From positions 1 through 37,884 of IMG/VR virus record IMGVR_UViG_3300025280_000077: DNA of 37,884 nucleotides; one strand, 5' to 3'. Under the pieces are notes generated by a model. It searched no databases, was not told where the DNA came from, and worked only from the letters and a program-made list of their open reading frames with translations. The translations under genes and the position numbers were made by a program. Below, piece by piece: positions 1 through 37,884 of the stretch (the first letter of the stretch is position 1; each line of letters opens with the position of its first letter). Source of the stretch: a virus.

Positions 1-441
1 TTTGACCCAGCAAGAGGAGGCTCAAACGAAAAACTCGTTATGGCTTCTTTACCTATAGTTACCATTTTCAATAAACTTGGTGACGGTGCATTTATTGATG
101 CATCTGTTGGCTACAGCAACAGTCCATATAGAGTTAATATGAACAATGCTGAAGGCTCATTCGGTCACAAAGTTATGGAAATTAACACAGTGCACGGAGA
201 CCTATACATGGTGAAACAACCTCTATTTAGAGGGCACTCAGCTGGATTAATGTTGATGGCTGATATGTCTCAACTATACTATAGACCTCTAGTTGGTAAT
301 GGAATCAATCGTGATACTCAAGTTCAAACAAATGTACAAGCTGCAGATGAGGACTTAAGAAAAGACGTGATTCTTACCGAGGCTGGTCTTGAGGTATGTT
401 TACCTGAAGCTCATGCACTATTTAATGTAGAAGGAGTATAG
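1..441 (+). CDS. Major capsid protein, C-terminal part (partial)
   Basis: The reading frame is open at the left edge of the window (FDPARGG... runs into the ATG at 40), so this is the last 146 residues of a longer protein. The pattern EKLVMASLP, then VMEINTVHGDLYMV, then GLMLMADMSQLYYRPL and LTEAGLEVCLPEAHALF matches the C-terminal half of HK97-fold capsid proteins of the DUF5309 type found in many marine phages, where a strand reading the loop to a heavy hydrophobic segment is followed by a Glu-Ala-His ending. It would form the shell of the head. The stop is 4 bases before the next gene, which suggests cotranslation with the probable decoration protein. Family assignment is from memory of the pattern. 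Confidence 0.75.
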   Translation, partial: FDPARGGSNEKLVMASLPIVTIFNKLGDGAFIDASVGYSNSPYRVNMNNAEGSFGHKVMEINTVHGDLYMVKQPLFRGHSAGLMLMADMSQLYYRPLVGNGINRDTQVQTNVQAADEDLRKDVILTEAGLEVCLPEAHALFNVEGV

Positions 442-445
442 TAAG

Positions 446-898
446 ATGAGAAGTGATTATCTAAATGAAAATAGTGGTAAAACGGCATCCTACGAGAAAA
501 AAGCAGAACTAATTAGTGCTGCAAGAACTCTTGCTGCTACTGATAGTGGAAAAGTTTTCTGGCTAGAATCTTCTGGTGGTGCCTTTTCAATTACTCTTCC
601 GACTGGAGGAGATATTGGAGACGGTATGCACTATAAGTTCTGGGTTCAAGAAAACACACCAACTGCTGCAATAACGATTGCAGCTGGTAGTGCTATCGTA
701 TTCGGTAAAATCAACGAAACTGAAGTTGATACTGGAGACGATGGTCCAGGTTCAAGTGCTGATGGAGCTACTGGAGTTTCTAATGTGATATTAGGAACCT
801 CTGCTTTAAAGGGAGACTTTATAGAAATTGACGCCTTTGCAGGTGCTTGGTATCTAAACGGTCAATCTGGTAAAGACGGAGCAGTAACCACAAGTTAA
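446..898 (+). CDS. Probable capsid decoration or head structural protein
   Basis: A 150-residue, Gly/Ala/Ser/Thr-rich protein without Cys. It has alternating beta-type segments (VFWLESSGGAFSITLP near 38-53, AAITIAAGSAIVFG near 74-87, DFIEIDAFAGAWYLNG near 124-139), a composition typical of small beta-sandwich proteins exposed on the virion. AAGGAG at 431-436 lies inside the end of the capsid gene and gives a good ribosome binding site for this ATG. The position straight after the capsid gene supports a head decoration role, but no specific family is recognised and a head-fibre protein is equally possible. Confidence 0.5.
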   Translation: MRSDYLNENSGKTASYEKKAELISAARTLAATDSGKVFWLESSGGAFSITLPTGGDIGDGMHYKFWVQENTPTAAITIAAGSAIVFGKINETEVDTGDDGPGSSADGATGVSNVILGTSALKGDFIEIDAFAGAWYLNGQSGKDGAVTTS

Positions 899-901
899 TA
901 T

Positions 902-975
902 TACCCGAATCAATAAGGGTAGCAGTTTTGGATGACTGTGGGGTTGTTCGTAGAAAGGTTCAACCCCGAACATCC
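902..975 (+). other. Tandem hairpins between capsid and tail genes
   Basis: Two hairpins follow the stop at 898. TACCC (902-906) pairs with GGGTA (917-921). Then GGATG (930-934) pairs with CATCC (971-975) and encloses GGGGTTG (940-946) pairing with CAACCCC (961-967) around a 14-base loop. There is no T-run after either, so a Rho-independent terminator is not clear. An RNA processing site, an attenuator or an mRNA-stabilising element behind the very highly expressed capsid genes all fit. Confidence 0.55.
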
Positions 976-1004
976 TAAAGATTATAACTTAATAGGAGAA
1001 TAAA

Positions 1005-1199
1005 ATGGCAGCATATAATGCTAATGTAAAAATAGTTATTAATGATATAAGCGATGCAGCTGACTCAGTATCTGGCTCTTTAGCAGCAGATATTATAGCA
1101 GCAGTGAATGCTTTAGATAGTACTAGTCAAGCAATCATAGACATTCAATGTGTGAAACTTGATATATCAAGAGTAGCTTATATTATATTATATACTTAA
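1005..1199 (+). CDS. Small hypothetical protein
   Basis: A 64-residue protein. The first 48 residues are Ala/Asp/Ser/Ile-rich (NDISDAADSVSGSLAADIIA) and could form an amphipathic helix pair; the tail is hydrophobic (VAYIILYT). AGGAG at 994-998 sits six bases before the ATG, so the start is well supported. The stop overlaps the next ATG by one base (TAATG). No family is recognised; position suggests a virion or assembly role. Confidence 0.55.
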   Translation: MAAYNANVKIVINDISDAADSVSGSLAADIIAAVNALDSTSQAIIDIQCVKLDISRVAYIILYT

Positions 1200-1480
1200 T
1201 GGATAAAAATTGTCAGTATTGTGATGCTCCCAATCCTGAAGGATATTTTAATTGTCGTTCTTGTGGGAAGAGGGCTTCAAAGCCTAGGTGGACACCACAG
1301 TTTGTTGTGAGAGAAGACAATTCTTGGGCAAGAGCAATTAGGACAGACCAAGTAAATTTTGGAACAAAAGATATGAATACACATATAAAAGAGAACCAGA
1401 AAAAAAAAGCATTGAAAGCTAATAAAAAATTACACGATTCCATTCAGTGGGATGATAAACCCATAACAGTTAAAAATTAG
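1199..1480 (+). CDS. Zinc-ribbon small protein
   Basis: A 93-residue protein with an N-terminal zinc ribbon: Cys5-x2-Cys8, ten residues, Cys19-x2-Cys22. The rest is basic and helical (IKENQKKKALKANKK near 63-77). Its start overlaps the stop of the preceding gene by one base, so translation is probably coupled. The metal site suggests nucleic-acid or protein contact, but nothing shows a reaction. It lies within the structural operon, so a scaffold or assembly factor is possible. Confidence 0.6.
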   Translation: MDKNCQYCDAPNPEGYFNCRSCGKRASKPRWTPQFVVREDNSWARAIRTDQVNFGTKDMNTHIKENQKKKALKANKKLHDSIQWDDKPITVKN

Positions 1481-1533
1481 TGGGAAGGAATACCAAGAAA
1501 TGGGGAAAAGAAAAAGCAAAGGTGAGAAGAATT

Positions 1534-1590
1534 ATGAAAAAAAGAAAACCATATCCAAAACCTAGAAAACCTAAACGTAGAAGATACTAA
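1534..1590 (+). CDS. Possible 18-residue basic peptide
   Basis: ATG at 1534 opens MKKRKPYPKPRKPKRRRY and ends in TAA whose last base is the A of the next ATG (1590). GGTGAGAAG upstream could serve as ribosome binding site. Thirteen of the 18 residues are Lys, Arg or Pro apart from Tyr, which would suit DNA or RNA contact inside the head. An overlapping 21-codon frame from ATG 1500 to TAG 1565 is the competing reading. The stop/start overlap is the best argument for the 18-residue version. Confidence 0.4.
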   Translation: MKKRKPYPKPRKPKRRRY

Positions 1591-2414
1591 TGAATAAAAC
1601 TTTTGCAGAACAAATGAAAGATGTATTGATAGGCTTAGGTGTATCAGATATAGACAAATTAAATGTTACAGAGATTAAAGAATTATACTTTGATATGGTA
1701 TATAAAAGTGATGAAGAAGGATTTATGAATCCTGGTGAAATAGAAAAAGAACTTTTTAGTCCTGAAAATAGTTTAATGCAAGGAGCTATTGATGACAAAC
1801 AATATAAAAAGATTAAAGAATTAGAAAGTCCTTTGTTGGAGGTTCTTGAACAAGGTAAGCCATATGGACAAAATGGAAAAAACTTGTATGGAGATAGTTC
1901 AGAAGCTGTTGCTGACTCTTTAAAATCTTTTGGAGGTAAGGTTGCATGGGTAGAATCAGATAATATACCAGATAGAATACAAGAATCAGGTGGACCAGGA
2001 AGAGGTAAGTATCAGTATGAAATGAATGTATTTACTGGAGGATTAGATGAAAACCCTCAAGGGGCAGCAGAAACTGCTGTGAAAAGATTAATAAATGCTT
2101 ATGAGGGATATGGTATGGAAATACCAAAAGAATGGTCTACATTACTTGATTTAAACAATCTAGATTCCCCTTCGTATAATATAGACTTTTCTAAACTTCC
2201 AGAAAATTTACAAGATGAATTGTTTTATGCAGATAAGCAACAAGACCCAGATTTTAAATTAGGAAAGCTAGGCTCTGGAGAGCTCTCTATGGAAGATGCT
2301 TGGTTAGACTTTCATTGGTCTGGATGGAGCAAAGAAGCCAACCCTCAACAAGCAAGAGGAAAAAAAGCCAAATGGTATAGAGGAAAAATAAAAGAAATGA
2401 ATAAAGGATATTAA
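1590..2414 (+). CDS. Putative virion-associated peptidoglycan hydrolase
   Basis: A 274-residue protein. Around 129-145 it reads RIQESGGPGRGKYQYEM, which resembles the Glu-containing core of lysozyme/transglycosylase-like proteins of marine phages (ESxGPGRGxFQFE); Glu132 would be the candidate catalytic acid. The C-terminal part (DAWLDFHWSGW near 243-253, then a basic tail) also resembles those proteins. There is no signal peptide or membrane segment, so it could act either as a tail-borne wall-piercing enzyme or as an endolysin exported through the holin. No other wall hydrolase is seen in the window. Assignment rests on motif resemblance only; an adaptor or other structural role cannot be excluded. 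Confidence 0.45.
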   Translation: MNKTFAEQMKDVLIGLGVSDIDKLNVTEIKELYFDMVYKSDEEGFMNPGEIEKELFSPENSLMQGAIDDKQYKKIKELESPLLEVLEQGKPYGQNGKNLYGDSSEAVADSLKSFGGKVAWVESDNIPDRIQESGGPGRGKYQYEMNVFTGGLDENPQGAAETAVKRLINAYEGYGMEIPKEWSTLLDLNNLDSPSYNIDFSKLPENLQDELFYADKQQDPDFKLGKLGSGELSMEDAWLDFHWSGWSKEANPQQARGKKAKWYRGKIKEMNKGY

Positions 2415-2416
2415 TA

Positions 2417-4996
2417 ATGGCAACGTTTAAAGTACAAGTAGAAGACATAACAGGTTCTGTAGGAGATGATACAGCAATAAGTAGTTGGCTACAAGACGGA
2501 GCTAAAGAAGTTATTAACTTTATACCTAAGCTAAGACTTGAGGAAGTAGCATCAACTTCTGTATTTGAAAATACTGTTGATGTTGAAGGAAAAAAAGTTT
2601 TAGGAGTTTTAAGAAAAGATGCGAACAATAGTAGTTTTCTTACTCCTTGTATAAAAGTTGCACCAACTAAAAAAGGAATCATACAAGACTCAAGCAACAT
2701 GGAATATGCAACAACAAGTGACCCTGCATATTGGGTTGATGGAGATACATTACAAGTATTTCCTACAAGTGCTTCTACAAACGATATGTCTTTAGTTCAT
2801 ATCAGTTTTGATTTTTCAGCAGTTACTTATGATGATTCTTCTATAACAAATTTCCCAGACGAAGCAGAACCAGCAGTTGTCTTGTATGCAACAAGAAATG
2901 CATTACAACGATTAATGACTGATACAATATCTAATTCAGACATTACTACTGCCTTAACTGCTGTGAATACAGAATTAGATGAAACCCAAACAGTCTGTGA
3001 TTTAATTAACACACAAGTAGATTCTGCTGTAGCAGAAATATTAGAAACAGTTACCACTGTAGATGATAATGTAGATACAGCTTTAGCAGCAATGAATACA
3101 TCAGCAGACAAAATTAATGCTGCAATAGAATTAGCTAATGCTGAGTTTGATAAAAGCGATGCGTTGTTAGACTTAGGAGAAACCGATACAGAAGGAGATA
3201 TTAATACAGCTTTAACTGCAATCAATACAGAATTAGATGAATTACAATCTATAGCAGATAATGTACATACAGAAGTTCAATTAATAAATGCTCAAGCAGA
3301 TTCTGCTCTTACAGAAATAGGATTAGCCAACGCTGAAGTAGATAAAATGGCAGCAGAAACTGGTTTAGATAATGCTGAATTAGATTTAGCTAAAGTAGAA
3401 TTAGCAGAAGCAGCAGTATTAGTTGATAGCGGTATAGATACAGCCACTGCAGCAATCGCTACAGCAGCAGGAAGAGTTAATACAGCAGTAGCACTTGCTA
3501 ATGGTCAATTTGATGCAGCGGTTTTAGAATCAGCTCAAGCAGAGTTAGAAGCAGATGATAGTGCAGTAGCAACTGCATTAGGATTAATTAACACTCAAGT
3601 AGATGCAGCCGTAGCTTTAATCACTGCAGACCCTGGTATCAACGATAGATTAACAGCTGCAGAAGCTGCAGTAGATTTAGCAGCAGCTGAAATAGTATTA
3701 GCAAAAGCAGAAGCTGCAGAGATAGCAACTCAGACAGATAATAGTGGAGATTTTGAAACAGCACTCGATGCGATTAATACAGCTGTAGATAGGTTTAGAG
3801 CTGATGGAGGAGACCCAGTATTATTTGGAGATGAGTCAGAATACACCACAGGTACAGGGTTTACTAAAGTAAAAGATGCATTAGATAATGCACAAAAAAT
3901 TGTTGATGATGGAGCTAATGCTCCAACTGGAAATGCAGCGGGGGATGCGGCAACTTATTTATATACTGATGAAGATGTAGAATTAATGAATGGTGCTTTA
4001 TCTATTGCACAAACAGAACAGAATAGAGCAAGAATCCATTTAGAAGAATTTTCAACTGCTGTTAATGGATTGTCAGCAGAGATAAATGGTTTTGCAACAG
4101 AAGTAACATCAAGAGTAAACTTTACTGGAGCAAAAGGACAAGCAGTACAAGCATATATTAGTACTGCACAAAATCGTTTATCAGAAGCACAGGCCGAAAT
4201 AGGAATAGCTAATGGATATAATTCTGCAATAGGAGCATATATTAATTCTGCACAGGGATATGCTGCTGAAGTACAAGCATATATAAGTACAACTCAAATG
4301 TTTATTAATACTGCATCAAATAGAATTAATGCTGGTAATGCATTTTTAGCAGAGGCGAATGCGAGTGCGGGGGAAGCACAATCTTATATGGGCGAAGTAA
4401 ATGCTAGAATATCTCAAATACAAGGACAGGTTAGTGTTGCTCAAGGATATATACAAAATGGAGCTGGATATTCAAGAGTTGCTGATGGATATGCAAAAGC
4501 AGCACAAGGATTTTTAGGAACAGCACAAAATTATTTAGCAGCAGGACAAGGGTTTGCGTCAGCTGCACAAGGGTATTCTAATGAGATACAAACTAAGTTA
4601 GGTATTGCTTCAGGGTATGGAAACGAAGTAAGTGCTAGACTAGGACAGGCCCAAGCTAAAAGAGCCGAATCTCAATCTAGGTTGGCAGCTGGGAATGCTT
4701 TCTTACAAGAAGCAACTGCAAGAGCTTCTGAAGTAAATTCTTATGGTACAGAAGTTCAACAAAGGTTGGCACAAGTAGGAGCACAAGGAAATGTTGCAGC
4801 AAGTTATGTTGCGGCAGCTCAAGGGTATGCAGGTGAAATACAATCTAAGATTGGTATTGCATCAGGATACTTACAAGAAATGCAAGGAAGACTAGCTGTA
4901 GATACCGCTAAATATAACTGGTATACTCAGCAGTATCAAATGGTAGATGCACGATATAAAGAATTTATACAATCACTAAGAGGAACAAATGCCTAA
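2417..4996 (+). CDS. Large helical tail/neck protein with adaptor-like N-terminus
   Basis: An 859-residue protein in two parts. Residues about 1-170 are a mixed alpha/beta domain containing AYWVDGDTLQVFP and a run toward PAVVLYATRNALQRLM, the same layout as the pair of small proteins encoded at 5159-5929. Residues about 170-830 are almost entirely Ala/Glu/Asn/Gln-rich helix with repeats: first a DTALAAMNT / AELELA type, then many short units such as AQGYAAEVQAYIS and AQNYLAAGQGFASAAQGYS. This predicts long coiled coils, perhaps an elongated tail or neck appendage anchored by the N-terminal adaptor domain. Starts 2 bases after the previous stop and ends overlapping the next small gene by 8 bases. 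Confidence 0.6.
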   Translation: MATFKVQVEDITGSVGDDTAISSWLQDGAKEVINFIPKLRLEEVASTSVFENTVDVEGKKVLGVLRKDANNSSFLTPCIKVAPTKKGIIQDSSNMEYATTSDPAYWVDGDTLQVFPTSASTNDMSLVHISFDFSAVTYDDSSITNFPDEAEPAVVLYATRNALQRLMTDTISNSDITTALTAVNTELDETQTVCDLINTQVDSAVAEILETVTTVDDNVDTALAAMNTSADKINAAIELANAEFDKSDALLDLGETDTEGDINTALTAINTELDELQSIADNVHTEVQLINAQADSALTEIGLANAEVDKMAAETGLDNAELDLAKVELAEAAVLVDSGIDTATAAIATAAGRVNTAVALANGQFDAAVLESAQAELEADDSAVATALGLINTQVDAAVALITADPGINDRLTAAEAAVDLAAAEIVLAKAEAAEIATQTDNSGDFETALDAINTAVDRFRADGGDPVLFGDESEYTTGTGFTKVKDALDNAQKIVDDGANAPTGNAAGDAATYLYTDEDVELMNGALSIAQTEQNRARIHLEEFSTAVNGLSAEINGFATEVTSRVNFTGAKGQAVQAYISTAQNRLSEAQAEIGIANGYNSAIGAYINSAQGYAAEVQAYISTTQMFINTASNRINAGNAFLAEANASAGEAQSYMGEVNARISQIQGQVSVAQGYIQNGAGYSRVADGYAKAAQGFLGTAQNYLAAGQGFASAAQGYSNEIQTKLGIASGYGNEVSARLGQAQAKRAESQSRLAAGNAFLQEATARASEVNSYGTEVQQRLAQVGAQGNVAASYVAAAQGYAGEIQSKIGIASGYLQEMQGRLAVDTAKYNWYTQQYQMVDARYKEFIQSLRGTNA

Positions 4997-5159
4997 GACA
5001 AGCTGGACAGAGCAAAGCATTGCTCCAAGTACAACTTGGACAGAACAAGCTTTATCTTCTATAGGCTCAGTTTGGGCTGAAGTTCTGGACAGTTTTTCTC
5101 TTTGGGCAAGTTTTATTATGGACTGGGCAGATGTTACTCAAAAATGGGAGGATGAATAA
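4989..5159 (+). CDS. Small Trp-rich structural protein
   Basis: A 56-residue protein with Trp at 6, 17, 29, 39, 46 and 53, spaced about every 7-12 residues. SWTEQSIAPS (5-14) is echoed by TWTEQALSS (16-24), an internal repeat. Start ATG 4989 lies inside the end of the 859-residue gene and its TAA shares an A with the ATG at 5159, so it closes the gap between them exactly. Short Trp-repeat proteins of this look occur next to tail genes in marine phages. Function unknown; a surface-binding or tail plug protein is possible. Confidence 0.6.
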   Translation: MPKTSWTEQSIAPSTTWTEQALSSIGSVWAEVLDSFSLWASFIMDWADVTQKWEDE

Positions 5160-5464
5160 TGGCAGCAATAGAATTTAGTGTAAGAGAAATATTAAGTAGA
5201 GTACGACAAGCAGTCCCAAAAGCTAGAGAAAACTATGTGATGAATCTAATCAATCAAGGATTGGTAGAGATGGGAAAGTATTCTATTAAAACAGAATATG
5301 GTAAAACAAATTTGGTAAATGAACAACTATGGTATGGATTAGATGATGATAGAGATATTACAATAAATAAAATATTTAGAGTAAGTATTTTAAATTCAGA
5401 TAGTGAATATATACAAATACCTAGATTATTAAATCAAGAAATTAAAATAACAGATACGGAGTAA
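5159..5464 (+). CDS. Head-tail adaptor-like protein, N-half
   Basis: A 101-residue protein: helical N-terminus (SVREILSRVRQAVPKA, NYVMNLINQGLVEMG) followed by beta-type segments ending LLNQEIKITDTE. The order of helices then strands matches the first half of the N-terminal domain of the 859-residue protein, and the next gene matches its second half. It is therefore probably one part of a two-gene adaptor or neck component. One-base overlap with the previous gene; three bases to the next. Confidence 0.5.
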   Translation: MAAIEFSVREILSRVRQAVPKARENYVMNLINQGLVEMGKYSIKTEYGKTNLVNEQLWYGLDDDRDITINKIFRVSILNSDSEYIQIPRLLNQEIKITDTE

Positions 5465-5467
5465 AAA

Positions 5468-5929
5468 ATGGCAGCAGTAACCAGCACATATACCGACCCT
5501 TCCGATTCATTTGTATGGTGGGTTGAGGGAGATAAACTTGCTATAGCTACTACAGAAGACGATGGTGGTACTACAGAAACCGCTACGGGCAAATATAAAG
5601 CAGCAATCATTGGTTCTGGTTCAGACTATGTTACAAATGGATTGTTGATTTCTTATTATGCAGAACCAGACGAAGTAACAGCGGTAACTGGTTCAGGTAG
5701 TACAGTAGATTTAGACAATCAACTACAACCCCTATTAATAGATTTTGTAAAAGCACACTTATTATTTGATGCAGCAGCAAGAGAGAAAGACCCAAATCAA
5801 TCTGCAATTAAAATGCAGTCTGGGCAAGTATTTTTAAACAACTTTAAGGAAGGACTAATAAGGTATGGCTCTAAAAAGAGTGACAAAACAGGCGGAACTA
5901 GAGCAATTCTACCATTTAGTTTTAAATAA
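5468..5929 (+). CDS. Head-tail adaptor-like protein, C-half
   Basis: A 153-residue protein. FVWWVEGDKLAIATT (about 15-29), GLLISYYAEPDEV (about 58-70) and LQPLLIDFVKAHLLFDAA (about 85-102) follow the same order as WVDGDTLQVFP, a beta segment and PAVVLYATRNALQRLM in the N-terminal domain of the 859-residue protein. The helix after the strand pair is typical of phage connector and head-completion proteins. Tight spacing to both neighbours supports assembly with the preceding protein. Ends with a basic, flexible tail. Confidence 0.5.
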   Translation: MAAVTSTYTDPSDSFVWWVEGDKLAIATTEDDGGTTETATGKYKAAIIGSGSDYVTNGLLISYYAEPDEVTAVTGSGSTVDLDNQLQPLLIDFVKAHLLFDAAAREKDPNQSAIKMQSGQVFLNNFKEGLIRYGSKKSDKTGGTRAILPFSFK

Positions 5930-5932
5930 ATT

Positions 5933-8900
5933 ATGGCTACACTTACAGGAACAAGAGTAAAAGACACTTATAAGGACCTATTACAGGTTTCTAATAGCAA
6001 TTCTGGTATTGATAGCACTTTAAGGACTGTATCAGATGGCGAAGCTACTGATAGTATTTTAGAATTAAGTAGTGCTGCTGTTAATATCACAGGAGCTGGT
6101 ACACTACAATATGGTGGAACAGCTATTACTTCTACAGCAGCCGAGTTAAATGTATTAGATGGAATTTCTGCAACCGTAACAGAATTAAATTATACAGATG
6201 GTGTAACATCAAACATTCAAACACAATTAGATGCAACACTAGATACAGCTGGTTCATTAATAGATTTAAGTTCAACTACTATTAATGTAGACTTGACCGA
6301 AGCAGGAGAAGCTGCTATCGCCAATGGAGACTATATATTATTTTTAGATGGTGGTGCAACAGGAACACACGCAAAAGAAGCATTAGCTGATGTTGCGACT
6401 TTATTTGCAGGAAACGGACTAACAGCTACAGACTCTGTAATAGAGTCAGATGTACACGCATTAACAGAAGCTATTCTTACAAGTGGAGATTATATTGCTT
6501 TCTCAGACGAAGACCAGTCAGGAGACCCTACTCGCCGTGAAAGCATAGATGATATAGCTACGTTATTTGCAGGGACTGGTTTAACAGCTTCAAGTGCTGT
6601 AATAGGAATTGATGCAGCACAAACAGTAATTACATCTCTTTTAGCTACAGATATTAAAATTGGTGAAGATGACCAAACAAAAATAGATTTTGAAACTGCA
6701 GATACAATTAACTTTTATGCTGGAAATGAAAAACAATTAATACTTACAGATGGAGCTTTAACACCAGGAGCTGATAATATACTTGATTTAGGTTCATCTG
6801 GAGTAGAATTTAAAAATGCTTACTTTGATGGGACAGTAACTTCTGATGCCTTTGCTGGTCCTTTAACAGGAGATGTTACTGGTAACGTTTCAGGTACAGC
6901 AGCAACTGTTACAACTGCAGCACAAACTAGCATTACAAGTTTAGGTACATTGACAGCTTTAACAGTTGATGATGTCGCTATAAACGGTAAGGTTATAACG
7001 ATGACAGGTTCTAGTAGTGACACGGCTGTATTTACAGCAGGAACTAACGGAACTCTTAGTGTTGTTACAACTGATGCAGCAGCAGCAGCAGCAAACATTC
7101 AAATTACAGCAGACGGTACAGTAGATATTGATTCGGCAGGTGTCTTAACTTTAGATTCTGGTGCAGCAATCAATCTTGAACCTGCTTCTGGTTCTGCAAT
7201 TTTATTAGATGGCACAATTAGTGTAGATGCAGGAGTAGTAACAGGAGCAACAAGTGTTACATCTACTGCTTTTGTAGGCGATATAACAGGAGATGTTACT
7301 GGAAATGCAGATACTGCAACTTTAGCTACAACTGTAACTGTTACAGATAGCACAGCAAATACAAATTTCCCAGTAGTATTTCATAATGAATCCAATGCAC
7401 TATTAGATGATACTGGTGCATTACGATATAATCCAAGCACAGGAGAATTATTAGTTCCTAAATTAACCGTAGCAGGAACTACGACTACAGCAGATACAGT
7501 AACAATGGAAGCTGCAAATGCAGTTATCTTTGAAGGAGCAACTGCCGATTCTTACGAAACAACACTATCTATTGTTGACCCAACAGCAGACCACACACAA
7601 TATTTAATCAATCAAACTGGATATATTCCTTTATTAGCAGCATCAACTTCAACTGCAATTTCATCAACTCCTGCAGAATTAAATGTATTAGATGGATATA
7701 CTGGAAGTGTTACAGAATTAAATTATTTAGATACCTTACACGCAACAGGCGTTACCAATACTGAATTTGATTATTTAGATGGAGTAACATCAAATATTCA
7801 AACACAGTTAGACGCAACACTTGATACAGCAGGAACAGGTATAGACATATCAAGCACTACAGTTTCAGTAGATGTATCAGACTTTATGGCTAATGGTGCT
7901 AACAACTATATTGTAACTGCTACTGGCACAGATGCTATGAACGCAGAAGCCAATCTTACTTTTGATGGAACGAGTTTAGGGGTTGGAACTACATCACCTG
8001 AAGGTAAAGTCCACATTTATCAATCTGATGCAAGTGTAGCTCCTGATAGTGATGGAGATGATTTAGTTATTGAAAGTAATGCTGATACTGGTATTAGTAT
8101 TTTAGCAGGAGAGAGTAATGGAGAAACTGGCTCATTAATCTTTGGAAGTGATAATGATGCCTATGGAGCAGGACTTGCTTATCATTATTACGATAAAACT
8201 CTTTCTTTAAAAACTGCACACTCATCTGGAATATTAAGATTAGCAAGTGCAAATAATACTACTGCTATGACTATTGATAGTTCGCAAGATGTAACTATTA
8301 ATGCAGGTAGTTTAACATTACCAGTTGCTGAAAAACTATTCTTTGGTGGTGGTGCACATACTTATATCGGAGAAGATGTAGATGATAGATTAAGATTCTT
8401 TACTGGTGGTGCTGAATTTATGCGATTTACTGAAGATACTTCCAATACATTAACCTTTTATCAACCAATGAACTTTCAAGCACAAACAGTTGCTAATGTT
8501 GGAGATGTAAAAATAAATGCTACTAACAAACTTTATTTAGATGGTGGTGATGATACTTTTATAAGCCAAACTTCTGCTAATACAGTAAGTTTCTATGCAG
8601 GTGGAACAAGCAATGCAAGATGGAGTTATGATAATAATTCTGTTGATATTGCAGTAGATACAACTTTAGCAGCTACCAAGAAACTTTACTTAGATGGTGG
8701 TGGTAATACTTACATCTATGAAGAAAGTGCTGACAATGTAATGTTCTACATTGGTGGTAGAAATATGTTACGACTACACGAGGGCAATGGAGAGGTTGTT
8801 GTTAATGATAGTCAAGTAGATACTAATTTTAGAGTTGAAAGCGATACTATTGATGATTTATTCTTCTGTGATGCTGGAACTTCAAGAGTCGGTATAGGAA

Positions 8901-10183
8901 CAAATGGTCCATTTGCTAAACTTCATATTAGCAATGGAACTGCAGGTGTTTCTGCTTTAGATTTTGAAGATGCTTCAGATTGTGCTATTTTTATAGATGC
9001 AGTTCAAACAGCAGATTATTTTCAACCTTTAATTGGAGTTGGAGAAGATGCTACTACTCTTACAGCAGCAATTAGTTCTTATGATGATGGTGGTAGTGCA
9101 GCACAAGGTTTAGTATTTCATACTGGAAATACAACAAGGATAACTGAAGTGATGAGGATAACTGCTTCAGGTTCAGGATATGTTGGTATTGGAAATCCAG
9201 CACCTGCACACAGATTATCTGTATCAGATAATGGTGGTGGAACAGATGACTTCTTTATAGTAAATCCAGGAAATGGACATAATAGAACAATGGAAATTGC
9301 AGGAGATGCAATTAATGTTACAACAACAGGTGGTGGTTCTAATACATTATTATTAAATGAAGATGGTGGAGATGTTGATATATGCAATGGAAAGGTATAT
9401 GTAGATGAAAGTGCAAGTGCATTAATAGTAGGTGCAACTGCTCAAATAGCAACTGTAGGTGGAACAGGTTCGTTTCAAGTATTGGGAACTGGTGGTGGAG
9501 ATAGTCTTTTAACTATAGGAAGATTTAGTGATAATGCTGGTGCGCCACAAATAAACTTTGCTAAATCAAGAAATGGAACGATAGGTTCAAATACAGTTGT
9601 TCAAGATGATGATAGTTGTGGAGAGATAAACTGGTGTGTTTCAGATGGTTCAGATATGATTTCTTATATTGCACAATTAGAAGCAGAAGTAGATGGAACA
9701 CCAGGTAGCAATGATACACCAGGAAGACTAATGTTTAAAACTACTGCAGATGGTGCAGCAGGACCAACTGAACACTTTAGAATTGCATCTAATGGAGATT
9801 TGACTGCAACAGATACTTCTATCGCATCTAATTCTGACTTAAGATTAAAGAAGAATATTGAAAATTTTGAAGGTGGATTAGATATTATTTCTAAATTACA
9901 ACCAAGAAACTTTGAGTGGAGAAATCCTGAAATTCACAAAGAAGGAACAAGACGAGGATTTATAGCTCAAGAAGTAAAAGAAGTAGATGAGTATTGGATT
10001 AATACTAAAAAAATTAAAGAAGAAGAAAAAGATTACGAGTATGTAAAAGATACTAAAGGACAAAGTTTTGTATCTAAGTTAAACGACAAAGATGCAATGT
10101 ATGTTTCAGCTATACAAGAGCTGAAAGAAGAAATAGATTTGTTAAAAGCAAATCTTGAACAGTTAAAATATAACAGGAGATAA
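5933..10183 (+). CDS. Tail fibre/spike with C-terminal S74 self-cleaving chaperone
   Basis: A 1416-residue trimeric-fibre type protein. Residues about 60-125 and 577-650 carry related copies of ELNVLDG / TELNY / TSNIQTQLDATLDTAG, a repeat common in marine phage fibres. Three GGxxTYI-type beta repeats lie near residues 800, 865 and 917 (KLFFGGG, KLYLDGGDD, KLYLDGGGN). VGIGT-like shaft motifs with KLHI endings occur near 682, 985 and 1081. The last 116 residues are a Peptidase S74 intramolecular chaperone: SDLRLKKNI begins at Ser1301, with GFIAQEV, MYVSAIQELKEEIDLLKANLEQL coiled coil at the end. In this family the chain cuts itself just before the Ser after folding, so cleavage between Asn1300 and Ser1301 is expected. 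Confidence 0.85.
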   Translation: MATLTGTRVKDTYKDLLQVSNSNSGIDSTLRTVSDGEATDSILELSSAAVNITGAGTLQYGGTAITSTAAELNVLDGISATVTELNYTDGVTSNIQTQLDATLDTAGSLIDLSSTTINVDLTEAGEAAIANGDYILFLDGGATGTHAKEALADVATLFAGNGLTATDSVIESDVHALTEAILTSGDYIAFSDEDQSGDPTRRESIDDIATLFAGTGLTASSAVIGIDAAQTVITSLLATDIKIGEDDQTKIDFETADTINFYAGNEKQLILTDGALTPGADNILDLGSSGVEFKNAYFDGTVTSDAFAGPLTGDVTGNVSGTAATVTTAAQTSITSLGTLTALTVDDVAINGKVITMTGSSSDTAVFTAGTNGTLSVVTTDAAAAAANIQITADGTVDIDSAGVLTLDSGAAINLEPASGSAILLDGTISVDAGVVTGATSVTSTAFVGDITGDVTGNADTATLATTVTVTDSTANTNFPVVFHNESNALLDDTGALRYNPSTGELLVPKLTVAGTTTTADTVTMEAANAVIFEGATADSYETTLSIVDPTADHTQYLINQTGYIPLLAASTSTAISSTPAELNVLDGYTGSVTELNYLDTLHATGVTNTEFDYLDGVTSNIQTQLDATLDTAGTGIDISSTTVSVDVSDFMANGANNYIVTATGTDAMNAEANLTFDGTSLGVGTTSPEGKVHIYQSDASVAPDSDGDDLVIESNADTGISILAGESNGETGSLIFGSDNDAYGAGLAYHYYDKTLSLKTAHSSGILRLASANNTTAMTIDSSQDVTINAGSLTLPVAEKLFFGGGAHTYIGEDVDDRLRFFTGGAEFMRFTEDTSNTLTFYQPMNFQAQTVANVGDVKINATNKLYLDGGDDTFISQTSANTVSFYAGGTSNARWSYDNNSVDIAVDTTLAATKKLYLDGGGNTYIYEESADNVMFYIGGRNMLRLHEGNGEVVVNDSQVDTNFRVESDTIDDLFFCDAGTSRVGIGTNGPFAKLHISNGTAGVSALDFEDASDCAIFIDAVQTADYFQPLIGVGEDATTLTAAISSYDDGGSAAQGLVFHTGNTTRITEVMRITASGSGYVGIGNPAPAHRLSVSDNGGGTDDFFIVNPGNGHNRTMEIAGDAINVTTTGGGSNTLLLNEDGGDVDICNGKVYVDESASALIVGATAQIATVGGTGSFQVLGTGGGDSLLTIGRFSDNAGAPQINFAKSRNGTIGSNTVVQDDDSCGEINWCVSDGSDMISYIAQLEAEVDGTPGSNDTPGRLMFKTTADGAAGPTEHFRIASNGDLTATDTSIASNSDLRLKKNIENFEGGLDIISKLQPRNFEWRNPEIHKEGTRRGFIAQEVKEVDEYWINTKKIKEEEKDYEYVKDTKGQSFVSKLNDKDAMYVSAIQELKEEIDLLKANLEQLKYNRR

Positions 10184-10185
10184 AA

Positions 10186-10425
10186 ATGGCTAAAAATATA
10201 GCAGAAAAAGCAGTATCAAGTGTAGATGCACCTAAAAAAGTTTCAATTCAGCATCTTAAAACTTTTAAAAATGCAGCAGGTGCTGATGTAGAAGTAGTGG
10301 ATTGGACTGAATCAAAACCAGTTGATGAAGCAATTTCACAAGCAGAAGCAGATTTAGCAAGGGCAGAAGCACAAGTAACTGAACTTAAAGCAGATATTGT
10401 TGAATACAAAGCAATCAAGGGATAG
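10186..10425 (+). CDS. Small coiled-coil protein after the tail fibre
   Basis: A 79-residue protein; residues 45-79 are a regular heptad-like helix (AISQAEADLARAEAQVTELK). The N-terminal half is mixed (VSIQHLKTFKNAAGADVEVV). It starts 2 bases after the fibre stop with GGAG upstream. The place and size suit a fibre assembly factor or small tail component, but no family is recognised. Confidence 0.5.
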   Translation: MAKNIAEKAVSSVDAPKKVSIQHLKTFKNAAGADVEVVDWTESKPVDEAISQAEADLARAEAQVTELKADIVEYKAIKG

Positions 10426-10429
10426 TATC

Positions 10430-10696
10430 GTGGAGCTTGGTAAGGACACGAAATTAACCTTAAAGTTGGAAACGATTGCTTCAGTTGTAGTAACACTTAT
10501 AATGGTAGTGGGGGTATATTTTTCATTGTTAGGCGAAATAGCCGAAGCAAAGGAATTACCTGTACCTGAAGTTGGTCGAACTGAATATGATTTAAAAGAC
10601 CAAATGATTCGTGATACCATTATGAATACGCAAGAAGATGTGGAAGAAATCAAAGAAGATGTTAAAAATATTGAACGTATGTTGATGAATCAATAG
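10430..10696 (+). CDS. Single-TM membrane protein with coiled coil, holin/spanin-like
   Basis: GTG at 10430 with AAGG at 10417-10420 gives an 88-residue protein; a longer frame from TTG 10397 has no binding site and overlaps the previous gene. One hydrophobic segment near residues 13-35 (TIASVVVTLIMVVGVYFSLL) is followed by an acidic helix (NTQEDVEEIKEDVKNIERML). This one-TM-plus-coil design is common among small phage membrane proteins placed before lysis genes in marine phages. It could be a second holin, a spanin-like part or a membrane anchor. Confidence 0.5.
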   Translation: MELGKDTKLTLKLETIASVVVTLIMVVGVYFSLLGEIAEAKELPVPEVGRTEYDLKDQMIRDTIMNTQEDVEEIKEDVKNIERMLMNQ

Positions 10697-10702
10697 TGAA
10701 TA

Positions 10703-11119
10703 ATGATTATGAGAGAAAAAATTACATATGGCTTATCCTGTGTGTTAGTTGGCTTATTTTTATGGTCATCGTTATTATTATCACAAGATAAGTTAAAGAA
10801 TTTAGAACAAGTACAACTCTTGAGTCAACAAGGGTGTGTAGTAGTGCAAGTGAATGCTGATTGGAATTTAAGTGCATCAATAGATATTTCTAAATTAACA
10901 AATTGTTTTATTGTAGAAGCAAGTATTGACAATAAAGAATATGGTGCAGTATTAGCAGAAGAATGGAATATTAAATCAGTACCAACGATTATTATATTTG
11001 AAAAAGGAAAAGAATTACAAAGATTTGAGGCAGGATTAGCATTTCGTTTAGATGAAAAGACTATCTTGTCCAAGATAAAAAAAGAAATTGATGAAATAAT
11101 GTTAAGGAGATTTCAATGA
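10703..11119 (+). CDS. Exported thioredoxin-fold protein lacking the CxxC site
   Basis: A 138-residue protein with an N-terminal hydrophobic segment (about 9-27) acting as signal peptide or membrane anchor, then a thioredoxin-like core: strand GCVVVQVNADWN (44-55), helix region, strand CFIVEASID, helix LAEEWNIKSVP, and VPTIIIFEKGKELQRFEAG with the family's cis-proline at Pro94. Where active thioredoxins have WCGPC this reads WNLSAS (54-59), so no dithiol is present. It probably binds a partner rather than moving electrons. Its end overlaps the next start by 4 bases (ATGA). ATG 10709 is an alternative start. Confidence 0.6.
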   Translation: MIMREKITYGLSCVLVGLFLWSSLLLSQDKLKNLEQVQLLSQQGCVVVQVNADWNLSASIDISKLTNCFIVEASIDNKEYGAVLAEEWNIKSVPTIIIFEKGKELQRFEAGLAFRLDEKTILSKIKKEIDEIMLRRFQ

Positions 11120-12210
11120 TTGGAAAACTAATAGCAGGAATATTATTAATGAGCTCATTATGTGCTCAGGATTTTTTAAAGTTTAGTACGATTTATGGTG
11201 CCTATAATTTAACGAGTCCTTTAACTACAAACCAAACTTATCAAGTAAGTAATGGTCAATTACAAGAACTACAAGAAGAGTTAGAAGACCACGGTTCATT
11301 AACCTTTGGAATTAGAAAGTTAGCACGATTTGGTTATGAGAATAAATCAGGAAAATTCTACACAGGAGAAGAAACTGGAATTAATGAAGGTGTAGCCATT
11401 GGGAATGGGTTGGCAAAAGGTTGGGAATATGTATTAGAATATTCTAAACATACTCAATTTGGTGAATCATTTGATAATCACGAATATATGTTACGATACT
11501 TACATCCTAAGTTTATCTTTAAAGCTAACTATGATGCAATGGGGTTAGAAGACTTAGAATTTGGTGCAGTAGATATGCGATATAGAATTAATAAAGGGAA
11601 CTGGGACTTTAGTGCAGGAATTGCAGGAAGAAGTCATCCAGCATATTTAGATTTTCTACCAATAGATTTATATTGGGAAGAAAAAGGTATTGATACCAGT
11701 GAGTTTTTCCCGTTTTGGATTCTCGCCTGGGATGAAGAAGGTTGGGCAAATGGACCTTATAAAGACGAATGGACAAAACAGTGGACTGCTTTCGGCTATG
11801 AATACTGGGATTGGTATTGGACCGATGTAGATGGAACACTCGTTGCGAAAAGTGATGAAGAGTTTTATCAAACAATTTATGGAGATATTGTAGAGGATTA
11901 CAATGATACATTTGCACGTGGTCTTGGTTATCAGCACGAATTAGCACTATCATTAGGTGTAGATTATTATAAATATACAGATGATAATTGGTTTCACTTA
12001 TGGGTTACTGCTTATCCCTATAATGAAGGAATGAGTGATTATAGTTTTAACTATGACAATGCTAAATATGGTATGGATTATGATACTGGATTAGTTTTAG
12101 GATGGAAACTATCTAATAAGTTTGGAGTCTTTGTCCAAACAAGATATATCAATATGTACGATATACAAAGTTATTCAGCATCTACAGGATTTAATTGGTT
12201 AATTTACTAA
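11116..12210 (+). CDS. Exported beta-barrel-like outer membrane protein
   Basis: A 364-residue protein with a signal peptide (MIGKLIAGILLMSSLCA, cleavage likely before Gln18). The mature part is rich in Tyr, Trp, Phe, Asp and Gly with alternating aromatic/hydrophobic strands (GWEYVLEYSKHTQFG, DFSAGIAGRSH, KFGVFVQTRYINMY), and ends SASTGFNWLIY with a terminal Tyr, as bacterial outer membrane proteins do. A central stretch (about 190-245) is very Trp/Tyr-rich. Carried by a phage between a thioredoxin-like gene and a holin, it may alter the host surface late in infection or help disrupt the outer membrane. The exact family is not known to me beyond resemblance to marine phage proteins starting FKFSTxYGA. 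Confidence 0.55.
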   Translation: MIGKLIAGILLMSSLCAQDFLKFSTIYGAYNLTSPLTTNQTYQVSNGQLQELQEELEDHGSLTFGIRKLARFGYENKSGKFYTGEETGINEGVAIGNGLAKGWEYVLEYSKHTQFGESFDNHEYMLRYLHPKFIFKANYDAMGLEDLEFGAVDMRYRINKGNWDFSAGIAGRSHPAYLDFLPIDLYWEEKGIDTSEFFPFWILAWDEEGWANGPYKDEWTKQWTAFGYEYWDWYWTDVDGTLVAKSDEEFYQTIYGDIVEDYNDTFARGLGYQHELALSLGVDYYKYTDDNWFHLWVTAYPYNEGMSDYSFNYDNAKYGMDYDTGLVLGWKLSNKFGVFVQTRYINMYDIQSYSASTGFNWLIY

Positions 12211-12220
12211 GGAGGAGTAT

Positions 12221-12331
12221 ATGATAGGATTTACAGTAGGATTTATACTTGGATTTGTAACACATTATGCATGGTGCAAATGGGGAAACAAATGTGATTG
12301 TAAAGATATTTGGAACAGAGTTAAGAAATGA
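12221..12331 (+). CDS. 36-residue membrane peptide
   Basis: ATG 12221 follows GGAGGAG at 12211-12217, one of the strongest ribosome binding sites in the window. The peptide has a Gly/Phe-rich hydrophobic segment (MIGFTVGFILGFVTHYAW) then a basic, Cys-rich tail with Cys19, Cys25 and Cys27. Its TGA overlaps the next ATG (ATGA). It lies in the lysis region and could be a small holin partner; no homologue is recognised. Confidence 0.6.
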   Translation: MIGFTVGFILGFVTHYAWCKWGNKCDCKDIWNRVKK

Positions 12332-12708
12332 ATATTAAAGATAACATATTCTATAATAAAGTACTTGGTAAAAATCGTTATTTACTTAGTAAGGATAAAT
12401 ATTCTTGGGTATGGACATATGGCTCTAAAGAGTCTTCTGTTGATAATCTTTGTAAAAATAAAAACAATAGAGAATATTATACATCATTTCGAAGTATGCT
12501 ACTAAATGTGTTCGAGAAACGCTTTAAAGCTCACATGACGAAGTTTACCTTAAAGGGTGTTCAAAAAGCCCTTAGAGAGGCATATAGGGACATCCTCGAT
12601 GTCTCTAGCACACTAGACAAGGTTACATGGGGAGTATTAGACCGTGGTGACTATTGTCCAACCTGTGATGGCGAAATGAAGAAAGGTAAGAAACAGTGCC
12701 TAAGTTAG
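12328..12708 (+). CDS. Hypothetical protein with C-terminal Cys cluster
   Basis: A 126-residue basic protein. The C-terminus reads CPTCDGEMKKGKKQC, a CxxC followed by a third Cys ten residues later, which suggests half of a metal site. The middle (SFRSMLLNVFEKRFKAHMTK) is helical. Coupled to the upstream gene by ATGA and overlapping the holin start by 13 bases. No family recognised. Confidence 0.5.
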   Translation: MNIKDNIFYNKVLGKNRYLLSKDKYSWVWTYGSKESSVDNLCKNKNNREYYTSFRSMLLNVFEKRFKAHMTKFTLKGVQKALREAYRDILDVSSTLDKVTWGVLDRGDYCPTCDGEMKKGKKQCLS

Positions 12709-13067
12709 ACATGATTGGTAATATTATTAGCAAGGTTGCAGATAATATTGATAGGTTTACTCTAGACAAACAAGAGAAAGCTGAACTTATTGCTGAAATT
12801 AATAAAGCACAATTAGAAGTAAACAAGGTAGAAGCAGGTCATACATCAATGTTTGTTGCAGGATGGAGACCCTTTACAGGATGGATATGTGCTACTGCAC
12901 TTGCGTATCACTTTATTCTTCAACCCTTATTAACGTTTGTGTTATATAGTTTTGGAAATGAAATAGTATTACCAACGTTTGATATGGGAACTTTAACAAC
13001 AATACTTCTTGGTATGCTCGGTCTCGGGGGAATGCGTAGTTTTGAAAAAGTGAAAAGAAGTGCTTAA
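12696..13067 (+). CDS. 3TM holin, gene-transfer-agent type
   Basis: A 123-residue protein from GTG 12696, with AAGGTAAG just upstream inside the previous gene. After an amphipathic N-terminus (DKQEKAELIAEINKAQLEVN) it reads AGWRPFTGWICATALAYHF, a TM, then PLLTFVLYSF, then LTTILLGMLGLGGMRSFEKVKR. The WRPFTGW start of the membrane part and the GGMRSFEK end are the signature of the 3TM holin family (Pfam GTA_holin_3TM). It would form pores in the inner membrane and time lysis. The ATG at 12711 is an alternative, shorter start. Confidence 0.8.
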   Translation: MPKLDMIGNIISKVADNIDRFTLDKQEKAELIAEINKAQLEVNKVEAGHTSMFVAGWRPFTGWICATALAYHFILQPLLTFVLYSFGNEIVLPTFDMGTLTTILLGMLGLGGMRSFEKVKRSA

Positions 13068-13070
13068 CCA

Positions 13071-13217
13071 TTGAGAAGATACTTCAGAGAAGAAACAAGA
13101 AAAACTAACGGTCCTAAAAAAACAAGACAAGGACAAAGTAAACATACGAAATATGGTAGTAAGGTTAGTAAGAAATATTACAAAAAGAAATACAATGGAA
13201 GCGGACAAGGTAGGTGA
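13071..13217 (+). CDS. Small highly basic protein (TTG start)
   Basis: A frame of 48 codons begins at TTG 13071, three bases after the holin stop, and ends at TGA 13215. The product is rich in Lys, Arg, Tyr and Gly (TRKTNGPKKTRQGQSKHTKY, then KYYKKKYNGSGQGR), resembling short basic proteins of marine phages. Such peptides usually bind nucleic acid or acidic surfaces. The non-ATG start and weak binding site lower confidence, but no other frame explains the stretch. Confidence 0.5.
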   Translation: MRRYFREETRKTNGPKKTRQGQSKHTKYGSKVSKKYYKKKYNGSGQGR

Positions 13218-13266
13218 TATACACCAACGGTTGGCTAAAATACATCAACATCAAAGGAGAAAAAGA

Positions 13267-13425
13267 ATGGGCAAAACTATAGCAAATTTATTGAAGAAGG
13301 TAGTAAAGGAAGAAACGTTGGTTTCTATCTTACTAGTAGTAGGAGACTATTTAGTAGAAATATCTTCTAATAAATTAGATAACAAAGTTTGGGAACAGGT
13401 TAAAAAAGCATTGAAGAAAAAGTAG
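13267..13425 (+). CDS. Small amphipathic protein
   Basis: ATG 13267 with AAGGAG at 13255-13260 gives 52 residues: basic N-terminus, hydrophobic helix (TLVSILLVVGDYLVEI) and Lys-rich end (VWEQVKKALKKK). The frame stays open upstream to 13153 (MVVRLV... , MEADKVG...), but those starts lack binding sites. A third reading, GTG 13214 to TAG in another frame (22 codons, overlapping the previous TGA), is also possible for 13214-13282. Function unknown; membrane contact likely. Confidence 0.5.
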   Translation: MGKTIANLLKKVVKEETLVSILLVVGDYLVEISSNKLDNKVWEQVKKALKKK

Positions 13426-13426
13426 A

Positions 13427-13684
13427 ATGTCTTCTTTGACAAAAGATTTGGAAGGAGTATTTAATAGACTAAATGATAAAGTAAAATCAACCACATCAAA
13501 TACTATAGAGTATTGGGTGATGGAGTGGGTGTCTTTTTTAACGTATATCTTGACAATGATTATAGGATTAACGTTAATTATAGGGACTGGATTTTTTATC
13601 ATAACGATTATGGTAATAACATATGTTATAGATTTAGCTTTTAAAGGACTTAAAAAAGCATGGCAAAACAATCATACAATATAA
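13427..13684 (+). CDS. Two-TM small membrane protein
   Basis: An 85-residue protein with a polar start and a long hydrophobic region (about 35-72: WVSFLTYILTMIIGLTLIIG, then FFIITIMVITYVIDLAF), enough for two membrane helices joined by a Gly turn. Starts one base after the previous stop. It may be another lysis or membrane-remodelling protein. Its last 25 bases overlap the start of the nozzle-like gene. Confidence 0.5.
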   Translation: MSSLTKDLEGVFNRLNDKVKSTTSNTIEYWVMEWVSFLTYILTMIIGLTLIIGTGFFIITIMVITYVIDLAFKGLKKAWQNNHTI

Positions 13685-15831
13685 AACGATTTGAATTGGG
13701 AGTTAATAATAAAGACTCTCAAAAAGATTTAGCTGATGGATTTTTAGCAGAAGCTACCAATGTTAATGTTGGACACATGGGCAAGATAATAACTTGCGGT
13801 CAATTTGCCAACCTTAGCAGTTCATATACATTAACCGATGATGGCAATGCTGGAATAGAAGCTGGATATGGGTTGTATAAATTTAGTAGTGACATAGTGC
13901 CTACTAGTGGGGCAGATGGTGGGGAATACTTAGCATATACTTCTCCTAAAGGGGAAGTATTTGTAAGTACTAACAGTTCTTTTGCTAGTGCTGCTCCTAT
14001 AGATTCCGCAACATTAATTGCATCGGGGAGTGCAACAGATGCTAAACCAGTATATTATTATGCAGAGGGAGGGTTACGTATTGCAGATTCAGATTTCAGT
14101 AATACAGGGAATGAACAAATAGCACTGGTTAGAATTGAAAGAACTAATGATGCTCACCCAGATGTATATGCCGCAGCAGTAACAGACCAAATGAAGTTTT
14201 ATAATGGTGGGTTGGCTGCACCAGTGACTGCAGATTTTGAATCGTTGGCTGCACCAGTAGATGAAGAAGACGGCGTAGAAGACGGTTCTGCTCCATCAAC
14301 AGGCGGAGCTGAATTTAGATTGAAGATGGCATCAACTGGAACTGGTAGTAGTAGTAGTAGAGACGATGGTCTGTGGCCAGAAGGTATTTATGCAGTAGGA
14401 ATTTCTTATGTATATTTTGGTGGACAAGAATCTTTATTACACAATCCTTTTTCTCCTATTACTATTGCAGATGCTCAATACTTTATAGCAAGTATGTCTA
14501 TTAAAGACGATAGCCTTAGTGCGTTCTTACAAGGGATGAGAATTTATGTAAAGAATTATAATAACCCAGATGATGAGTATAGATTGTTACTTGATATCAA
14601 TTTTGAATTAGGTTCAAGAGTATCATTAGCGGATGAGTATGATGTCTTCATAGATAAATCAGGATATGTAGTAACGAATGATACCAACAACCCTGATACT
14701 GATGCAACAGCTTACCATATTAAATCTCCTGCACTAGATACTTATTCTACAATTAATGGATTTCTACCAGAAGAAAAAGCAATTACATTTAATGGGGCTG
14801 AAGCATACGCATACAAAACAGCAGTTGTTGCAAATCAAAGAGCATTTGTAGGGAACATATTATATCCTAATGATGAAGGGGTTGTAAAGGAAATGGGAGA
14901 CAGGATACAATATACTCCTGTTAGAAAATACGATACTTTCCCACAAACTTATTATATAGATGTTGGTACCAATGATGGAGATAAGATTGTTAAACTAATA
15001 GAGTTTCAAGATAGGTTATTTGTATTTAAGGAAAACAAACTATTCGTTATTAATATTGCATCGGGTTCTGATGCTGGTTGGTATATAGAAGGAGAGTTTG
15101 AGAATAGAGGCATTAGTCATCCTGCTGCTGTAGCTAAATCAGATTTAGGATTAGTATGGGTAAATGAGTATGGAATGTTTAGTTTTGCAGACACTATAAA
15201 TAAATTAAGTACAGCTATAGACGAAGATACTTGGGCAACAAATATAGTTGGTACAAGCTGTGCAGTTGGATTTATACCAAAGAAAAATCAAATCATTGTA
15301 ATAGGAGATTGTAATTCTACCGATAGTAAAGGCTATCTATATGACATAGCAACAAAATCTTTTGCTAATATAAATGATACAAATGTTTTAGTAAGTAAGA
15401 AAACAACCAACCTTGTTCCATATAACCAAGAATTAGTATGTATGGAATTTACTACAGATGCTAGTAGTGATGTATATACCGTGAAACGATATGATACAGA
15501 TGCCAAATCACAGACAGTAGATATACAAACTCCAGAGTTTGATTTAGGAGAACCGTCTGTAGATAAAAAGTTTTATTCAGTGTACATGACACATAAGAAT
15601 GGAAATAACTTAGTTCTCACTGGAGGGTTTGAAGGAGCTGCTGCAACAACAGATATATTTGATTCTAATTCGTTGACCACTAATAGCACAATGACTGTTA
15701 CAAAGTTTGAAGTAGCTAGTGGATATAGAACTAAAAAGAAATCTTTACAATTAAAGATAGCTGGAACAGCAGAAGCAGATTTTGAATTACAAGATATGAG
15801 TATAATATTTAGGTCAAGGGGGGTACGATAA
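13660..15831 (+). CDS. Tail nozzle / stabilisation-like protein
   Basis: A 723-residue beta-rich protein. The start (YNIKRFELGVNNKDSQKDLA, then FLAEATNVNVGHMGKI) and the central IVKLIEFQDRLFVFKENKLF followed by GWYIEGEFENRGISHPAAVA and LGLVWVNEYGMF are typical of large podovirus tail-tip/nozzle proteins with propeller-like repeats, related in role to T7 gp12 and P22 gp10. Residues about 195-240 are acidic, Ser/Gly-rich linkers. The start lies inside the previous gene with AAAGGACTT upstream; the end shares one base with the next ATG. It would close the short tail. Confidence 0.6.
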   Translation: MAKQSYNIKRFELGVNNKDSQKDLADGFLAEATNVNVGHMGKIITCGQFANLSSSYTLTDDGNAGIEAGYGLYKFSSDIVPTSGADGGEYLAYTSPKGEVFVSTNSSFASAAPIDSATLIASGSATDAKPVYYYAEGGLRIADSDFSNTGNEQIALVRIERTNDAHPDVYAAAVTDQMKFYNGGLAAPVTADFESLAAPVDEEDGVEDGSAPSTGGAEFRLKMASTGTGSSSSRDDGLWPEGIYAVGISYVYFGGQESLLHNPFSPITIADAQYFIASMSIKDDSLSAFLQGMRIYVKNYNNPDDEYRLLLDINFELGSRVSLADEYDVFIDKSGYVVTNDTNNPDTDATAYHIKSPALDTYSTINGFLPEEKAITFNGAEAYAYKTAVVANQRAFVGNILYPNDEGVVKEMGDRIQYTPVRKYDTFPQTYYIDVGTNDGDKIVKLIEFQDRLFVFKENKLFVINIASGSDAGWYIEGEFENRGISHPAAVAKSDLGLVWVNEYGMFSFADTINKLSTAIDEDTWATNIVGTSCAVGFIPKKNQIIVIGDCNSTDSKGYLYDIATKSFANINDTNVLVSKKTTNLVPYNQELVCMEFTTDASSDVYTVKRYDTDAKSQTVDIQTPEFDLGEPSVDKKFYSVYMTHKNGNNLVLTGGFEGAAATTDIFDSNSLTTNSTMTVTKFEVASGYRTKKKSLQLKIAGTAEADFELQDMSIIFRSRGVR

Positions 15832-16205
15832 TGGCACTAATTAAAGGAAGAGCCGTAGCTGGAACAAGTAAGCAGGTTAAACGTGGACCTGTATCAATAC
15901 AGCAAATGAAGAACGGAGAAGAAATATTGCAGTACCACAAAGGAAGATTAAAAGTTATAAGAAAAGAGTTTGGAAAAATATTTGAATTAGAATTTAGCAG
16001 TCCAGAAATAAAAGAATTAAAAACATTTGCAAAGTATTCTGATATAAAAAAACCAGCAAGAGATGCTATTAAGATATTTTCTGGTGGGGTTAGAGCTGGT
16101 ACTGGTAAAAATTTCTATGGTTCTGTTCCTCCTGCTGGAGATTCAGATGTAAAAGTAGGAGAATTTGAAGTTGCTCCAGATGGAGAAAGCTTAATTTTAA
16201 AATAA
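15831..16205 (+). CDS. Hypothetical small virion protein
   Basis: A 124-residue basic protein: GEEILQYHKGRLKVIRKEFG (29-48), ELEFSSPEIKELKTFAKYSD helix, then a Gly-rich part and a beta end VKVGEFEVAPDGESLIL. It begins on the last base of the nozzle-like gene. No family recognised; tail association is inferred from position only. Confidence 0.5.
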   Translation: MALIKGRAVAGTSKQVKRGPVSIQQMKNGEEILQYHKGRLKVIRKEFGKIFELEFSSPEIKELKTFAKYSDIKKPARDAIKIFSGGVRAGTGKNFYGSVPPAGDSDVKVGEFEVAPDGESLILK

Positions 16206-16206
16206 T

Positions 16207-16335
16207 ATGAATAATAACACACATATTAATAGGGTCTTTACAACCGTTGTTCTTGACTTGGCCGAGGAGAAATTTGTAAATTTAACCCAAACATTCTTTA
16301 AGAAAAAAGAAGGAGAATATCTAGATGTCTTTTAA
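16207..16335 (+). CDS. 42-residue hypothetical protein
   Basis: ATG 16207 follows the previous stop by one base and the frame ends at TAA 16333-16335, overlapping the next gene by 11 bases. Sequence is mixed helical (VFTTVVLDLAEEKFVNLTQ) with a Lys run (FFKKKEGEYLDVF). No clear binding site, so it probably depends on reinitiation. It neatly fills the gap between its neighbours. Confidence 0.5.
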   Translation: MNNNTHINRVFTTVVLDLAEEKFVNLTQTFFKKKEGEYLDVF

Positions 16336-17671
16336 TCCTAGAGTCCATAAACAGAATAATATTAAATATAGCACAGCTCATACGAATGCTCTTCTTAATT
16401 TAGCACAAACACAATCAGCTGAGACTATCATACTTGAGAATATGCTTCAATCAAGATTGGACAAAATTGAGAAAGCTAAAAAGAAATCTAAAAAATTTGG
16501 AAGATGGTCAAAAATTCTAAGCAAAGTTATTCCAGGGAAAATAGATGATGCTATATTTGGCCTTGCAGATGCAGCAAATAAAGATAGGTTAAGGGCTAAA
16601 GCTTATGGGGGTATTGACCAAAACAAAGTAACTTTATTAAAAGATGCTGCAAGAGAGGTTGATTCACAAGCTAGAAAATTCTCAAGAGAGCTAATGAAAG
16701 ATATGAAGTTCTCTGCGAGTATGAAAAAATTAGTATCTGAAAAGATGTTGTCTCAACTTGCAGAACTTCCTGAAATTAAAGCCCTTAAAGAATCCTTTAA
16801 TGACCTATCGATTGTAGAAAGGTTAAAGCCTAAGAACTTAATAGACTTTGTAAAAGGTTCAGGTAAAATTACAGGACAGTTTATGAAAAATCCTGTAAAG
16901 TGGATGAAACGATATGAGAAAGACTCAGTGACTGGAGAACTATTATTTAAAGGAACATTAGATTATAAAAAATATTTAGATGCAACAACTTTTGACGAAA
17001 AGAATAAATGGTACACAAGCTATGAAAGAAAGCGTAAAGAAGCTGGATTGTCTAGTGATTTATTTCTTCAGGGAAAAGGGTATGATTCTGGAGGGTTATC
17101 TTATACATCATTTTCAGAAGTAGAAGAACCATTAGGAGAAAATTTTATGATAGAGGAAACTCCTCTAGATACGTTTGAACCTTGGGAAGCTCCAGCTCCT
17201 AGGACAGCATTAGATGTTATTAATGAAGAAGCTGAAATTTCAGACTTAATGATAGATGGTTCTTTATTAGAAGATATTAAAGTAGCGACTCCTGCTCCTA
17301 CTAGACCAGGTTTAGAATTTGCTAGAGAGATTGAAGGTATGGAAGGAGATTTACCAATAGACAAAACAGCTCCTTTAGATATGTTTAAACCTTTGGATGA
17401 ATCACCTGCTAAACCTATACCACTTCAACCTGATAGACCAGAGATAGCACTAGCACAAGAAGAAGAAGATTATGGATTACCTACAGATATAAACTTAGGA
17501 CTACAAACCCCGATTGGTGGTGATGTATATGGTACATCTTATATGAATGATGAAATGGAATCACAAGGGGTTTATAACCAAACAAATCCACAAGAAGAAT
17601 TTGATAGTTGGAATAGAAGAAAAAAATTTATGAGACCAAATCCTAATATGTTTCAAAGAGGTAGAAGATAA
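16325..17671 (+). CDS. Internal/ejection protein candidate 1
   Basis: A 448-residue protein with a helical, basic N-terminal two thirds (SRLDKIEKAKKKSKKFGRWS near 41-60; repeated Lys/Asp helices to about 240) and a Pro/Glu-rich, disordered end (about 250-448, several PxxP and LDxFxP pieces). AAGGAG at 16310-16315 precedes the start. It opens a run of four large genes at the end of the late operon, where podoviruses carry proteins ejected with DNA. No family recognised. Confidence 0.5.
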   Translation: MSFNPRVHKQNNIKYSTAHTNALLNLAQTQSAETIILENMLQSRLDKIEKAKKKSKKFGRWSKILSKVIPGKIDDAIFGLADAANKDRLRAKAYGGIDQNKVTLLKDAAREVDSQARKFSRELMKDMKFSASMKKLVSEKMLSQLAELPEIKALKESFNDLSIVERLKPKNLIDFVKGSGKITGQFMKNPVKWMKRYEKDSVTGELLFKGTLDYKKYLDATTFDEKNKWYTSYERKRKEAGLSSDLFLQGKGYDSGGLSYTSFSEVEEPLGENFMIEETPLDTFEPWEAPAPRTALDVINEEAEISDLMIDGSLLEDIKVATPAPTRPGLEFAREIEGMEGDLPIDKTAPLDMFKPLDESPAKPIPLQPDRPEIALAQEEEDYGLPTDINLGLQTPIGGDVYGTSYMNDEMESQGVYNQTNPQEEFDSWNRRKKFMRPNPNMFQRGRR

Positions 17672-18933
17672 TGCCTTCAAATCTAAATAGTTTATTAGCA
17701 CTCGGTAGTCTTCAAGGACCAAACTTTAAAAAGAAAAAGAAAAAACCTGAACCTTTGTTTAAAGAATCTTTTGATATGATAAAACCTATTAATATAGACT
17801 TATCAAATAATGTAGGAGTGAATAGCTTTGGACAACCATTACAACAACAACCTTCATTAAACATACAGACACCTTCACAGATGTCAACATCATTACAGTT
17901 AGATGCTATTGGTGGACAAACACAAGATTTTACACAAGGGTTTACACAAGGAAAGTTTGGACCAGAAGATACATTAGGAGGAGCAACTGGTGGAGGATTC
18001 TATGGGGAGATTGACCCGAACGAAGGAGCTGGTACAGGGACAACTACAGGAACAGGAGATACCACTGGTACTGGAGTAGGTGGAGGCACCATGTTTGGTG
18101 CTGATGTTTATAGCCCTTACAAAACATCAAGAGAAAGTTTATTTGAATCTTTCTATGGTGGATTACAAGACCCTTGGAAAAGTCAAATTACTTCAGCAAC
18201 AGCAGAAGGTAGTGAGGGCGGTATAAGATTATCAATGAAAGAATTAGCAGATTTAGCAGGATTTGATACAAGTAAATTAACTGCTGCCGACTATGAAGCT
18301 TTAAAAGTAGGAGGTCTTGGAAGGTTTGCAAACTATATGGAAGGCACAGGAGAAAAATTAGAAAACCTACAAGGATATCGTAGTATGTTATTAGACCAAG
18401 CAACAGCAGAAGGAACTTATCAAGTAGGTGGATTATTAGGAATGGCAGAAGAAGAATCCGTCTCTGGCCTTCAATCAGGTAGAAAGGCAGGAAGAGGGAG
18501 AGAAGCTCGTAAATCATTAAGAGATGCAATGCAGATGCAGTTGCTAGGTGGAGAAGAAGCCTATCAATCAGAACTTGAAGGATTAAGAGGTGAAGTAGTT
18601 AGTGGATTAAAAGAAGGATTAGCTGGTATTGCAGACAAAGTAATTGGATTACACACAGATATGGGAACAAAGTTAAAGGATTATTCATATCAGTTTGGAG
18701 GAGATACAGGTACAGGTGCAGGTACAGGCGTAGGTACAGGTTATCAAGTAGCTAACCCTTCTCAGTATAATCAAATCTATTCTCTGTATGATATAGAATC
18801 ACAAGATATGCAGTCAATACAGTCATGGATTAATGAACAATTTACAACGGCTGGTGCTTGGCCAACCTTATCACAGGTTGAAAGTTACATTCAGAATTTA
18901 GGGTATGGACAAGACGAAGAGGGAGGATACTAA
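17671..18933 (+). CDS. Internal/ejection protein candidate 2
   Basis: A 420-residue protein. It has a basic patch (KKKKKKPEP near 20-28), Gln/Thr/Gly-rich linkers (GTGTTTGTGDTTGTGVGGG near 121-139 and another GTG-type linker near 350-357) and a helical middle (about 185-330). The DNA encoding the linkers is locally repetitive (ggtacagg units). Start overlaps the previous stop by one base. Role inferred from position. Confidence 0.5.
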   Translation: MPSNLNSLLALGSLQGPNFKKKKKKPEPLFKESFDMIKPINIDLSNNVGVNSFGQPLQQQPSLNIQTPSQMSTSLQLDAIGGQTQDFTQGFTQGKFGPEDTLGGATGGGFYGEIDPNEGAGTGTTTGTGDTTGTGVGGGTMFGADVYSPYKTSRESLFESFYGGLQDPWKSQITSATAEGSEGGIRLSMKELADLAGFDTSKLTAADYEALKVGGLGRFANYMEGTGEKLENLQGYRSMLLDQATAEGTYQVGGLLGMAEEESVSGLQSGRKAGRGREARKSLRDAMQMQLLGGEEAYQSELEGLRGEVVSGLKEGLAGIADKVIGLHTDMGTKLKDYSYQFGGDTGTGAGTGVGTGYQVANPSQYNQIYSLYDIESQDMQSIQSWINEQFTTAGAWPTLSQVESYIQNLGYGQDEEGGY

Positions 18934-18934
18934 A

Positions 18935-20764
18935 ATGCCACGGAATCCACTAGAAGGACTATCAAGATATATTAATGTTGATTATCGTGAACCAGACGAG
19001 AGTGTTGTAGACTCTATCTTTGGTACTTATGCTGAAAGAATGGACCGTGATATTACTAAAGCTAATCTTCAATTAGAAAGAGATAGGTTAAAATATAATG
19101 CTGACTTAGCAGAACAGAAATATCAGCAAGGTCGTACAGACAGAGCAAGACAAAACCTTGTCAATGATATACAAGGGACATGGACTTCAATGAAAGACAA
19201 ACCATATTGGATGATAGAGAATCAACTAAGTGGAATAGGTAGTGCATATGTTGATATTCTTGGTCAAGACGATGTAAACAGTATTATGTCAAGACATAAT
19301 GAGTTAGAAGAAGGTAAGCGTGATGGGTACGGTGCAGCTTCTAAAAATAATTATGAAATTATACAAACATTAGGTAACCAAGGAGAGATTACAACAGCAA
19401 AAGGATTAATAGACCTTGATAATAAGTTTGTTTTTAGTGCAGACCAAGGAGGGGTATATAACTCTGCAAGAAATATAAGAGCAAAAACAGTACTGACATC
19501 CGATAGGGATATGGCCCTAGCTTGGGATGAGGTTTCTATGAACCACAACAGTTATGACAAAGCCTATCCAAAACAGTTAGTTATAAAAGCACAAATAGAA
19601 AAAGATTTAGGAATCCATAAATCTTCAAGTGAAGACGATAAGGTTCAAAAACAAACAGCTCTTTTGGAACTTGAAAAAGTTGATTCTATAGAAGAAACTA
19701 CAAAGTGGAAACAATTAGAAGGAATAGAAGCTTGGGAAAAAGAAGCTACTCAAGTAAAGTTAGCATATAAAAGATACCAAGAGAACCCTTGGCTCTTTAT
19801 TAAAGAAACTTACAAAGAACCTGAAGTTAATGCAGCATTAGACAATCCTTTGTTTAACCCTGAATATTTTGCACAGACAAATGTAATGACATCTGATGAT
19901 ATAGTAAATGGAGCATTGGGGGTAGTAGACAATTTATCATCATCAATACAAGCAACACCATTAGATACAACATCAGTAGATTCTGTGGTAAATGTATTAG
20001 AGAATATACCTGCATACGGCGATGATTTCTCTTCTTACCAAGAATCGATGCCACAATATGGTGCAGATGCAATGAAATTATCAGACTTTGTTAGAGGTCC
20101 AGATACTGAAGACCCATTTGTAAGGACAAATATACTTAATACAGACATACTTAATGATGTATCTGATATAGCTGCAGGGAATAAAACAACAGACGATGTA
20201 GTGAATCAAAAATTAGAATCATTAACATTAACATCAAGTGGGGAAGATTCTTTATCATATGATTTTGATGAAGCTTCTGTTGATGAAACAAATTTTAAAG
20301 ATGTTCTTCCATCTTATCTTACTGACCAAGGAGAAATTCCTGCGGAAGATTTCAAAATAGAAATGCAAGAAGGAGAGATTTTTGATGTTCAGTATTTAAG
20401 TGAAGGACTCCCAAAAGAAAGCTTTCAAACATCAGATAAGGTAGCTTTAACAGAGACCGACTTTTATAAAACACAATTAGAAAAAATGCCTACCGTAGAA
20501 GAGATGCTTTCTGGACAAGAATTATTCTCGGCTAAAGAATTTATGATGAGACATCGTAAAAACTATCTCAATGATTTAGCATCATTAGACAAACTTAATG
20601 AGGAAGGAAAAATTGGCAGTATATCATATCATCAATTAAGAAATCAAATACTTTCATTATCCAGAGAACTTAGCAAAAGAATAAATAAGGTTCACGATAC
20701 AGTTACAGGTGAGTGGAAGTTTGATAAAAACTTACAAAGATACGTAAGACCGAAAGGGACTTAA
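18935..20764 (+). CDS. Internal/ejection protein candidate 3
   Basis: ATG 18935 is chosen because GGGAGG (18921-18926) lies just upstream; the frame is open further back but without a binding site. The 609-residue product is mostly helical and acidic, with an N-terminal coiled coil (ANLQLERDRLKYNADLAEQK near 42-61) and a basic C-terminus (about 540-609). MPRNPL at its start resembles MPRHNPL at the start of the next protein, perhaps a shared sorting or packaging signal. No family recognised. Confidence 0.55.
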   Translation: MPRNPLEGLSRYINVDYREPDESVVDSIFGTYAERMDRDITKANLQLERDRLKYNADLAEQKYQQGRTDRARQNLVNDIQGTWTSMKDKPYWMIENQLSGIGSAYVDILGQDDVNSIMSRHNELEEGKRDGYGAASKNNYEIIQTLGNQGEITTAKGLIDLDNKFVFSADQGGVYNSARNIRAKTVLTSDRDMALAWDEVSMNHNSYDKAYPKQLVIKAQIEKDLGIHKSSSEDDKVQKQTALLELEKVDSIEETTKWKQLEGIEAWEKEATQVKLAYKRYQENPWLFIKETYKEPEVNAALDNPLFNPEYFAQTNVMTSDDIVNGALGVVDNLSSSIQATPLDTTSVDSVVNVLENIPAYGDDFSSYQESMPQYGADAMKLSDFVRGPDTEDPFVRTNILNTDILNDVSDIAAGNKTTDDVVNQKLESLTLTSSGEDSLSYDFDEASVDETNFKDVLPSYLTDQGEIPAEDFKIEMQEGEIFDVQYLSEGLPKESFQTSDKVALTETDFYKTQLEKMPTVEEMLSGQELFSAKEFMMRHRKNYLNDLASLDKLNEEGKIGSISYHQLRNQILSLSRELSKRINKVHDTVTGEWKFDKNLQRYVRPKGT

Positions 20765-20765
20765 C

Positions 20766-23700
20766 GTGCCACGACACAACCCCCTATTACAGAAAAGTAA
20801 ATACCAATCTACTTTACCACAGTATGAAAACTCTCCACAGGTAAATTATAAACCTGTAGAAACTCCAAACGACACGCCTTACTTTCATATCTTAATGCCT
20901 AATTGGTGGGGAGATGTTCTTAAAGAAGGGTACAGTACCTCTTTATGGGCGAATGCTGTAGACCTTACAGCTAAGACAGCAGTAGAAGATGCTTCGGTTA
21001 AAAATTGGGGTAGTCGTGCAAATAATGTTGCTCAAACTATTGATAAATATACTCCAGACTTTTTAAGAAAAGCAAATGTATCCGATGATTATAGTGAATA
21101 CAGTGAAGATATATTGTTTGATATTGGAGCAACCATAGTAAGTATAGGTGTTGATTTTTTACCTATTGCGGCAGCTTCAACTGTATCAGGTGGTACTATA
21201 GGGGCTGCAGGAGCTGGGGCAAAAGCATTTAGACTTGGAAAAATTTCAGACAAGATAGTTAAAAGTTTACCAAAGAGTATTAAAGCAATTAAAGAAGGGT
21301 TTAAGAAAAAGGGGGTTGGAGATGGAGTCACTAATAAGGTTACTAAATCTTTATATGAAACATTTAGCAATCCAAAGAATTTAATACATTCAGGAAATAC
21401 ATTAGGAATATATGGAGGAGCACACGATATAGTAAATCAAAAACTATATCATGAAGATGGTGCTTCTTGGATGAATAAAATAGACTATGCACAAACAGTA
21501 GATTCTTCATTGGCTATGTGGAAATCTGGTGTTGCATTCCCTATTGGTGGTGCTGTTGGAAAACCTTTAGTTGGTGGAGCAGCACAAAAGGTTACCTCTA
21601 GATATATCCCTGGCACATCATCTGCTAGAATTTTAGATAAAGTATCAGCAACAACTGGAGAAGTTGTTGGTGGAGGATATGCATTTACCGTACCAGAACA
21701 TGGACTTCTTCCTCCGATTGATGCTCTTGCTCATTCAATCGGTGTAGTCGGTGGATTAAAAGGAGTACATACTACTCAGAAATCAATGAGAGAAAGAGTA
21801 AATAAAATTAATGAAGCATTCAATCCAAAAGTAGATGACTCTATACGAGAACAAGCCCAACAAGAAATAGGAATACTAGTTAGACAGGAAGTGACAGAGA
21901 ATAATTCTACATGGAGAGCTGATGGAGTAGAGGTATTTGTTGAAGGAATTAATTCTAAAGGGAATGTTAGGTATAGAGCAGCAGATTCAGACCGAATACA
22001 GTGGATGAAGGGAGAAAGATTTTTTAATGAATATAAGACAGAAAATATAGACGGAGCACCAGTAGAAATATTAAACAAAAGAATTGTGGAATTGTCAAAA
22101 GAACTTGGAGCTTTTAGTCCAGAAGCACAGGCTAAATTATATTATGATGGAGCCGTACCTAAAGTACCAAAAGGTGAAAGCGGTCTTAATCAAATTCCTT
22201 TACACCAAAGATACCAACTTGCTAAACGTTTACAAACAAAGAAGATAGGCGAAACAGTAGAGAGAAACTTATCTATAGCAAAAGGGATACCAAAGGATAG
22301 GGTACCAATCCTTGGTAGCTTGTTTGATTTCTTAACAATAGGAGCATTAAAAAATACTCCATGGGCAAGGGCTATTTTTACAAGGATGAGAAGCAATGAA
22401 GCAAGAATAAAAAACCAAGAAAATGTTTCACCTCTTGCAGTAGATATGTGGAGAAAGTTTAATTCCCTTCCTTCTAGAACACAATCGTGGTTAGGTACAC
22501 TAGCAAAAAGAAGTGGACTAATACATCACCTTAACAATAAAAATATAAACAAAGAAGCTAGACATGAAATGACAGGAGAACTAGAACGAGGTATTAATGA
22601 GAACTCTATCGTGAAATCTGTTGCAGACTCATATAAATATATAGGAGGATTGTTAAGGTCAAAGGGGATTATCCCAAAAGAAGTTCCTTTAAACATACAT
22701 CATTCCCCTCGTTATATGAGAGACTCTGTTAAAGAATCTTTATATGAATTACAGCGAGAGTTGAGTGTAAAAAATATACGAGTAGAAGGAAAAGATATGT
22801 TGCTAGACTTTGTTAGGGATACTAACCGAAACAGTCAAAGCGAACCGCTATCTAAAGCACAGGAACAAGTTATAGCAACTGTACTTAAGGGGTGGTTAAA
22901 ATCAAATAAATCTGTGGGAGCTACAAAATATGTACAGGAATCTATAAACAAACATACATCAACAAAAGGTGGGGTAAAGAAAATAGATTGGACTAGAGCA
23001 TTTGAAGAAATAAATACAGAGTTAAACAACTTAAGCAGTAATCCTTTTTATAATTTTACAAAAGGAAGAACAACAAATATTGAATGGAATGTAGAAAAAA
23101 ATGGTTATGATGTTGATATCTTTCATACTGATGCCCTTGCAAATAAGAACAGATATCTTAAAGATGCTGCTGAAGCATTAGCCGTACAAGAATCTTTCGG
23201 GAATAACTATGAAGTATTTAAAAATACATTAGAAACATTAAGGATAGAAGGTAGAGACGCAGACCATCAAACATTGATGGATTTATTTGAAGCTCAAAAT
23301 GTTTATAAAAAGTTTTGGACACAACCATTAGGTCAAGGATGGGATGCAGTTAGAAGCATAGGGAAAGCAACAGACTACACAATAGAAATGATTAACAATG
23401 TTGCTTCTGGATTGTTAGTTTCTTTTGGTTGGGGTCCTATATATAATTGGTTTCAACCTTTAATATCTTATGTACCAACATCAGGATTTCTACCTGCTGT
23501 GAAGTCTGGACTTAAAAACCTTACAGCTGAAGGAAGAGCAGAAAAGAAAAAGATTCTTGAAGAGGTGGGACAAAAGTCATTATCAGAACAAGCTATCTTT
23601 GAACAGGCATACGGAACATACAGCAATAAAAACTCTTGGCATAGACAGTTTGCTAACTGGGCATCAAAAAGAAGTATACTTACATTAGGAATTAATCCAG

Positions 23701-24851
23701 AAATTTTACCTGATGGGATAGCAAAAACATTATTAAGAAGAGGGACAATGAAAGGTTCTACTGAAGCGGTACATGAACAAGCTATCTTGGTAGGGTTTGA
23801 GGCTATTAATGATTTAATGGTTGTTGCAAAGACTGGTAGAAATCTTTTTGAACGAACACTTTATTCTGAAAAAGTAAAAAAAGAAATGGAAAGAGATACC
23901 TTTGGGGAAAAAGAAGTTCAAGGGTCTGAAAGAATAGAACAAAATAAAGCTTTTGCTAGAGAAAAACTCTTACAAGATTTTAATATTACATATACAGGAG
24001 GGAAGCTGACAAGGAAACAGGCTGGTGATGGTTCAGTATTCTTTGCAGATAGAACACAGCTAAAAAGAAACCCAGCAAATGAGGCATATTATATGTCACA
24101 CCCAGCATTTAGAAATTTATTTAGACTTAAATCATTCGTAATCAAACAAACAAAACTAGCACACGATACAGTGACAAAGAGTTTAGCTTATGGAAACACT
24201 GCTCCTTTAATAAGATTAGCAATGGCTGGTGCTGCTGGTACACAACTGATAAAATTTCAAAATATGTTAGAAGAAGTATTGTCTGGAAAAGAACAGTTAT
24301 CAAGGCATGATGAGGACAGTCTTATAGATGGCCTTGCAAGAGTAGGTGCATTTGGTTATATGGGAGATACACTACACGCAGAAGACAAATGGGCTAGTGT
24401 AAAATTTCAAGTCACGCCATTAGCATATGCTGTTGGAGAAGATTTAGTAGATGACTTCGTATCTTTTCTATCTGAAGGAAGGTTGTTAGACTTTGATGAA
24501 CAGATGGACCGATTGCCAGGAGAAGTTTCAAAATATTTTGGTGGACCAACACGTGCATCATTAAGAAGATTTGAAGATTGGAAATCAGAAAGAAATAGAT
24601 TGGTATATATTAAAGGAAAAAAAGAAGCGGAGTTCTTTAATAGTTGGAGAAGAGCACATAACATGGTCAATGAAAATGATAAGGAAAAAGTACTAGCTGA
24701 CATACTAAGAGAGGCTAGAGAATGGAACCATGCTTATGGTCACATAGCTCCAATAGCGGATAACCATGAAGAAATCTATGATATGGTTATAAAAAAATCT
24801 TTCAGAGAAATAAGAAGAAAAAGAGAAAAAGAAAAAGGACTTAGAAAATAA
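20766..24851 (+). CDS. Giant internal/ejection protein
   Basis: A 1361-residue protein starting at GTG 20766, one base after the previous stop, the largest late protein beside the fibre. Hydrophobic, Gly/Ala-rich stretches lie near 115-155 (ATIVSIGVDFLPIAAASTVS) and 870-910 (VASGLLVSFGWGPIYNW), in an otherwise helical, charged chain with a very basic end (FREIRRKREKEKGLRK). Size, last position in the late operon and the mix of helices and possible membrane segments recall T7 gp16-type core proteins that form a channel across the envelope during DNA entry. A lytic transglycosylase motif is not evident. Confidence 0.55.
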   Translation: MPRHNPLLQKSKYQSTLPQYENSPQVNYKPVETPNDTPYFHILMPNWWGDVLKEGYSTSLWANAVDLTAKTAVEDASVKNWGSRANNVAQTIDKYTPDFLRKANVSDDYSEYSEDILFDIGATIVSIGVDFLPIAAASTVSGGTIGAAGAGAKAFRLGKISDKIVKSLPKSIKAIKEGFKKKGVGDGVTNKVTKSLYETFSNPKNLIHSGNTLGIYGGAHDIVNQKLYHEDGASWMNKIDYAQTVDSSLAMWKSGVAFPIGGAVGKPLVGGAAQKVTSRYIPGTSSARILDKVSATTGEVVGGGYAFTVPEHGLLPPIDALAHSIGVVGGLKGVHTTQKSMRERVNKINEAFNPKVDDSIREQAQQEIGILVRQEVTENNSTWRADGVEVFVEGINSKGNVRYRAADSDRIQWMKGERFFNEYKTENIDGAPVEILNKRIVELSKELGAFSPEAQAKLYYDGAVPKVPKGESGLNQIPLHQRYQLAKRLQTKKIGETVERNLSIAKGIPKDRVPILGSLFDFLTIGALKNTPWARAIFTRMRSNEARIKNQENVSPLAVDMWRKFNSLPSRTQSWLGTLAKRSGLIHHLNNKNINKEARHEMTGELERGINENSIVKSVADSYKYIGGLLRSKGIIPKEVPLNIHHSPRYMRDSVKESLYELQRELSVKNIRVEGKDMLLDFVRDTNRNSQSEPLSKAQEQVIATVLKGWLKSNKSVGATKYVQESINKHTSTKGGVKKIDWTRAFEEINTELNNLSSNPFYNFTKGRTTNIEWNVEKNGYDVDIFHTDALANKNRYLKDAAEALAVQESFGNNYEVFKNTLETLRIEGRDADHQTLMDLFEAQNVYKKFWTQPLGQGWDAVRSIGKATDYTIEMINNVASGLLVSFGWGPIYNWFQPLISYVPTSGFLPAVKSGLKNLTAEGRAEKKKILEEVGQKSLSEQAIFEQAYGTYSNKNSWHRQFANWASKRSILTLGINPEILPDGIAKTLLRRGTMKGSTEAVHEQAILVGFEAINDLMVVAKTGRNLFERTLYSEKVKKEMERDTFGEKEVQGSERIEQNKAFAREKLLQDFNITYTGGKLTRKQAGDGSVFFADRTQLKRNPANEAYYMSHPAFRNLFRLKSFVIKQTKLAHDTVTKSLAYGNTAPLIRLAMAGAAGTQLIKFQNMLEEVLSGKEQLSRHDEDSLIDGLARVGAFGYMGDTLHAEDKWASVKFQVTPLAYAVGEDLVDDFVSFLSEGRLLDFDEQMDRLPGEVSKYFGGPTRASLRRFEDWKSERNRLVYIKGKKEAEFFNSWRRAHNMVNENDKEKVLADILREAREWNHAYGHIAPIADNHEEIYDMVIKKSFREIRRKREKEKGLRK

Positions 24852-24854
24852 GAA

Positions 24855-25061
24855 CTAAAACTTTCGTGTCAGTTTAAATTTCCTTTTCTGACTCTTACTC
24901 ATGTTCTTCCAACAATCAGGTAGCTGAGACACTGGTGCAGTCGTTGAAGCAGCACCGCAATACAATCTTTCAACCCCATCCCATGTGCCTGTATCTCTAT
25001 TATATCTGCTTTTACCACAGAATGCACAACTCTTGTTAATTTTAGGACATACTTCTATCAC
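24855..25061 (-). CDS. Cys-rich small protein
   Basis: A 68-residue protein from GTG 25061 with Cys5, Cys12-x2-Cys15, Cys35 and Cys50: probably a zinc fold. The end is very basic (SKSQKRKFKLTRK). It is the last gene of the - strand block and meets the giant + strand gene with 3 bases between stops. The frame upstream of the GTG stays open for about 40 codons and reads plausibly (KIWPYSRILVRKSFNVIEV), but lacks an ATG, GTG or TTG, so the true start is uncertain. Confidence 0.5.
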   Translation of the reverse strand: MIEVCPKINKSCAFCGKSRYNRDTGTWDGVERLYCGAASTTAPVSQLPDCWKNMSKSQKRKFKLTRKF

Positions 25062-25168
25062 ATTGAACGACTTTCTAACGAGGATACGGCTGTATGGCCA
25101 TATCTTTTTCTTTTGGATATAACTATTGGATAAACATACTGACTATCTTAGAGATACATTATAGTACG

Positions 25169-25363
25169 TCATTCTATCTTTTCGTACTTTTCGTGTAATT
25201 CTAAAGCAACAGCGGATAAATAGACACATAAGTCTAATAATTCTTCTATACTTTCCTTGAGATTGTCTCTACTTCCATCAATCGGTACTTGCTCACCATA
25301 CTTACTTGCACCATTTTTTAATCTTTCTTTGATTAAGTGTAATATCTTATCATTGTTCTTCAT
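25169..25363 (-). CDS. MazG-like nucleotide pyrophosphohydrolase, short form
   Basis: A 64-residue all-helical protein. KYGEQVPIDGSRDNLKESIE followed by ELLDLCVYLSAVALE matches compact MazG-like proteins; Glu37-x2-Glu40-Glu41-x2-Asp44 is the metal-binding pattern that holds Mg2+ and the nucleotide phosphates. It would hydrolyse a nucleoside triphosphate to the monophosphate, either cleaning the pool or lowering alarmone signals. It overlaps its upstream neighbour by 14 bases. Shorter than most MazG domains (about 100), so a dimer or tetramer is needed. Confidence 0.6.
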   Translation of the reverse strand: MKNNDKILHLIKERLKNGASKYGEQVPIDGSRDNLKESIEELLDLCVYLSAVALELHEKYEKIE

Positions 25364-25811
25364 TTACAAAATCTTTTAATCCGTAATCATCTTTATTAGA
25401 ATCTTCATTATTAATTAGTTCTATTCTGTCAAATATTGCGTAATTTTCATCTTCATTCACAAATTCCACTAAACAATCCCAATCGTAATCACGTTCAAGA
25501 TAAGTGCTATATCCAGAATATATTCTTTTGTCCATAGAATTATACTTATGCTTGTCTATTCCATATCCCCAAACTAAAATACATAAAAACTCTAAATCCA
25601 TTTTTCTTAGGTGTTTTAATTGTAATATTTCAGAATGTAACTTTTCACTATTTTGATATATTGATTCACAAGATATTCCTTTATGGTCTGCATAAAAAGC
25701 TCGTGCTTGTTCGGAATCTGTACTTAATTGATTATACTCTTTTTTAAGTAATTTAATTTCATTTTTTAATTTACTTATATTTTTTAAATATACTTCTTCA
25801 AGACCTGTCAT
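25350..25811 (-). CDS. Hypothetical coiled-coil protein
   Basis: A 153-residue acidic protein with an N-terminal coiled coil (YLKNISKLKNEIKLLKKEYN near 8-27) and an aromatic middle (YSGYSTYLERDYDWDCLVEF). GGAGAAAAAAG precedes the ATG. First gene after a 244-base gap, so it probably starts its own transcript together with the MazG-like gene. No family recognised. Confidence 0.5.
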   Translation of the reverse strand: MTGLEEVYLKNISKLKNEIKLLKKEYNQLSTDSEQARAFYADHKGISCESIYQNSEKLHSEILQLKHLRKMDLEFLCILVWGYGIDKHKYNSMDKRIYSGYSTYLERDYDWDCLVEFVNEDENYAIFDRIELINNEDSNKDDYGLKDFVNEEQ

Positions 25812-26055
25812 CTTTTTTCTCCTATGATTAAGGCTTATTCATCTATAATCCCCATTTAATTTTTTTGGGGTAACTAGTAGCCAACCATTGTATTTGCTTA
25901 AATTAACAGTTAAAGGTAATAACAGGATTGGTTACCTGCGACACTCCTTTTGTGCCATTAAATTTAAGTTCATAATGTTACCCCATTAATTTACTGCCAA
26001 GTGTAAGGAAACAATAACATAATATGAACATGAAAGAAACACCTGGCAGTATATT
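25812..26055. other. 244-base gap with nested inverted repeats
   Basis: No gene is seen. TGGGGTAAC (25866-25874) is inverted as GTTACCCCA (25977-25985). CCCC (25850-25853) faces GGGG (25867-25870). A 13-base arm 25992-26004 (TACTGCCAAGTGT) is inverted at 26039-26051 with one mismatch and a 34-base loop, placed 5 bases after the stop of the next gene. Candidates are a terminator/antiterminator for the gene at 26056-26319, a regulator site for 25350-25811, or a replication-related element. The repeated promoter element of the right arm is not present here. Confidence 0.5.
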
Positions 26056-26319
26056 TTAAAATGGTATCTTTTCTTCAGATACCGATGTAGTCTTTTTACT
26101 AGATGAACTTCGATGAGATTCATATTCTTCTACAGTCTCAAACTTTAGGGATATATAATCATTCCCATTCCTTGCTTTCTTTTCCCACCCAGAGATGTAT
26201 CCTTCAACACCATTGAACTCTACTGGCCCTGTTGTTTTCCAACAAGGTCTGTTTGGGTTGTCCCCAACATCGTTAAAGAATAAGTTCGCACTGTTTGGTT
26301 GTGGTTTCCAATCGCCCAT
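26056..26319 (-). CDS. Small SSB-like / DUF736-like protein
   Basis: An 87-residue protein: GPVEFNGVEGYISGWEKKAR (about 31-50) then NGNDYISLKFETVEE resembles the beta-strand core of DUF736-type proteins (inGkeyxisxWxkxxxxGxxYlsl). The end is a Ser-rich linker and EEKIPF, like the acidic Ile-Pro-Phe tip by which bacterial SSB recruits partners. It may bind single-stranded DNA made for replication or recombination, with the tip calling host repair proteins. It stands alone at the end of the recombination operon. Assignment from pattern only. Confidence 0.5.
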   Translation of the reverse strand: MGDWKPQPNSANLFFNDVGDNPNRPCWKTTGPVEFNGVEGYISGWEKKARNGNDYISLKFETVEEYESHRSSSSKKTTSVSEEKIPF

Positions 26320-26330
26320 TGTATACTCCT

Positions 26331-26582
26331 TTATTTTATATGTTCAACAGAAGTCGGATTTGCTGAAGTTAATTTCACTTCTTCGTTTGGTCTTTTTTCT
26401 GCTGCTTTCTTTTCTACATTAATTCTTTCTTCTACTTTTATTCTAATATTTCTTAAATCTTTTCTAATCCCATCTTCTAATGGACTGTCATGCGGTTGTC
26501 TTGTATACACTTCAATCATGTTCTCAAGTTCTTCAAGCCTAAACTTAAAGGTAATCCGTAGTTTGCTAAAATCCATTTTCAT
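26331..26582 (-). CDS. Hypothetical helical protein
   Basis: An 83-residue protein: RLEELENMIEVYTRQPHD, then basic helix RKDLRNIRIKVEERINVEKK and a disordered end. Its ATG overlaps the upstream TGA (ATGA). Possibly forms a dimeric coiled coil. No family recognised. Confidence 0.5.
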   Translation of the reverse strand: MKMDFSKLRITFKFRLEELENMIEVYTRQPHDSPLEDGIRKDLRNIRIKVEERINVEKKAAEKRPNEEVKLTSANPTSVEHIK

Positions 26583-26767
26583 TTACTCTTCCTTTTTTTT
26601 AAAAATTGTGTTTTCTTAATTCTCTTTCCAGTCTTCGAATCGTAAGACTTCATTAATTTTTTTCTATATTTTTTAACCAATTCATTGTGCCTTTCAACCG
26701 CTGCATCTGATATTATTCCTTTGTCGTACAGTCTCCTATACAGATTAATCAGTGCTCTCATCTCCAT
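26579..26767 (-). CDS. Small basic protein
   Basis: A 62-residue protein, N-terminal helix (ALINLYRRLYDKGIISDAAV) and Lys/Arg-rich end (YRKKLMKSYDSKTGKRIKK). Its start lies 23 bases inside the putative nuclease gene and its stop overlaps the next start, so it is part of a tightly coupled chain. Nucleic-acid binding is likely from charge. No family recognised. Confidence 0.5.
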   Translation of the reverse strand: MEMRALINLYRRLYDKGIISDAAVERHNELVKKYRKKLMKSYDSKTGKRIKKTQFLKKRKSK

Positions 26768-27092
26768 TCTCCACCTCTTTCAATAATTTTATCATTAATA
26801 AGTATGTTTCCAAATCAATGACCATGAGAGGTTTCATTCTATCTTTTCTGATAACAACACCCACTTCTTTCTTTTCTGGAAACAGATATGAAGGAATAGA
26901 CTTTCGCATTTTACATCCATAGTATTTATCCTCAATGAGAATATCTCCTAATGGATGTTGAGCACCACCCCTGTCTCTGTTGTGTGCTTTTAAGCCAAAC
27001 GATTTAGCCAGATTTACTGACAGTCTTTGAAGTTCGGCTCCCCTTTGCCTGTTCCTTCTCCCTATCTGTTGACGAGTTTTCTTTCTCTTCAA
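26745..27092 (-). CDS. Putative PD-(D/E)XK-type nuclease / resolvase-like
   Basis: A 115-residue basic protein. GRRNRQRGAELQRLSVNLAK (11-30), FGLKAHNRDRGGAQHPLGDI and IEDKYYGCKMRK follow the order of a small Holliday junction resolvase-like nuclease: Glu in helix 1, then a GD pair (Gly49-Asp50), then a strand ending CK. The usual acidic residue before that Lys is Gly here unless Glu54-x-Lys56 is the real active pair, so activity is uncertain. Lies in the early operon near recombination genes. The first 89 bases also encode the end of the upstream protein. Confidence 0.45.
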   Translation of the reverse strand: MKRKKTRQQIGRRNRQRGAELQRLSVNLAKSFGLKAHNRDRGGAQHPLGDILIEDKYYGCKMRKSIPSYLFPEKKEVGVVIRKDRMKPLMVIDLETYLLMIKLLKEVENGDESTD

Positions 27093-27267
27093 TTTTACCC
27101 TCTATAAATTCCGTTAATTTCTCTACATCTCCATGCATCTCCAAGAATGAATTAATAAGAAAGTGTAAACCTGAAATCTCATTTCTAACAATGAGAAGTT
27201 CCTTTCTATATGAACCTAGAATTTCTACCATGTCCCTATAGGTAAGTTTGTCTTTCTTTTTTTTCAT
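27004..27267 (-). CDS. Small helical protein
   Basis: An 87-residue protein: KLTYRDMVEILGSYRKELLI (7-26) and RNEISGLHFLINSFLEMHGD form amphipathic helices; the end is charged and low-complexity. Very similar short proteins occur in marine phage genomes but have no known function. The last 30 codons overlap the putative nuclease in another frame, a long overlap for this genome. Confidence 0.5.
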   Translation of the reverse strand: MKKKKDKLTYRDMVEILGSYRKELLIVRNEISGLHFLINSFLEMHGDVEKLTEFIEGKIEEKENSSTDREKEQAKGSRTSKTVSKSG

Positions 27268-27292
27268 TTTTGTGTCAGCACATTCTCAAAAT

Positions 27293-27601
27293 TTATTGAG
27301 CTACTTCTGTTTCTACTACTGGTTCTGTAGTTTCCGTTTCTGTTTCCACTTCCGTTTCCGTTTCCGTTTCCATTACTGGTTCTTCAGCATAAGTTTCCTC
27401 TACTGCTGGGGTTTCTACTGCTACTAGAGTTTCTTCTTCTGTTGCTGGTGTTTCCACTACAGGTGCAGGAGTTTCCTCCACAGGTGCAGGTGTCTCTACC
27501 ATTGGTGCTGGTGCTTCAGAAACAACTTCCACATCTGCACCGCTACAAGAAACTAACAGTATACATCCTAAACCAAATAGTAAACCTAATATATTTTTCA
27601 T
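27293..27601 (-). CDS. Acidic lipoprotein
   Basis: A 102-residue protein with a type II signal peptide: MKNILGLLFGLGCILLVSC with lipobox Leu16-Val-Ser-Cys19. Cys19 would be lipidated and Ser at +2 favours the outer membrane under the E. coli rule. The mature chain is built from Val-Glu-Thr-Pro-Ala repeats (PAPVEETPAPVVETPATEEE) and Thr-Glu runs, with no Lys or Arg, so it is a flexible, strongly acidic rod. It is encoded in the early block rather than with virion genes, which suits a role in blocking superinfection or masking a receptor; that role is inference. Confidence 0.7.
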   Translation of the reverse strand: MKNILGLLFGLGCILLVSCSGADVEVVSEAPAPMVETPAPVEETPAPVVETPATEEETLVAVETPAVEETYAEEPVMETETETEVETETETTEPVVETEVAQ

Positions 27602-27603
27602 TA

Positions 27604-27714
27604 TTAAGTCTCCTTCTTTTTGTTATTTGTTTTCTTACTCTTCTTTACCATTTGTTCTTTATAGTTTCCTAAAAGAACCCTTGATAAAAATTTACATGAC
27701 TCATTAAACGTCAT
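27604..27714 (-). CDS. 36-residue basic protein
   Basis: ATG 27714 with GGAG eight bases upstream; TAA is directly followed by the lipoprotein ATG (TAATAATG). The product is Lys-rich at the end (KKSKKTNNKKKET) after a helix (SCKFLSRVLLGNYKEQMV). It overlaps the upstream gene by 11 bases. Function unknown. Confidence 0.5.
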   Translation of the reverse strand: MTFNESCKFLSRVLLGNYKEQMVKKSKKTNNKKKET

Positions 27715-27877
27715 TTGAACTCCTTTGTTTTATTTCTTTAAAAGTTTCTTCGTATTTTTCATACTTAAAATATTTTCTACACCACCAATTACAACTGCTA
27801 TTCATAACAGAATATAACATATTATGTAAGCCTTTCTTATTCTGTGCTATCGAATATTTTAATTTGGCTCTCTTCAT
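27704..27877 (-). CDS. Small Cys/Trp protein
   Basis: Start ATG 27877 is preferred because GGAG sits upstream; the frame is open further to 27958 but that part is antisense-like in composition. The 57-residue product reads MKRAKLKYSIAQNKKG, then SSCNWWCRKYFKYEKYEETF with a CxxxC-like pair (Cys, NWW, Cys). Overlaps upstream gene by 41 bases. No family recognised. Confidence 0.5.
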   Translation of the reverse strand: MKRAKLKYSIAQNKKGLHNMLYSVMNSSCNWWCRKYFKYEKYEETFKEIKQRSSNDV

Positions 27878-28172
27878 TCTTGCTCCATTCTGATAGTGCA
27901 AGTCCAACTTGACTACCAAAACCTCTGTTAAAAGCAAACCCCCTAGAACGAACAGCATCTATAGTTGAGTGATAAGTAATCCCTGTTAGCTTATCTTTAA
28001 CCTTTATCTTAGTTGCTCCTAGTTCCTCTGCCTTTGATAGAGCCAATTCATCAAAAGCTATTGCAGGAGGTGTTCGTAAGAAGTGTTTTGAAGAGTCAAC
28101 AATTTTATGTAATGTGTCCCCCTCGACATTCCCTATTACTTTTTTTCCTAGTCTTACTACTTTATTTTTCAC
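27837..28172 (-). CDS. Hypothetical conserved-looking phage protein
   Basis: A 111-residue protein with a compact core: PAIAFDELALSKAEELGATK (36-55), IKVKDKLTGITYHSTIDAVR and GFAFNRGFGSQVGLALSEW. This arrangement of helix, two strands and helix recurs in marine phages but its function is not known to me. The basic start (MKNKVVRLGKKVIG) suggests nucleic-acid contact. Confidence 0.5.
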   Translation of the reverse strand: MKNKVVRLGKKVIGNVEGDTLHKIVDSSKHFLRTPPAIAFDELALSKAEELGATKIKVKDKLTGITYHSTIDAVRSRGFAFNRGFGSQVGLALSEWSKNEESQIKIFDSTE

Positions 28173-28255
28173 ATACCAACTTAATCATTTCAATTAATGA
28201 AACCAAAAGAAAACTTTTATTTTCTCTTAAAATTTGTTTTTTTATGGTTTATATC

Positions 28256-28411
28256 TCACTTAATCCACCAACCATTCCCATTTTTTCTAAAGGTTTTGTT
28301 CCTATCTTTAATATACTTTGGGTCTTTCAAGCTCTTGTAAGGGAACTCTCTTGGACTTAAAGCATAGATAGGATTTCTGTTCTTATCATACTCTTTACGA
28401 GAAGACTTCAT
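28256..28411 (-). CDS. 51-residue basic protein
   Basis: ATG 28411 with AGGAAG just upstream, overlapping the end of the ERF gene by 17 bases; TGA at 28256-28258. The protein is rich in Lys, Arg, Asn, Tyr and Pro (KSSRKEYDKNRNPIYALSPR) and ends GNGWWIK. It fills most of an otherwise empty stretch. Its position straight after the ERF annealing gene suggests a helper, but nothing proves it. Confidence 0.55.
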   Translation of the reverse strand: MKSSRKEYDKNRNPIYALSPREFPYKSLKDPKYIKDRNKTFRKNGNGWWIK

Positions 28412-29093
28412 CTACTTCCTCTGGAGTAATCCCTGGATTCTTCTCTTCAATCTTTTCCTCTAATCTCTTCTTGTATGCTTCAACATTCTTAGCATTTATA
28501 GAGCCAGTTTCAAGTCCTTCTTTAACTTGTCCAGACACAGTGGCATCGCCAAGTTCCTTTAACATCCCACGAAGAATAACCTCGTCTGTCTGTGATACAG
28601 GATTCGTGTTCACTTTCTTTGTAGGTTTCTTTGCAGGTGTTGGTTTAGGTACAGGTGTTTCCTCTACCTTTATTGTAGCAACATCATTGTCTTCATCACT
28701 AGCAATCCCAACAAATGCGGACAAACTATATCTTCTAAAGTATGTAATCGCAGCACCAACTGACTGATATATGTTCATCTGTTTAGAGTCTACAATAGGA
28801 GATTTAACTACACTAGTAATCCATTCCCCTGATGTGTGCATATATATCGTCTGTACTCCTATCTCACCGTCATTGCCTACTGGCATCTGGACAAATGATA
28901 GTCCATACTTTGTTAGTAAAGGTCTTAAGTATTTAACTAATGTATCATAAGATGTATACTTATACCCATACCCTTCACTATCTTTACCAATGTCTTTAAT
29001 CTCTTGTTGTACTTTAACTTGTGCACTAGCAAGATTCTTAATTGATTCAGACATCGCTGATTGTTCTATATTTATTTTCATTTTTTTCTCCAT
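28395..29093 (-). CDS. erf: ERF-family single-strand annealing protein
   Basis: A 232-residue protein. YGYKYTSYDTLVKYLRPLLT (42-61), YGLSFVQMPV, then SVGAAITYFRRYSLSAFVGI and ASDEDNDV are the hallmark of the ERF superfamily (P22 Erf). These proteins coat single-stranded DNA as rings and anneal complementary strands for recombination-dependent replication or genome circularisation. After residue about 145 comes a Pro/Lys linker and an acidic helical end. It overlaps the Cas4-like nuclease gene by 16 bases, a typical exonuclease-annealer pairing. Start: second Met (MKINIEQ) is an alternative. Confidence 0.85.
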   Translation of the reverse strand: MEKKMKINIEQSAMSESIKNLASAQVKVQQEIKDIGKDSEGYGYKYTSYDTLVKYLRPLLTKYGLSFVQMPVGNDGEIGVQTIYMHTSGEWITSVVKSPIVDSKQMNIYQSVGAAITYFRRYSLSAFVGIASDEDNDVATIKVEETPVPKPTPAKKPTKKVNTNPVSQTDEVILRGMLKELGDATVSGQVKEGLETGSINAKNVEAYKKRLEEKIEEKNPGITPEEVDEVFS

Positions 29094-29812
29094 TTACTTA
29101 TGCCCTTTAAACCACCACCGCAGTGGTCATAAAACTGACAATATTTTACATTACATTCCCACTCATAAGCTGGTGCTATACCAAGCTCAACCTTGGGAAC
29201 TCCTATTTTAAATCGTTCATTTACATCTTCCCAATAGCTGTAAGCCTTATCAATAAAAGACGTAGGGACATTAACCTCTCTCATTAAAGAGGTGTCCTTA
29301 TTATAATATAACAGTGCAAGTTTCTTTAACTTGATATCATACTTGTTCTGATACCAGTATGCATAGGTTCCTAATTGTAATGCATAATTCTCTGCTGGTT
29401 CAGGGTCTTTTGTTCTACCAAATAAGAACTTCCACTTAAAACTATTGCAAGTTTTTATGTCATACATCGCATCATCATCTACAATACAGATATCAAAGAA
29501 ACCCCTGACATTTATATCTTTCATTTTTATTTCTTTCTCTATAAGAATGTCAACTTTTTTCTTCTTTGCGTGTAGCATTAGTGCATCTTGTATATCTCCG
29601 TGCACCAAGTCTCCTAACCTAAATAGTCTCATTGTATTATTATCTATGCCTGAACCTTCAATTTGTTCCACACTATTATAATATATTTTTCTCATACACA
29701 TACCGCTAGACGAAGCATGGAACCAATGTTCCTTTCCCTTATACCTTTTTGTCTGGTTTTTTTCGTTTAGCTTCTGTAAATAAGCAGCATATATATCTTT
29801 AATATTAAGCAC
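29078..29812 (-). CDS. Cas4/RecB-like PD-(D/E)XK exonuclease with Fe-S cysteines
   Basis: A 244-residue protein. His71 in LGDLVHGDIQ, Asp107 in GFFDICIV, Asp118-x-Lys120 in MYDIKTC and Gln146...Tyr150 in LQLGTYAYWYQ form the RecB-family nuclease site with its Mg2+ ligands. Cys39 (GMCMRKIYY) with Cys220, Cys225 and Cys231 at the end would hold a 4Fe-4S cluster, as in Cas4 and AddB. There is no cas1, cas2 or repeat array near it, so this is a phage recombination nuclease rather than CRISPR. It would resect DNA ends to give the single strands annealed by the ERF protein encoded next. Confidence 0.8.
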   Translation of the reverse strand: MLNIKDIYAAYLQKLNEKNQTKRYKGKEHWFHASSSGMCMRKIYYNSVEQIEGSGIDNNTMRLFRLGDLVHGDIQDALMLHAKKKKVDILIEKEIKMKDINVRGFFDICIVDDDAMYDIKTCNSFKWKFLFGRTKDPEPAENYALQLGTYAYWYQNKYDIKLKKLALLYYNKDTSLMREVNVPTSFIDKAYSYWEDVNERFKIGVPKVELGIAPAYEWECNVKYCQFYDHCGGGLKGISKWRKK

Positions 29813-30140
29813 TACCTTCTCCTAATAAAAAGATATCATCGTTATCTTTAAATTTTAATTTATTCATACGACATACTTTCTTGACACATTCTTTTACAAT
29901 AGACATGAACCTATTGCCTTTAGTATCTATCTTGTTATTCATCATAATAATTTCAAACTCTAATAGATTAATTACTTCTCGGCATATTTCATTTGATTGG
30001 GTTTCTTTCATTGTGTCAAACTCTTCAATGTATGCTCCCAAGTCCTCTTTGTCAAGCGGTATTATTACCGCATATTGTCCAAGCTTTTCTATGTCTGCTC
30101 TGTATTTTGCTTCAATACTTTCTACTTTATAATCTCTCAT
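29805..30140 (-). CDS. Hypothetical acidic protein
   Basis: Start ATG 30140 is preferred: it overlaps the upstream TGA as ATGA and has GGGGAAG before it, while the longer frame to 30170 lies inside the neighbour. The 111-residue product is helical (IEAKYRADIEKLGQYAVIIP; NEICREVINLLEFEIIMMNN) with a Cys pair near KECVKKVCRMN. Coupled to the nuclease gene by an 8-base overlap. No family recognised. Confidence 0.55.
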   Translation of the reverse strand: MRDYKVESIEAKYRADIEKLGQYAVIIPLDKEDLGAYIEEFDTMKETQSNEICREVINLLEFEIIMMNNKIDTKGNRFMSIVKECVKKVCRMNKLKFKDNDDIFLLGEGSA

Positions 30141-30322
30141 ACTTCCCCTTTCTTTCTCATATCTCTCCATCTCTCGTTTTCTATGACATCTTTTAAATTG
30201 TCAGGGACTTGATGTTTCTCTTTCTCTCGTTCTCTATGACAAGATTCACAGATTGCTTCATTGTCATTATCAACAATATAGCAACTCTCAAAAGCTATAC
30301 TCTTTCCACAAGAACACTTCAT
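30137..30322 (-). CDS. Zinc-binding small protein
   Basis: A 61-residue protein: Cys3-x-Cys5, Cys14, Cys25-x2-Cys28-His29, then a charged helix (REREKEKHQVPDNL) . This looks like a treble-clef or zinc-ribbon fold. Both ends overlap neighbours by ATGA. Probably a DNA, RNA or protein contact factor; function unknown. Confidence 0.55.
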   Translation of the reverse strand: MKCSCGKSIAFESCYIVDNDNEAICESCHREREKEKHQVPDNLKDVIENERWRDMRKKGEV

Positions 30323-30501
30323 AATGAAACACCATTCTCTTCTATTTTATCTATTCGCAAATGAAATCCACCACTCTTATTTACTGGGGGAATATACTTC
30401 ACTGTCAAAAGATATCCTTCTTTCAACAGAATAGATATATTTTCTTTTAAACCTTTAAAGGCATCATCTACCATTTTATCTTTTTTATTTTTTTCTACCA
30501 T
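30319..30501 (-). CDS. Small hypothetical protein
   Basis: ATG 30501 is five bases after GGAG; a GTG at 30507 overlaps that site and is less likely. The 60-residue protein has a helix (DDAFKGLKENISILLKEGYL) and strands (LLTVKYIPPV, GGFHLRIDKIEE). Ends with ATGA overlap. No family recognised. Confidence 0.5.
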   Translation of the reverse strand: MVEKNKKDKMVDDAFKGLKENISILLKEGYLLTVKYIPPVNKSGGFHLRIDKIEENGVSL

Positions 30502-30549
30502 TTTCACTCCTTTGTTTATATTTATTATTAGTGATACTATTAAGGAAGC

Positions 30550-30990
30550 CTACCAACTTTCCCTATAGTATACCTTCAAACCTTTTTTCAAAAGTTTTCT
30601 AGCTGTTTTAATAAATTTCATATCATGTTCAAAGTAATACCCAGCATCATACTCTTGAGACTGATGTCCCCAAAGGAATCCACCATCACAATCATAGTCT
30701 TTATATCTACTGAGAACTGCTTGTTCAAGTTTGTTTATATTTTCACTTGTAAGTTCTAGTGTCCCAAACTCTTTAGGGTATAGGTTTCCATCTACTTCTA
30801 CCCATTTCTTTTTACTATCCTTACTTGCTTCTTGTTTTGTTTTTTCCAGATATAATCTATGCATAAACTCTTGTAGTCTTGCGTGTTTTCTCCACTCAAA
30901 TGGTCCAACATTCGTGTAAGAAAAATGCTTATCATCAATATCATAATGATATGTATAGTTTTTTATACCTGCGTACTGGTCTAATCCCAT
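30550..30990 (-). CDS. Conserved phage protein, MGLDxYA family
   Basis: A 146-residue protein starting MGLDQYAGIK, then FEWRKHARLQEFMHRLYLEK (32-51), LELTSENINKLEQAVLSRY (79-97) and GGFLWGHQSQEYDAGYYFEH. This layout is widespread in phages and is sometimes labelled phosphoglycerate kinase in databases; the sequence has no such kinase motifs. Function unknown. GGAG lies ten bases before the ATG; the gene follows the HA-domain gene by 2 bases. Confidence 0.6.
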   Translation of the reverse strand: MGLDQYAGIKNYTYHYDIDDKHFSYTNVGPFEWRKHARLQEFMHRLYLEKTKQEASKDSKKKWVEVDGNLYPKEFGTLELTSENINKLEQAVLSRYKDYDCDGGFLWGHQSQEYDAGYYFEHDMKFIKTARKLLKKGLKVYYRESW

Positions 30991-30992
30991 AA

Positions 30993-31751
30993 CTATTTAT
31001 CTCCTTTCGGAGTCCATTCTCCAACGTCTTCATTATATTCTAAATCATTCGTCATATTATCTCTTGCATAGTCCAAGTTCTTTTCTCGTTCCGCTTCATC
31101 TTTAGCATAGTCATCATCTACTTCTTGTTCTTTAGAAGTTATAGCGGTATAACTATGGTCTTTTATATTAAAGTATTTTTTCTTTTGTTCTATCATTTTT
31201 AAGTCCTCCATTCCTTGTATCTTTTGTTCAGTTTTTGCAGAAAAATCTCTAGTTCTTGGGCCATCAACAACACTAAAATCAAATCCTATATCAGTTAAAA
31301 GTTCTAACCTATAAGGGTGTAGCTTTCCAAGTTTCCAATCTTTCCTTTGTGCCATTACCCACAAAGATAGTCTGTGTAGGTTTTTATCCTTATCAGATAT
31401 CCACTTCCCCTCACTATCTAATCTATGTGGAAATCTATCTGTTCTAATTTGTGAGGGTATTTCTCCATATCGTTCTATATGTTTAGAGAGTTCTTTATAT
31501 CTTGTCAGCCATACATTGCTCTGTCTGGACCACATAAAACCCCACTCATTTAACAAGTGAAACTTTTCCATTTGTAAAATTCTTTTATTAAATCTATTGC
31601 GTTGTGCTGATACCCATGCGTAAAGTTTTCGTTCAACCTTACCATTAACTTGTTGTGGATATCTACCATGCTTGGCTACAAATTGTTTTAACTTCTCAAA
31701 TCTATATAGCCAATTACTATTTATCTTTTTTTCTTTTGGTGTATATTTCAT
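30993..31751 (-). CDS. Protein with two helicase-associated (HA) domains
   Basis: A 252-residue basic protein. Residues about 14-75 (WLYRFEKLKQFVAKHGRYPQ ... LYAWVSAQRNRFN ... LLNEWGFMW) and about 80-158 (WLTRYKELSKHIERYGEIPS ... LSLWVMAQRKDWK ... LLTDIGFDF) are two copies of the HA domain (Pfam PF03457): W..R...L..., hG..P, L..W...QR, L..lGF.W. This three-helix DNA-binding unit normally occurs behind a superfamily 2 helicase; here no helicase motor is attached. The last 80 residues are acidic and disordered. It probably binds DNA, perhaps as a regulator or replication accessory factor. A good promoter-like element lies at 31776-31807 and GGAGG before the ATG. Confidence 0.7.
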   Translation of the reverse strand: MKYTPKEKKINSNWLYRFEKLKQFVAKHGRYPQQVNGKVERKLYAWVSAQRNRFNKRILQMEKFHLLNEWGFMWSRQSNVWLTRYKELSKHIERYGEIPSQIRTDRFPHRLDSEGKWISDKDKNLHRLSLWVMAQRKDWKLGKLHPYRLELLTDIGFDFSVVDGPRTRDFSAKTEQKIQGMEDLKMIEQKKKYFNIKDHSYTAITSKEQEVDDDYAKDEAEREKNLDYARDNMTNDLEYNEDVGEWTPKGDK

Positions 31752-31775
31752 ACAACCTCCTTTTAATTTCTATTA

Positions 31776-31807
31776 CATATACGAACCCAATCAATAAAGG
31801 TTCCCAA
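31776..31807 (-). promoter_or_regulatory. Repeated promoter-like element (copy c)
   Basis: On the - strand TTGGGAACC (31807-31799), 17 bases, then TATATG (31781-31776). Lies 25 bases upstream of the HA-domain gene start and probably drives the long - strand operon beyond it. Conserved spacing with ten other copies. Confidence 0.7.
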
Positions 31808-31816
31808 TTATTATTA

Positions 31817-32091
31817 AGGCATTGTGTATTGCCTATGTTTATACTCATACACATGGAATAATTTTAATCGGATTTCCATGGTCGCTAGTCGGTATTACAT
31901 ATAATCGTTGCATCCTAGATTTGCACTAGGCGTTATAACCCCAGTCAGCACTTCTGTCCGAACCTTAATATTGTGAGCCTACAATCAGTTGTTAATCATG
32001 CCATCCTACTTCACAATCAATCTCCTTTTAATATAGGCTCAATCATATTTCAAATATCTTTTTTTCTTTGGGCTGGGTTTTACCCCAGCCC
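31817..32091 (-). ncRNA. Candidate structured RNA between - strand genes
   Basis: This part of the 349-base gap (31752-32100) has no ORF of note but nested pairing. TCGGA 31868-31872 faces TCCGA 31957-31961; inside it 31884-31898 faces 31935-31949 with 12 of 15 pairs; inside that is the perfect hairpin CCTAG-7-CTAGG (31914-31930). Four of the 12 pairs are G-U only if the - strand is read; read as + strand RNA fewer pairs form, which favours - strand transcription. Further arms: TGAGCCTA 31974-31981 with TAGGCTCA 32034-32041, AGGCA/TGCCT at 31817-31834, and a GC-rich hairpin at 32070-32091. No known RNA class is recognised. Confidence 0.45.
32070..32091 (-). terminator. Strong GC hairpin after the peptidase-like gene
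   Basis: GGGCTGGG (32070-32077) and CCCAGCCC (32084-32091) form a perfect 8-bp stem with a 6-base loop, ten bases past the stop of the gene at 32101-32496. On the - strand it is followed by an A-rich, not T-rich, stretch, so it is not a classical intrinsic terminator in that direction; on the + strand TGTGTTTATTTATTT follows. It may end or protect the - strand transcript, or stop + strand readthrough. Confidence 0.45.
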
Positions 32092-32100
32092 TGTGTTTAT

Positions 32101-32496
32101 TTATTTAATCCAGTATGAATTACCACACGACTTCCTACAATCCCAAACATCATACATTATTCCGTCTTTTATGCAAGTCAAATGACCAGCAGTAAGAACT
32201 ATGTATGTGCCTTCGGTCTTGTAATTTTTCAAACGAACCTTTTTGTTATGACCATTCTTCATGGGACTATGTTTTTTCCAGCCTATTGAAATCAGGTATG
32301 GTTCGTAAGTCTTTTTAGCATTCGGAAGGTATCCAGTAGTAATTGCTAAATTACACAAATCCGTAAAGACTTTCATATAATCAAGACCTGTTGCGTGTGC
32401 TATTGCTCTAATAACACAATCAAAAGTTATGTCTTTTTTATATTTAGTAGAGAAATACTTTTCCCTACCACCAAACGACTTTTTAAATCTTATCAT
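32101..32496 (-). CDS. Papain-like cysteine peptidase-fold protein
   Basis: A 131-residue protein: ITFDCVIRAIAHATGLDYMK (23-42) gives a Cys27 at the start of a helix; near the end TYIVLTAGHLTCIKDGIMYD gives His105 on a strand, with Asp116 or Asp119 (VWDCRK) after it. Cys-helix, strand-His, strand-Asp is the order of C39/papain-like peptidases and similar phage proteins (DCVxRAIA ... GHLxxIKDGxxYDTWD). It may cut a host or phage protein or an isopeptide/amide bond. It is a single-gene unit with its own promoter element and leader hairpin upstream. Activity is not proven by sequence alone. Confidence 0.55.
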   Translation of the reverse strand: MIRFKKSFGGREKYFSTKYKKDITFDCVIRAIAHATGLDYMKVFTDLCNLAITTGYLPNAKKTYEPYLISIGWKKHSPMKNGHNKKVRLKNYKTEGTYIVLTAGHLTCIKDGIMYDVWDCRKSCGNSYWIK

Positions 32497-32540
32497 TTAG
32501 CCTCCTTATTTTAAGGGTTAACAATTTTAAAATAGCTATC

Positions 32541-32558
32541 GTAAACATTTCTGCTTAC
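32541..32558 (-). promoter_or_regulatory. 5' leader hairpin (copy b)
   Basis: Read on the - strand, GTAAGCA, loop GAAA, TGTTTAC: a 7-bp stem with one G-U pair and a GNRA-type tetraloop, starting about six bases past the -10-like hexamer. The related hairpin at 36362-36381 keeps the stem with G-C in place of G-U and a different loop, so pairing is conserved. The following bases (CGATAG, then TATTTTAAAATT) are also shared. Confidence 0.6.
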
Positions 32559-32563
32559 TACTA

Positions 32564-32595
32564 CTTATATGCCACAAACCTAAAAAGGTTCCCAA
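32564..32595 (-). promoter_or_regulatory. Repeated promoter-like element (copy b)
   Basis: On the - strand TTGGGAACC (32595-32587), 17 bases, TATAAG (32569-32564). It drives the peptidase-like gene at 32101-32496 through a leader of about 65 bases that contains the hairpin at 32541-32558. Confidence 0.75.
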
Positions 32596-32599
32596 CTAT

Positions 32600-32885
32600 T
32601 TTTTTCTCCTTCATAAATACTAGTGGGGGCTTTTAGATATAATTGCTATGCAATAACTAATTAGATATTCTTATTAGTGTCCGCAGACATCATATATAAC
32701 ATTTTCTCTAACTATTTACTACCCTAACAAACACTCTTTCGCAAAGAGTGGCGACAATATCCACCACCCCCAAGTTTTCAAATATAATTTTTAGGGACAC
32801 CACATCAACGAACTAATATGAAAAGCAGATATAATCAATATACTACTAACCCCTTTTAATGTGGGTTGTATGACATAGTGTCCCT
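32600..32885 (-). ncRNA. Hairpin-rich gap, candidate structured 3' region or RNA
   Basis: The gap between genes (32497-32884) holds no convincing ORF. Between the promoter copy and the stop at 32885 there are: AGGGACAC 32793-32800 with GTGTCCCT 32878-32885 (perfect, starting at the stop codon); inside it CCACAT 32800-32805 with ATGTGG 32859-32864; perfect CACTCTTT-3-AAAGAGTG at 32732-32750; TGTC-4-GACA at 32678-32689; and ATTGC-3-GCAAT at 32642-32654. The density of perfect stems in such AT-rich DNA suggests a structured RNA or 3' untranslated region of the upstream - strand operon. Confidence 0.45.
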
Positions 32886-33412
32886 TATTTTTTATTTTTA
32901 TATGGATTAATTTTGTAAACAATATTTTTTCCATTCATTTTAAATTTTTCAGCTTGGTTGTTTCTATTTTGCAACACCCAATCTAAAATAATAGCATTCA
33001 CATTAACAGACATTGTATCTGTGGTTCTTACGCCTAATTTTCTAGCAAGTTTACCTGCATAACTTATTGCATTCTTAAGTTCTTTTTCTTTAAAGTATCC
33101 TTGATAATCTTCTCTAAATAATTCAAGTGCATTGGTAATTTTTCTATCAATTTCCATAAAATCTTCTTTTGAGAAATCATAATTTCTTTTATTGTGTCTT
33201 GAATAGAAATTTTTAAAACTTCTAATTACCTGACTTGCTCTATCAATCCTTTTATTAGCGATATATAAAAAATTGTCTTTCTTGCCAAGCGGATTATCCA
33301 CATCTTTAATCACATCTCTATTTTCGTGATGAATGTCTTTAAATACTTTTTCTAACTCTTTAATCAAAGTATCTTTTTTCCCATACCTATCAGTCCATGT
33401 TGTTTTACTCAT
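32885..33412 (-). CDS. Hypothetical basic helical protein
   Basis: A 175-residue Lys/Asn-rich protein, nearly all helical (KDTLIKELEKVFKDIHHENR; IDRASQVIRSFKNFYSRHNK; AISYAGKLARKLGVRTTD). Last gene of the - strand operon that starts near 34841, joined by an ATGA overlap. Nucleic-acid binding is plausible by charge; no family recognised. Confidence 0.5.
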   Translation of the reverse strand: MSKTTWTDRYGKKDTLIKELEKVFKDIHHENRDVIKDVDNPLGKKDNFLYIANKRIDRASQVIRSFKNFYSRHNKRNYDFSKEDFMEIDRKITNALELFREDYQGYFKEKELKNAISYAGKLARKLGVRTTDTMSVNVNAIILDWVLQNRNNQAEKFKMNGKNIVYKINPYKNKK

Positions 33413-33594
33413 TTTTTCTCCAATTTATGTGGACTATCAAACTCGTGTTTGTCATCTTCTTCTAAACATTCATCGCAAACAAACATTGTATTTTCAATGT
33501 CATAGTTAGTGCTTCCAGTAAAAGCACTATCTGTTTGTGGTAATTGTTCTTGACACTCAATACAATGTATTTCTTTTATTTCTTTATATATCAT
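33409..33594 (-). CDS. Zinc-ribbon small protein
   Basis: A 61-residue protein with Cys11-x2-Cys14 (HCIECQEQL) and Cys40-x2-Cys43 (FVCDECLEED), a clear two-knuckle zinc ribbon with a 25-residue loop and an acidic end. Both gene ends overlap neighbours by 4 bases. Likely an adaptor or regulator; function unknown. Confidence 0.65.
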   Translation of the reverse strand: MIYKEIKEIHCIECQEQLPQTDSAFTGSTNYDIENTMFVCDECLEEDDKHEFDSPHKLEKK

Positions 33595-33818
33595 TTTTTC
33601 TCCTTAGTTTCTTTTAAAGAAACACTTGCTAAGTCGCCACAATCTTCACAAAAGTCGCATTCTTCATTTGGTAAATCTAAACTCTTTGCGTATAAATAAT
33701 AGTCGCCTTCTTCTTCCGATTTCATAGAGTTGGAATAAACGAAACAACAAGTTATTATTTCATCACTACCACAATCATCACAAACCCATATCTCTTTACT
33801 CATTTTTTCTTTACTCAT
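33591..33818 (-). CDS. Zinc-ribbon small protein
   Basis: A 75-residue protein: VCDDCGSDEIITCC near 12-25, and CDFCEDCGDLAS near 54-65, giving two CxxC knuckles. Acidic between them. AAGGAG before the first ATG decides the start (MSKEKM...) over the internal MSKEIW. It precedes a second zinc-ribbon gene by ATGA overlap, so the two may act together or be diverged copies. Confidence 0.6.
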   Translation of the reverse strand: MSKEKMSKEIWVCDDCGSDEIITCCFVYSNSMKSEEEGDYYLYAKSLDLPNEECDFCEDCGDLASVSLKETKEKK

Positions 33819-33827
33819 ATTATCTCC

Positions 33828-34172
33828 TTATTCTTTCTCTCTCCAATCTCTATTTGAAACAAAGATATGACTATACATTACTTTGATAATGTTTTTCATG
33901 TCTTGTTCATCTCGTAGTGGCCAACATTGTGTCCAACATTTATTCAGTCTTACTTTATACAGACTATCGCCCATACTTGCAAGTTCTAAACTATAATCAG
34001 TTAGATTTTCTATTCTTTTATCTTGACTTAGTTTATCTTGCAGTCCAATGTTTAAAAGATATTGTAGTTCTAAGGTTCTGTCTTTTTCTTTGACACCTTC
34101 ATATCTTTTCCCATTGATAATCGTATCTACTGAGTTCTCTTTCATTAAGTTATCAAACATGTCTAATTTCAT
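33828..34172 (-). CDS. Hypothetical protein
   Basis: A 114-residue protein, helical, with a CWTQCWPLRDEQ motif near 79-90 (Cys-x3-Cys between Trps). The ATG overlaps the preceding TGA (ATGA) and continues the coupled chain. No family recognised. Confidence 0.5.
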   Translation of the reverse strand: MKLDMFDNLMKENSVDTIINGKRYEGVKEKDRTLELQYLLNIGLQDKLSQDKRIENLTDYSLELASMGDSLYKVRLNKCWTQCWPLRDEQDMKNIIKVMYSHIFVSNRDWREKE

Positions 34173-34321
34173 TTCTCCTCCTTGTTCACATTGATTTCTA
34201 CTCTATCGTTTATAGACAAATCAACCAGACATATTGGATAACTTTCATTATCTACAAATATTCTAACTTCTTCGTTTTTATCTATGTCTTTTAATATTCC
34301 TATTAGTTCATCTACTTTCAT
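34169..34321 (-). CDS. MKVxELI-type tiny protein, paralogue 1
   Basis: A 50-residue protein from ATG 34321 to TGA 34169: MKVDELIGILKDIDKNEEVR, a hydrophobic strand (IFVDNE; CLVDLSI), then NDRVEINVNKEEK. It is clearly related to the next two or three proteins upstream (MKVKRLINTL..., MTVKELINEL...). The form helix, then EV strand, then DRVEI resembles widespread phage proteins beginning MxVxELIxxLxxLPxDAEV of unknown role. GGAGG and an ATGA junction link it to both neighbours. Confidence 0.65.
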   Translation of the reverse strand: MKVDELIGILKDIDKNEEVRIFVDNESYPICLVDLSINDRVEINVNKEEK

Positions 34322-34473
34322 TTTTCCTCCATTGTAATTTCTACTCTATCATCTACACCTAAAATAGTTTCTAATGTTAAACTTTCTAAATTGTAATCTT
34401 TTAATAAATATAAAACTACTTCCTTGTTTTTATCTAACTTGTTTAAGGTATTAATTAATCTTTTTACTTTCAT
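34318..34473 (-). CDS. MKVxELI-type tiny protein, paralogue 2
   Basis: A 51-residue protein from ATG 34473 to TGA 34318: MKVKRLINTLNKLDKNKEVV, then LYLLKDYNLESLTLETILG and DDRVEITMEEK. Shares start, KLDKN(E)EV turn and DRVEI end with paralogues 1 and 3, pointing to tandem duplication. ATGA overlaps both sides. Confidence 0.65.
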   Translation of the reverse strand: MKVKRLINTLNKLDKNKEVVLYLLKDYNLESLTLETILGVDDRVEITMEEK

Positions 34474-34607
34474 TTTTCCTCCAGTATTTTTATTGCTTTT
34501 TTAATTTCGTATGTAGCTTCTACATTATTTTCTAATCGTTCTAATAAATCTTTTAATATCCAAATAACATCTACTATATTGGAATAAGGGTAAGTTATTT
34601 TAGTCAT
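34470..34607 (-). CDS. 45-residue helical protein
   Basis: From ATG 34607 to TGA 34470: MTKITYPYSNIVDVIWILKD then a helix (LLERLENNVEATYEIKKAIK). GGAGGAAAAATGA forms both its ribosome site and the junction with the upstream gene. It does not share the DRVEI end and is not an obvious member of the paralogue group. Function unknown. Confidence 0.55.
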   Translation of the reverse strand: MTKITYPYSNIVDVIWILKDLLERLENNVEATYEIKKAIKILEEK

Positions 34608-34711
34608 TTTTCCTCCAATTTTATCTTTTGAACATCAAGTAATAATTCGTCTATATTTAACTCTCTGTTACTTATTGCTGTTGCTATTTGTTCTCTTCTT
34701 TTTTCGTTCAT
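34604..34711 (-). CDS. 35-residue helical protein
   Basis: From ATG 34711 (AAAGGAT upstream) to TGA 34604: MNEKRREQIATAISNRELNI then DELLLDVQKIKLEEK, an amphipathic helix throughout. It overlaps the end of the upstream gene by 44 bases in another frame and the next start by ATGA. Small size keeps confidence moderate. Confidence 0.5.
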   Translation of the reverse strand: MNEKRREQIATAISNRELNIDELLLDVQKIKLEEK

Positions 34712-34841
34712 TAGTTATCCTTTTGTTTATATTACTTTCACACTCGTGGGAATTGTCAAATTTGTCAAGGTGTTCCCAAGTGTTTGATTTATCATATTCA
34801 TCTGCTTTTTCTTTAACACTTTTCCAATCTGTATTTTCCAT
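34668..34841 (-). CDS. 57-residue charged protein
   Basis: From ATG 34841 to TAA 34668, first gene after promoter copy d, with GGAG seven bases before the start. The sequence is polar and helical (WKSVKEKADEYDKSNTWEHL) with a basic end (KRITNERKKKRTNSNSNK). Function unknown. Its 3' end overlaps the next gene by 44 bases. Confidence 0.55.
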   Translation of the reverse strand: MENTDWKSVKEKADEYDKSNTWEHLDKFDNSHECESNINKRITNERKKKRTNSNSNK

Positions 34842-34864
34842 TTATTCTCCTTTTGTTTCTATTA

Positions 34865-34896
34865 CTCTAACTACTGAAACTAAATTAAGTTCCCAA
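34865..34896 (-). promoter_or_regulatory. Repeated promoter-like element (copy d)
   Basis: On the - strand TTGGGAACT (34896-34888), 17 bases, TTAGAG (34870-34865). Directly after the stop of the gene at 34897 and 24 bases before ATG 34841, so it starts the operon 34841 to 32885. Confidence 0.7.
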
Positions 34897-35091
34897 CTAT
34901 TCAACTCCTATTAAAATTACTTCGCCATTAAGTTCATAACCACTCTGTCCTTTGTTAGCAACTTCAACTCTATCTATCCAATAATTTTCCATGTTGTAAT
35001 TAGGATTATCAGTATTGTCTTCTAATACTCTAACACTTAGAGTTTTATCTTCTATCTTATTGAGTTCATTTATTAATTCTTTTACTGTCAT
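34897..35091 (-). CDS. MKVxELI-type tiny protein, paralogue 3
   Basis: A 64-residue protein: MTVKELINELNKIEDKTLSV, RVLEDNTDNPNYNMENYWI, DRVEVANKGQSGY, then a strand LNGEVILIG. It has the same order as paralogues 1 and 2 with an added C-terminal strand pair, and may be the full-length form of the family. It is coupled by ATGA to the upstream related gene. Confidence 0.65.
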   Translation of the reverse strand: MTVKELINELNKIEDKTLSVRVLEDNTDNPNYNMENYWIDRVEVANKGQSGYELNGEVILIGVE

Positions 35092-35336
35092 TTTTCCTCC
35101 AACTTTTTAAGTCTTTCTAAATGATTTTGATTTTGTCTAACACTTTTAAATATTGATTTTATTTCAAAACCAAAATCTACCCAACCCTCATCATTTATCC
35201 CATTAGAACAAATAACATGTGGACTTCCTAAATTAATATCATATTCATCTGTCCACTCTGCCCCTATAACATAAAATCCTATTGGATTATCGTCATCAAC
35301 ATTTTTTAGTATTTCTTTTAATTCTTTTGCTTTCAT
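35088..35336 (-). CDS. Related MKAKEL-type protein
   Basis: ATG 35336 (MKAKELKEILKNVDDDNPIG) is preferred over the ATG at 35351 because GGAG lies nine bases before it. The 82-residue product keeps the helix and D-D-N turn of the paralogue group, then beta segments (FYVIGAEW; HVICSNG; GWVDFGFEIKSIF) and a basic helix. It is probably a more distant family member. Driven by promoter copy e. Confidence 0.55.
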   Translation of the reverse strand: MKAKELKEILKNVDDDNPIGFYVIGAEWTDEYDINLGSPHVICSNGINDEGWVDFGFEIKSIFKSVRQNQNHLERLKKLEEK

Positions 35337-35368
35337 ATTTATACTCTCCATTTTGTTCGTTCTATTTA

Positions 35369-35400
35369 CTCTAACATCAGAAACTAATAAAAGTTCCCAA
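35369..35400 (-). promoter_or_regulatory. Repeated promoter-like element (copy e)
   Basis: On the - strand TTGGGAACT (35400-35392), 17 bases, TTAGAG (35374-35369). Lies between the stop at 35406 and ATG 35336; starts the two-gene unit 35336-34897. Confidence 0.7.
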
Positions 35401-35405
35401 TTATT

Positions 35406-35639
35406 TTATTGAGATAGTTCTTTTATTTGTTCATCTAATAAAACTTTAATATCTAATAATGTATCTAATTCAAAAACATCTCTTATTAAATATTTAGTAT
35501 TAAATATACTATTAATTAAATATTGTCCTTTGTCTGTTAGTTCGTTTTCATCAAAAATTGGTAAACCCTCTAAGAAATTAAAAGATTTCTGATTTTTAAT
35601 TAGTTCTTTATGCAGACTTTGATAATGTTTTTCACTCAT
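35406..35639 (-). CDS. Hypothetical helical protein
   Basis: A 77-residue protein: HYQSLHKELIKNQKSFNFLE, GQYLINSIFNTKYLIRDVFE, LLDIKVLLDEQIKELSQ. All helical, acidic/basic mixed. No strong ribosome site is visible (GTGAGTATAAA before ATG). It follows a 390-base leader after promoter copy f. No family recognised. Confidence 0.5.
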   Translation of the reverse strand: MSEKHYQSLHKELIKNQKSFNFLEGLPIFDENELTDKGQYLINSIFNTKYLIRDVFELDTLLDIKVLLDEQIKELSQ

Positions 35640-36027
35640 TTTATACTCACTTTCTTTGTTGTTATATTCTTAAACCTAAATAGCGTTGGCACAGTTAATC
35701 CAAACTTTAAAATGAGCATACTCTTACACGCAAGTCCTTATTGTTGAACATATGTCAATTCCTTTTAAATAGCCCTTTTACTATAACGCAAACCTATTAC
35801 GAGTTATTACTATTTAAGTTTAATTTTAAGTCATTTTTATTAGGTAGTGAACAACTAACGAAGAAAAAGTAATTACTCAATTTCCTTTTAGCGTCTTTTC
35901 TCATTTAAAGCAGTTTTAATCTTGCAAGTTTCTTAAAATTGAGGCCTTTAATCCAAACTAATGTCTTCAAAACCTTTCTTATATAAATGAATTCACTACC
36001 TAATTTTTCAAATATCTTTTCTATTTA
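35640..36027 (-). other. Long leader without a convincing gene
   Basis: Between promoter copy f and the gene at 35406-35639. Only very short - strand frames occur: ATG 35719 to a TGA overlapping the next ATG (27 codons, weak binding site), and a 14-codon frame with AAAGGAA upstream near 35750. Neither is strong. Composition is AT-rich with no long inverted repeats that I can see. It may hold leader peptides, a regulatory RNA or decayed genes. Confidence 0.35.
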
Positions 36028-36059
36028 CTCTAACATCCTACACTTTAAAAGGTTCCCAA
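36028..36059 (-). promoter_or_regulatory. Repeated promoter-like element (copy f)
   Basis: On the - strand TTGGGAACC (36059-36051), 17 bases, TTAGAG (36033-36028). Spacer nearly identical to copy a (TTTTAAAGTGTAG), showing recent duplication. It lies just past the stop of the gene at 36075. Confidence 0.7.
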
Positions 36060-36074
36060 CTATTTTATTTTGTC

Positions 36075-36320
36075 TTAAAATAGTTTCATATCTTTTCCAA
36101 AGAACCTCAAACAACTATCAATTTCGTCTACGAATTGATAATCGTATGGATTATCCCAATCAAGTTCGTCTAATAGTTTAGAGGCCTCTGTTCGTGCCTC
36201 ACTTACTTTCTTATCAACAACCTCGTTAAGTGCTTCAATTTTTTGAATTAATTCACTAACTCTTTCTTGTTGTTTTTTGCTTAACTCTTTGTAGGGTTTT
36301 AGCTTTTTATCTTTTTTCAT
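36075..36320 (-). CDS. Small coiled-coil protein
   Basis: An 81-residue protein: basic start (KKDKKLKPYKELSKKQQERV), then a coiled coil (ELIQKIEALNEVVDKKVSEA) and an acidic end with YDYQFVDEIDSCLRFFGKD. GGAAAT lies upstream of the ATG. Single-gene unit with promoter copy a. No family recognised. Confidence 0.55.
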   Translation of the reverse strand: MKKDKKLKPYKELSKKQQERVSELIQKIEALNEVVDKKVSEARTEASKLLDELDWDNPYDYQFVDEIDSCLRFFGKDMKLF

Positions 36321-36361
36321 TAGATTATTTCCTTTTTTAATTTAATTTTAAAATAACTATC

Positions 36362-36381
36362 GTAAGCATTTTTGTGCTTAC
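36362..36381 (-). promoter_or_regulatory. 5' leader hairpin (copy a)
   Basis: Read on the - strand, GTAAGCA, loop CAAAAA, TGCTTAC: a perfect 7-bp stem beginning about six bases after the -10-like hexamer, so it would sit at the 5' end of the transcript. The shared downstream bases CGATAG and TATTTTAAAATT match copy b at 32541. Confidence 0.6.
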
Positions 36382-36386
36382 TACTA

Positions 36387-36418
36387 CTTATATGCTCTAC
36401 ACTTTAAAAGGTTCCCAA
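36387..36418 (-). promoter_or_regulatory. Repeated promoter-like element (copy a)
   Basis: On the - strand TTGGGAACC (36418-36410), 17 bases, TATAAG (36392-36387), followed by TAGTAGTAAG and the leader hairpin. Diverges from the + strand copy g 43 bases away, making 36320-36523 the switch between the - and + strand blocks. Confidence 0.75.
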
Positions 36419-36460
36419 CTATTTTAAAAAACTTTATTTTTATGACGACAAATAAAATAA

Positions 36461-36492
36461 ATGGGAACAAAATAATTTTTAATACATATAAT
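36461..36492 (+). promoter_or_regulatory. Repeated promoter-like element (copy g)
   Basis: ATGGGAACA (36461-36469), 17 bases, perfect TATAAT (36487-36492). First + strand copy; precedes the gene at 36523. The leader GTAAAACAATTTAAGGAATA is shared with copies h and i. Confidence 0.75.
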
Positions 36493-36522
36493 AAGGGTAA
36501 AACAATTTAAGGAATAAAAAAA

Positions 36523-36792
36523 ATGACAAAAAAACACTTTGAAAAAATGGCAAAATTAATTAAAAATAATACAAGTATTTATGTTGATAGAAAAAATAAT
36601 ATTACAGAAAATCAAATAGAATACAATGATTTTATAAATGATTTAATAGAATACTTTGAACAAGAAAATATTAATTTTAATAAAGATAAATTTATTAAAG
36701 CCTTAGGTAATTTATCTTTATTAAATAAGGATAATATTGAAACAAATAATATTATTATAGACGATATACAAAATAAATGGGAACCTTTTTAA
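36523..36792 (+). CDS. Hypothetical AT-rich accessory protein
   Basis: An 89-residue Asn/Lys/Ile/Asp-rich protein: KKHFEKMAKLIKNNTSIYVD, NDFINDLIEYFEQENINF, then LGNLSLLNKDNIETNN. AAGGAAT lies upstream of the ATG. The last codons KWEPF and TAA contain the ATGGGAACC box of the next promoter. Very A-rich codon use compared with the late genes. No family recognised. Confidence 0.5.
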   Translation: MTKKHFEKMAKLIKNNTSIYVDRKNNITENQIEYNDFINDLIEYFEQENINFNKDKFIKALGNLSLLNKDNIETNNIIIDDIQNKWEPF

Positions 36793-36808
36793 TTATAGGT
36801 AGTAAGAG
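36777..36808 (+). promoter_or_regulatory. Repeated promoter-like element (copy h)
   Basis: ATGGGAACC (36777-36785) inside the end of the preceding gene, 17 bases, TAAGAG (36803-36808). Precedes the gene at 36840. Confidence 0.7.
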
Positions 36809-36839
36809 TAGATGTAAAACAATTTAAGGAATAAAAAAA

Positions 36840-37025
36840 ATGACTAATAAAAATATTACGATTGAACACATTGACACAAACAGAACTATAAAAGAAATAT
36901 TTGAAAACATGTTTAAACAATTCCCAAGTGCAAAACATAATATTTATATGTATATGCACAGCGACAAAAAGCATGACTACTTTAAAGATAAATTTACTAA
37001 AGAATATATTAGAGCAATAAAATAA
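36840..37025 (+). CDS. Hypothetical small accessory protein
   Basis: A 61-residue protein: ITIEHIDTNRTIKEIFENMF then KQFPSAKHNIYMYMHSDKKH and a basic end. AAGGA at 36826-36830 gives the binding site. One-gene unit between two promoter copies. No family recognised. Confidence 0.5.
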   Translation: MTNKNITIEHIDTNRTIKEIFENMFKQFPSAKHNIYMYMHSDKKHDYFKDKFTKEYIRAIK

Positions 37026-37027
37026 AT

Positions 37028-37059
37028 ATGGGAACTTTATTTGTTATAGGTAGTAAGAT
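37028..37059 (+). promoter_or_regulatory. Repeated promoter-like element (copy i)
   Basis: ATGGGAACT (37028-37036), 17 bases ending ATAGGTAG, TAAGAT (37054-37059). Precedes the gene at 37094. Confidence 0.7.
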
Positions 37060-37093
37060 AAGGGTAAAACAATTTAAATAAGGAATAAATAAT

Positions 37094-37306
37094 ATGATAT
37101 TAATTAAAGAATATGAAAAAAATAAAAAAGCAATAAATAGAGAAATATTTATAAAAATATTAAAAGATTATAAAGACGCTCTAAATGAAATTAATACAAT
37201 TCAAAAACTATTATTATTAAATAAAGAATTGGAAACTATATTAAATGAACATCTACCTAAACATTTTAAAGTAAAAGACTTGACAACTTTAACAAAAATA
37301 TTATAA
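37094..37306 (+). CDS. Hypothetical small helical accessory protein
   Basis: A 70-residue protein made of helices: EYEKNKKAINREIFIKILKD, YKDALNEINTIQKLLLLNKE, LETILNEHLPKHF. Ribosome site AAGGAAT. No family recognised; could form a dimer. Confidence 0.5.
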   Translation: MILIKEYEKNKKAINREIFIKILKDYKDALNEINTIQKLLLLNKELETILNEHLPKHFKVKDLTTLTKIL

Positions 37307-37310
37307 ATAA

Positions 37311-37342
37311 ATGGGAACTTTTATAATTATAGGTAGTAAGAT
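37311..37342 (+). promoter_or_regulatory. Repeated promoter-like element (copy j)
   Basis: ATGGGAACT (37311-37319), 17 bases ending ATAGGTAG, TAAGAT (37337-37342). Precedes the gene at 37378. Spacer almost the same as copies h and i. Confidence 0.7.
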
Positions 37343-37377
37343 AAGCATGAAACCAATTAATATAAGGAACTAATAAT

Positions 37378-37701
37378 ATGATTATGACATTAACAGAGCA
37401 CGATTTTATAAACTTAACGAATGAATTTTCACAGCATAAAGATAATTTCTCTTATGAGGGTAAAAAAGCACTCTTCAATTATCTTGAAGAACTTGAAGAA
37501 GAAGATTTTCAGATAGAGTTTGATTATATTTCTTTGTGTTGTGATTATTCAGAATATGATAATTTAGATGATTTATTTGAAGCTTATGATTTATCGCTTC
37601 TTATGATAAAGAACAAAACAGAAGTAATTGAATTTTATAAATATGACTTAGATAATTTTAAAACTAATGATTATAAAAGTTATATTATTAGGAACTTTTA
37701 A
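37378..37701 (+). CDS. Hypothetical acidic accessory protein
   Basis: A 107-residue strongly acidic protein: FINLTNEFSQHKDNFSYEGK, LFNYLEELEEEDFQIEFDYI, SLCCDYSEYDNLDDLFEAYD, then DLDNFKTNDYKSYIIRNF. The acid and aromatic content resembles DNA-mimic or host-inhibitor proteins of phages, but this is only composition. AAGGA lies upstream; ATG 37384 is an alternative start. The end RNF-TAA carries a TTAGGAACT box like those of the repeated promoter. Confidence 0.5.
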   Translation: MIMTLTEHDFINLTNEFSQHKDNFSYEGKKALFNYLEELEEEDFQIEFDYISLCCDYSEYDNLDDLFEAYDLSLLMIKNKTEVIEFYKYDLDNFKTNDYKSYIIRNF

Positions 37702-37716
37702 TCATATTAATATTTT

Positions 37717-37737
37717 AGGGTATACTTGGTATACCTT
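37717..37737 (+). promoter_or_regulatory. Perfect palindrome, operator-like
   Basis: GGTATAC (37719-37725), TTG, GTATACC (37729-37735), extending to 9 pairs with a G-T and an A-T. It lies 16 bases after the stop at 37701 in a 183-base stretch without a clear gene (37702-37884). The symmetry and size suit a dimeric repressor site, possibly over a weak promoter copy at 37688-37719; a transcript-ending hairpin is the alternative, though no T-run follows. Confidence 0.5.
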
Positions 37738-37841
37738 AGGGCGTTTAAGTGGCTTGTAGGCCTATTGTAGAGCTTTAAAAGACTATTATATTACTATGGG
37801 TTGGGAATAACTTGTGAGTAATAAAAAAGATATATATAAAG

Positions 37842-37873
37842 TTGGGAACCTTAGCCCCCTTAGATAGTAGTAA
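37842..37873 (+). promoter_or_regulatory. Repeated promoter-like element (copy k)
   Basis: TTGGGAACC (37842-37850), 17 bases, TAGTAA (37868-37873) at the right edge. CCCTTA (37857-37862) and TAAGGG (37871-37876) can form a 6-bp hairpin around it. It should drive a + strand gene starting beyond the window. Confidence 0.6.
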
Positions 37874-37884
37874 GGGTATGAATC

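Follow-up and report, generated by a model that had tools for sequence, protein, structure and literature searches.

The right arm of this uncultured marine phage carries a promoter-like element in eleven copies, which we confirm as real, and we put at about an even chance that these are the early-region promoters of a marine phage group, of the type recognized by ECF (group 4) sigma factors. The window, meaning the whole 37,884-nucleotide stretch analysed (IMG/VR virus record IMGVR_UViG_3300025280_000077), contains at their proposed positions all the copies that had been claimed in a sequence-only reading, and the spacing is identical in 11 of 11: TGGGAAC, 18 nt and a hexamer, equivalent to GGAACY-N17-hexamer. 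Of TGGGAAC alone the window has 17 occurrences where 2.97 are expected, and none of 100 shuffles reaches 17. All 11 matches to the fuller pattern TGGGAAC-N17-[GA]T[AT] fall in the right arm, with 0 in the left 31 kb, bearing out the claimed confinement, and 200 shuffles gave 0.3 occurrences (maximum 3). Six extra TGGGAAC boxes, at 9483, 12985, 13390, 18662 and 29194 on the plus strand and 34778 on the minus strand, lack the second element. When a matrix trained on relatives only is run on the window, its hits are the ten complete copies and no others, at 26–43 bits, against 5 bits for the next-best site and at most 10 bits in shuffles; the eleventh copy, k, lies too near the window end to be scored.

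It had been proposed that every copy precedes a gene, and nine of the ten internal copies bear this out, the inferred start site lying 13–63 nt from the start codon. Six copies are on the minus strand. Promoter a (31776–31806; TGGGAAC at 31806–31800, CGTATATG around the −10, 40.6 bits) precedes the HA-domain gene at 31751–30993, whose ATG lies 20 nt past the inferred start site. Promoter b (32564–32594; TGGGAAC...CATATAAG, 43.3 bits) serves a 131-aa gene (32496–32101), the leader between them containing a small hairpin, and promoters resembling it precede the corresponding operon in contigs G003, G004, G005, G007 and G008. A covarying structured RNA of ~165 nt lies at 32610–32776 on this strand. 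Promoter c (34865–34895; TGGGAAC...AGTTAGAG, 39.8 bits) stands, with a 19-nt leader, before a series of small early ORFs that runs downward from 34841, and promoter d (35369–35399; TGGGAAC...TGTTAGAG, 26.0 bits) is 13 nt of leader away from an 87-aa ORF (35351–35088). The exception is promoter e (36028–36058; TGGGAAC...TGTTAGAG, 26.1 bits), which is followed by a leader of ~380 nt without a clear ORF and then by a 77-aa ORF (35639–35406). Promoter f (36387–36417; TGGGAAC...CATATAAG, 42.9 bits) precedes an 81-aa ORF (36320–36075) and has a leader hairpin like that of b (36381–36362).

The other five copies are on the plus strand. Promoter g (36462–36492; TGGGAAC...CATATAAT, 27.2 bits), divergent from f, leads through 26 nt to an 89-aa ORF (36523–36792). 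Next come h (36778–36808; TGGGAAC...AGTAAGAG, 34.0 bits) before a 61-aa ORF (36840–37025), i (37029–37059; TGGGAAC...AGTAAGAT, 30.4 bits) before a 70-aa ORF (37094–37306) and j (37312–37342; TGGGAAC...AGTAAGAT, 37.8 bits) before a 107-aa ORF (37378–37701). Promoter k (37843–37873; TGGGAAC...AGTAGTAA) is directed out of the window; its counterpart in sister contig G001 has a 93-aa gene downstream after a 27-nt leader, beyond which, on the same strand, lie a phosphoesterase gene and then the terS, terL, portal and capsid genes.

The same promoter recurs in a large group of uncultured marine phages, in which GGAAC is invariant and the spacing is rigid (67 sites keep it exactly and 0 are shifted by ±1). 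Among 607 boxes with one mismatch, those with a good remaining motif vary only in the initial TG of TGGGAAC, and divergent relatives mostly have TTGGAAC, with CT, AT or AC before GGAAC as further variants. Leaders across the group are mostly 13–35 nt long and end at an ORF led by a Shine–Dalgarno sequence. The sites are real, conserved, rigidly spaced and located just upstream of Shine–Dalgarno-led genes. Because the box core and its spacing are conserved across so large a phage group, there is now strong support for the suggestion, raised from the sequence of the window, that the sites serve as phage promoters whose −35 (GGAAC) is ECF-like.

Outside this phage group we found no contig with the motif in multiple copies. 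Single matches in other contigs look like chance, and the motif is absent from the cultured pelagiphage HTVC010P, which infects Pelagibacter, and from the scanned part of the SAR116 phage HMO-2011; we therefore regard it as bound to a lineage. It is also absent from phages that share merely an Erf protein of ~30% identity. No close relative was found among the cultured phages searched, a host search with TerL in 84,980 genomes (two contig scans) returned no relative, and no tRNA genes were found as clues to the host. Distant promoter-bearing phages do match early proteins of the window, mainly the Cas4-like and 115-aa nucleases, the SSB and the 64-aa MazG-like, 107-aa and 68-aa proteins. Judging by their appearance, the early genes common to the group encode nucleases, an SSB, a MazG-like protein and small unknown proteins, and it is from this gene content that the label 'early' given to these promoters is plausible.

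The sigma70-type reading that the hexamers had suggested for the second element is not supported, the hexamer being a poor sigma70 −10. The geometry is GGAAC-N16-(C/A)GTATAA, in which the constant part, (C/A/T)(G/A)T(A/T), lies at and just before the hexamer. Among test sites picked blind to the −10 (63 in the family and 37 in distant phages), [GA]T stands at the predicted place in 56/63 and 34/37, and the T at −12 is near-invariant (60/63 and 35/37). Sites combining both sigma70 master bases, A(−11) and T(−7), are at chance level (7/63 and 6/37), and generic sigma70-like sites in this region are at the level of shuffles (64 versus 66.1). The third −10 base is mostly A, as in the CGTA of SigW, and T in about a quarter of sites; the ATAA after the invariant T and a downstream TA are conserved too.

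This architecture resembles that of the ECF promoters of alphaproteobacterial EcfG, mycobacterial SigH and Bacillus subtilis SigW, which share a GGAAC or GAAAC −35 core, a rigid spacer of 16–17 nt and a CGT(A/T) −10 whose T at −12 is essential, and which tolerate little change. Reported examples are GGAAC-N17-20-GTT for EcfG (PMC6599016) and TGAAAC-N16,17-CGTA for SigW (PMC2375139), and ECF sigmas are described as having stringent −35 and −10 elements, a rigid spacer and a general pocket for T(−12), with a G at −7 in sigmaH (PMC6411747). The phage sites differ in that their fourth base is mostly A, as in SigW, where EcfG and SigH have GTT, in also conserving ATAA and the downstream TA, and in belonging to a lytic-looking group without an identified sigma, for which the ECF reading is by inference. 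Of the readers proposed earlier, an unusual sigma fits best. We infer that an ECF-type sigma reads these sites and, more weakly, that the host supplies it, the source that we favour; the failure to find a sigma gene in the phages, and the lack of a plausible regulator common to all promoter-bearing groups, would point to the host, as would the apparent make-up of the shared early genes. On host RNA polymerase, region 4 of such a sigma would contact GGAAC and region 2 would contact (C/A)GT with its near-invariant T at −12, the rigid 16-nt spacer holding the two domains in register; an upstream AAAATA tract is probably an UP element, and RNA would start ~10 nt beyond the invariant T. Two points count against an ECF sigma. 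Anti-sigmas usually keep ECF sigmas inactive, which would make one an odd choice for early genes, and the conserved ATAA after the T resembles a TATAA −10.

Against a host ECF sigma in particular, a phage-encoded reader would equally predict a lineage-bound motif, and a diverged sigma may be hidden among the small phage proteins. We give perhaps a one-in-four chance to a specificity factor that the phage itself encodes and that directs host core polymerase to GGAAC-N16-CGT, whether a highly diverged sigma of ECF-like type, an adaptor resembling sigma region 4 or a protein carried in the virion. The motif is multi-copy in this phage group only and strictly conserved there, and phages with a sigma of their own exist in phiEco32 and 7-11 (PMC4331800); these likewise have phage-specific promoters that recur along the genome and are shared with relatives, but each is a single TAATGTATA-like motif served by a phage sigma, whereas the present sites have two boxes and the search for a phage sigma found none. 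Profile searches with Sigma70_r2, r4, r4_2 and sigma70-ECF detected no sigma domain in 29 phage records (14 and 15 further); the controls matched. The T7-type RNA polymerase profile PF00940 was silent in the phages and also in all control genomes. No known regulator is among the annotated early proteins, and none was recognized among the conserved small proteins by Pfam/PHROG and PDB profile searches or by AlphaFold with Foldseek. Of the well-conserved early proteins, just Erf and the Cas4-like nuclease are longer than 150 aa; most of the small conserved ones (121, 114, 111, 87 and 83 aa) were not found in distant phages that share the promoter, and the 121- and 111-aa proteins, modelled at low confidence (pLDDT 66 and 62), match no sigma fold. 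Conserved dark proteins of 1361, 723 and 420 aa gave no usable match, the PDB search covering the 1361-aa one.

A somewhat less probable reading is that host primary-sigma holoenzyme uses a TATAA-like −10 while an activator, from phage or host, binds TTGGGAAC and stands in for the −35 contact, by appropriation of the T4 MotA/AsiA type or as a class II activator. It would account for the TATAAG- or TATAAT-like hexamers of many copies and the A-rich tract upstream, and an inverted GTTCC(CA) in some spacers (6/80) would form a dyad. T4 middle promoters similarly combine a −10 with an upstream box peculiar to the phage, in many copies, and drive pre-late genes. However, the MotA box tolerates change, lies 12±1 bp from the −10 and needs a strong sigma70 −10 (PMC2988021), the opposite of the phage sites, and MotA-like activation is therefore a poor fit. 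The T4 box is centred at −30, whereas the phage box occupies the −35 position and is invariant, with a loose −10 that in most copies lacks the sigma70 master bases; moreover, the spacing is exactly of the ECF type, and no conserved DNA-binding protein was identified.

It is very improbable that the sites are strong ordinary promoters of a host whose primary sigma has an unusual −35 preference: host main holoenzyme usually reads early phage promoters and the TerL scans found no host relative, but HTVC010P and the scanned part of HMO-2011 have no such sites, primary-sigma promoters do not typically have so rigid a spacer and a preference for GGAAC is not known to us from any primary sigma. The elements show neither the TTGACA and TATAAT (with A(−11) and T(−7)) of primary sigma70 promoters nor the continuous ~20 bp block of T7-type ones, being two boxes with a poorly conserved spacer between. 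T4 early promoters also form a set of many strong, similar sites with A-rich upstream tracts in an early region, but are an improved sigma70 type. An archaeal BRE/TATA reading is set aside because of the Shine–Dalgarno leaders and DnaA boxes, and alphaproteobacterial RpoH-type promoters because the invariant part here is GGAAC, not TTG.

In the literature searched, no phage is known to have early promoters run by an ECF-type sigma. The motif is specific enough (26–43 bits in the window) to spot members of the group in contigs and to be tested in metatranscriptomes. Should the reader be phage-encoded, it would be a new kind of specificity factor, as no sigma profile finds one. If these are ECF promoters, the sites would point to the host and its sigma factor, and phage development would be directly coupled to the stress state of the host. 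We tentatively hypothesize, at rather less than even likelihood, that a widespread group of marine phages ties its early programme, and perhaps entry into late-gene expression, to an ECF stress sigma of the host instead of the housekeeping one, so that infection would succeed only when, or speed up because, the stress regulator is active.

All eleven promoter copies claimed by the sequence-only reading are present, with identical spacing. TGGGAAC occurs 17 times in the window, where 3 are expected, and TGGGAAC-N17-[GA]T[AT] occurs 11 times (0.3 expected), every one in the right arm, to which the copies had been said to be confined. When scored with a 55-position promoter matrix trained on relatives, with the window phage left out, the ten complete window copies reach 26–43 bits; no other site in 37.9 kb scores above 5.0 bits, and the highest of 20 shuffles is 10.4. 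Copy k, which points out of the window and lies too close to its end for matrix scoring, is intact in a sister contig (G001; 43,635 bases).

The right arm of G001 is the same as that of the window (37,884 bases). The contig runs beyond the right end of the window, where terS, terL, portal and capsid genes follow, and its opposite end overlaps the left end of the window; the map is thus circular or circularly permuted. In TerL searches, IMG/VR yielded about 70 close relatives and a set of 84,980 genomes none; the matches in cultured phages were only ~25% identical. A diverged relative, G003 (Erf 63% and TerL 86% identical), also carries this promoter, in around ten copies whose −10 hexamers are cleaner. 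Adjoining its Erf gene is an apparent GroES-like co-chaperonin, judged by eye (locus L053, 871–1140, −), which was not seen in the window phage. A 252-amino-acid protein (30993–31751, −) that carries two Helicase-associated (HA) domains and lacks a helicase was found only in the window phage and its sister.

Between the inferred start site and a start codon led by a Shine–Dalgarno sequence, leader lengths cluster at 13–35 nt in the window, the family of closer relatives and the distant, divergent group. Copy e (36028–36058, −) is the exception, with a 384-nt leader; the ~380 nt downstream (35640–36025, −) contain no clear open reading frame (ORF) and carry a 12–13-bp inverted repeat, TTAGGTAGTGAA/TTCACTACCTAA, with arms ~150 nt apart, and the folding of the leader as a whole is not unusual (z −0.5). 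Together the promoters make up a divergent control region, with f and g at 36.4 kb. Minus-strand promoters precede small early ORFs and, further along, Erf and Cas4-like genes; those on the plus strand precede small ORFs and then lead, via k, towards packaging and head genes. The leaders of promoters b and f have a hairpin in common (GTAAGCA..TGCTTAC-like), with GATAGYTATTTTAAAA after it (~32540–32560 and 36362–36381, −). Between promoter a and a strong terminator (32070–32091) lie ~250 nt of noncoding DNA (31815–32062, −), with a weak folding signal (z −1.7); the relatives that were searched gave no match.

Just upstream of promoter b (32564–32594, −), between it and operon c, is a candidate structured noncoding RNA of ~165 nt (32776–32610, −; fold z −4.0), a long rod with an internal hairpin. 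Covariation is clear: over 10 relatives 98% of cells are paired, and of the 37 pairs 7 show double changes (24 double-change cells versus 9.4 in shuffles). The RNA has no Rfam match. It is present in G001, G003–G006 and G008; a covariance model found it again in G005, G006 and G008, and gave no match in the distant promoter-bearing loci searched.

Several relatives have a promoter pair exactly 80 bp apart that encloses a DnaA-box match, TTATCCACA, some also TTATACACA (G003 26058–26138; G004 4017–4097; G007 15894–15974; G008 16256–16336; G012 28–108). These are possible DnaA-dependent origins; the window phage has a single such match, at 33294. A conserved ~400-bp noncoding region upstream of the phosphoesterase–terS–terL operon, outside the window (G001 locus L051, ~14480–14930, −), in many relatives carries (T)AGGGTWACCCTAATA as a repeated unit, and is possibly a late control region, an origin or a packaging site.

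The family consensus is AAAATA(A/G)T-TGGGAAC-TTTTT..-(C/A)(G/A)TATAA. When all one-mismatch boxes were gathered, those with a good remaining motif differed only in the first two letters, with GGAAC invariant. Divergent relatives mostly have TTGGAAC, also CT-, AT- or ACGGAAC, and, at unchanged spacing, a downstream block of CGTATAA(G) or AGTTA(T/A)A. Some spacers contain an inverted GTTCCCA, which gives either a TGGGAAC-N8/9-GTTCCCA dyad or divergent promoters that overlap (G003 25535/25557; G004 3493/3515; G006 17374, 21353 and 23090; locus L127). Good sites number 67 in register and 0 with the downstream block moved one base either way, although the matrix was seeded on that register, and independently chosen sites are the fairer test. 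Among sites picked only by box, tracts and a Shine–Dalgarno-led ORF behind, [GA]T is where predicted in 56 of 63 family cases and 34 of 37 distant ones.

σ70 requires A(−11) and T(−7); at the same sites the two occur together at chance frequency (7/63 family, 6/37 distant). T(−12) is near-invariant, and the commonest hexamer is TATAAG, with G at −7. T4 MotA promoters show the opposite pattern (PMC2988021). Published rules for ECF sigma factors, namely stringent −35 and −10 elements, a rigid spacer and a common T(−12) pocket, with σH reading G at −7 (PMC6411747), fit the phage promoters, with their near-invariant T and the G of their commonest hexamer. The published promoters of EcfG (GGAAC-N17–20-GTT; PMC6599016) and SigW (TGAAAC-N16,17-CGTA; PMC2375139) fit as well. 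From this fit, and the opposite pattern of MotA, we infer that an ECF-type sigma factor is the best-supported reader.

Profiles for sigma region 2, region 4 and ECF factors gave no matches in 14 family records, and the ECF profile none in 15 distant promoter-bearing records; control genomes gave matches. Window early proteins matched in the distant loci are the Cas4-like and 115-aa nucleases, an SSB-like protein, a 64-aa MazG-like protein and 107-aa and 68-aa proteins, with three weak matches besides. None resembles a sigma factor, and this tentatively favours a host factor as the reader; the caveats are that the distant loci are partial, that small proteins are quick to diverge and that multiple copies of the motif occur in this phage group alone. 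The promoter type itself is already known from bacteria; as far as our literature searches show, a phage group that has it as its standard early promoter, with no detectable phage sigma factor, is a new variant.

Follow-up and report, generated by a model that had tools for sequence, protein, structure and literature searches.

A predicted pseudoknotted RNA of approximately 159 nucleotides, designated element X, is encoded on the minus strand of a phage contig (IMG/VR virus record IMGVR_UViG_3300025280_000077; the whole stretch of 37,884 nucleotides that was analysed is referred to as the window). Comparison with other phages places it in a putative small RNA family that is absent from Rfam, a phage structured non-coding RNA that had not been catalogued previously. 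With moderate confidence, we assign the window copy (31812-31970) to a new family of pseudoknotted RNAs that are portable, ORF-less cassettes and act as RNA in their own right. Phage genomes can accommodate little non-coding DNA, and conserved portable RNA structures in them are therefore probably important, either for infection or for the element itself. Moreover, a pseudoknot that keeps its pairing despite a changed sequence strongly indicates an RNA under selection.

Genomic context of element X

The gap that contains X measures 349 bases (31752-32100) and is flanked by two genes on the minus strand, which carries most of the genes to the right of approximately 25.3 kb. Both the size of this gap and the shared direction of the proposed RNA and its flanking genes had been pointed out in a sequence-only reading of this DNA, and both were confirmed. 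The features of the locus are the following:

30993..31751, minus strand: downstream gene, helicase-associated (HA) domain protein (PF03457, E = 8.7e-20)
31776..31807, minus strand: ECF-like promoter of the downstream gene (TTGGGAACC ... GTATATG), of a type that recurs ahead of many units in the window and its relatives
31812..31970, minus strand: element X, the whole pseudoknotted RNA, supported by structural descriptor, covariance model and covariation
31968..32048, minus strand: stem-loop UGAGCCUAUA/UGUAGGCUCA, 81 nt
32048..32062, minus strand: box AAAAGATATTTGAAA, with a second copy at 36006-36020 and altered versions before other elements in relatives
32070..32091, minus strand: GC-rich 3' hairpin of gene 32101-32496
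32101..32496, minus strand: upstream gene, unknown function (match to PHROG 3754)
32585..32595, minus strand: ECF-like promoter box upstream of gene 32101-32496, the nearest promoter seen upstream of X, conserved in position in G001 and G013
32615..32784, minus strand: element B, a second conserved RNA of approximately 165 nt in the next gap (12 phage contigs, 43 pairs)

The promoter-like repeat (TTGGGAACCTT, approximately 16 bases, GTATAAG or similar), which we take to resemble ECF-sigma promoters, precedes successive early units in the window and in its relatives. With at most one mismatch, the TTGGGAACCTT box is present in seven copies in the window (31797-31807, 32585-32595, 35390-35400, 36049-36059, 36408-36418, 36777-36787, and 37842-37852) versus 0.78 expected, and two copies of the AAAAGATATTTGAAA box were counted versus 0.01 expected. 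The 3' end of X sits 4 bases before the promoter-like element at 31776-31807, and X is therefore not a leader of the downstream gene, by which a riboswitch or other 5' leader was ruled out. No promoter of X's own was seen in the window.

The virus is distant from cultured phages. Proteins from another contig of the same virus matched PHROG terminase and portal families, and the terminase was approximately 25-27% identical to its cultured-phage counterparts, among the best-covered matches. Contig G004 (L050-L052) represents the same virus in an assembly order that is circularly permuted relative to the window, and the segment at approximately 7189-10429 of the window, located inside a long S74-like tail gene, has no counterpart in G004.

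Architecture of element X

The plan of X was derived by comparing the window with G006, G010, G012, G001, and G008. Its order is P1, GGU, the S1 5' strand, loop 1, the S2 5' strand, A or AA, the S1 3' strand, UUAAA, the remainder of loop 3, the S2 3' strand, a variable segment, ACAA(A/U)G, and the P1 3' strand. As this comparison shows, S1 is predicted to pair with the loop of S2, giving an H-type pseudoknot inside P1. In the window the parts are located as follows:

31963..31970, minus strand: closing stem P1, 5' strand UAUUAAGG, pairs with 31812-31819
31812..31819, minus strand: closing stem P1, 3' strand CCUUAAUA, pairs with 31963-31970
31957..31961, minus strand: pseudoknot helix S1, 5' strand UCGGA, same register in all members with differing sequences
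31868..31872, minus strand: pseudoknot helix S1, 3' strand UCCGA, within the S2 loop, supported by register and covariation
31874..31880, minus strand: helix S2, 5' strand CAUGGAA, pairs with 31852-31858
31852..31858, minus strand: helix S2, 3' strand UUCCAUG, pairs with 31874-31880
31863..31867, minus strand: loop motif UUAAA, invariant in all members and for some of them also a search anchor
31881..31951, minus strand: extra arm in loop 1, including 31884/31935, present only in this phage and comparatively unsupported
31914..31930, minus strand: tip hairpin of the extra arm, CCUAG/CUAGG, seen in the sequence only
31824..31852, minus strand: possible arm after S2, GUGUAU/AUACAC (31847-31852 with 31824-31829), likewise a sequence-level proposal, sharing base 31852 with S2

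P1, S1, and S2 of the window copy comprise 8, 5, and 7 pairs, respectively. Members of the family range from approximately 84 to 160 nt, the shortest being 84 nt, and both loop 1 and the segment after S2 tolerate extra arms. X contains no ORF and is present in a single copy per site, without a repeat of it in the window.

The sequence-only reading had proposed a new structured RNA of 275 nt with three nested helices (31868/31957, 31884/31935, and hairpin 31914-31930) stacked on one axis, next to a GC-rich hairpin. All of these could be located at their positions. The placement on the minus strand between two transcription units is retained and has gained comparative support, but the single stacked 275-nt RNA is not: 31868/31957 is comparatively supported as the pseudoknot helix, whereas 31884/31935 and 31914-31930 are without a homolog. 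Moreover, P1 (31963-31970/31812-31819) and S2 (31874-31880/31852-31858) had been omitted, the latter crossing S1.

Folding energy and other structures in the gap

Folding of 31817-32091 was stronger as minus-strand RNA (z -4.49) than as plus-strand RNA (z -1.30), and the strand that had been proposed therefore holds. This energy excess is located in the hairpin at 32070-32091 (z -4.75) and the stem-loop at 31968-32048 (z -3.85). The three nested helices do not account for it, as 31817-31970 folded no better than shuffled sequence (z -0.16); the arm at 31881-31951 scored z +0.28, and by energy alone the three helices are at chance level.

The same GC hairpin follows the homolog of gene 32101-32496 in G001 and G013, with a compensating U-A/A-U change, and in both the next gene begins soon after it with no RNA element in between. 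Because of this conservation the hairpin, which had been considered part of the same RNA as the nested helices, is predicted to be a separate structure that belongs to the upstream gene. No homolog of the stem-loop at 31968-32048 was found in the relatives compared. The GC hairpin is not followed by a T-run, and no minus-strand terminator-like site, i.e., a GC hairpin plus T-run, was found in 31700-32200, by which an intrinsic terminator was rejected.

Relatives of element X

A 165-nt stretch in the next gap (32497-32884) is 86% identical to non-coding DNA of G001, and a 16-mer taken from it fetched more contigs, yielding 12 genomes that all contain element B. Several of these B-bearing genomes have a small second element after B, with an AGG.../...CCT stem, directly before a TGGGAAC promoter. 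The first blastn similarity between the gap region under study and this second element included promoter bases; with those bases removed, the Smith-Waterman score was 54 versus 21.9 ± 4.1 for shuffled sequence. A covariance model built from three other phages, with the window excluded, ranked 31820-31901 (minus strand) first in the window (E = 0.009), and when the same model was run over 355 kb the window match was marginal (E = 0.087) with P1 placed differently.

A structural descriptor, composed of P1, S1 in register between GGU and UUAAA, S2, and the ACAA(A/U)G tail, identified 11 distinct X sequences in approximately 3 Mb (both strands), among which the window copy had the top score; one borderline match in coding sequence at another locus was taken as false. 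It gave no match in 5.9 Mb of control sequence that had been reversed or complemented. The descriptor was written after the window had been seen, and the informative part is therefore the empty control together with the new members L145, L178, and L186, which were fetched by their AGGU, UUAAA, and tail anchors only, leaving S1, S2, and the outer P1 pairs unused. A first, lax descriptor gave many false matches, and among the matches listed for two gapped-pattern scans most were unrelated loci; the structural descriptor alone separated members.

Besides these searches, the flanking genes used as bait retrieved few relatives. An exact 18-mer of the extra arm was found in the same phage and in one coding sequence of an unrelated phage, which was dismissed as a chance match. 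Blastn with X or the whole gap returned nothing significant in 50,697 cultured-phage and 72,556 plasmid records. In agreement with the earlier statement that no known riboswitch core is recognised, no Rfam 15 family was matched at gathering score in the window and 12 relative loci, and relaxed thresholds returned chance-level scores only (E = 1.7 and 4 for the gap); weak matches to Bacteroides-1, DUF2693, and ncr1241 were dismissed for scores far under the cut-off. The literature searched, which was covered in part, contained no description of the X family.

Covariation and register of the pseudoknot

The check for compensating changes in homologous gaps, proposed along with the initial reading, was run, and such changes were found for the closing stem, S1, and S2 of X. 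S1 pairs differ by lineage (UGG/CCA, UGU/GCA, UAGC/GCUA, and GCAG/CUGC; UCGGA/UCCGA in the window; CAU/AUG in L186), and in every case the base immediately following GGU pairs with the one preceding UUAAA. When S1 strands were matched to their own partners the pairing total was 19; only the true arrangement attained this total among 120 permutations, and 200,000 random draws never attained it.

Since MAFFT alignment of full members shifted the conserved AGG, a hand-made composite of the core columns was used for covariation, comprising six members with approximately six independent S1 sequences and short helices. In this composite, which is biased towards structure because it was arranged by hand, 92.0% of the cells are paired, the corresponding values being 68.4% for shuffles and 23-45% for slid controls. 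Across its six members 10 of the 16 core pairs changed on both sides, including three of six in P1 and two of five in S2. The sense strand of X accepts G-U and U-G pairs. The assignment of 31868-31872/31957-31961 (S1) as a covarying pseudoknot helix is strongly supported by the comparison of these putative members.

Apparent mobility of element X

The X of L178 differs from that of G001 only by one base and an indel in an arm, and the 1.5 kb on either side of it has no similarity to any family genome. The L145 copy, too, has a different genomic neighbourhood, in which limited similarity is confined to the 3' side. Sites in G009 and G014 resemble the G001 and G010 sites without the element, with one AGATTT or TAATT versus two at filled sites; these are candidate empty sites, which could be explained by deletion between the short repeats rather than by insertion. 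On account of the near-identical copy in unrelated flanks and the candidate empty sites, the cassette looks mobile, and the occurrence of X in unrelated intergenic places of uncultured phages suggests a compact RNA unit that may move between viruses. In the contexts examined X has the direction of its neighbouring genes, and no constant gene partner was seen among the members, the preceding genes being different. Only tentatively do we entertain that X is an autonomous mobile RNA element, ORF-less and of approximately 85-160 nt, which would spread between unrelated phages as one of several cassettes, together with B and D, that are shuffled between genes; an element moving on its own would be a very small mobile RNA.

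Possible role and alternative explanations

In this phage X would form the last part of a unit transcribed from the promoter near 32595. It may act as a small RNA, either released or borne on a 3'-UTR, with the pseudoknot as its protein-binding part, and not as a cis switch. The most economical guess, but only a guess, would be that it serves as a decoy for an RNase or an RNA-binding defence protein of the host. If X binds a host protein it would be a new phage tool, and the 84-nt members are easy to make and probe. In L186, X begins directly after TTGCAA-N16-TATATA, which nearly repeats a promoter-like site located ahead of the next gene, and this start suggests that the L186 copy may be a stand-alone RNA; a consensus scan listed the next-gene site and did not list the one before X. 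The L186 copy (reverse strand, approximately 5370-5460) has TTATCCACA, a DnaA-box sequence, on both flanks.

The main rival, which we hold to be rather unlikely, is that X acts in cis only, as a 3'-UTR structure by which the phage transcript ahead of it would have its 3' end protected or defined and would be insulated from the promoter that follows. X indeed follows a gene or RNA and directly precedes a promoter in the window and the B-bearing relatives, it runs in the same direction as the genes, and the GC hairpin at 32070-32091 shows that 3' structures are retained in this phage. However, the X of L186 seems to start a transcript, the genes before X vary among members, and neither the fixed register of the pseudoknot nor its motif is needed for a role in RNA stability.

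The inverted-repeat ends, the A/T-rich flanking repeats (AGATTT or TAATT), and the near-identical X copy in unrelated flanks would also be compatible with X, B, and D being passive, selfish, or recombination-prone mobile DNA (MITE-like), in which the fold matters for movement only or as single-strand DNA hairpins. This is improbable in our judgement, since the sense strand tolerates G-U pairs, which favours RNA, the orientation relative to genes is constant, and plain terminal repeats are not expected to give a pseudoknot. Chance, i.e., an unstructured spacer that resembles X through its A/T-rich sequence and the shared promoter, could account for the lack of an energetic signal in the X region itself and for the promoter bases within the first blastn similarity. 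The similarity nevertheless survives removal of the promoter, the covariation and register tests contradict this explanation, and the descriptor gives no match in control sequence, which makes it very improbable indeed.

Comparison with known structured RNAs

As a member of a putative family of pseudoknotted RNA cassettes, X can be compared with several known systems. ToxI, a type III antitoxin, is a 36-nt H-type pseudoknot encoded as a tandem repeat array, and the pseudo-ToxI of phage PhiTE counters a host system by RNA mimicry, with pseudoknot RNA as a decoy (PMC3475682). X is likewise a small H-type pseudoknot RNA, in which the covarying S1 crosses S2, but whereas the ToxI array lies beside a toxin gene or is aimed at one, X occurs as a single copy of 84-160 nt, is enclosed by a closing stem, and has no Rfam match; no toxin family, ToxN or other, was found among the neighbours of X (Pfam, PADLOC). 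Phages and prophages also encode GOLLD and ROOL, structured RNAs of unknown function (PMC12286853); in contrast to X, which is short and has neither a tRNA nearby nor an Rfam match, they are hundreds of nucleotides long, lie near tRNA islands, and are included in Rfam. The manA, wcaG, and PhotoRC-II motifs of marine phages were also found by comparison (PMC2864571), but are thought to reside in the 5' UTRs of particular genes, whereas X precedes the next promoter and is not associated with any one gene.

Other known classes found no support. ARAGORN predicted no tRNA or tmRNA gene, in line with the initial judgement that the RNA is not a tRNA, and a tRNA-like reading is unsupported by the sequence. 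For a self-splicing intron or self-cleaving ribozyme there was no match to any Rfam family, and a group I intron is likewise unsupported.

Additional RNA elements

Element B of the next gap has 98% of its cells paired across the 12 phage contigs, with compensating changes in eight pairs, and no Rfam match; as a strongly covarying new RNA, this predicted element is better supported than X itself. A 19-mer of B matched one genome contig, of Pseudomonas (L116), which may be due to chance. Element C (35795-36024 of the window, minus strand), found only in this phage, has a 13-bp long-range stem (ATTAGGTAGTGAA/TTCACTACCTAAT) around approximately 140 nt, and is located after a promoter and a AAAAGATATTTGAAA box. 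Element D is a 346-nt non-coding stretch closed by GGAGATTAT/ATAATCTCC (L117:1349-1694, L118:2269-2613, L123:4091-4474), of which two phages have versions that are 94.5% identical and the third a modular one; the matching site of G015 apparently lacks it. Finally, in G002 (L056) similar hairpins with a GTTTAAAC loop, in the context AAACCGAAA...CTATT, follow several genes, for example near 5691, 6387, and 7119.
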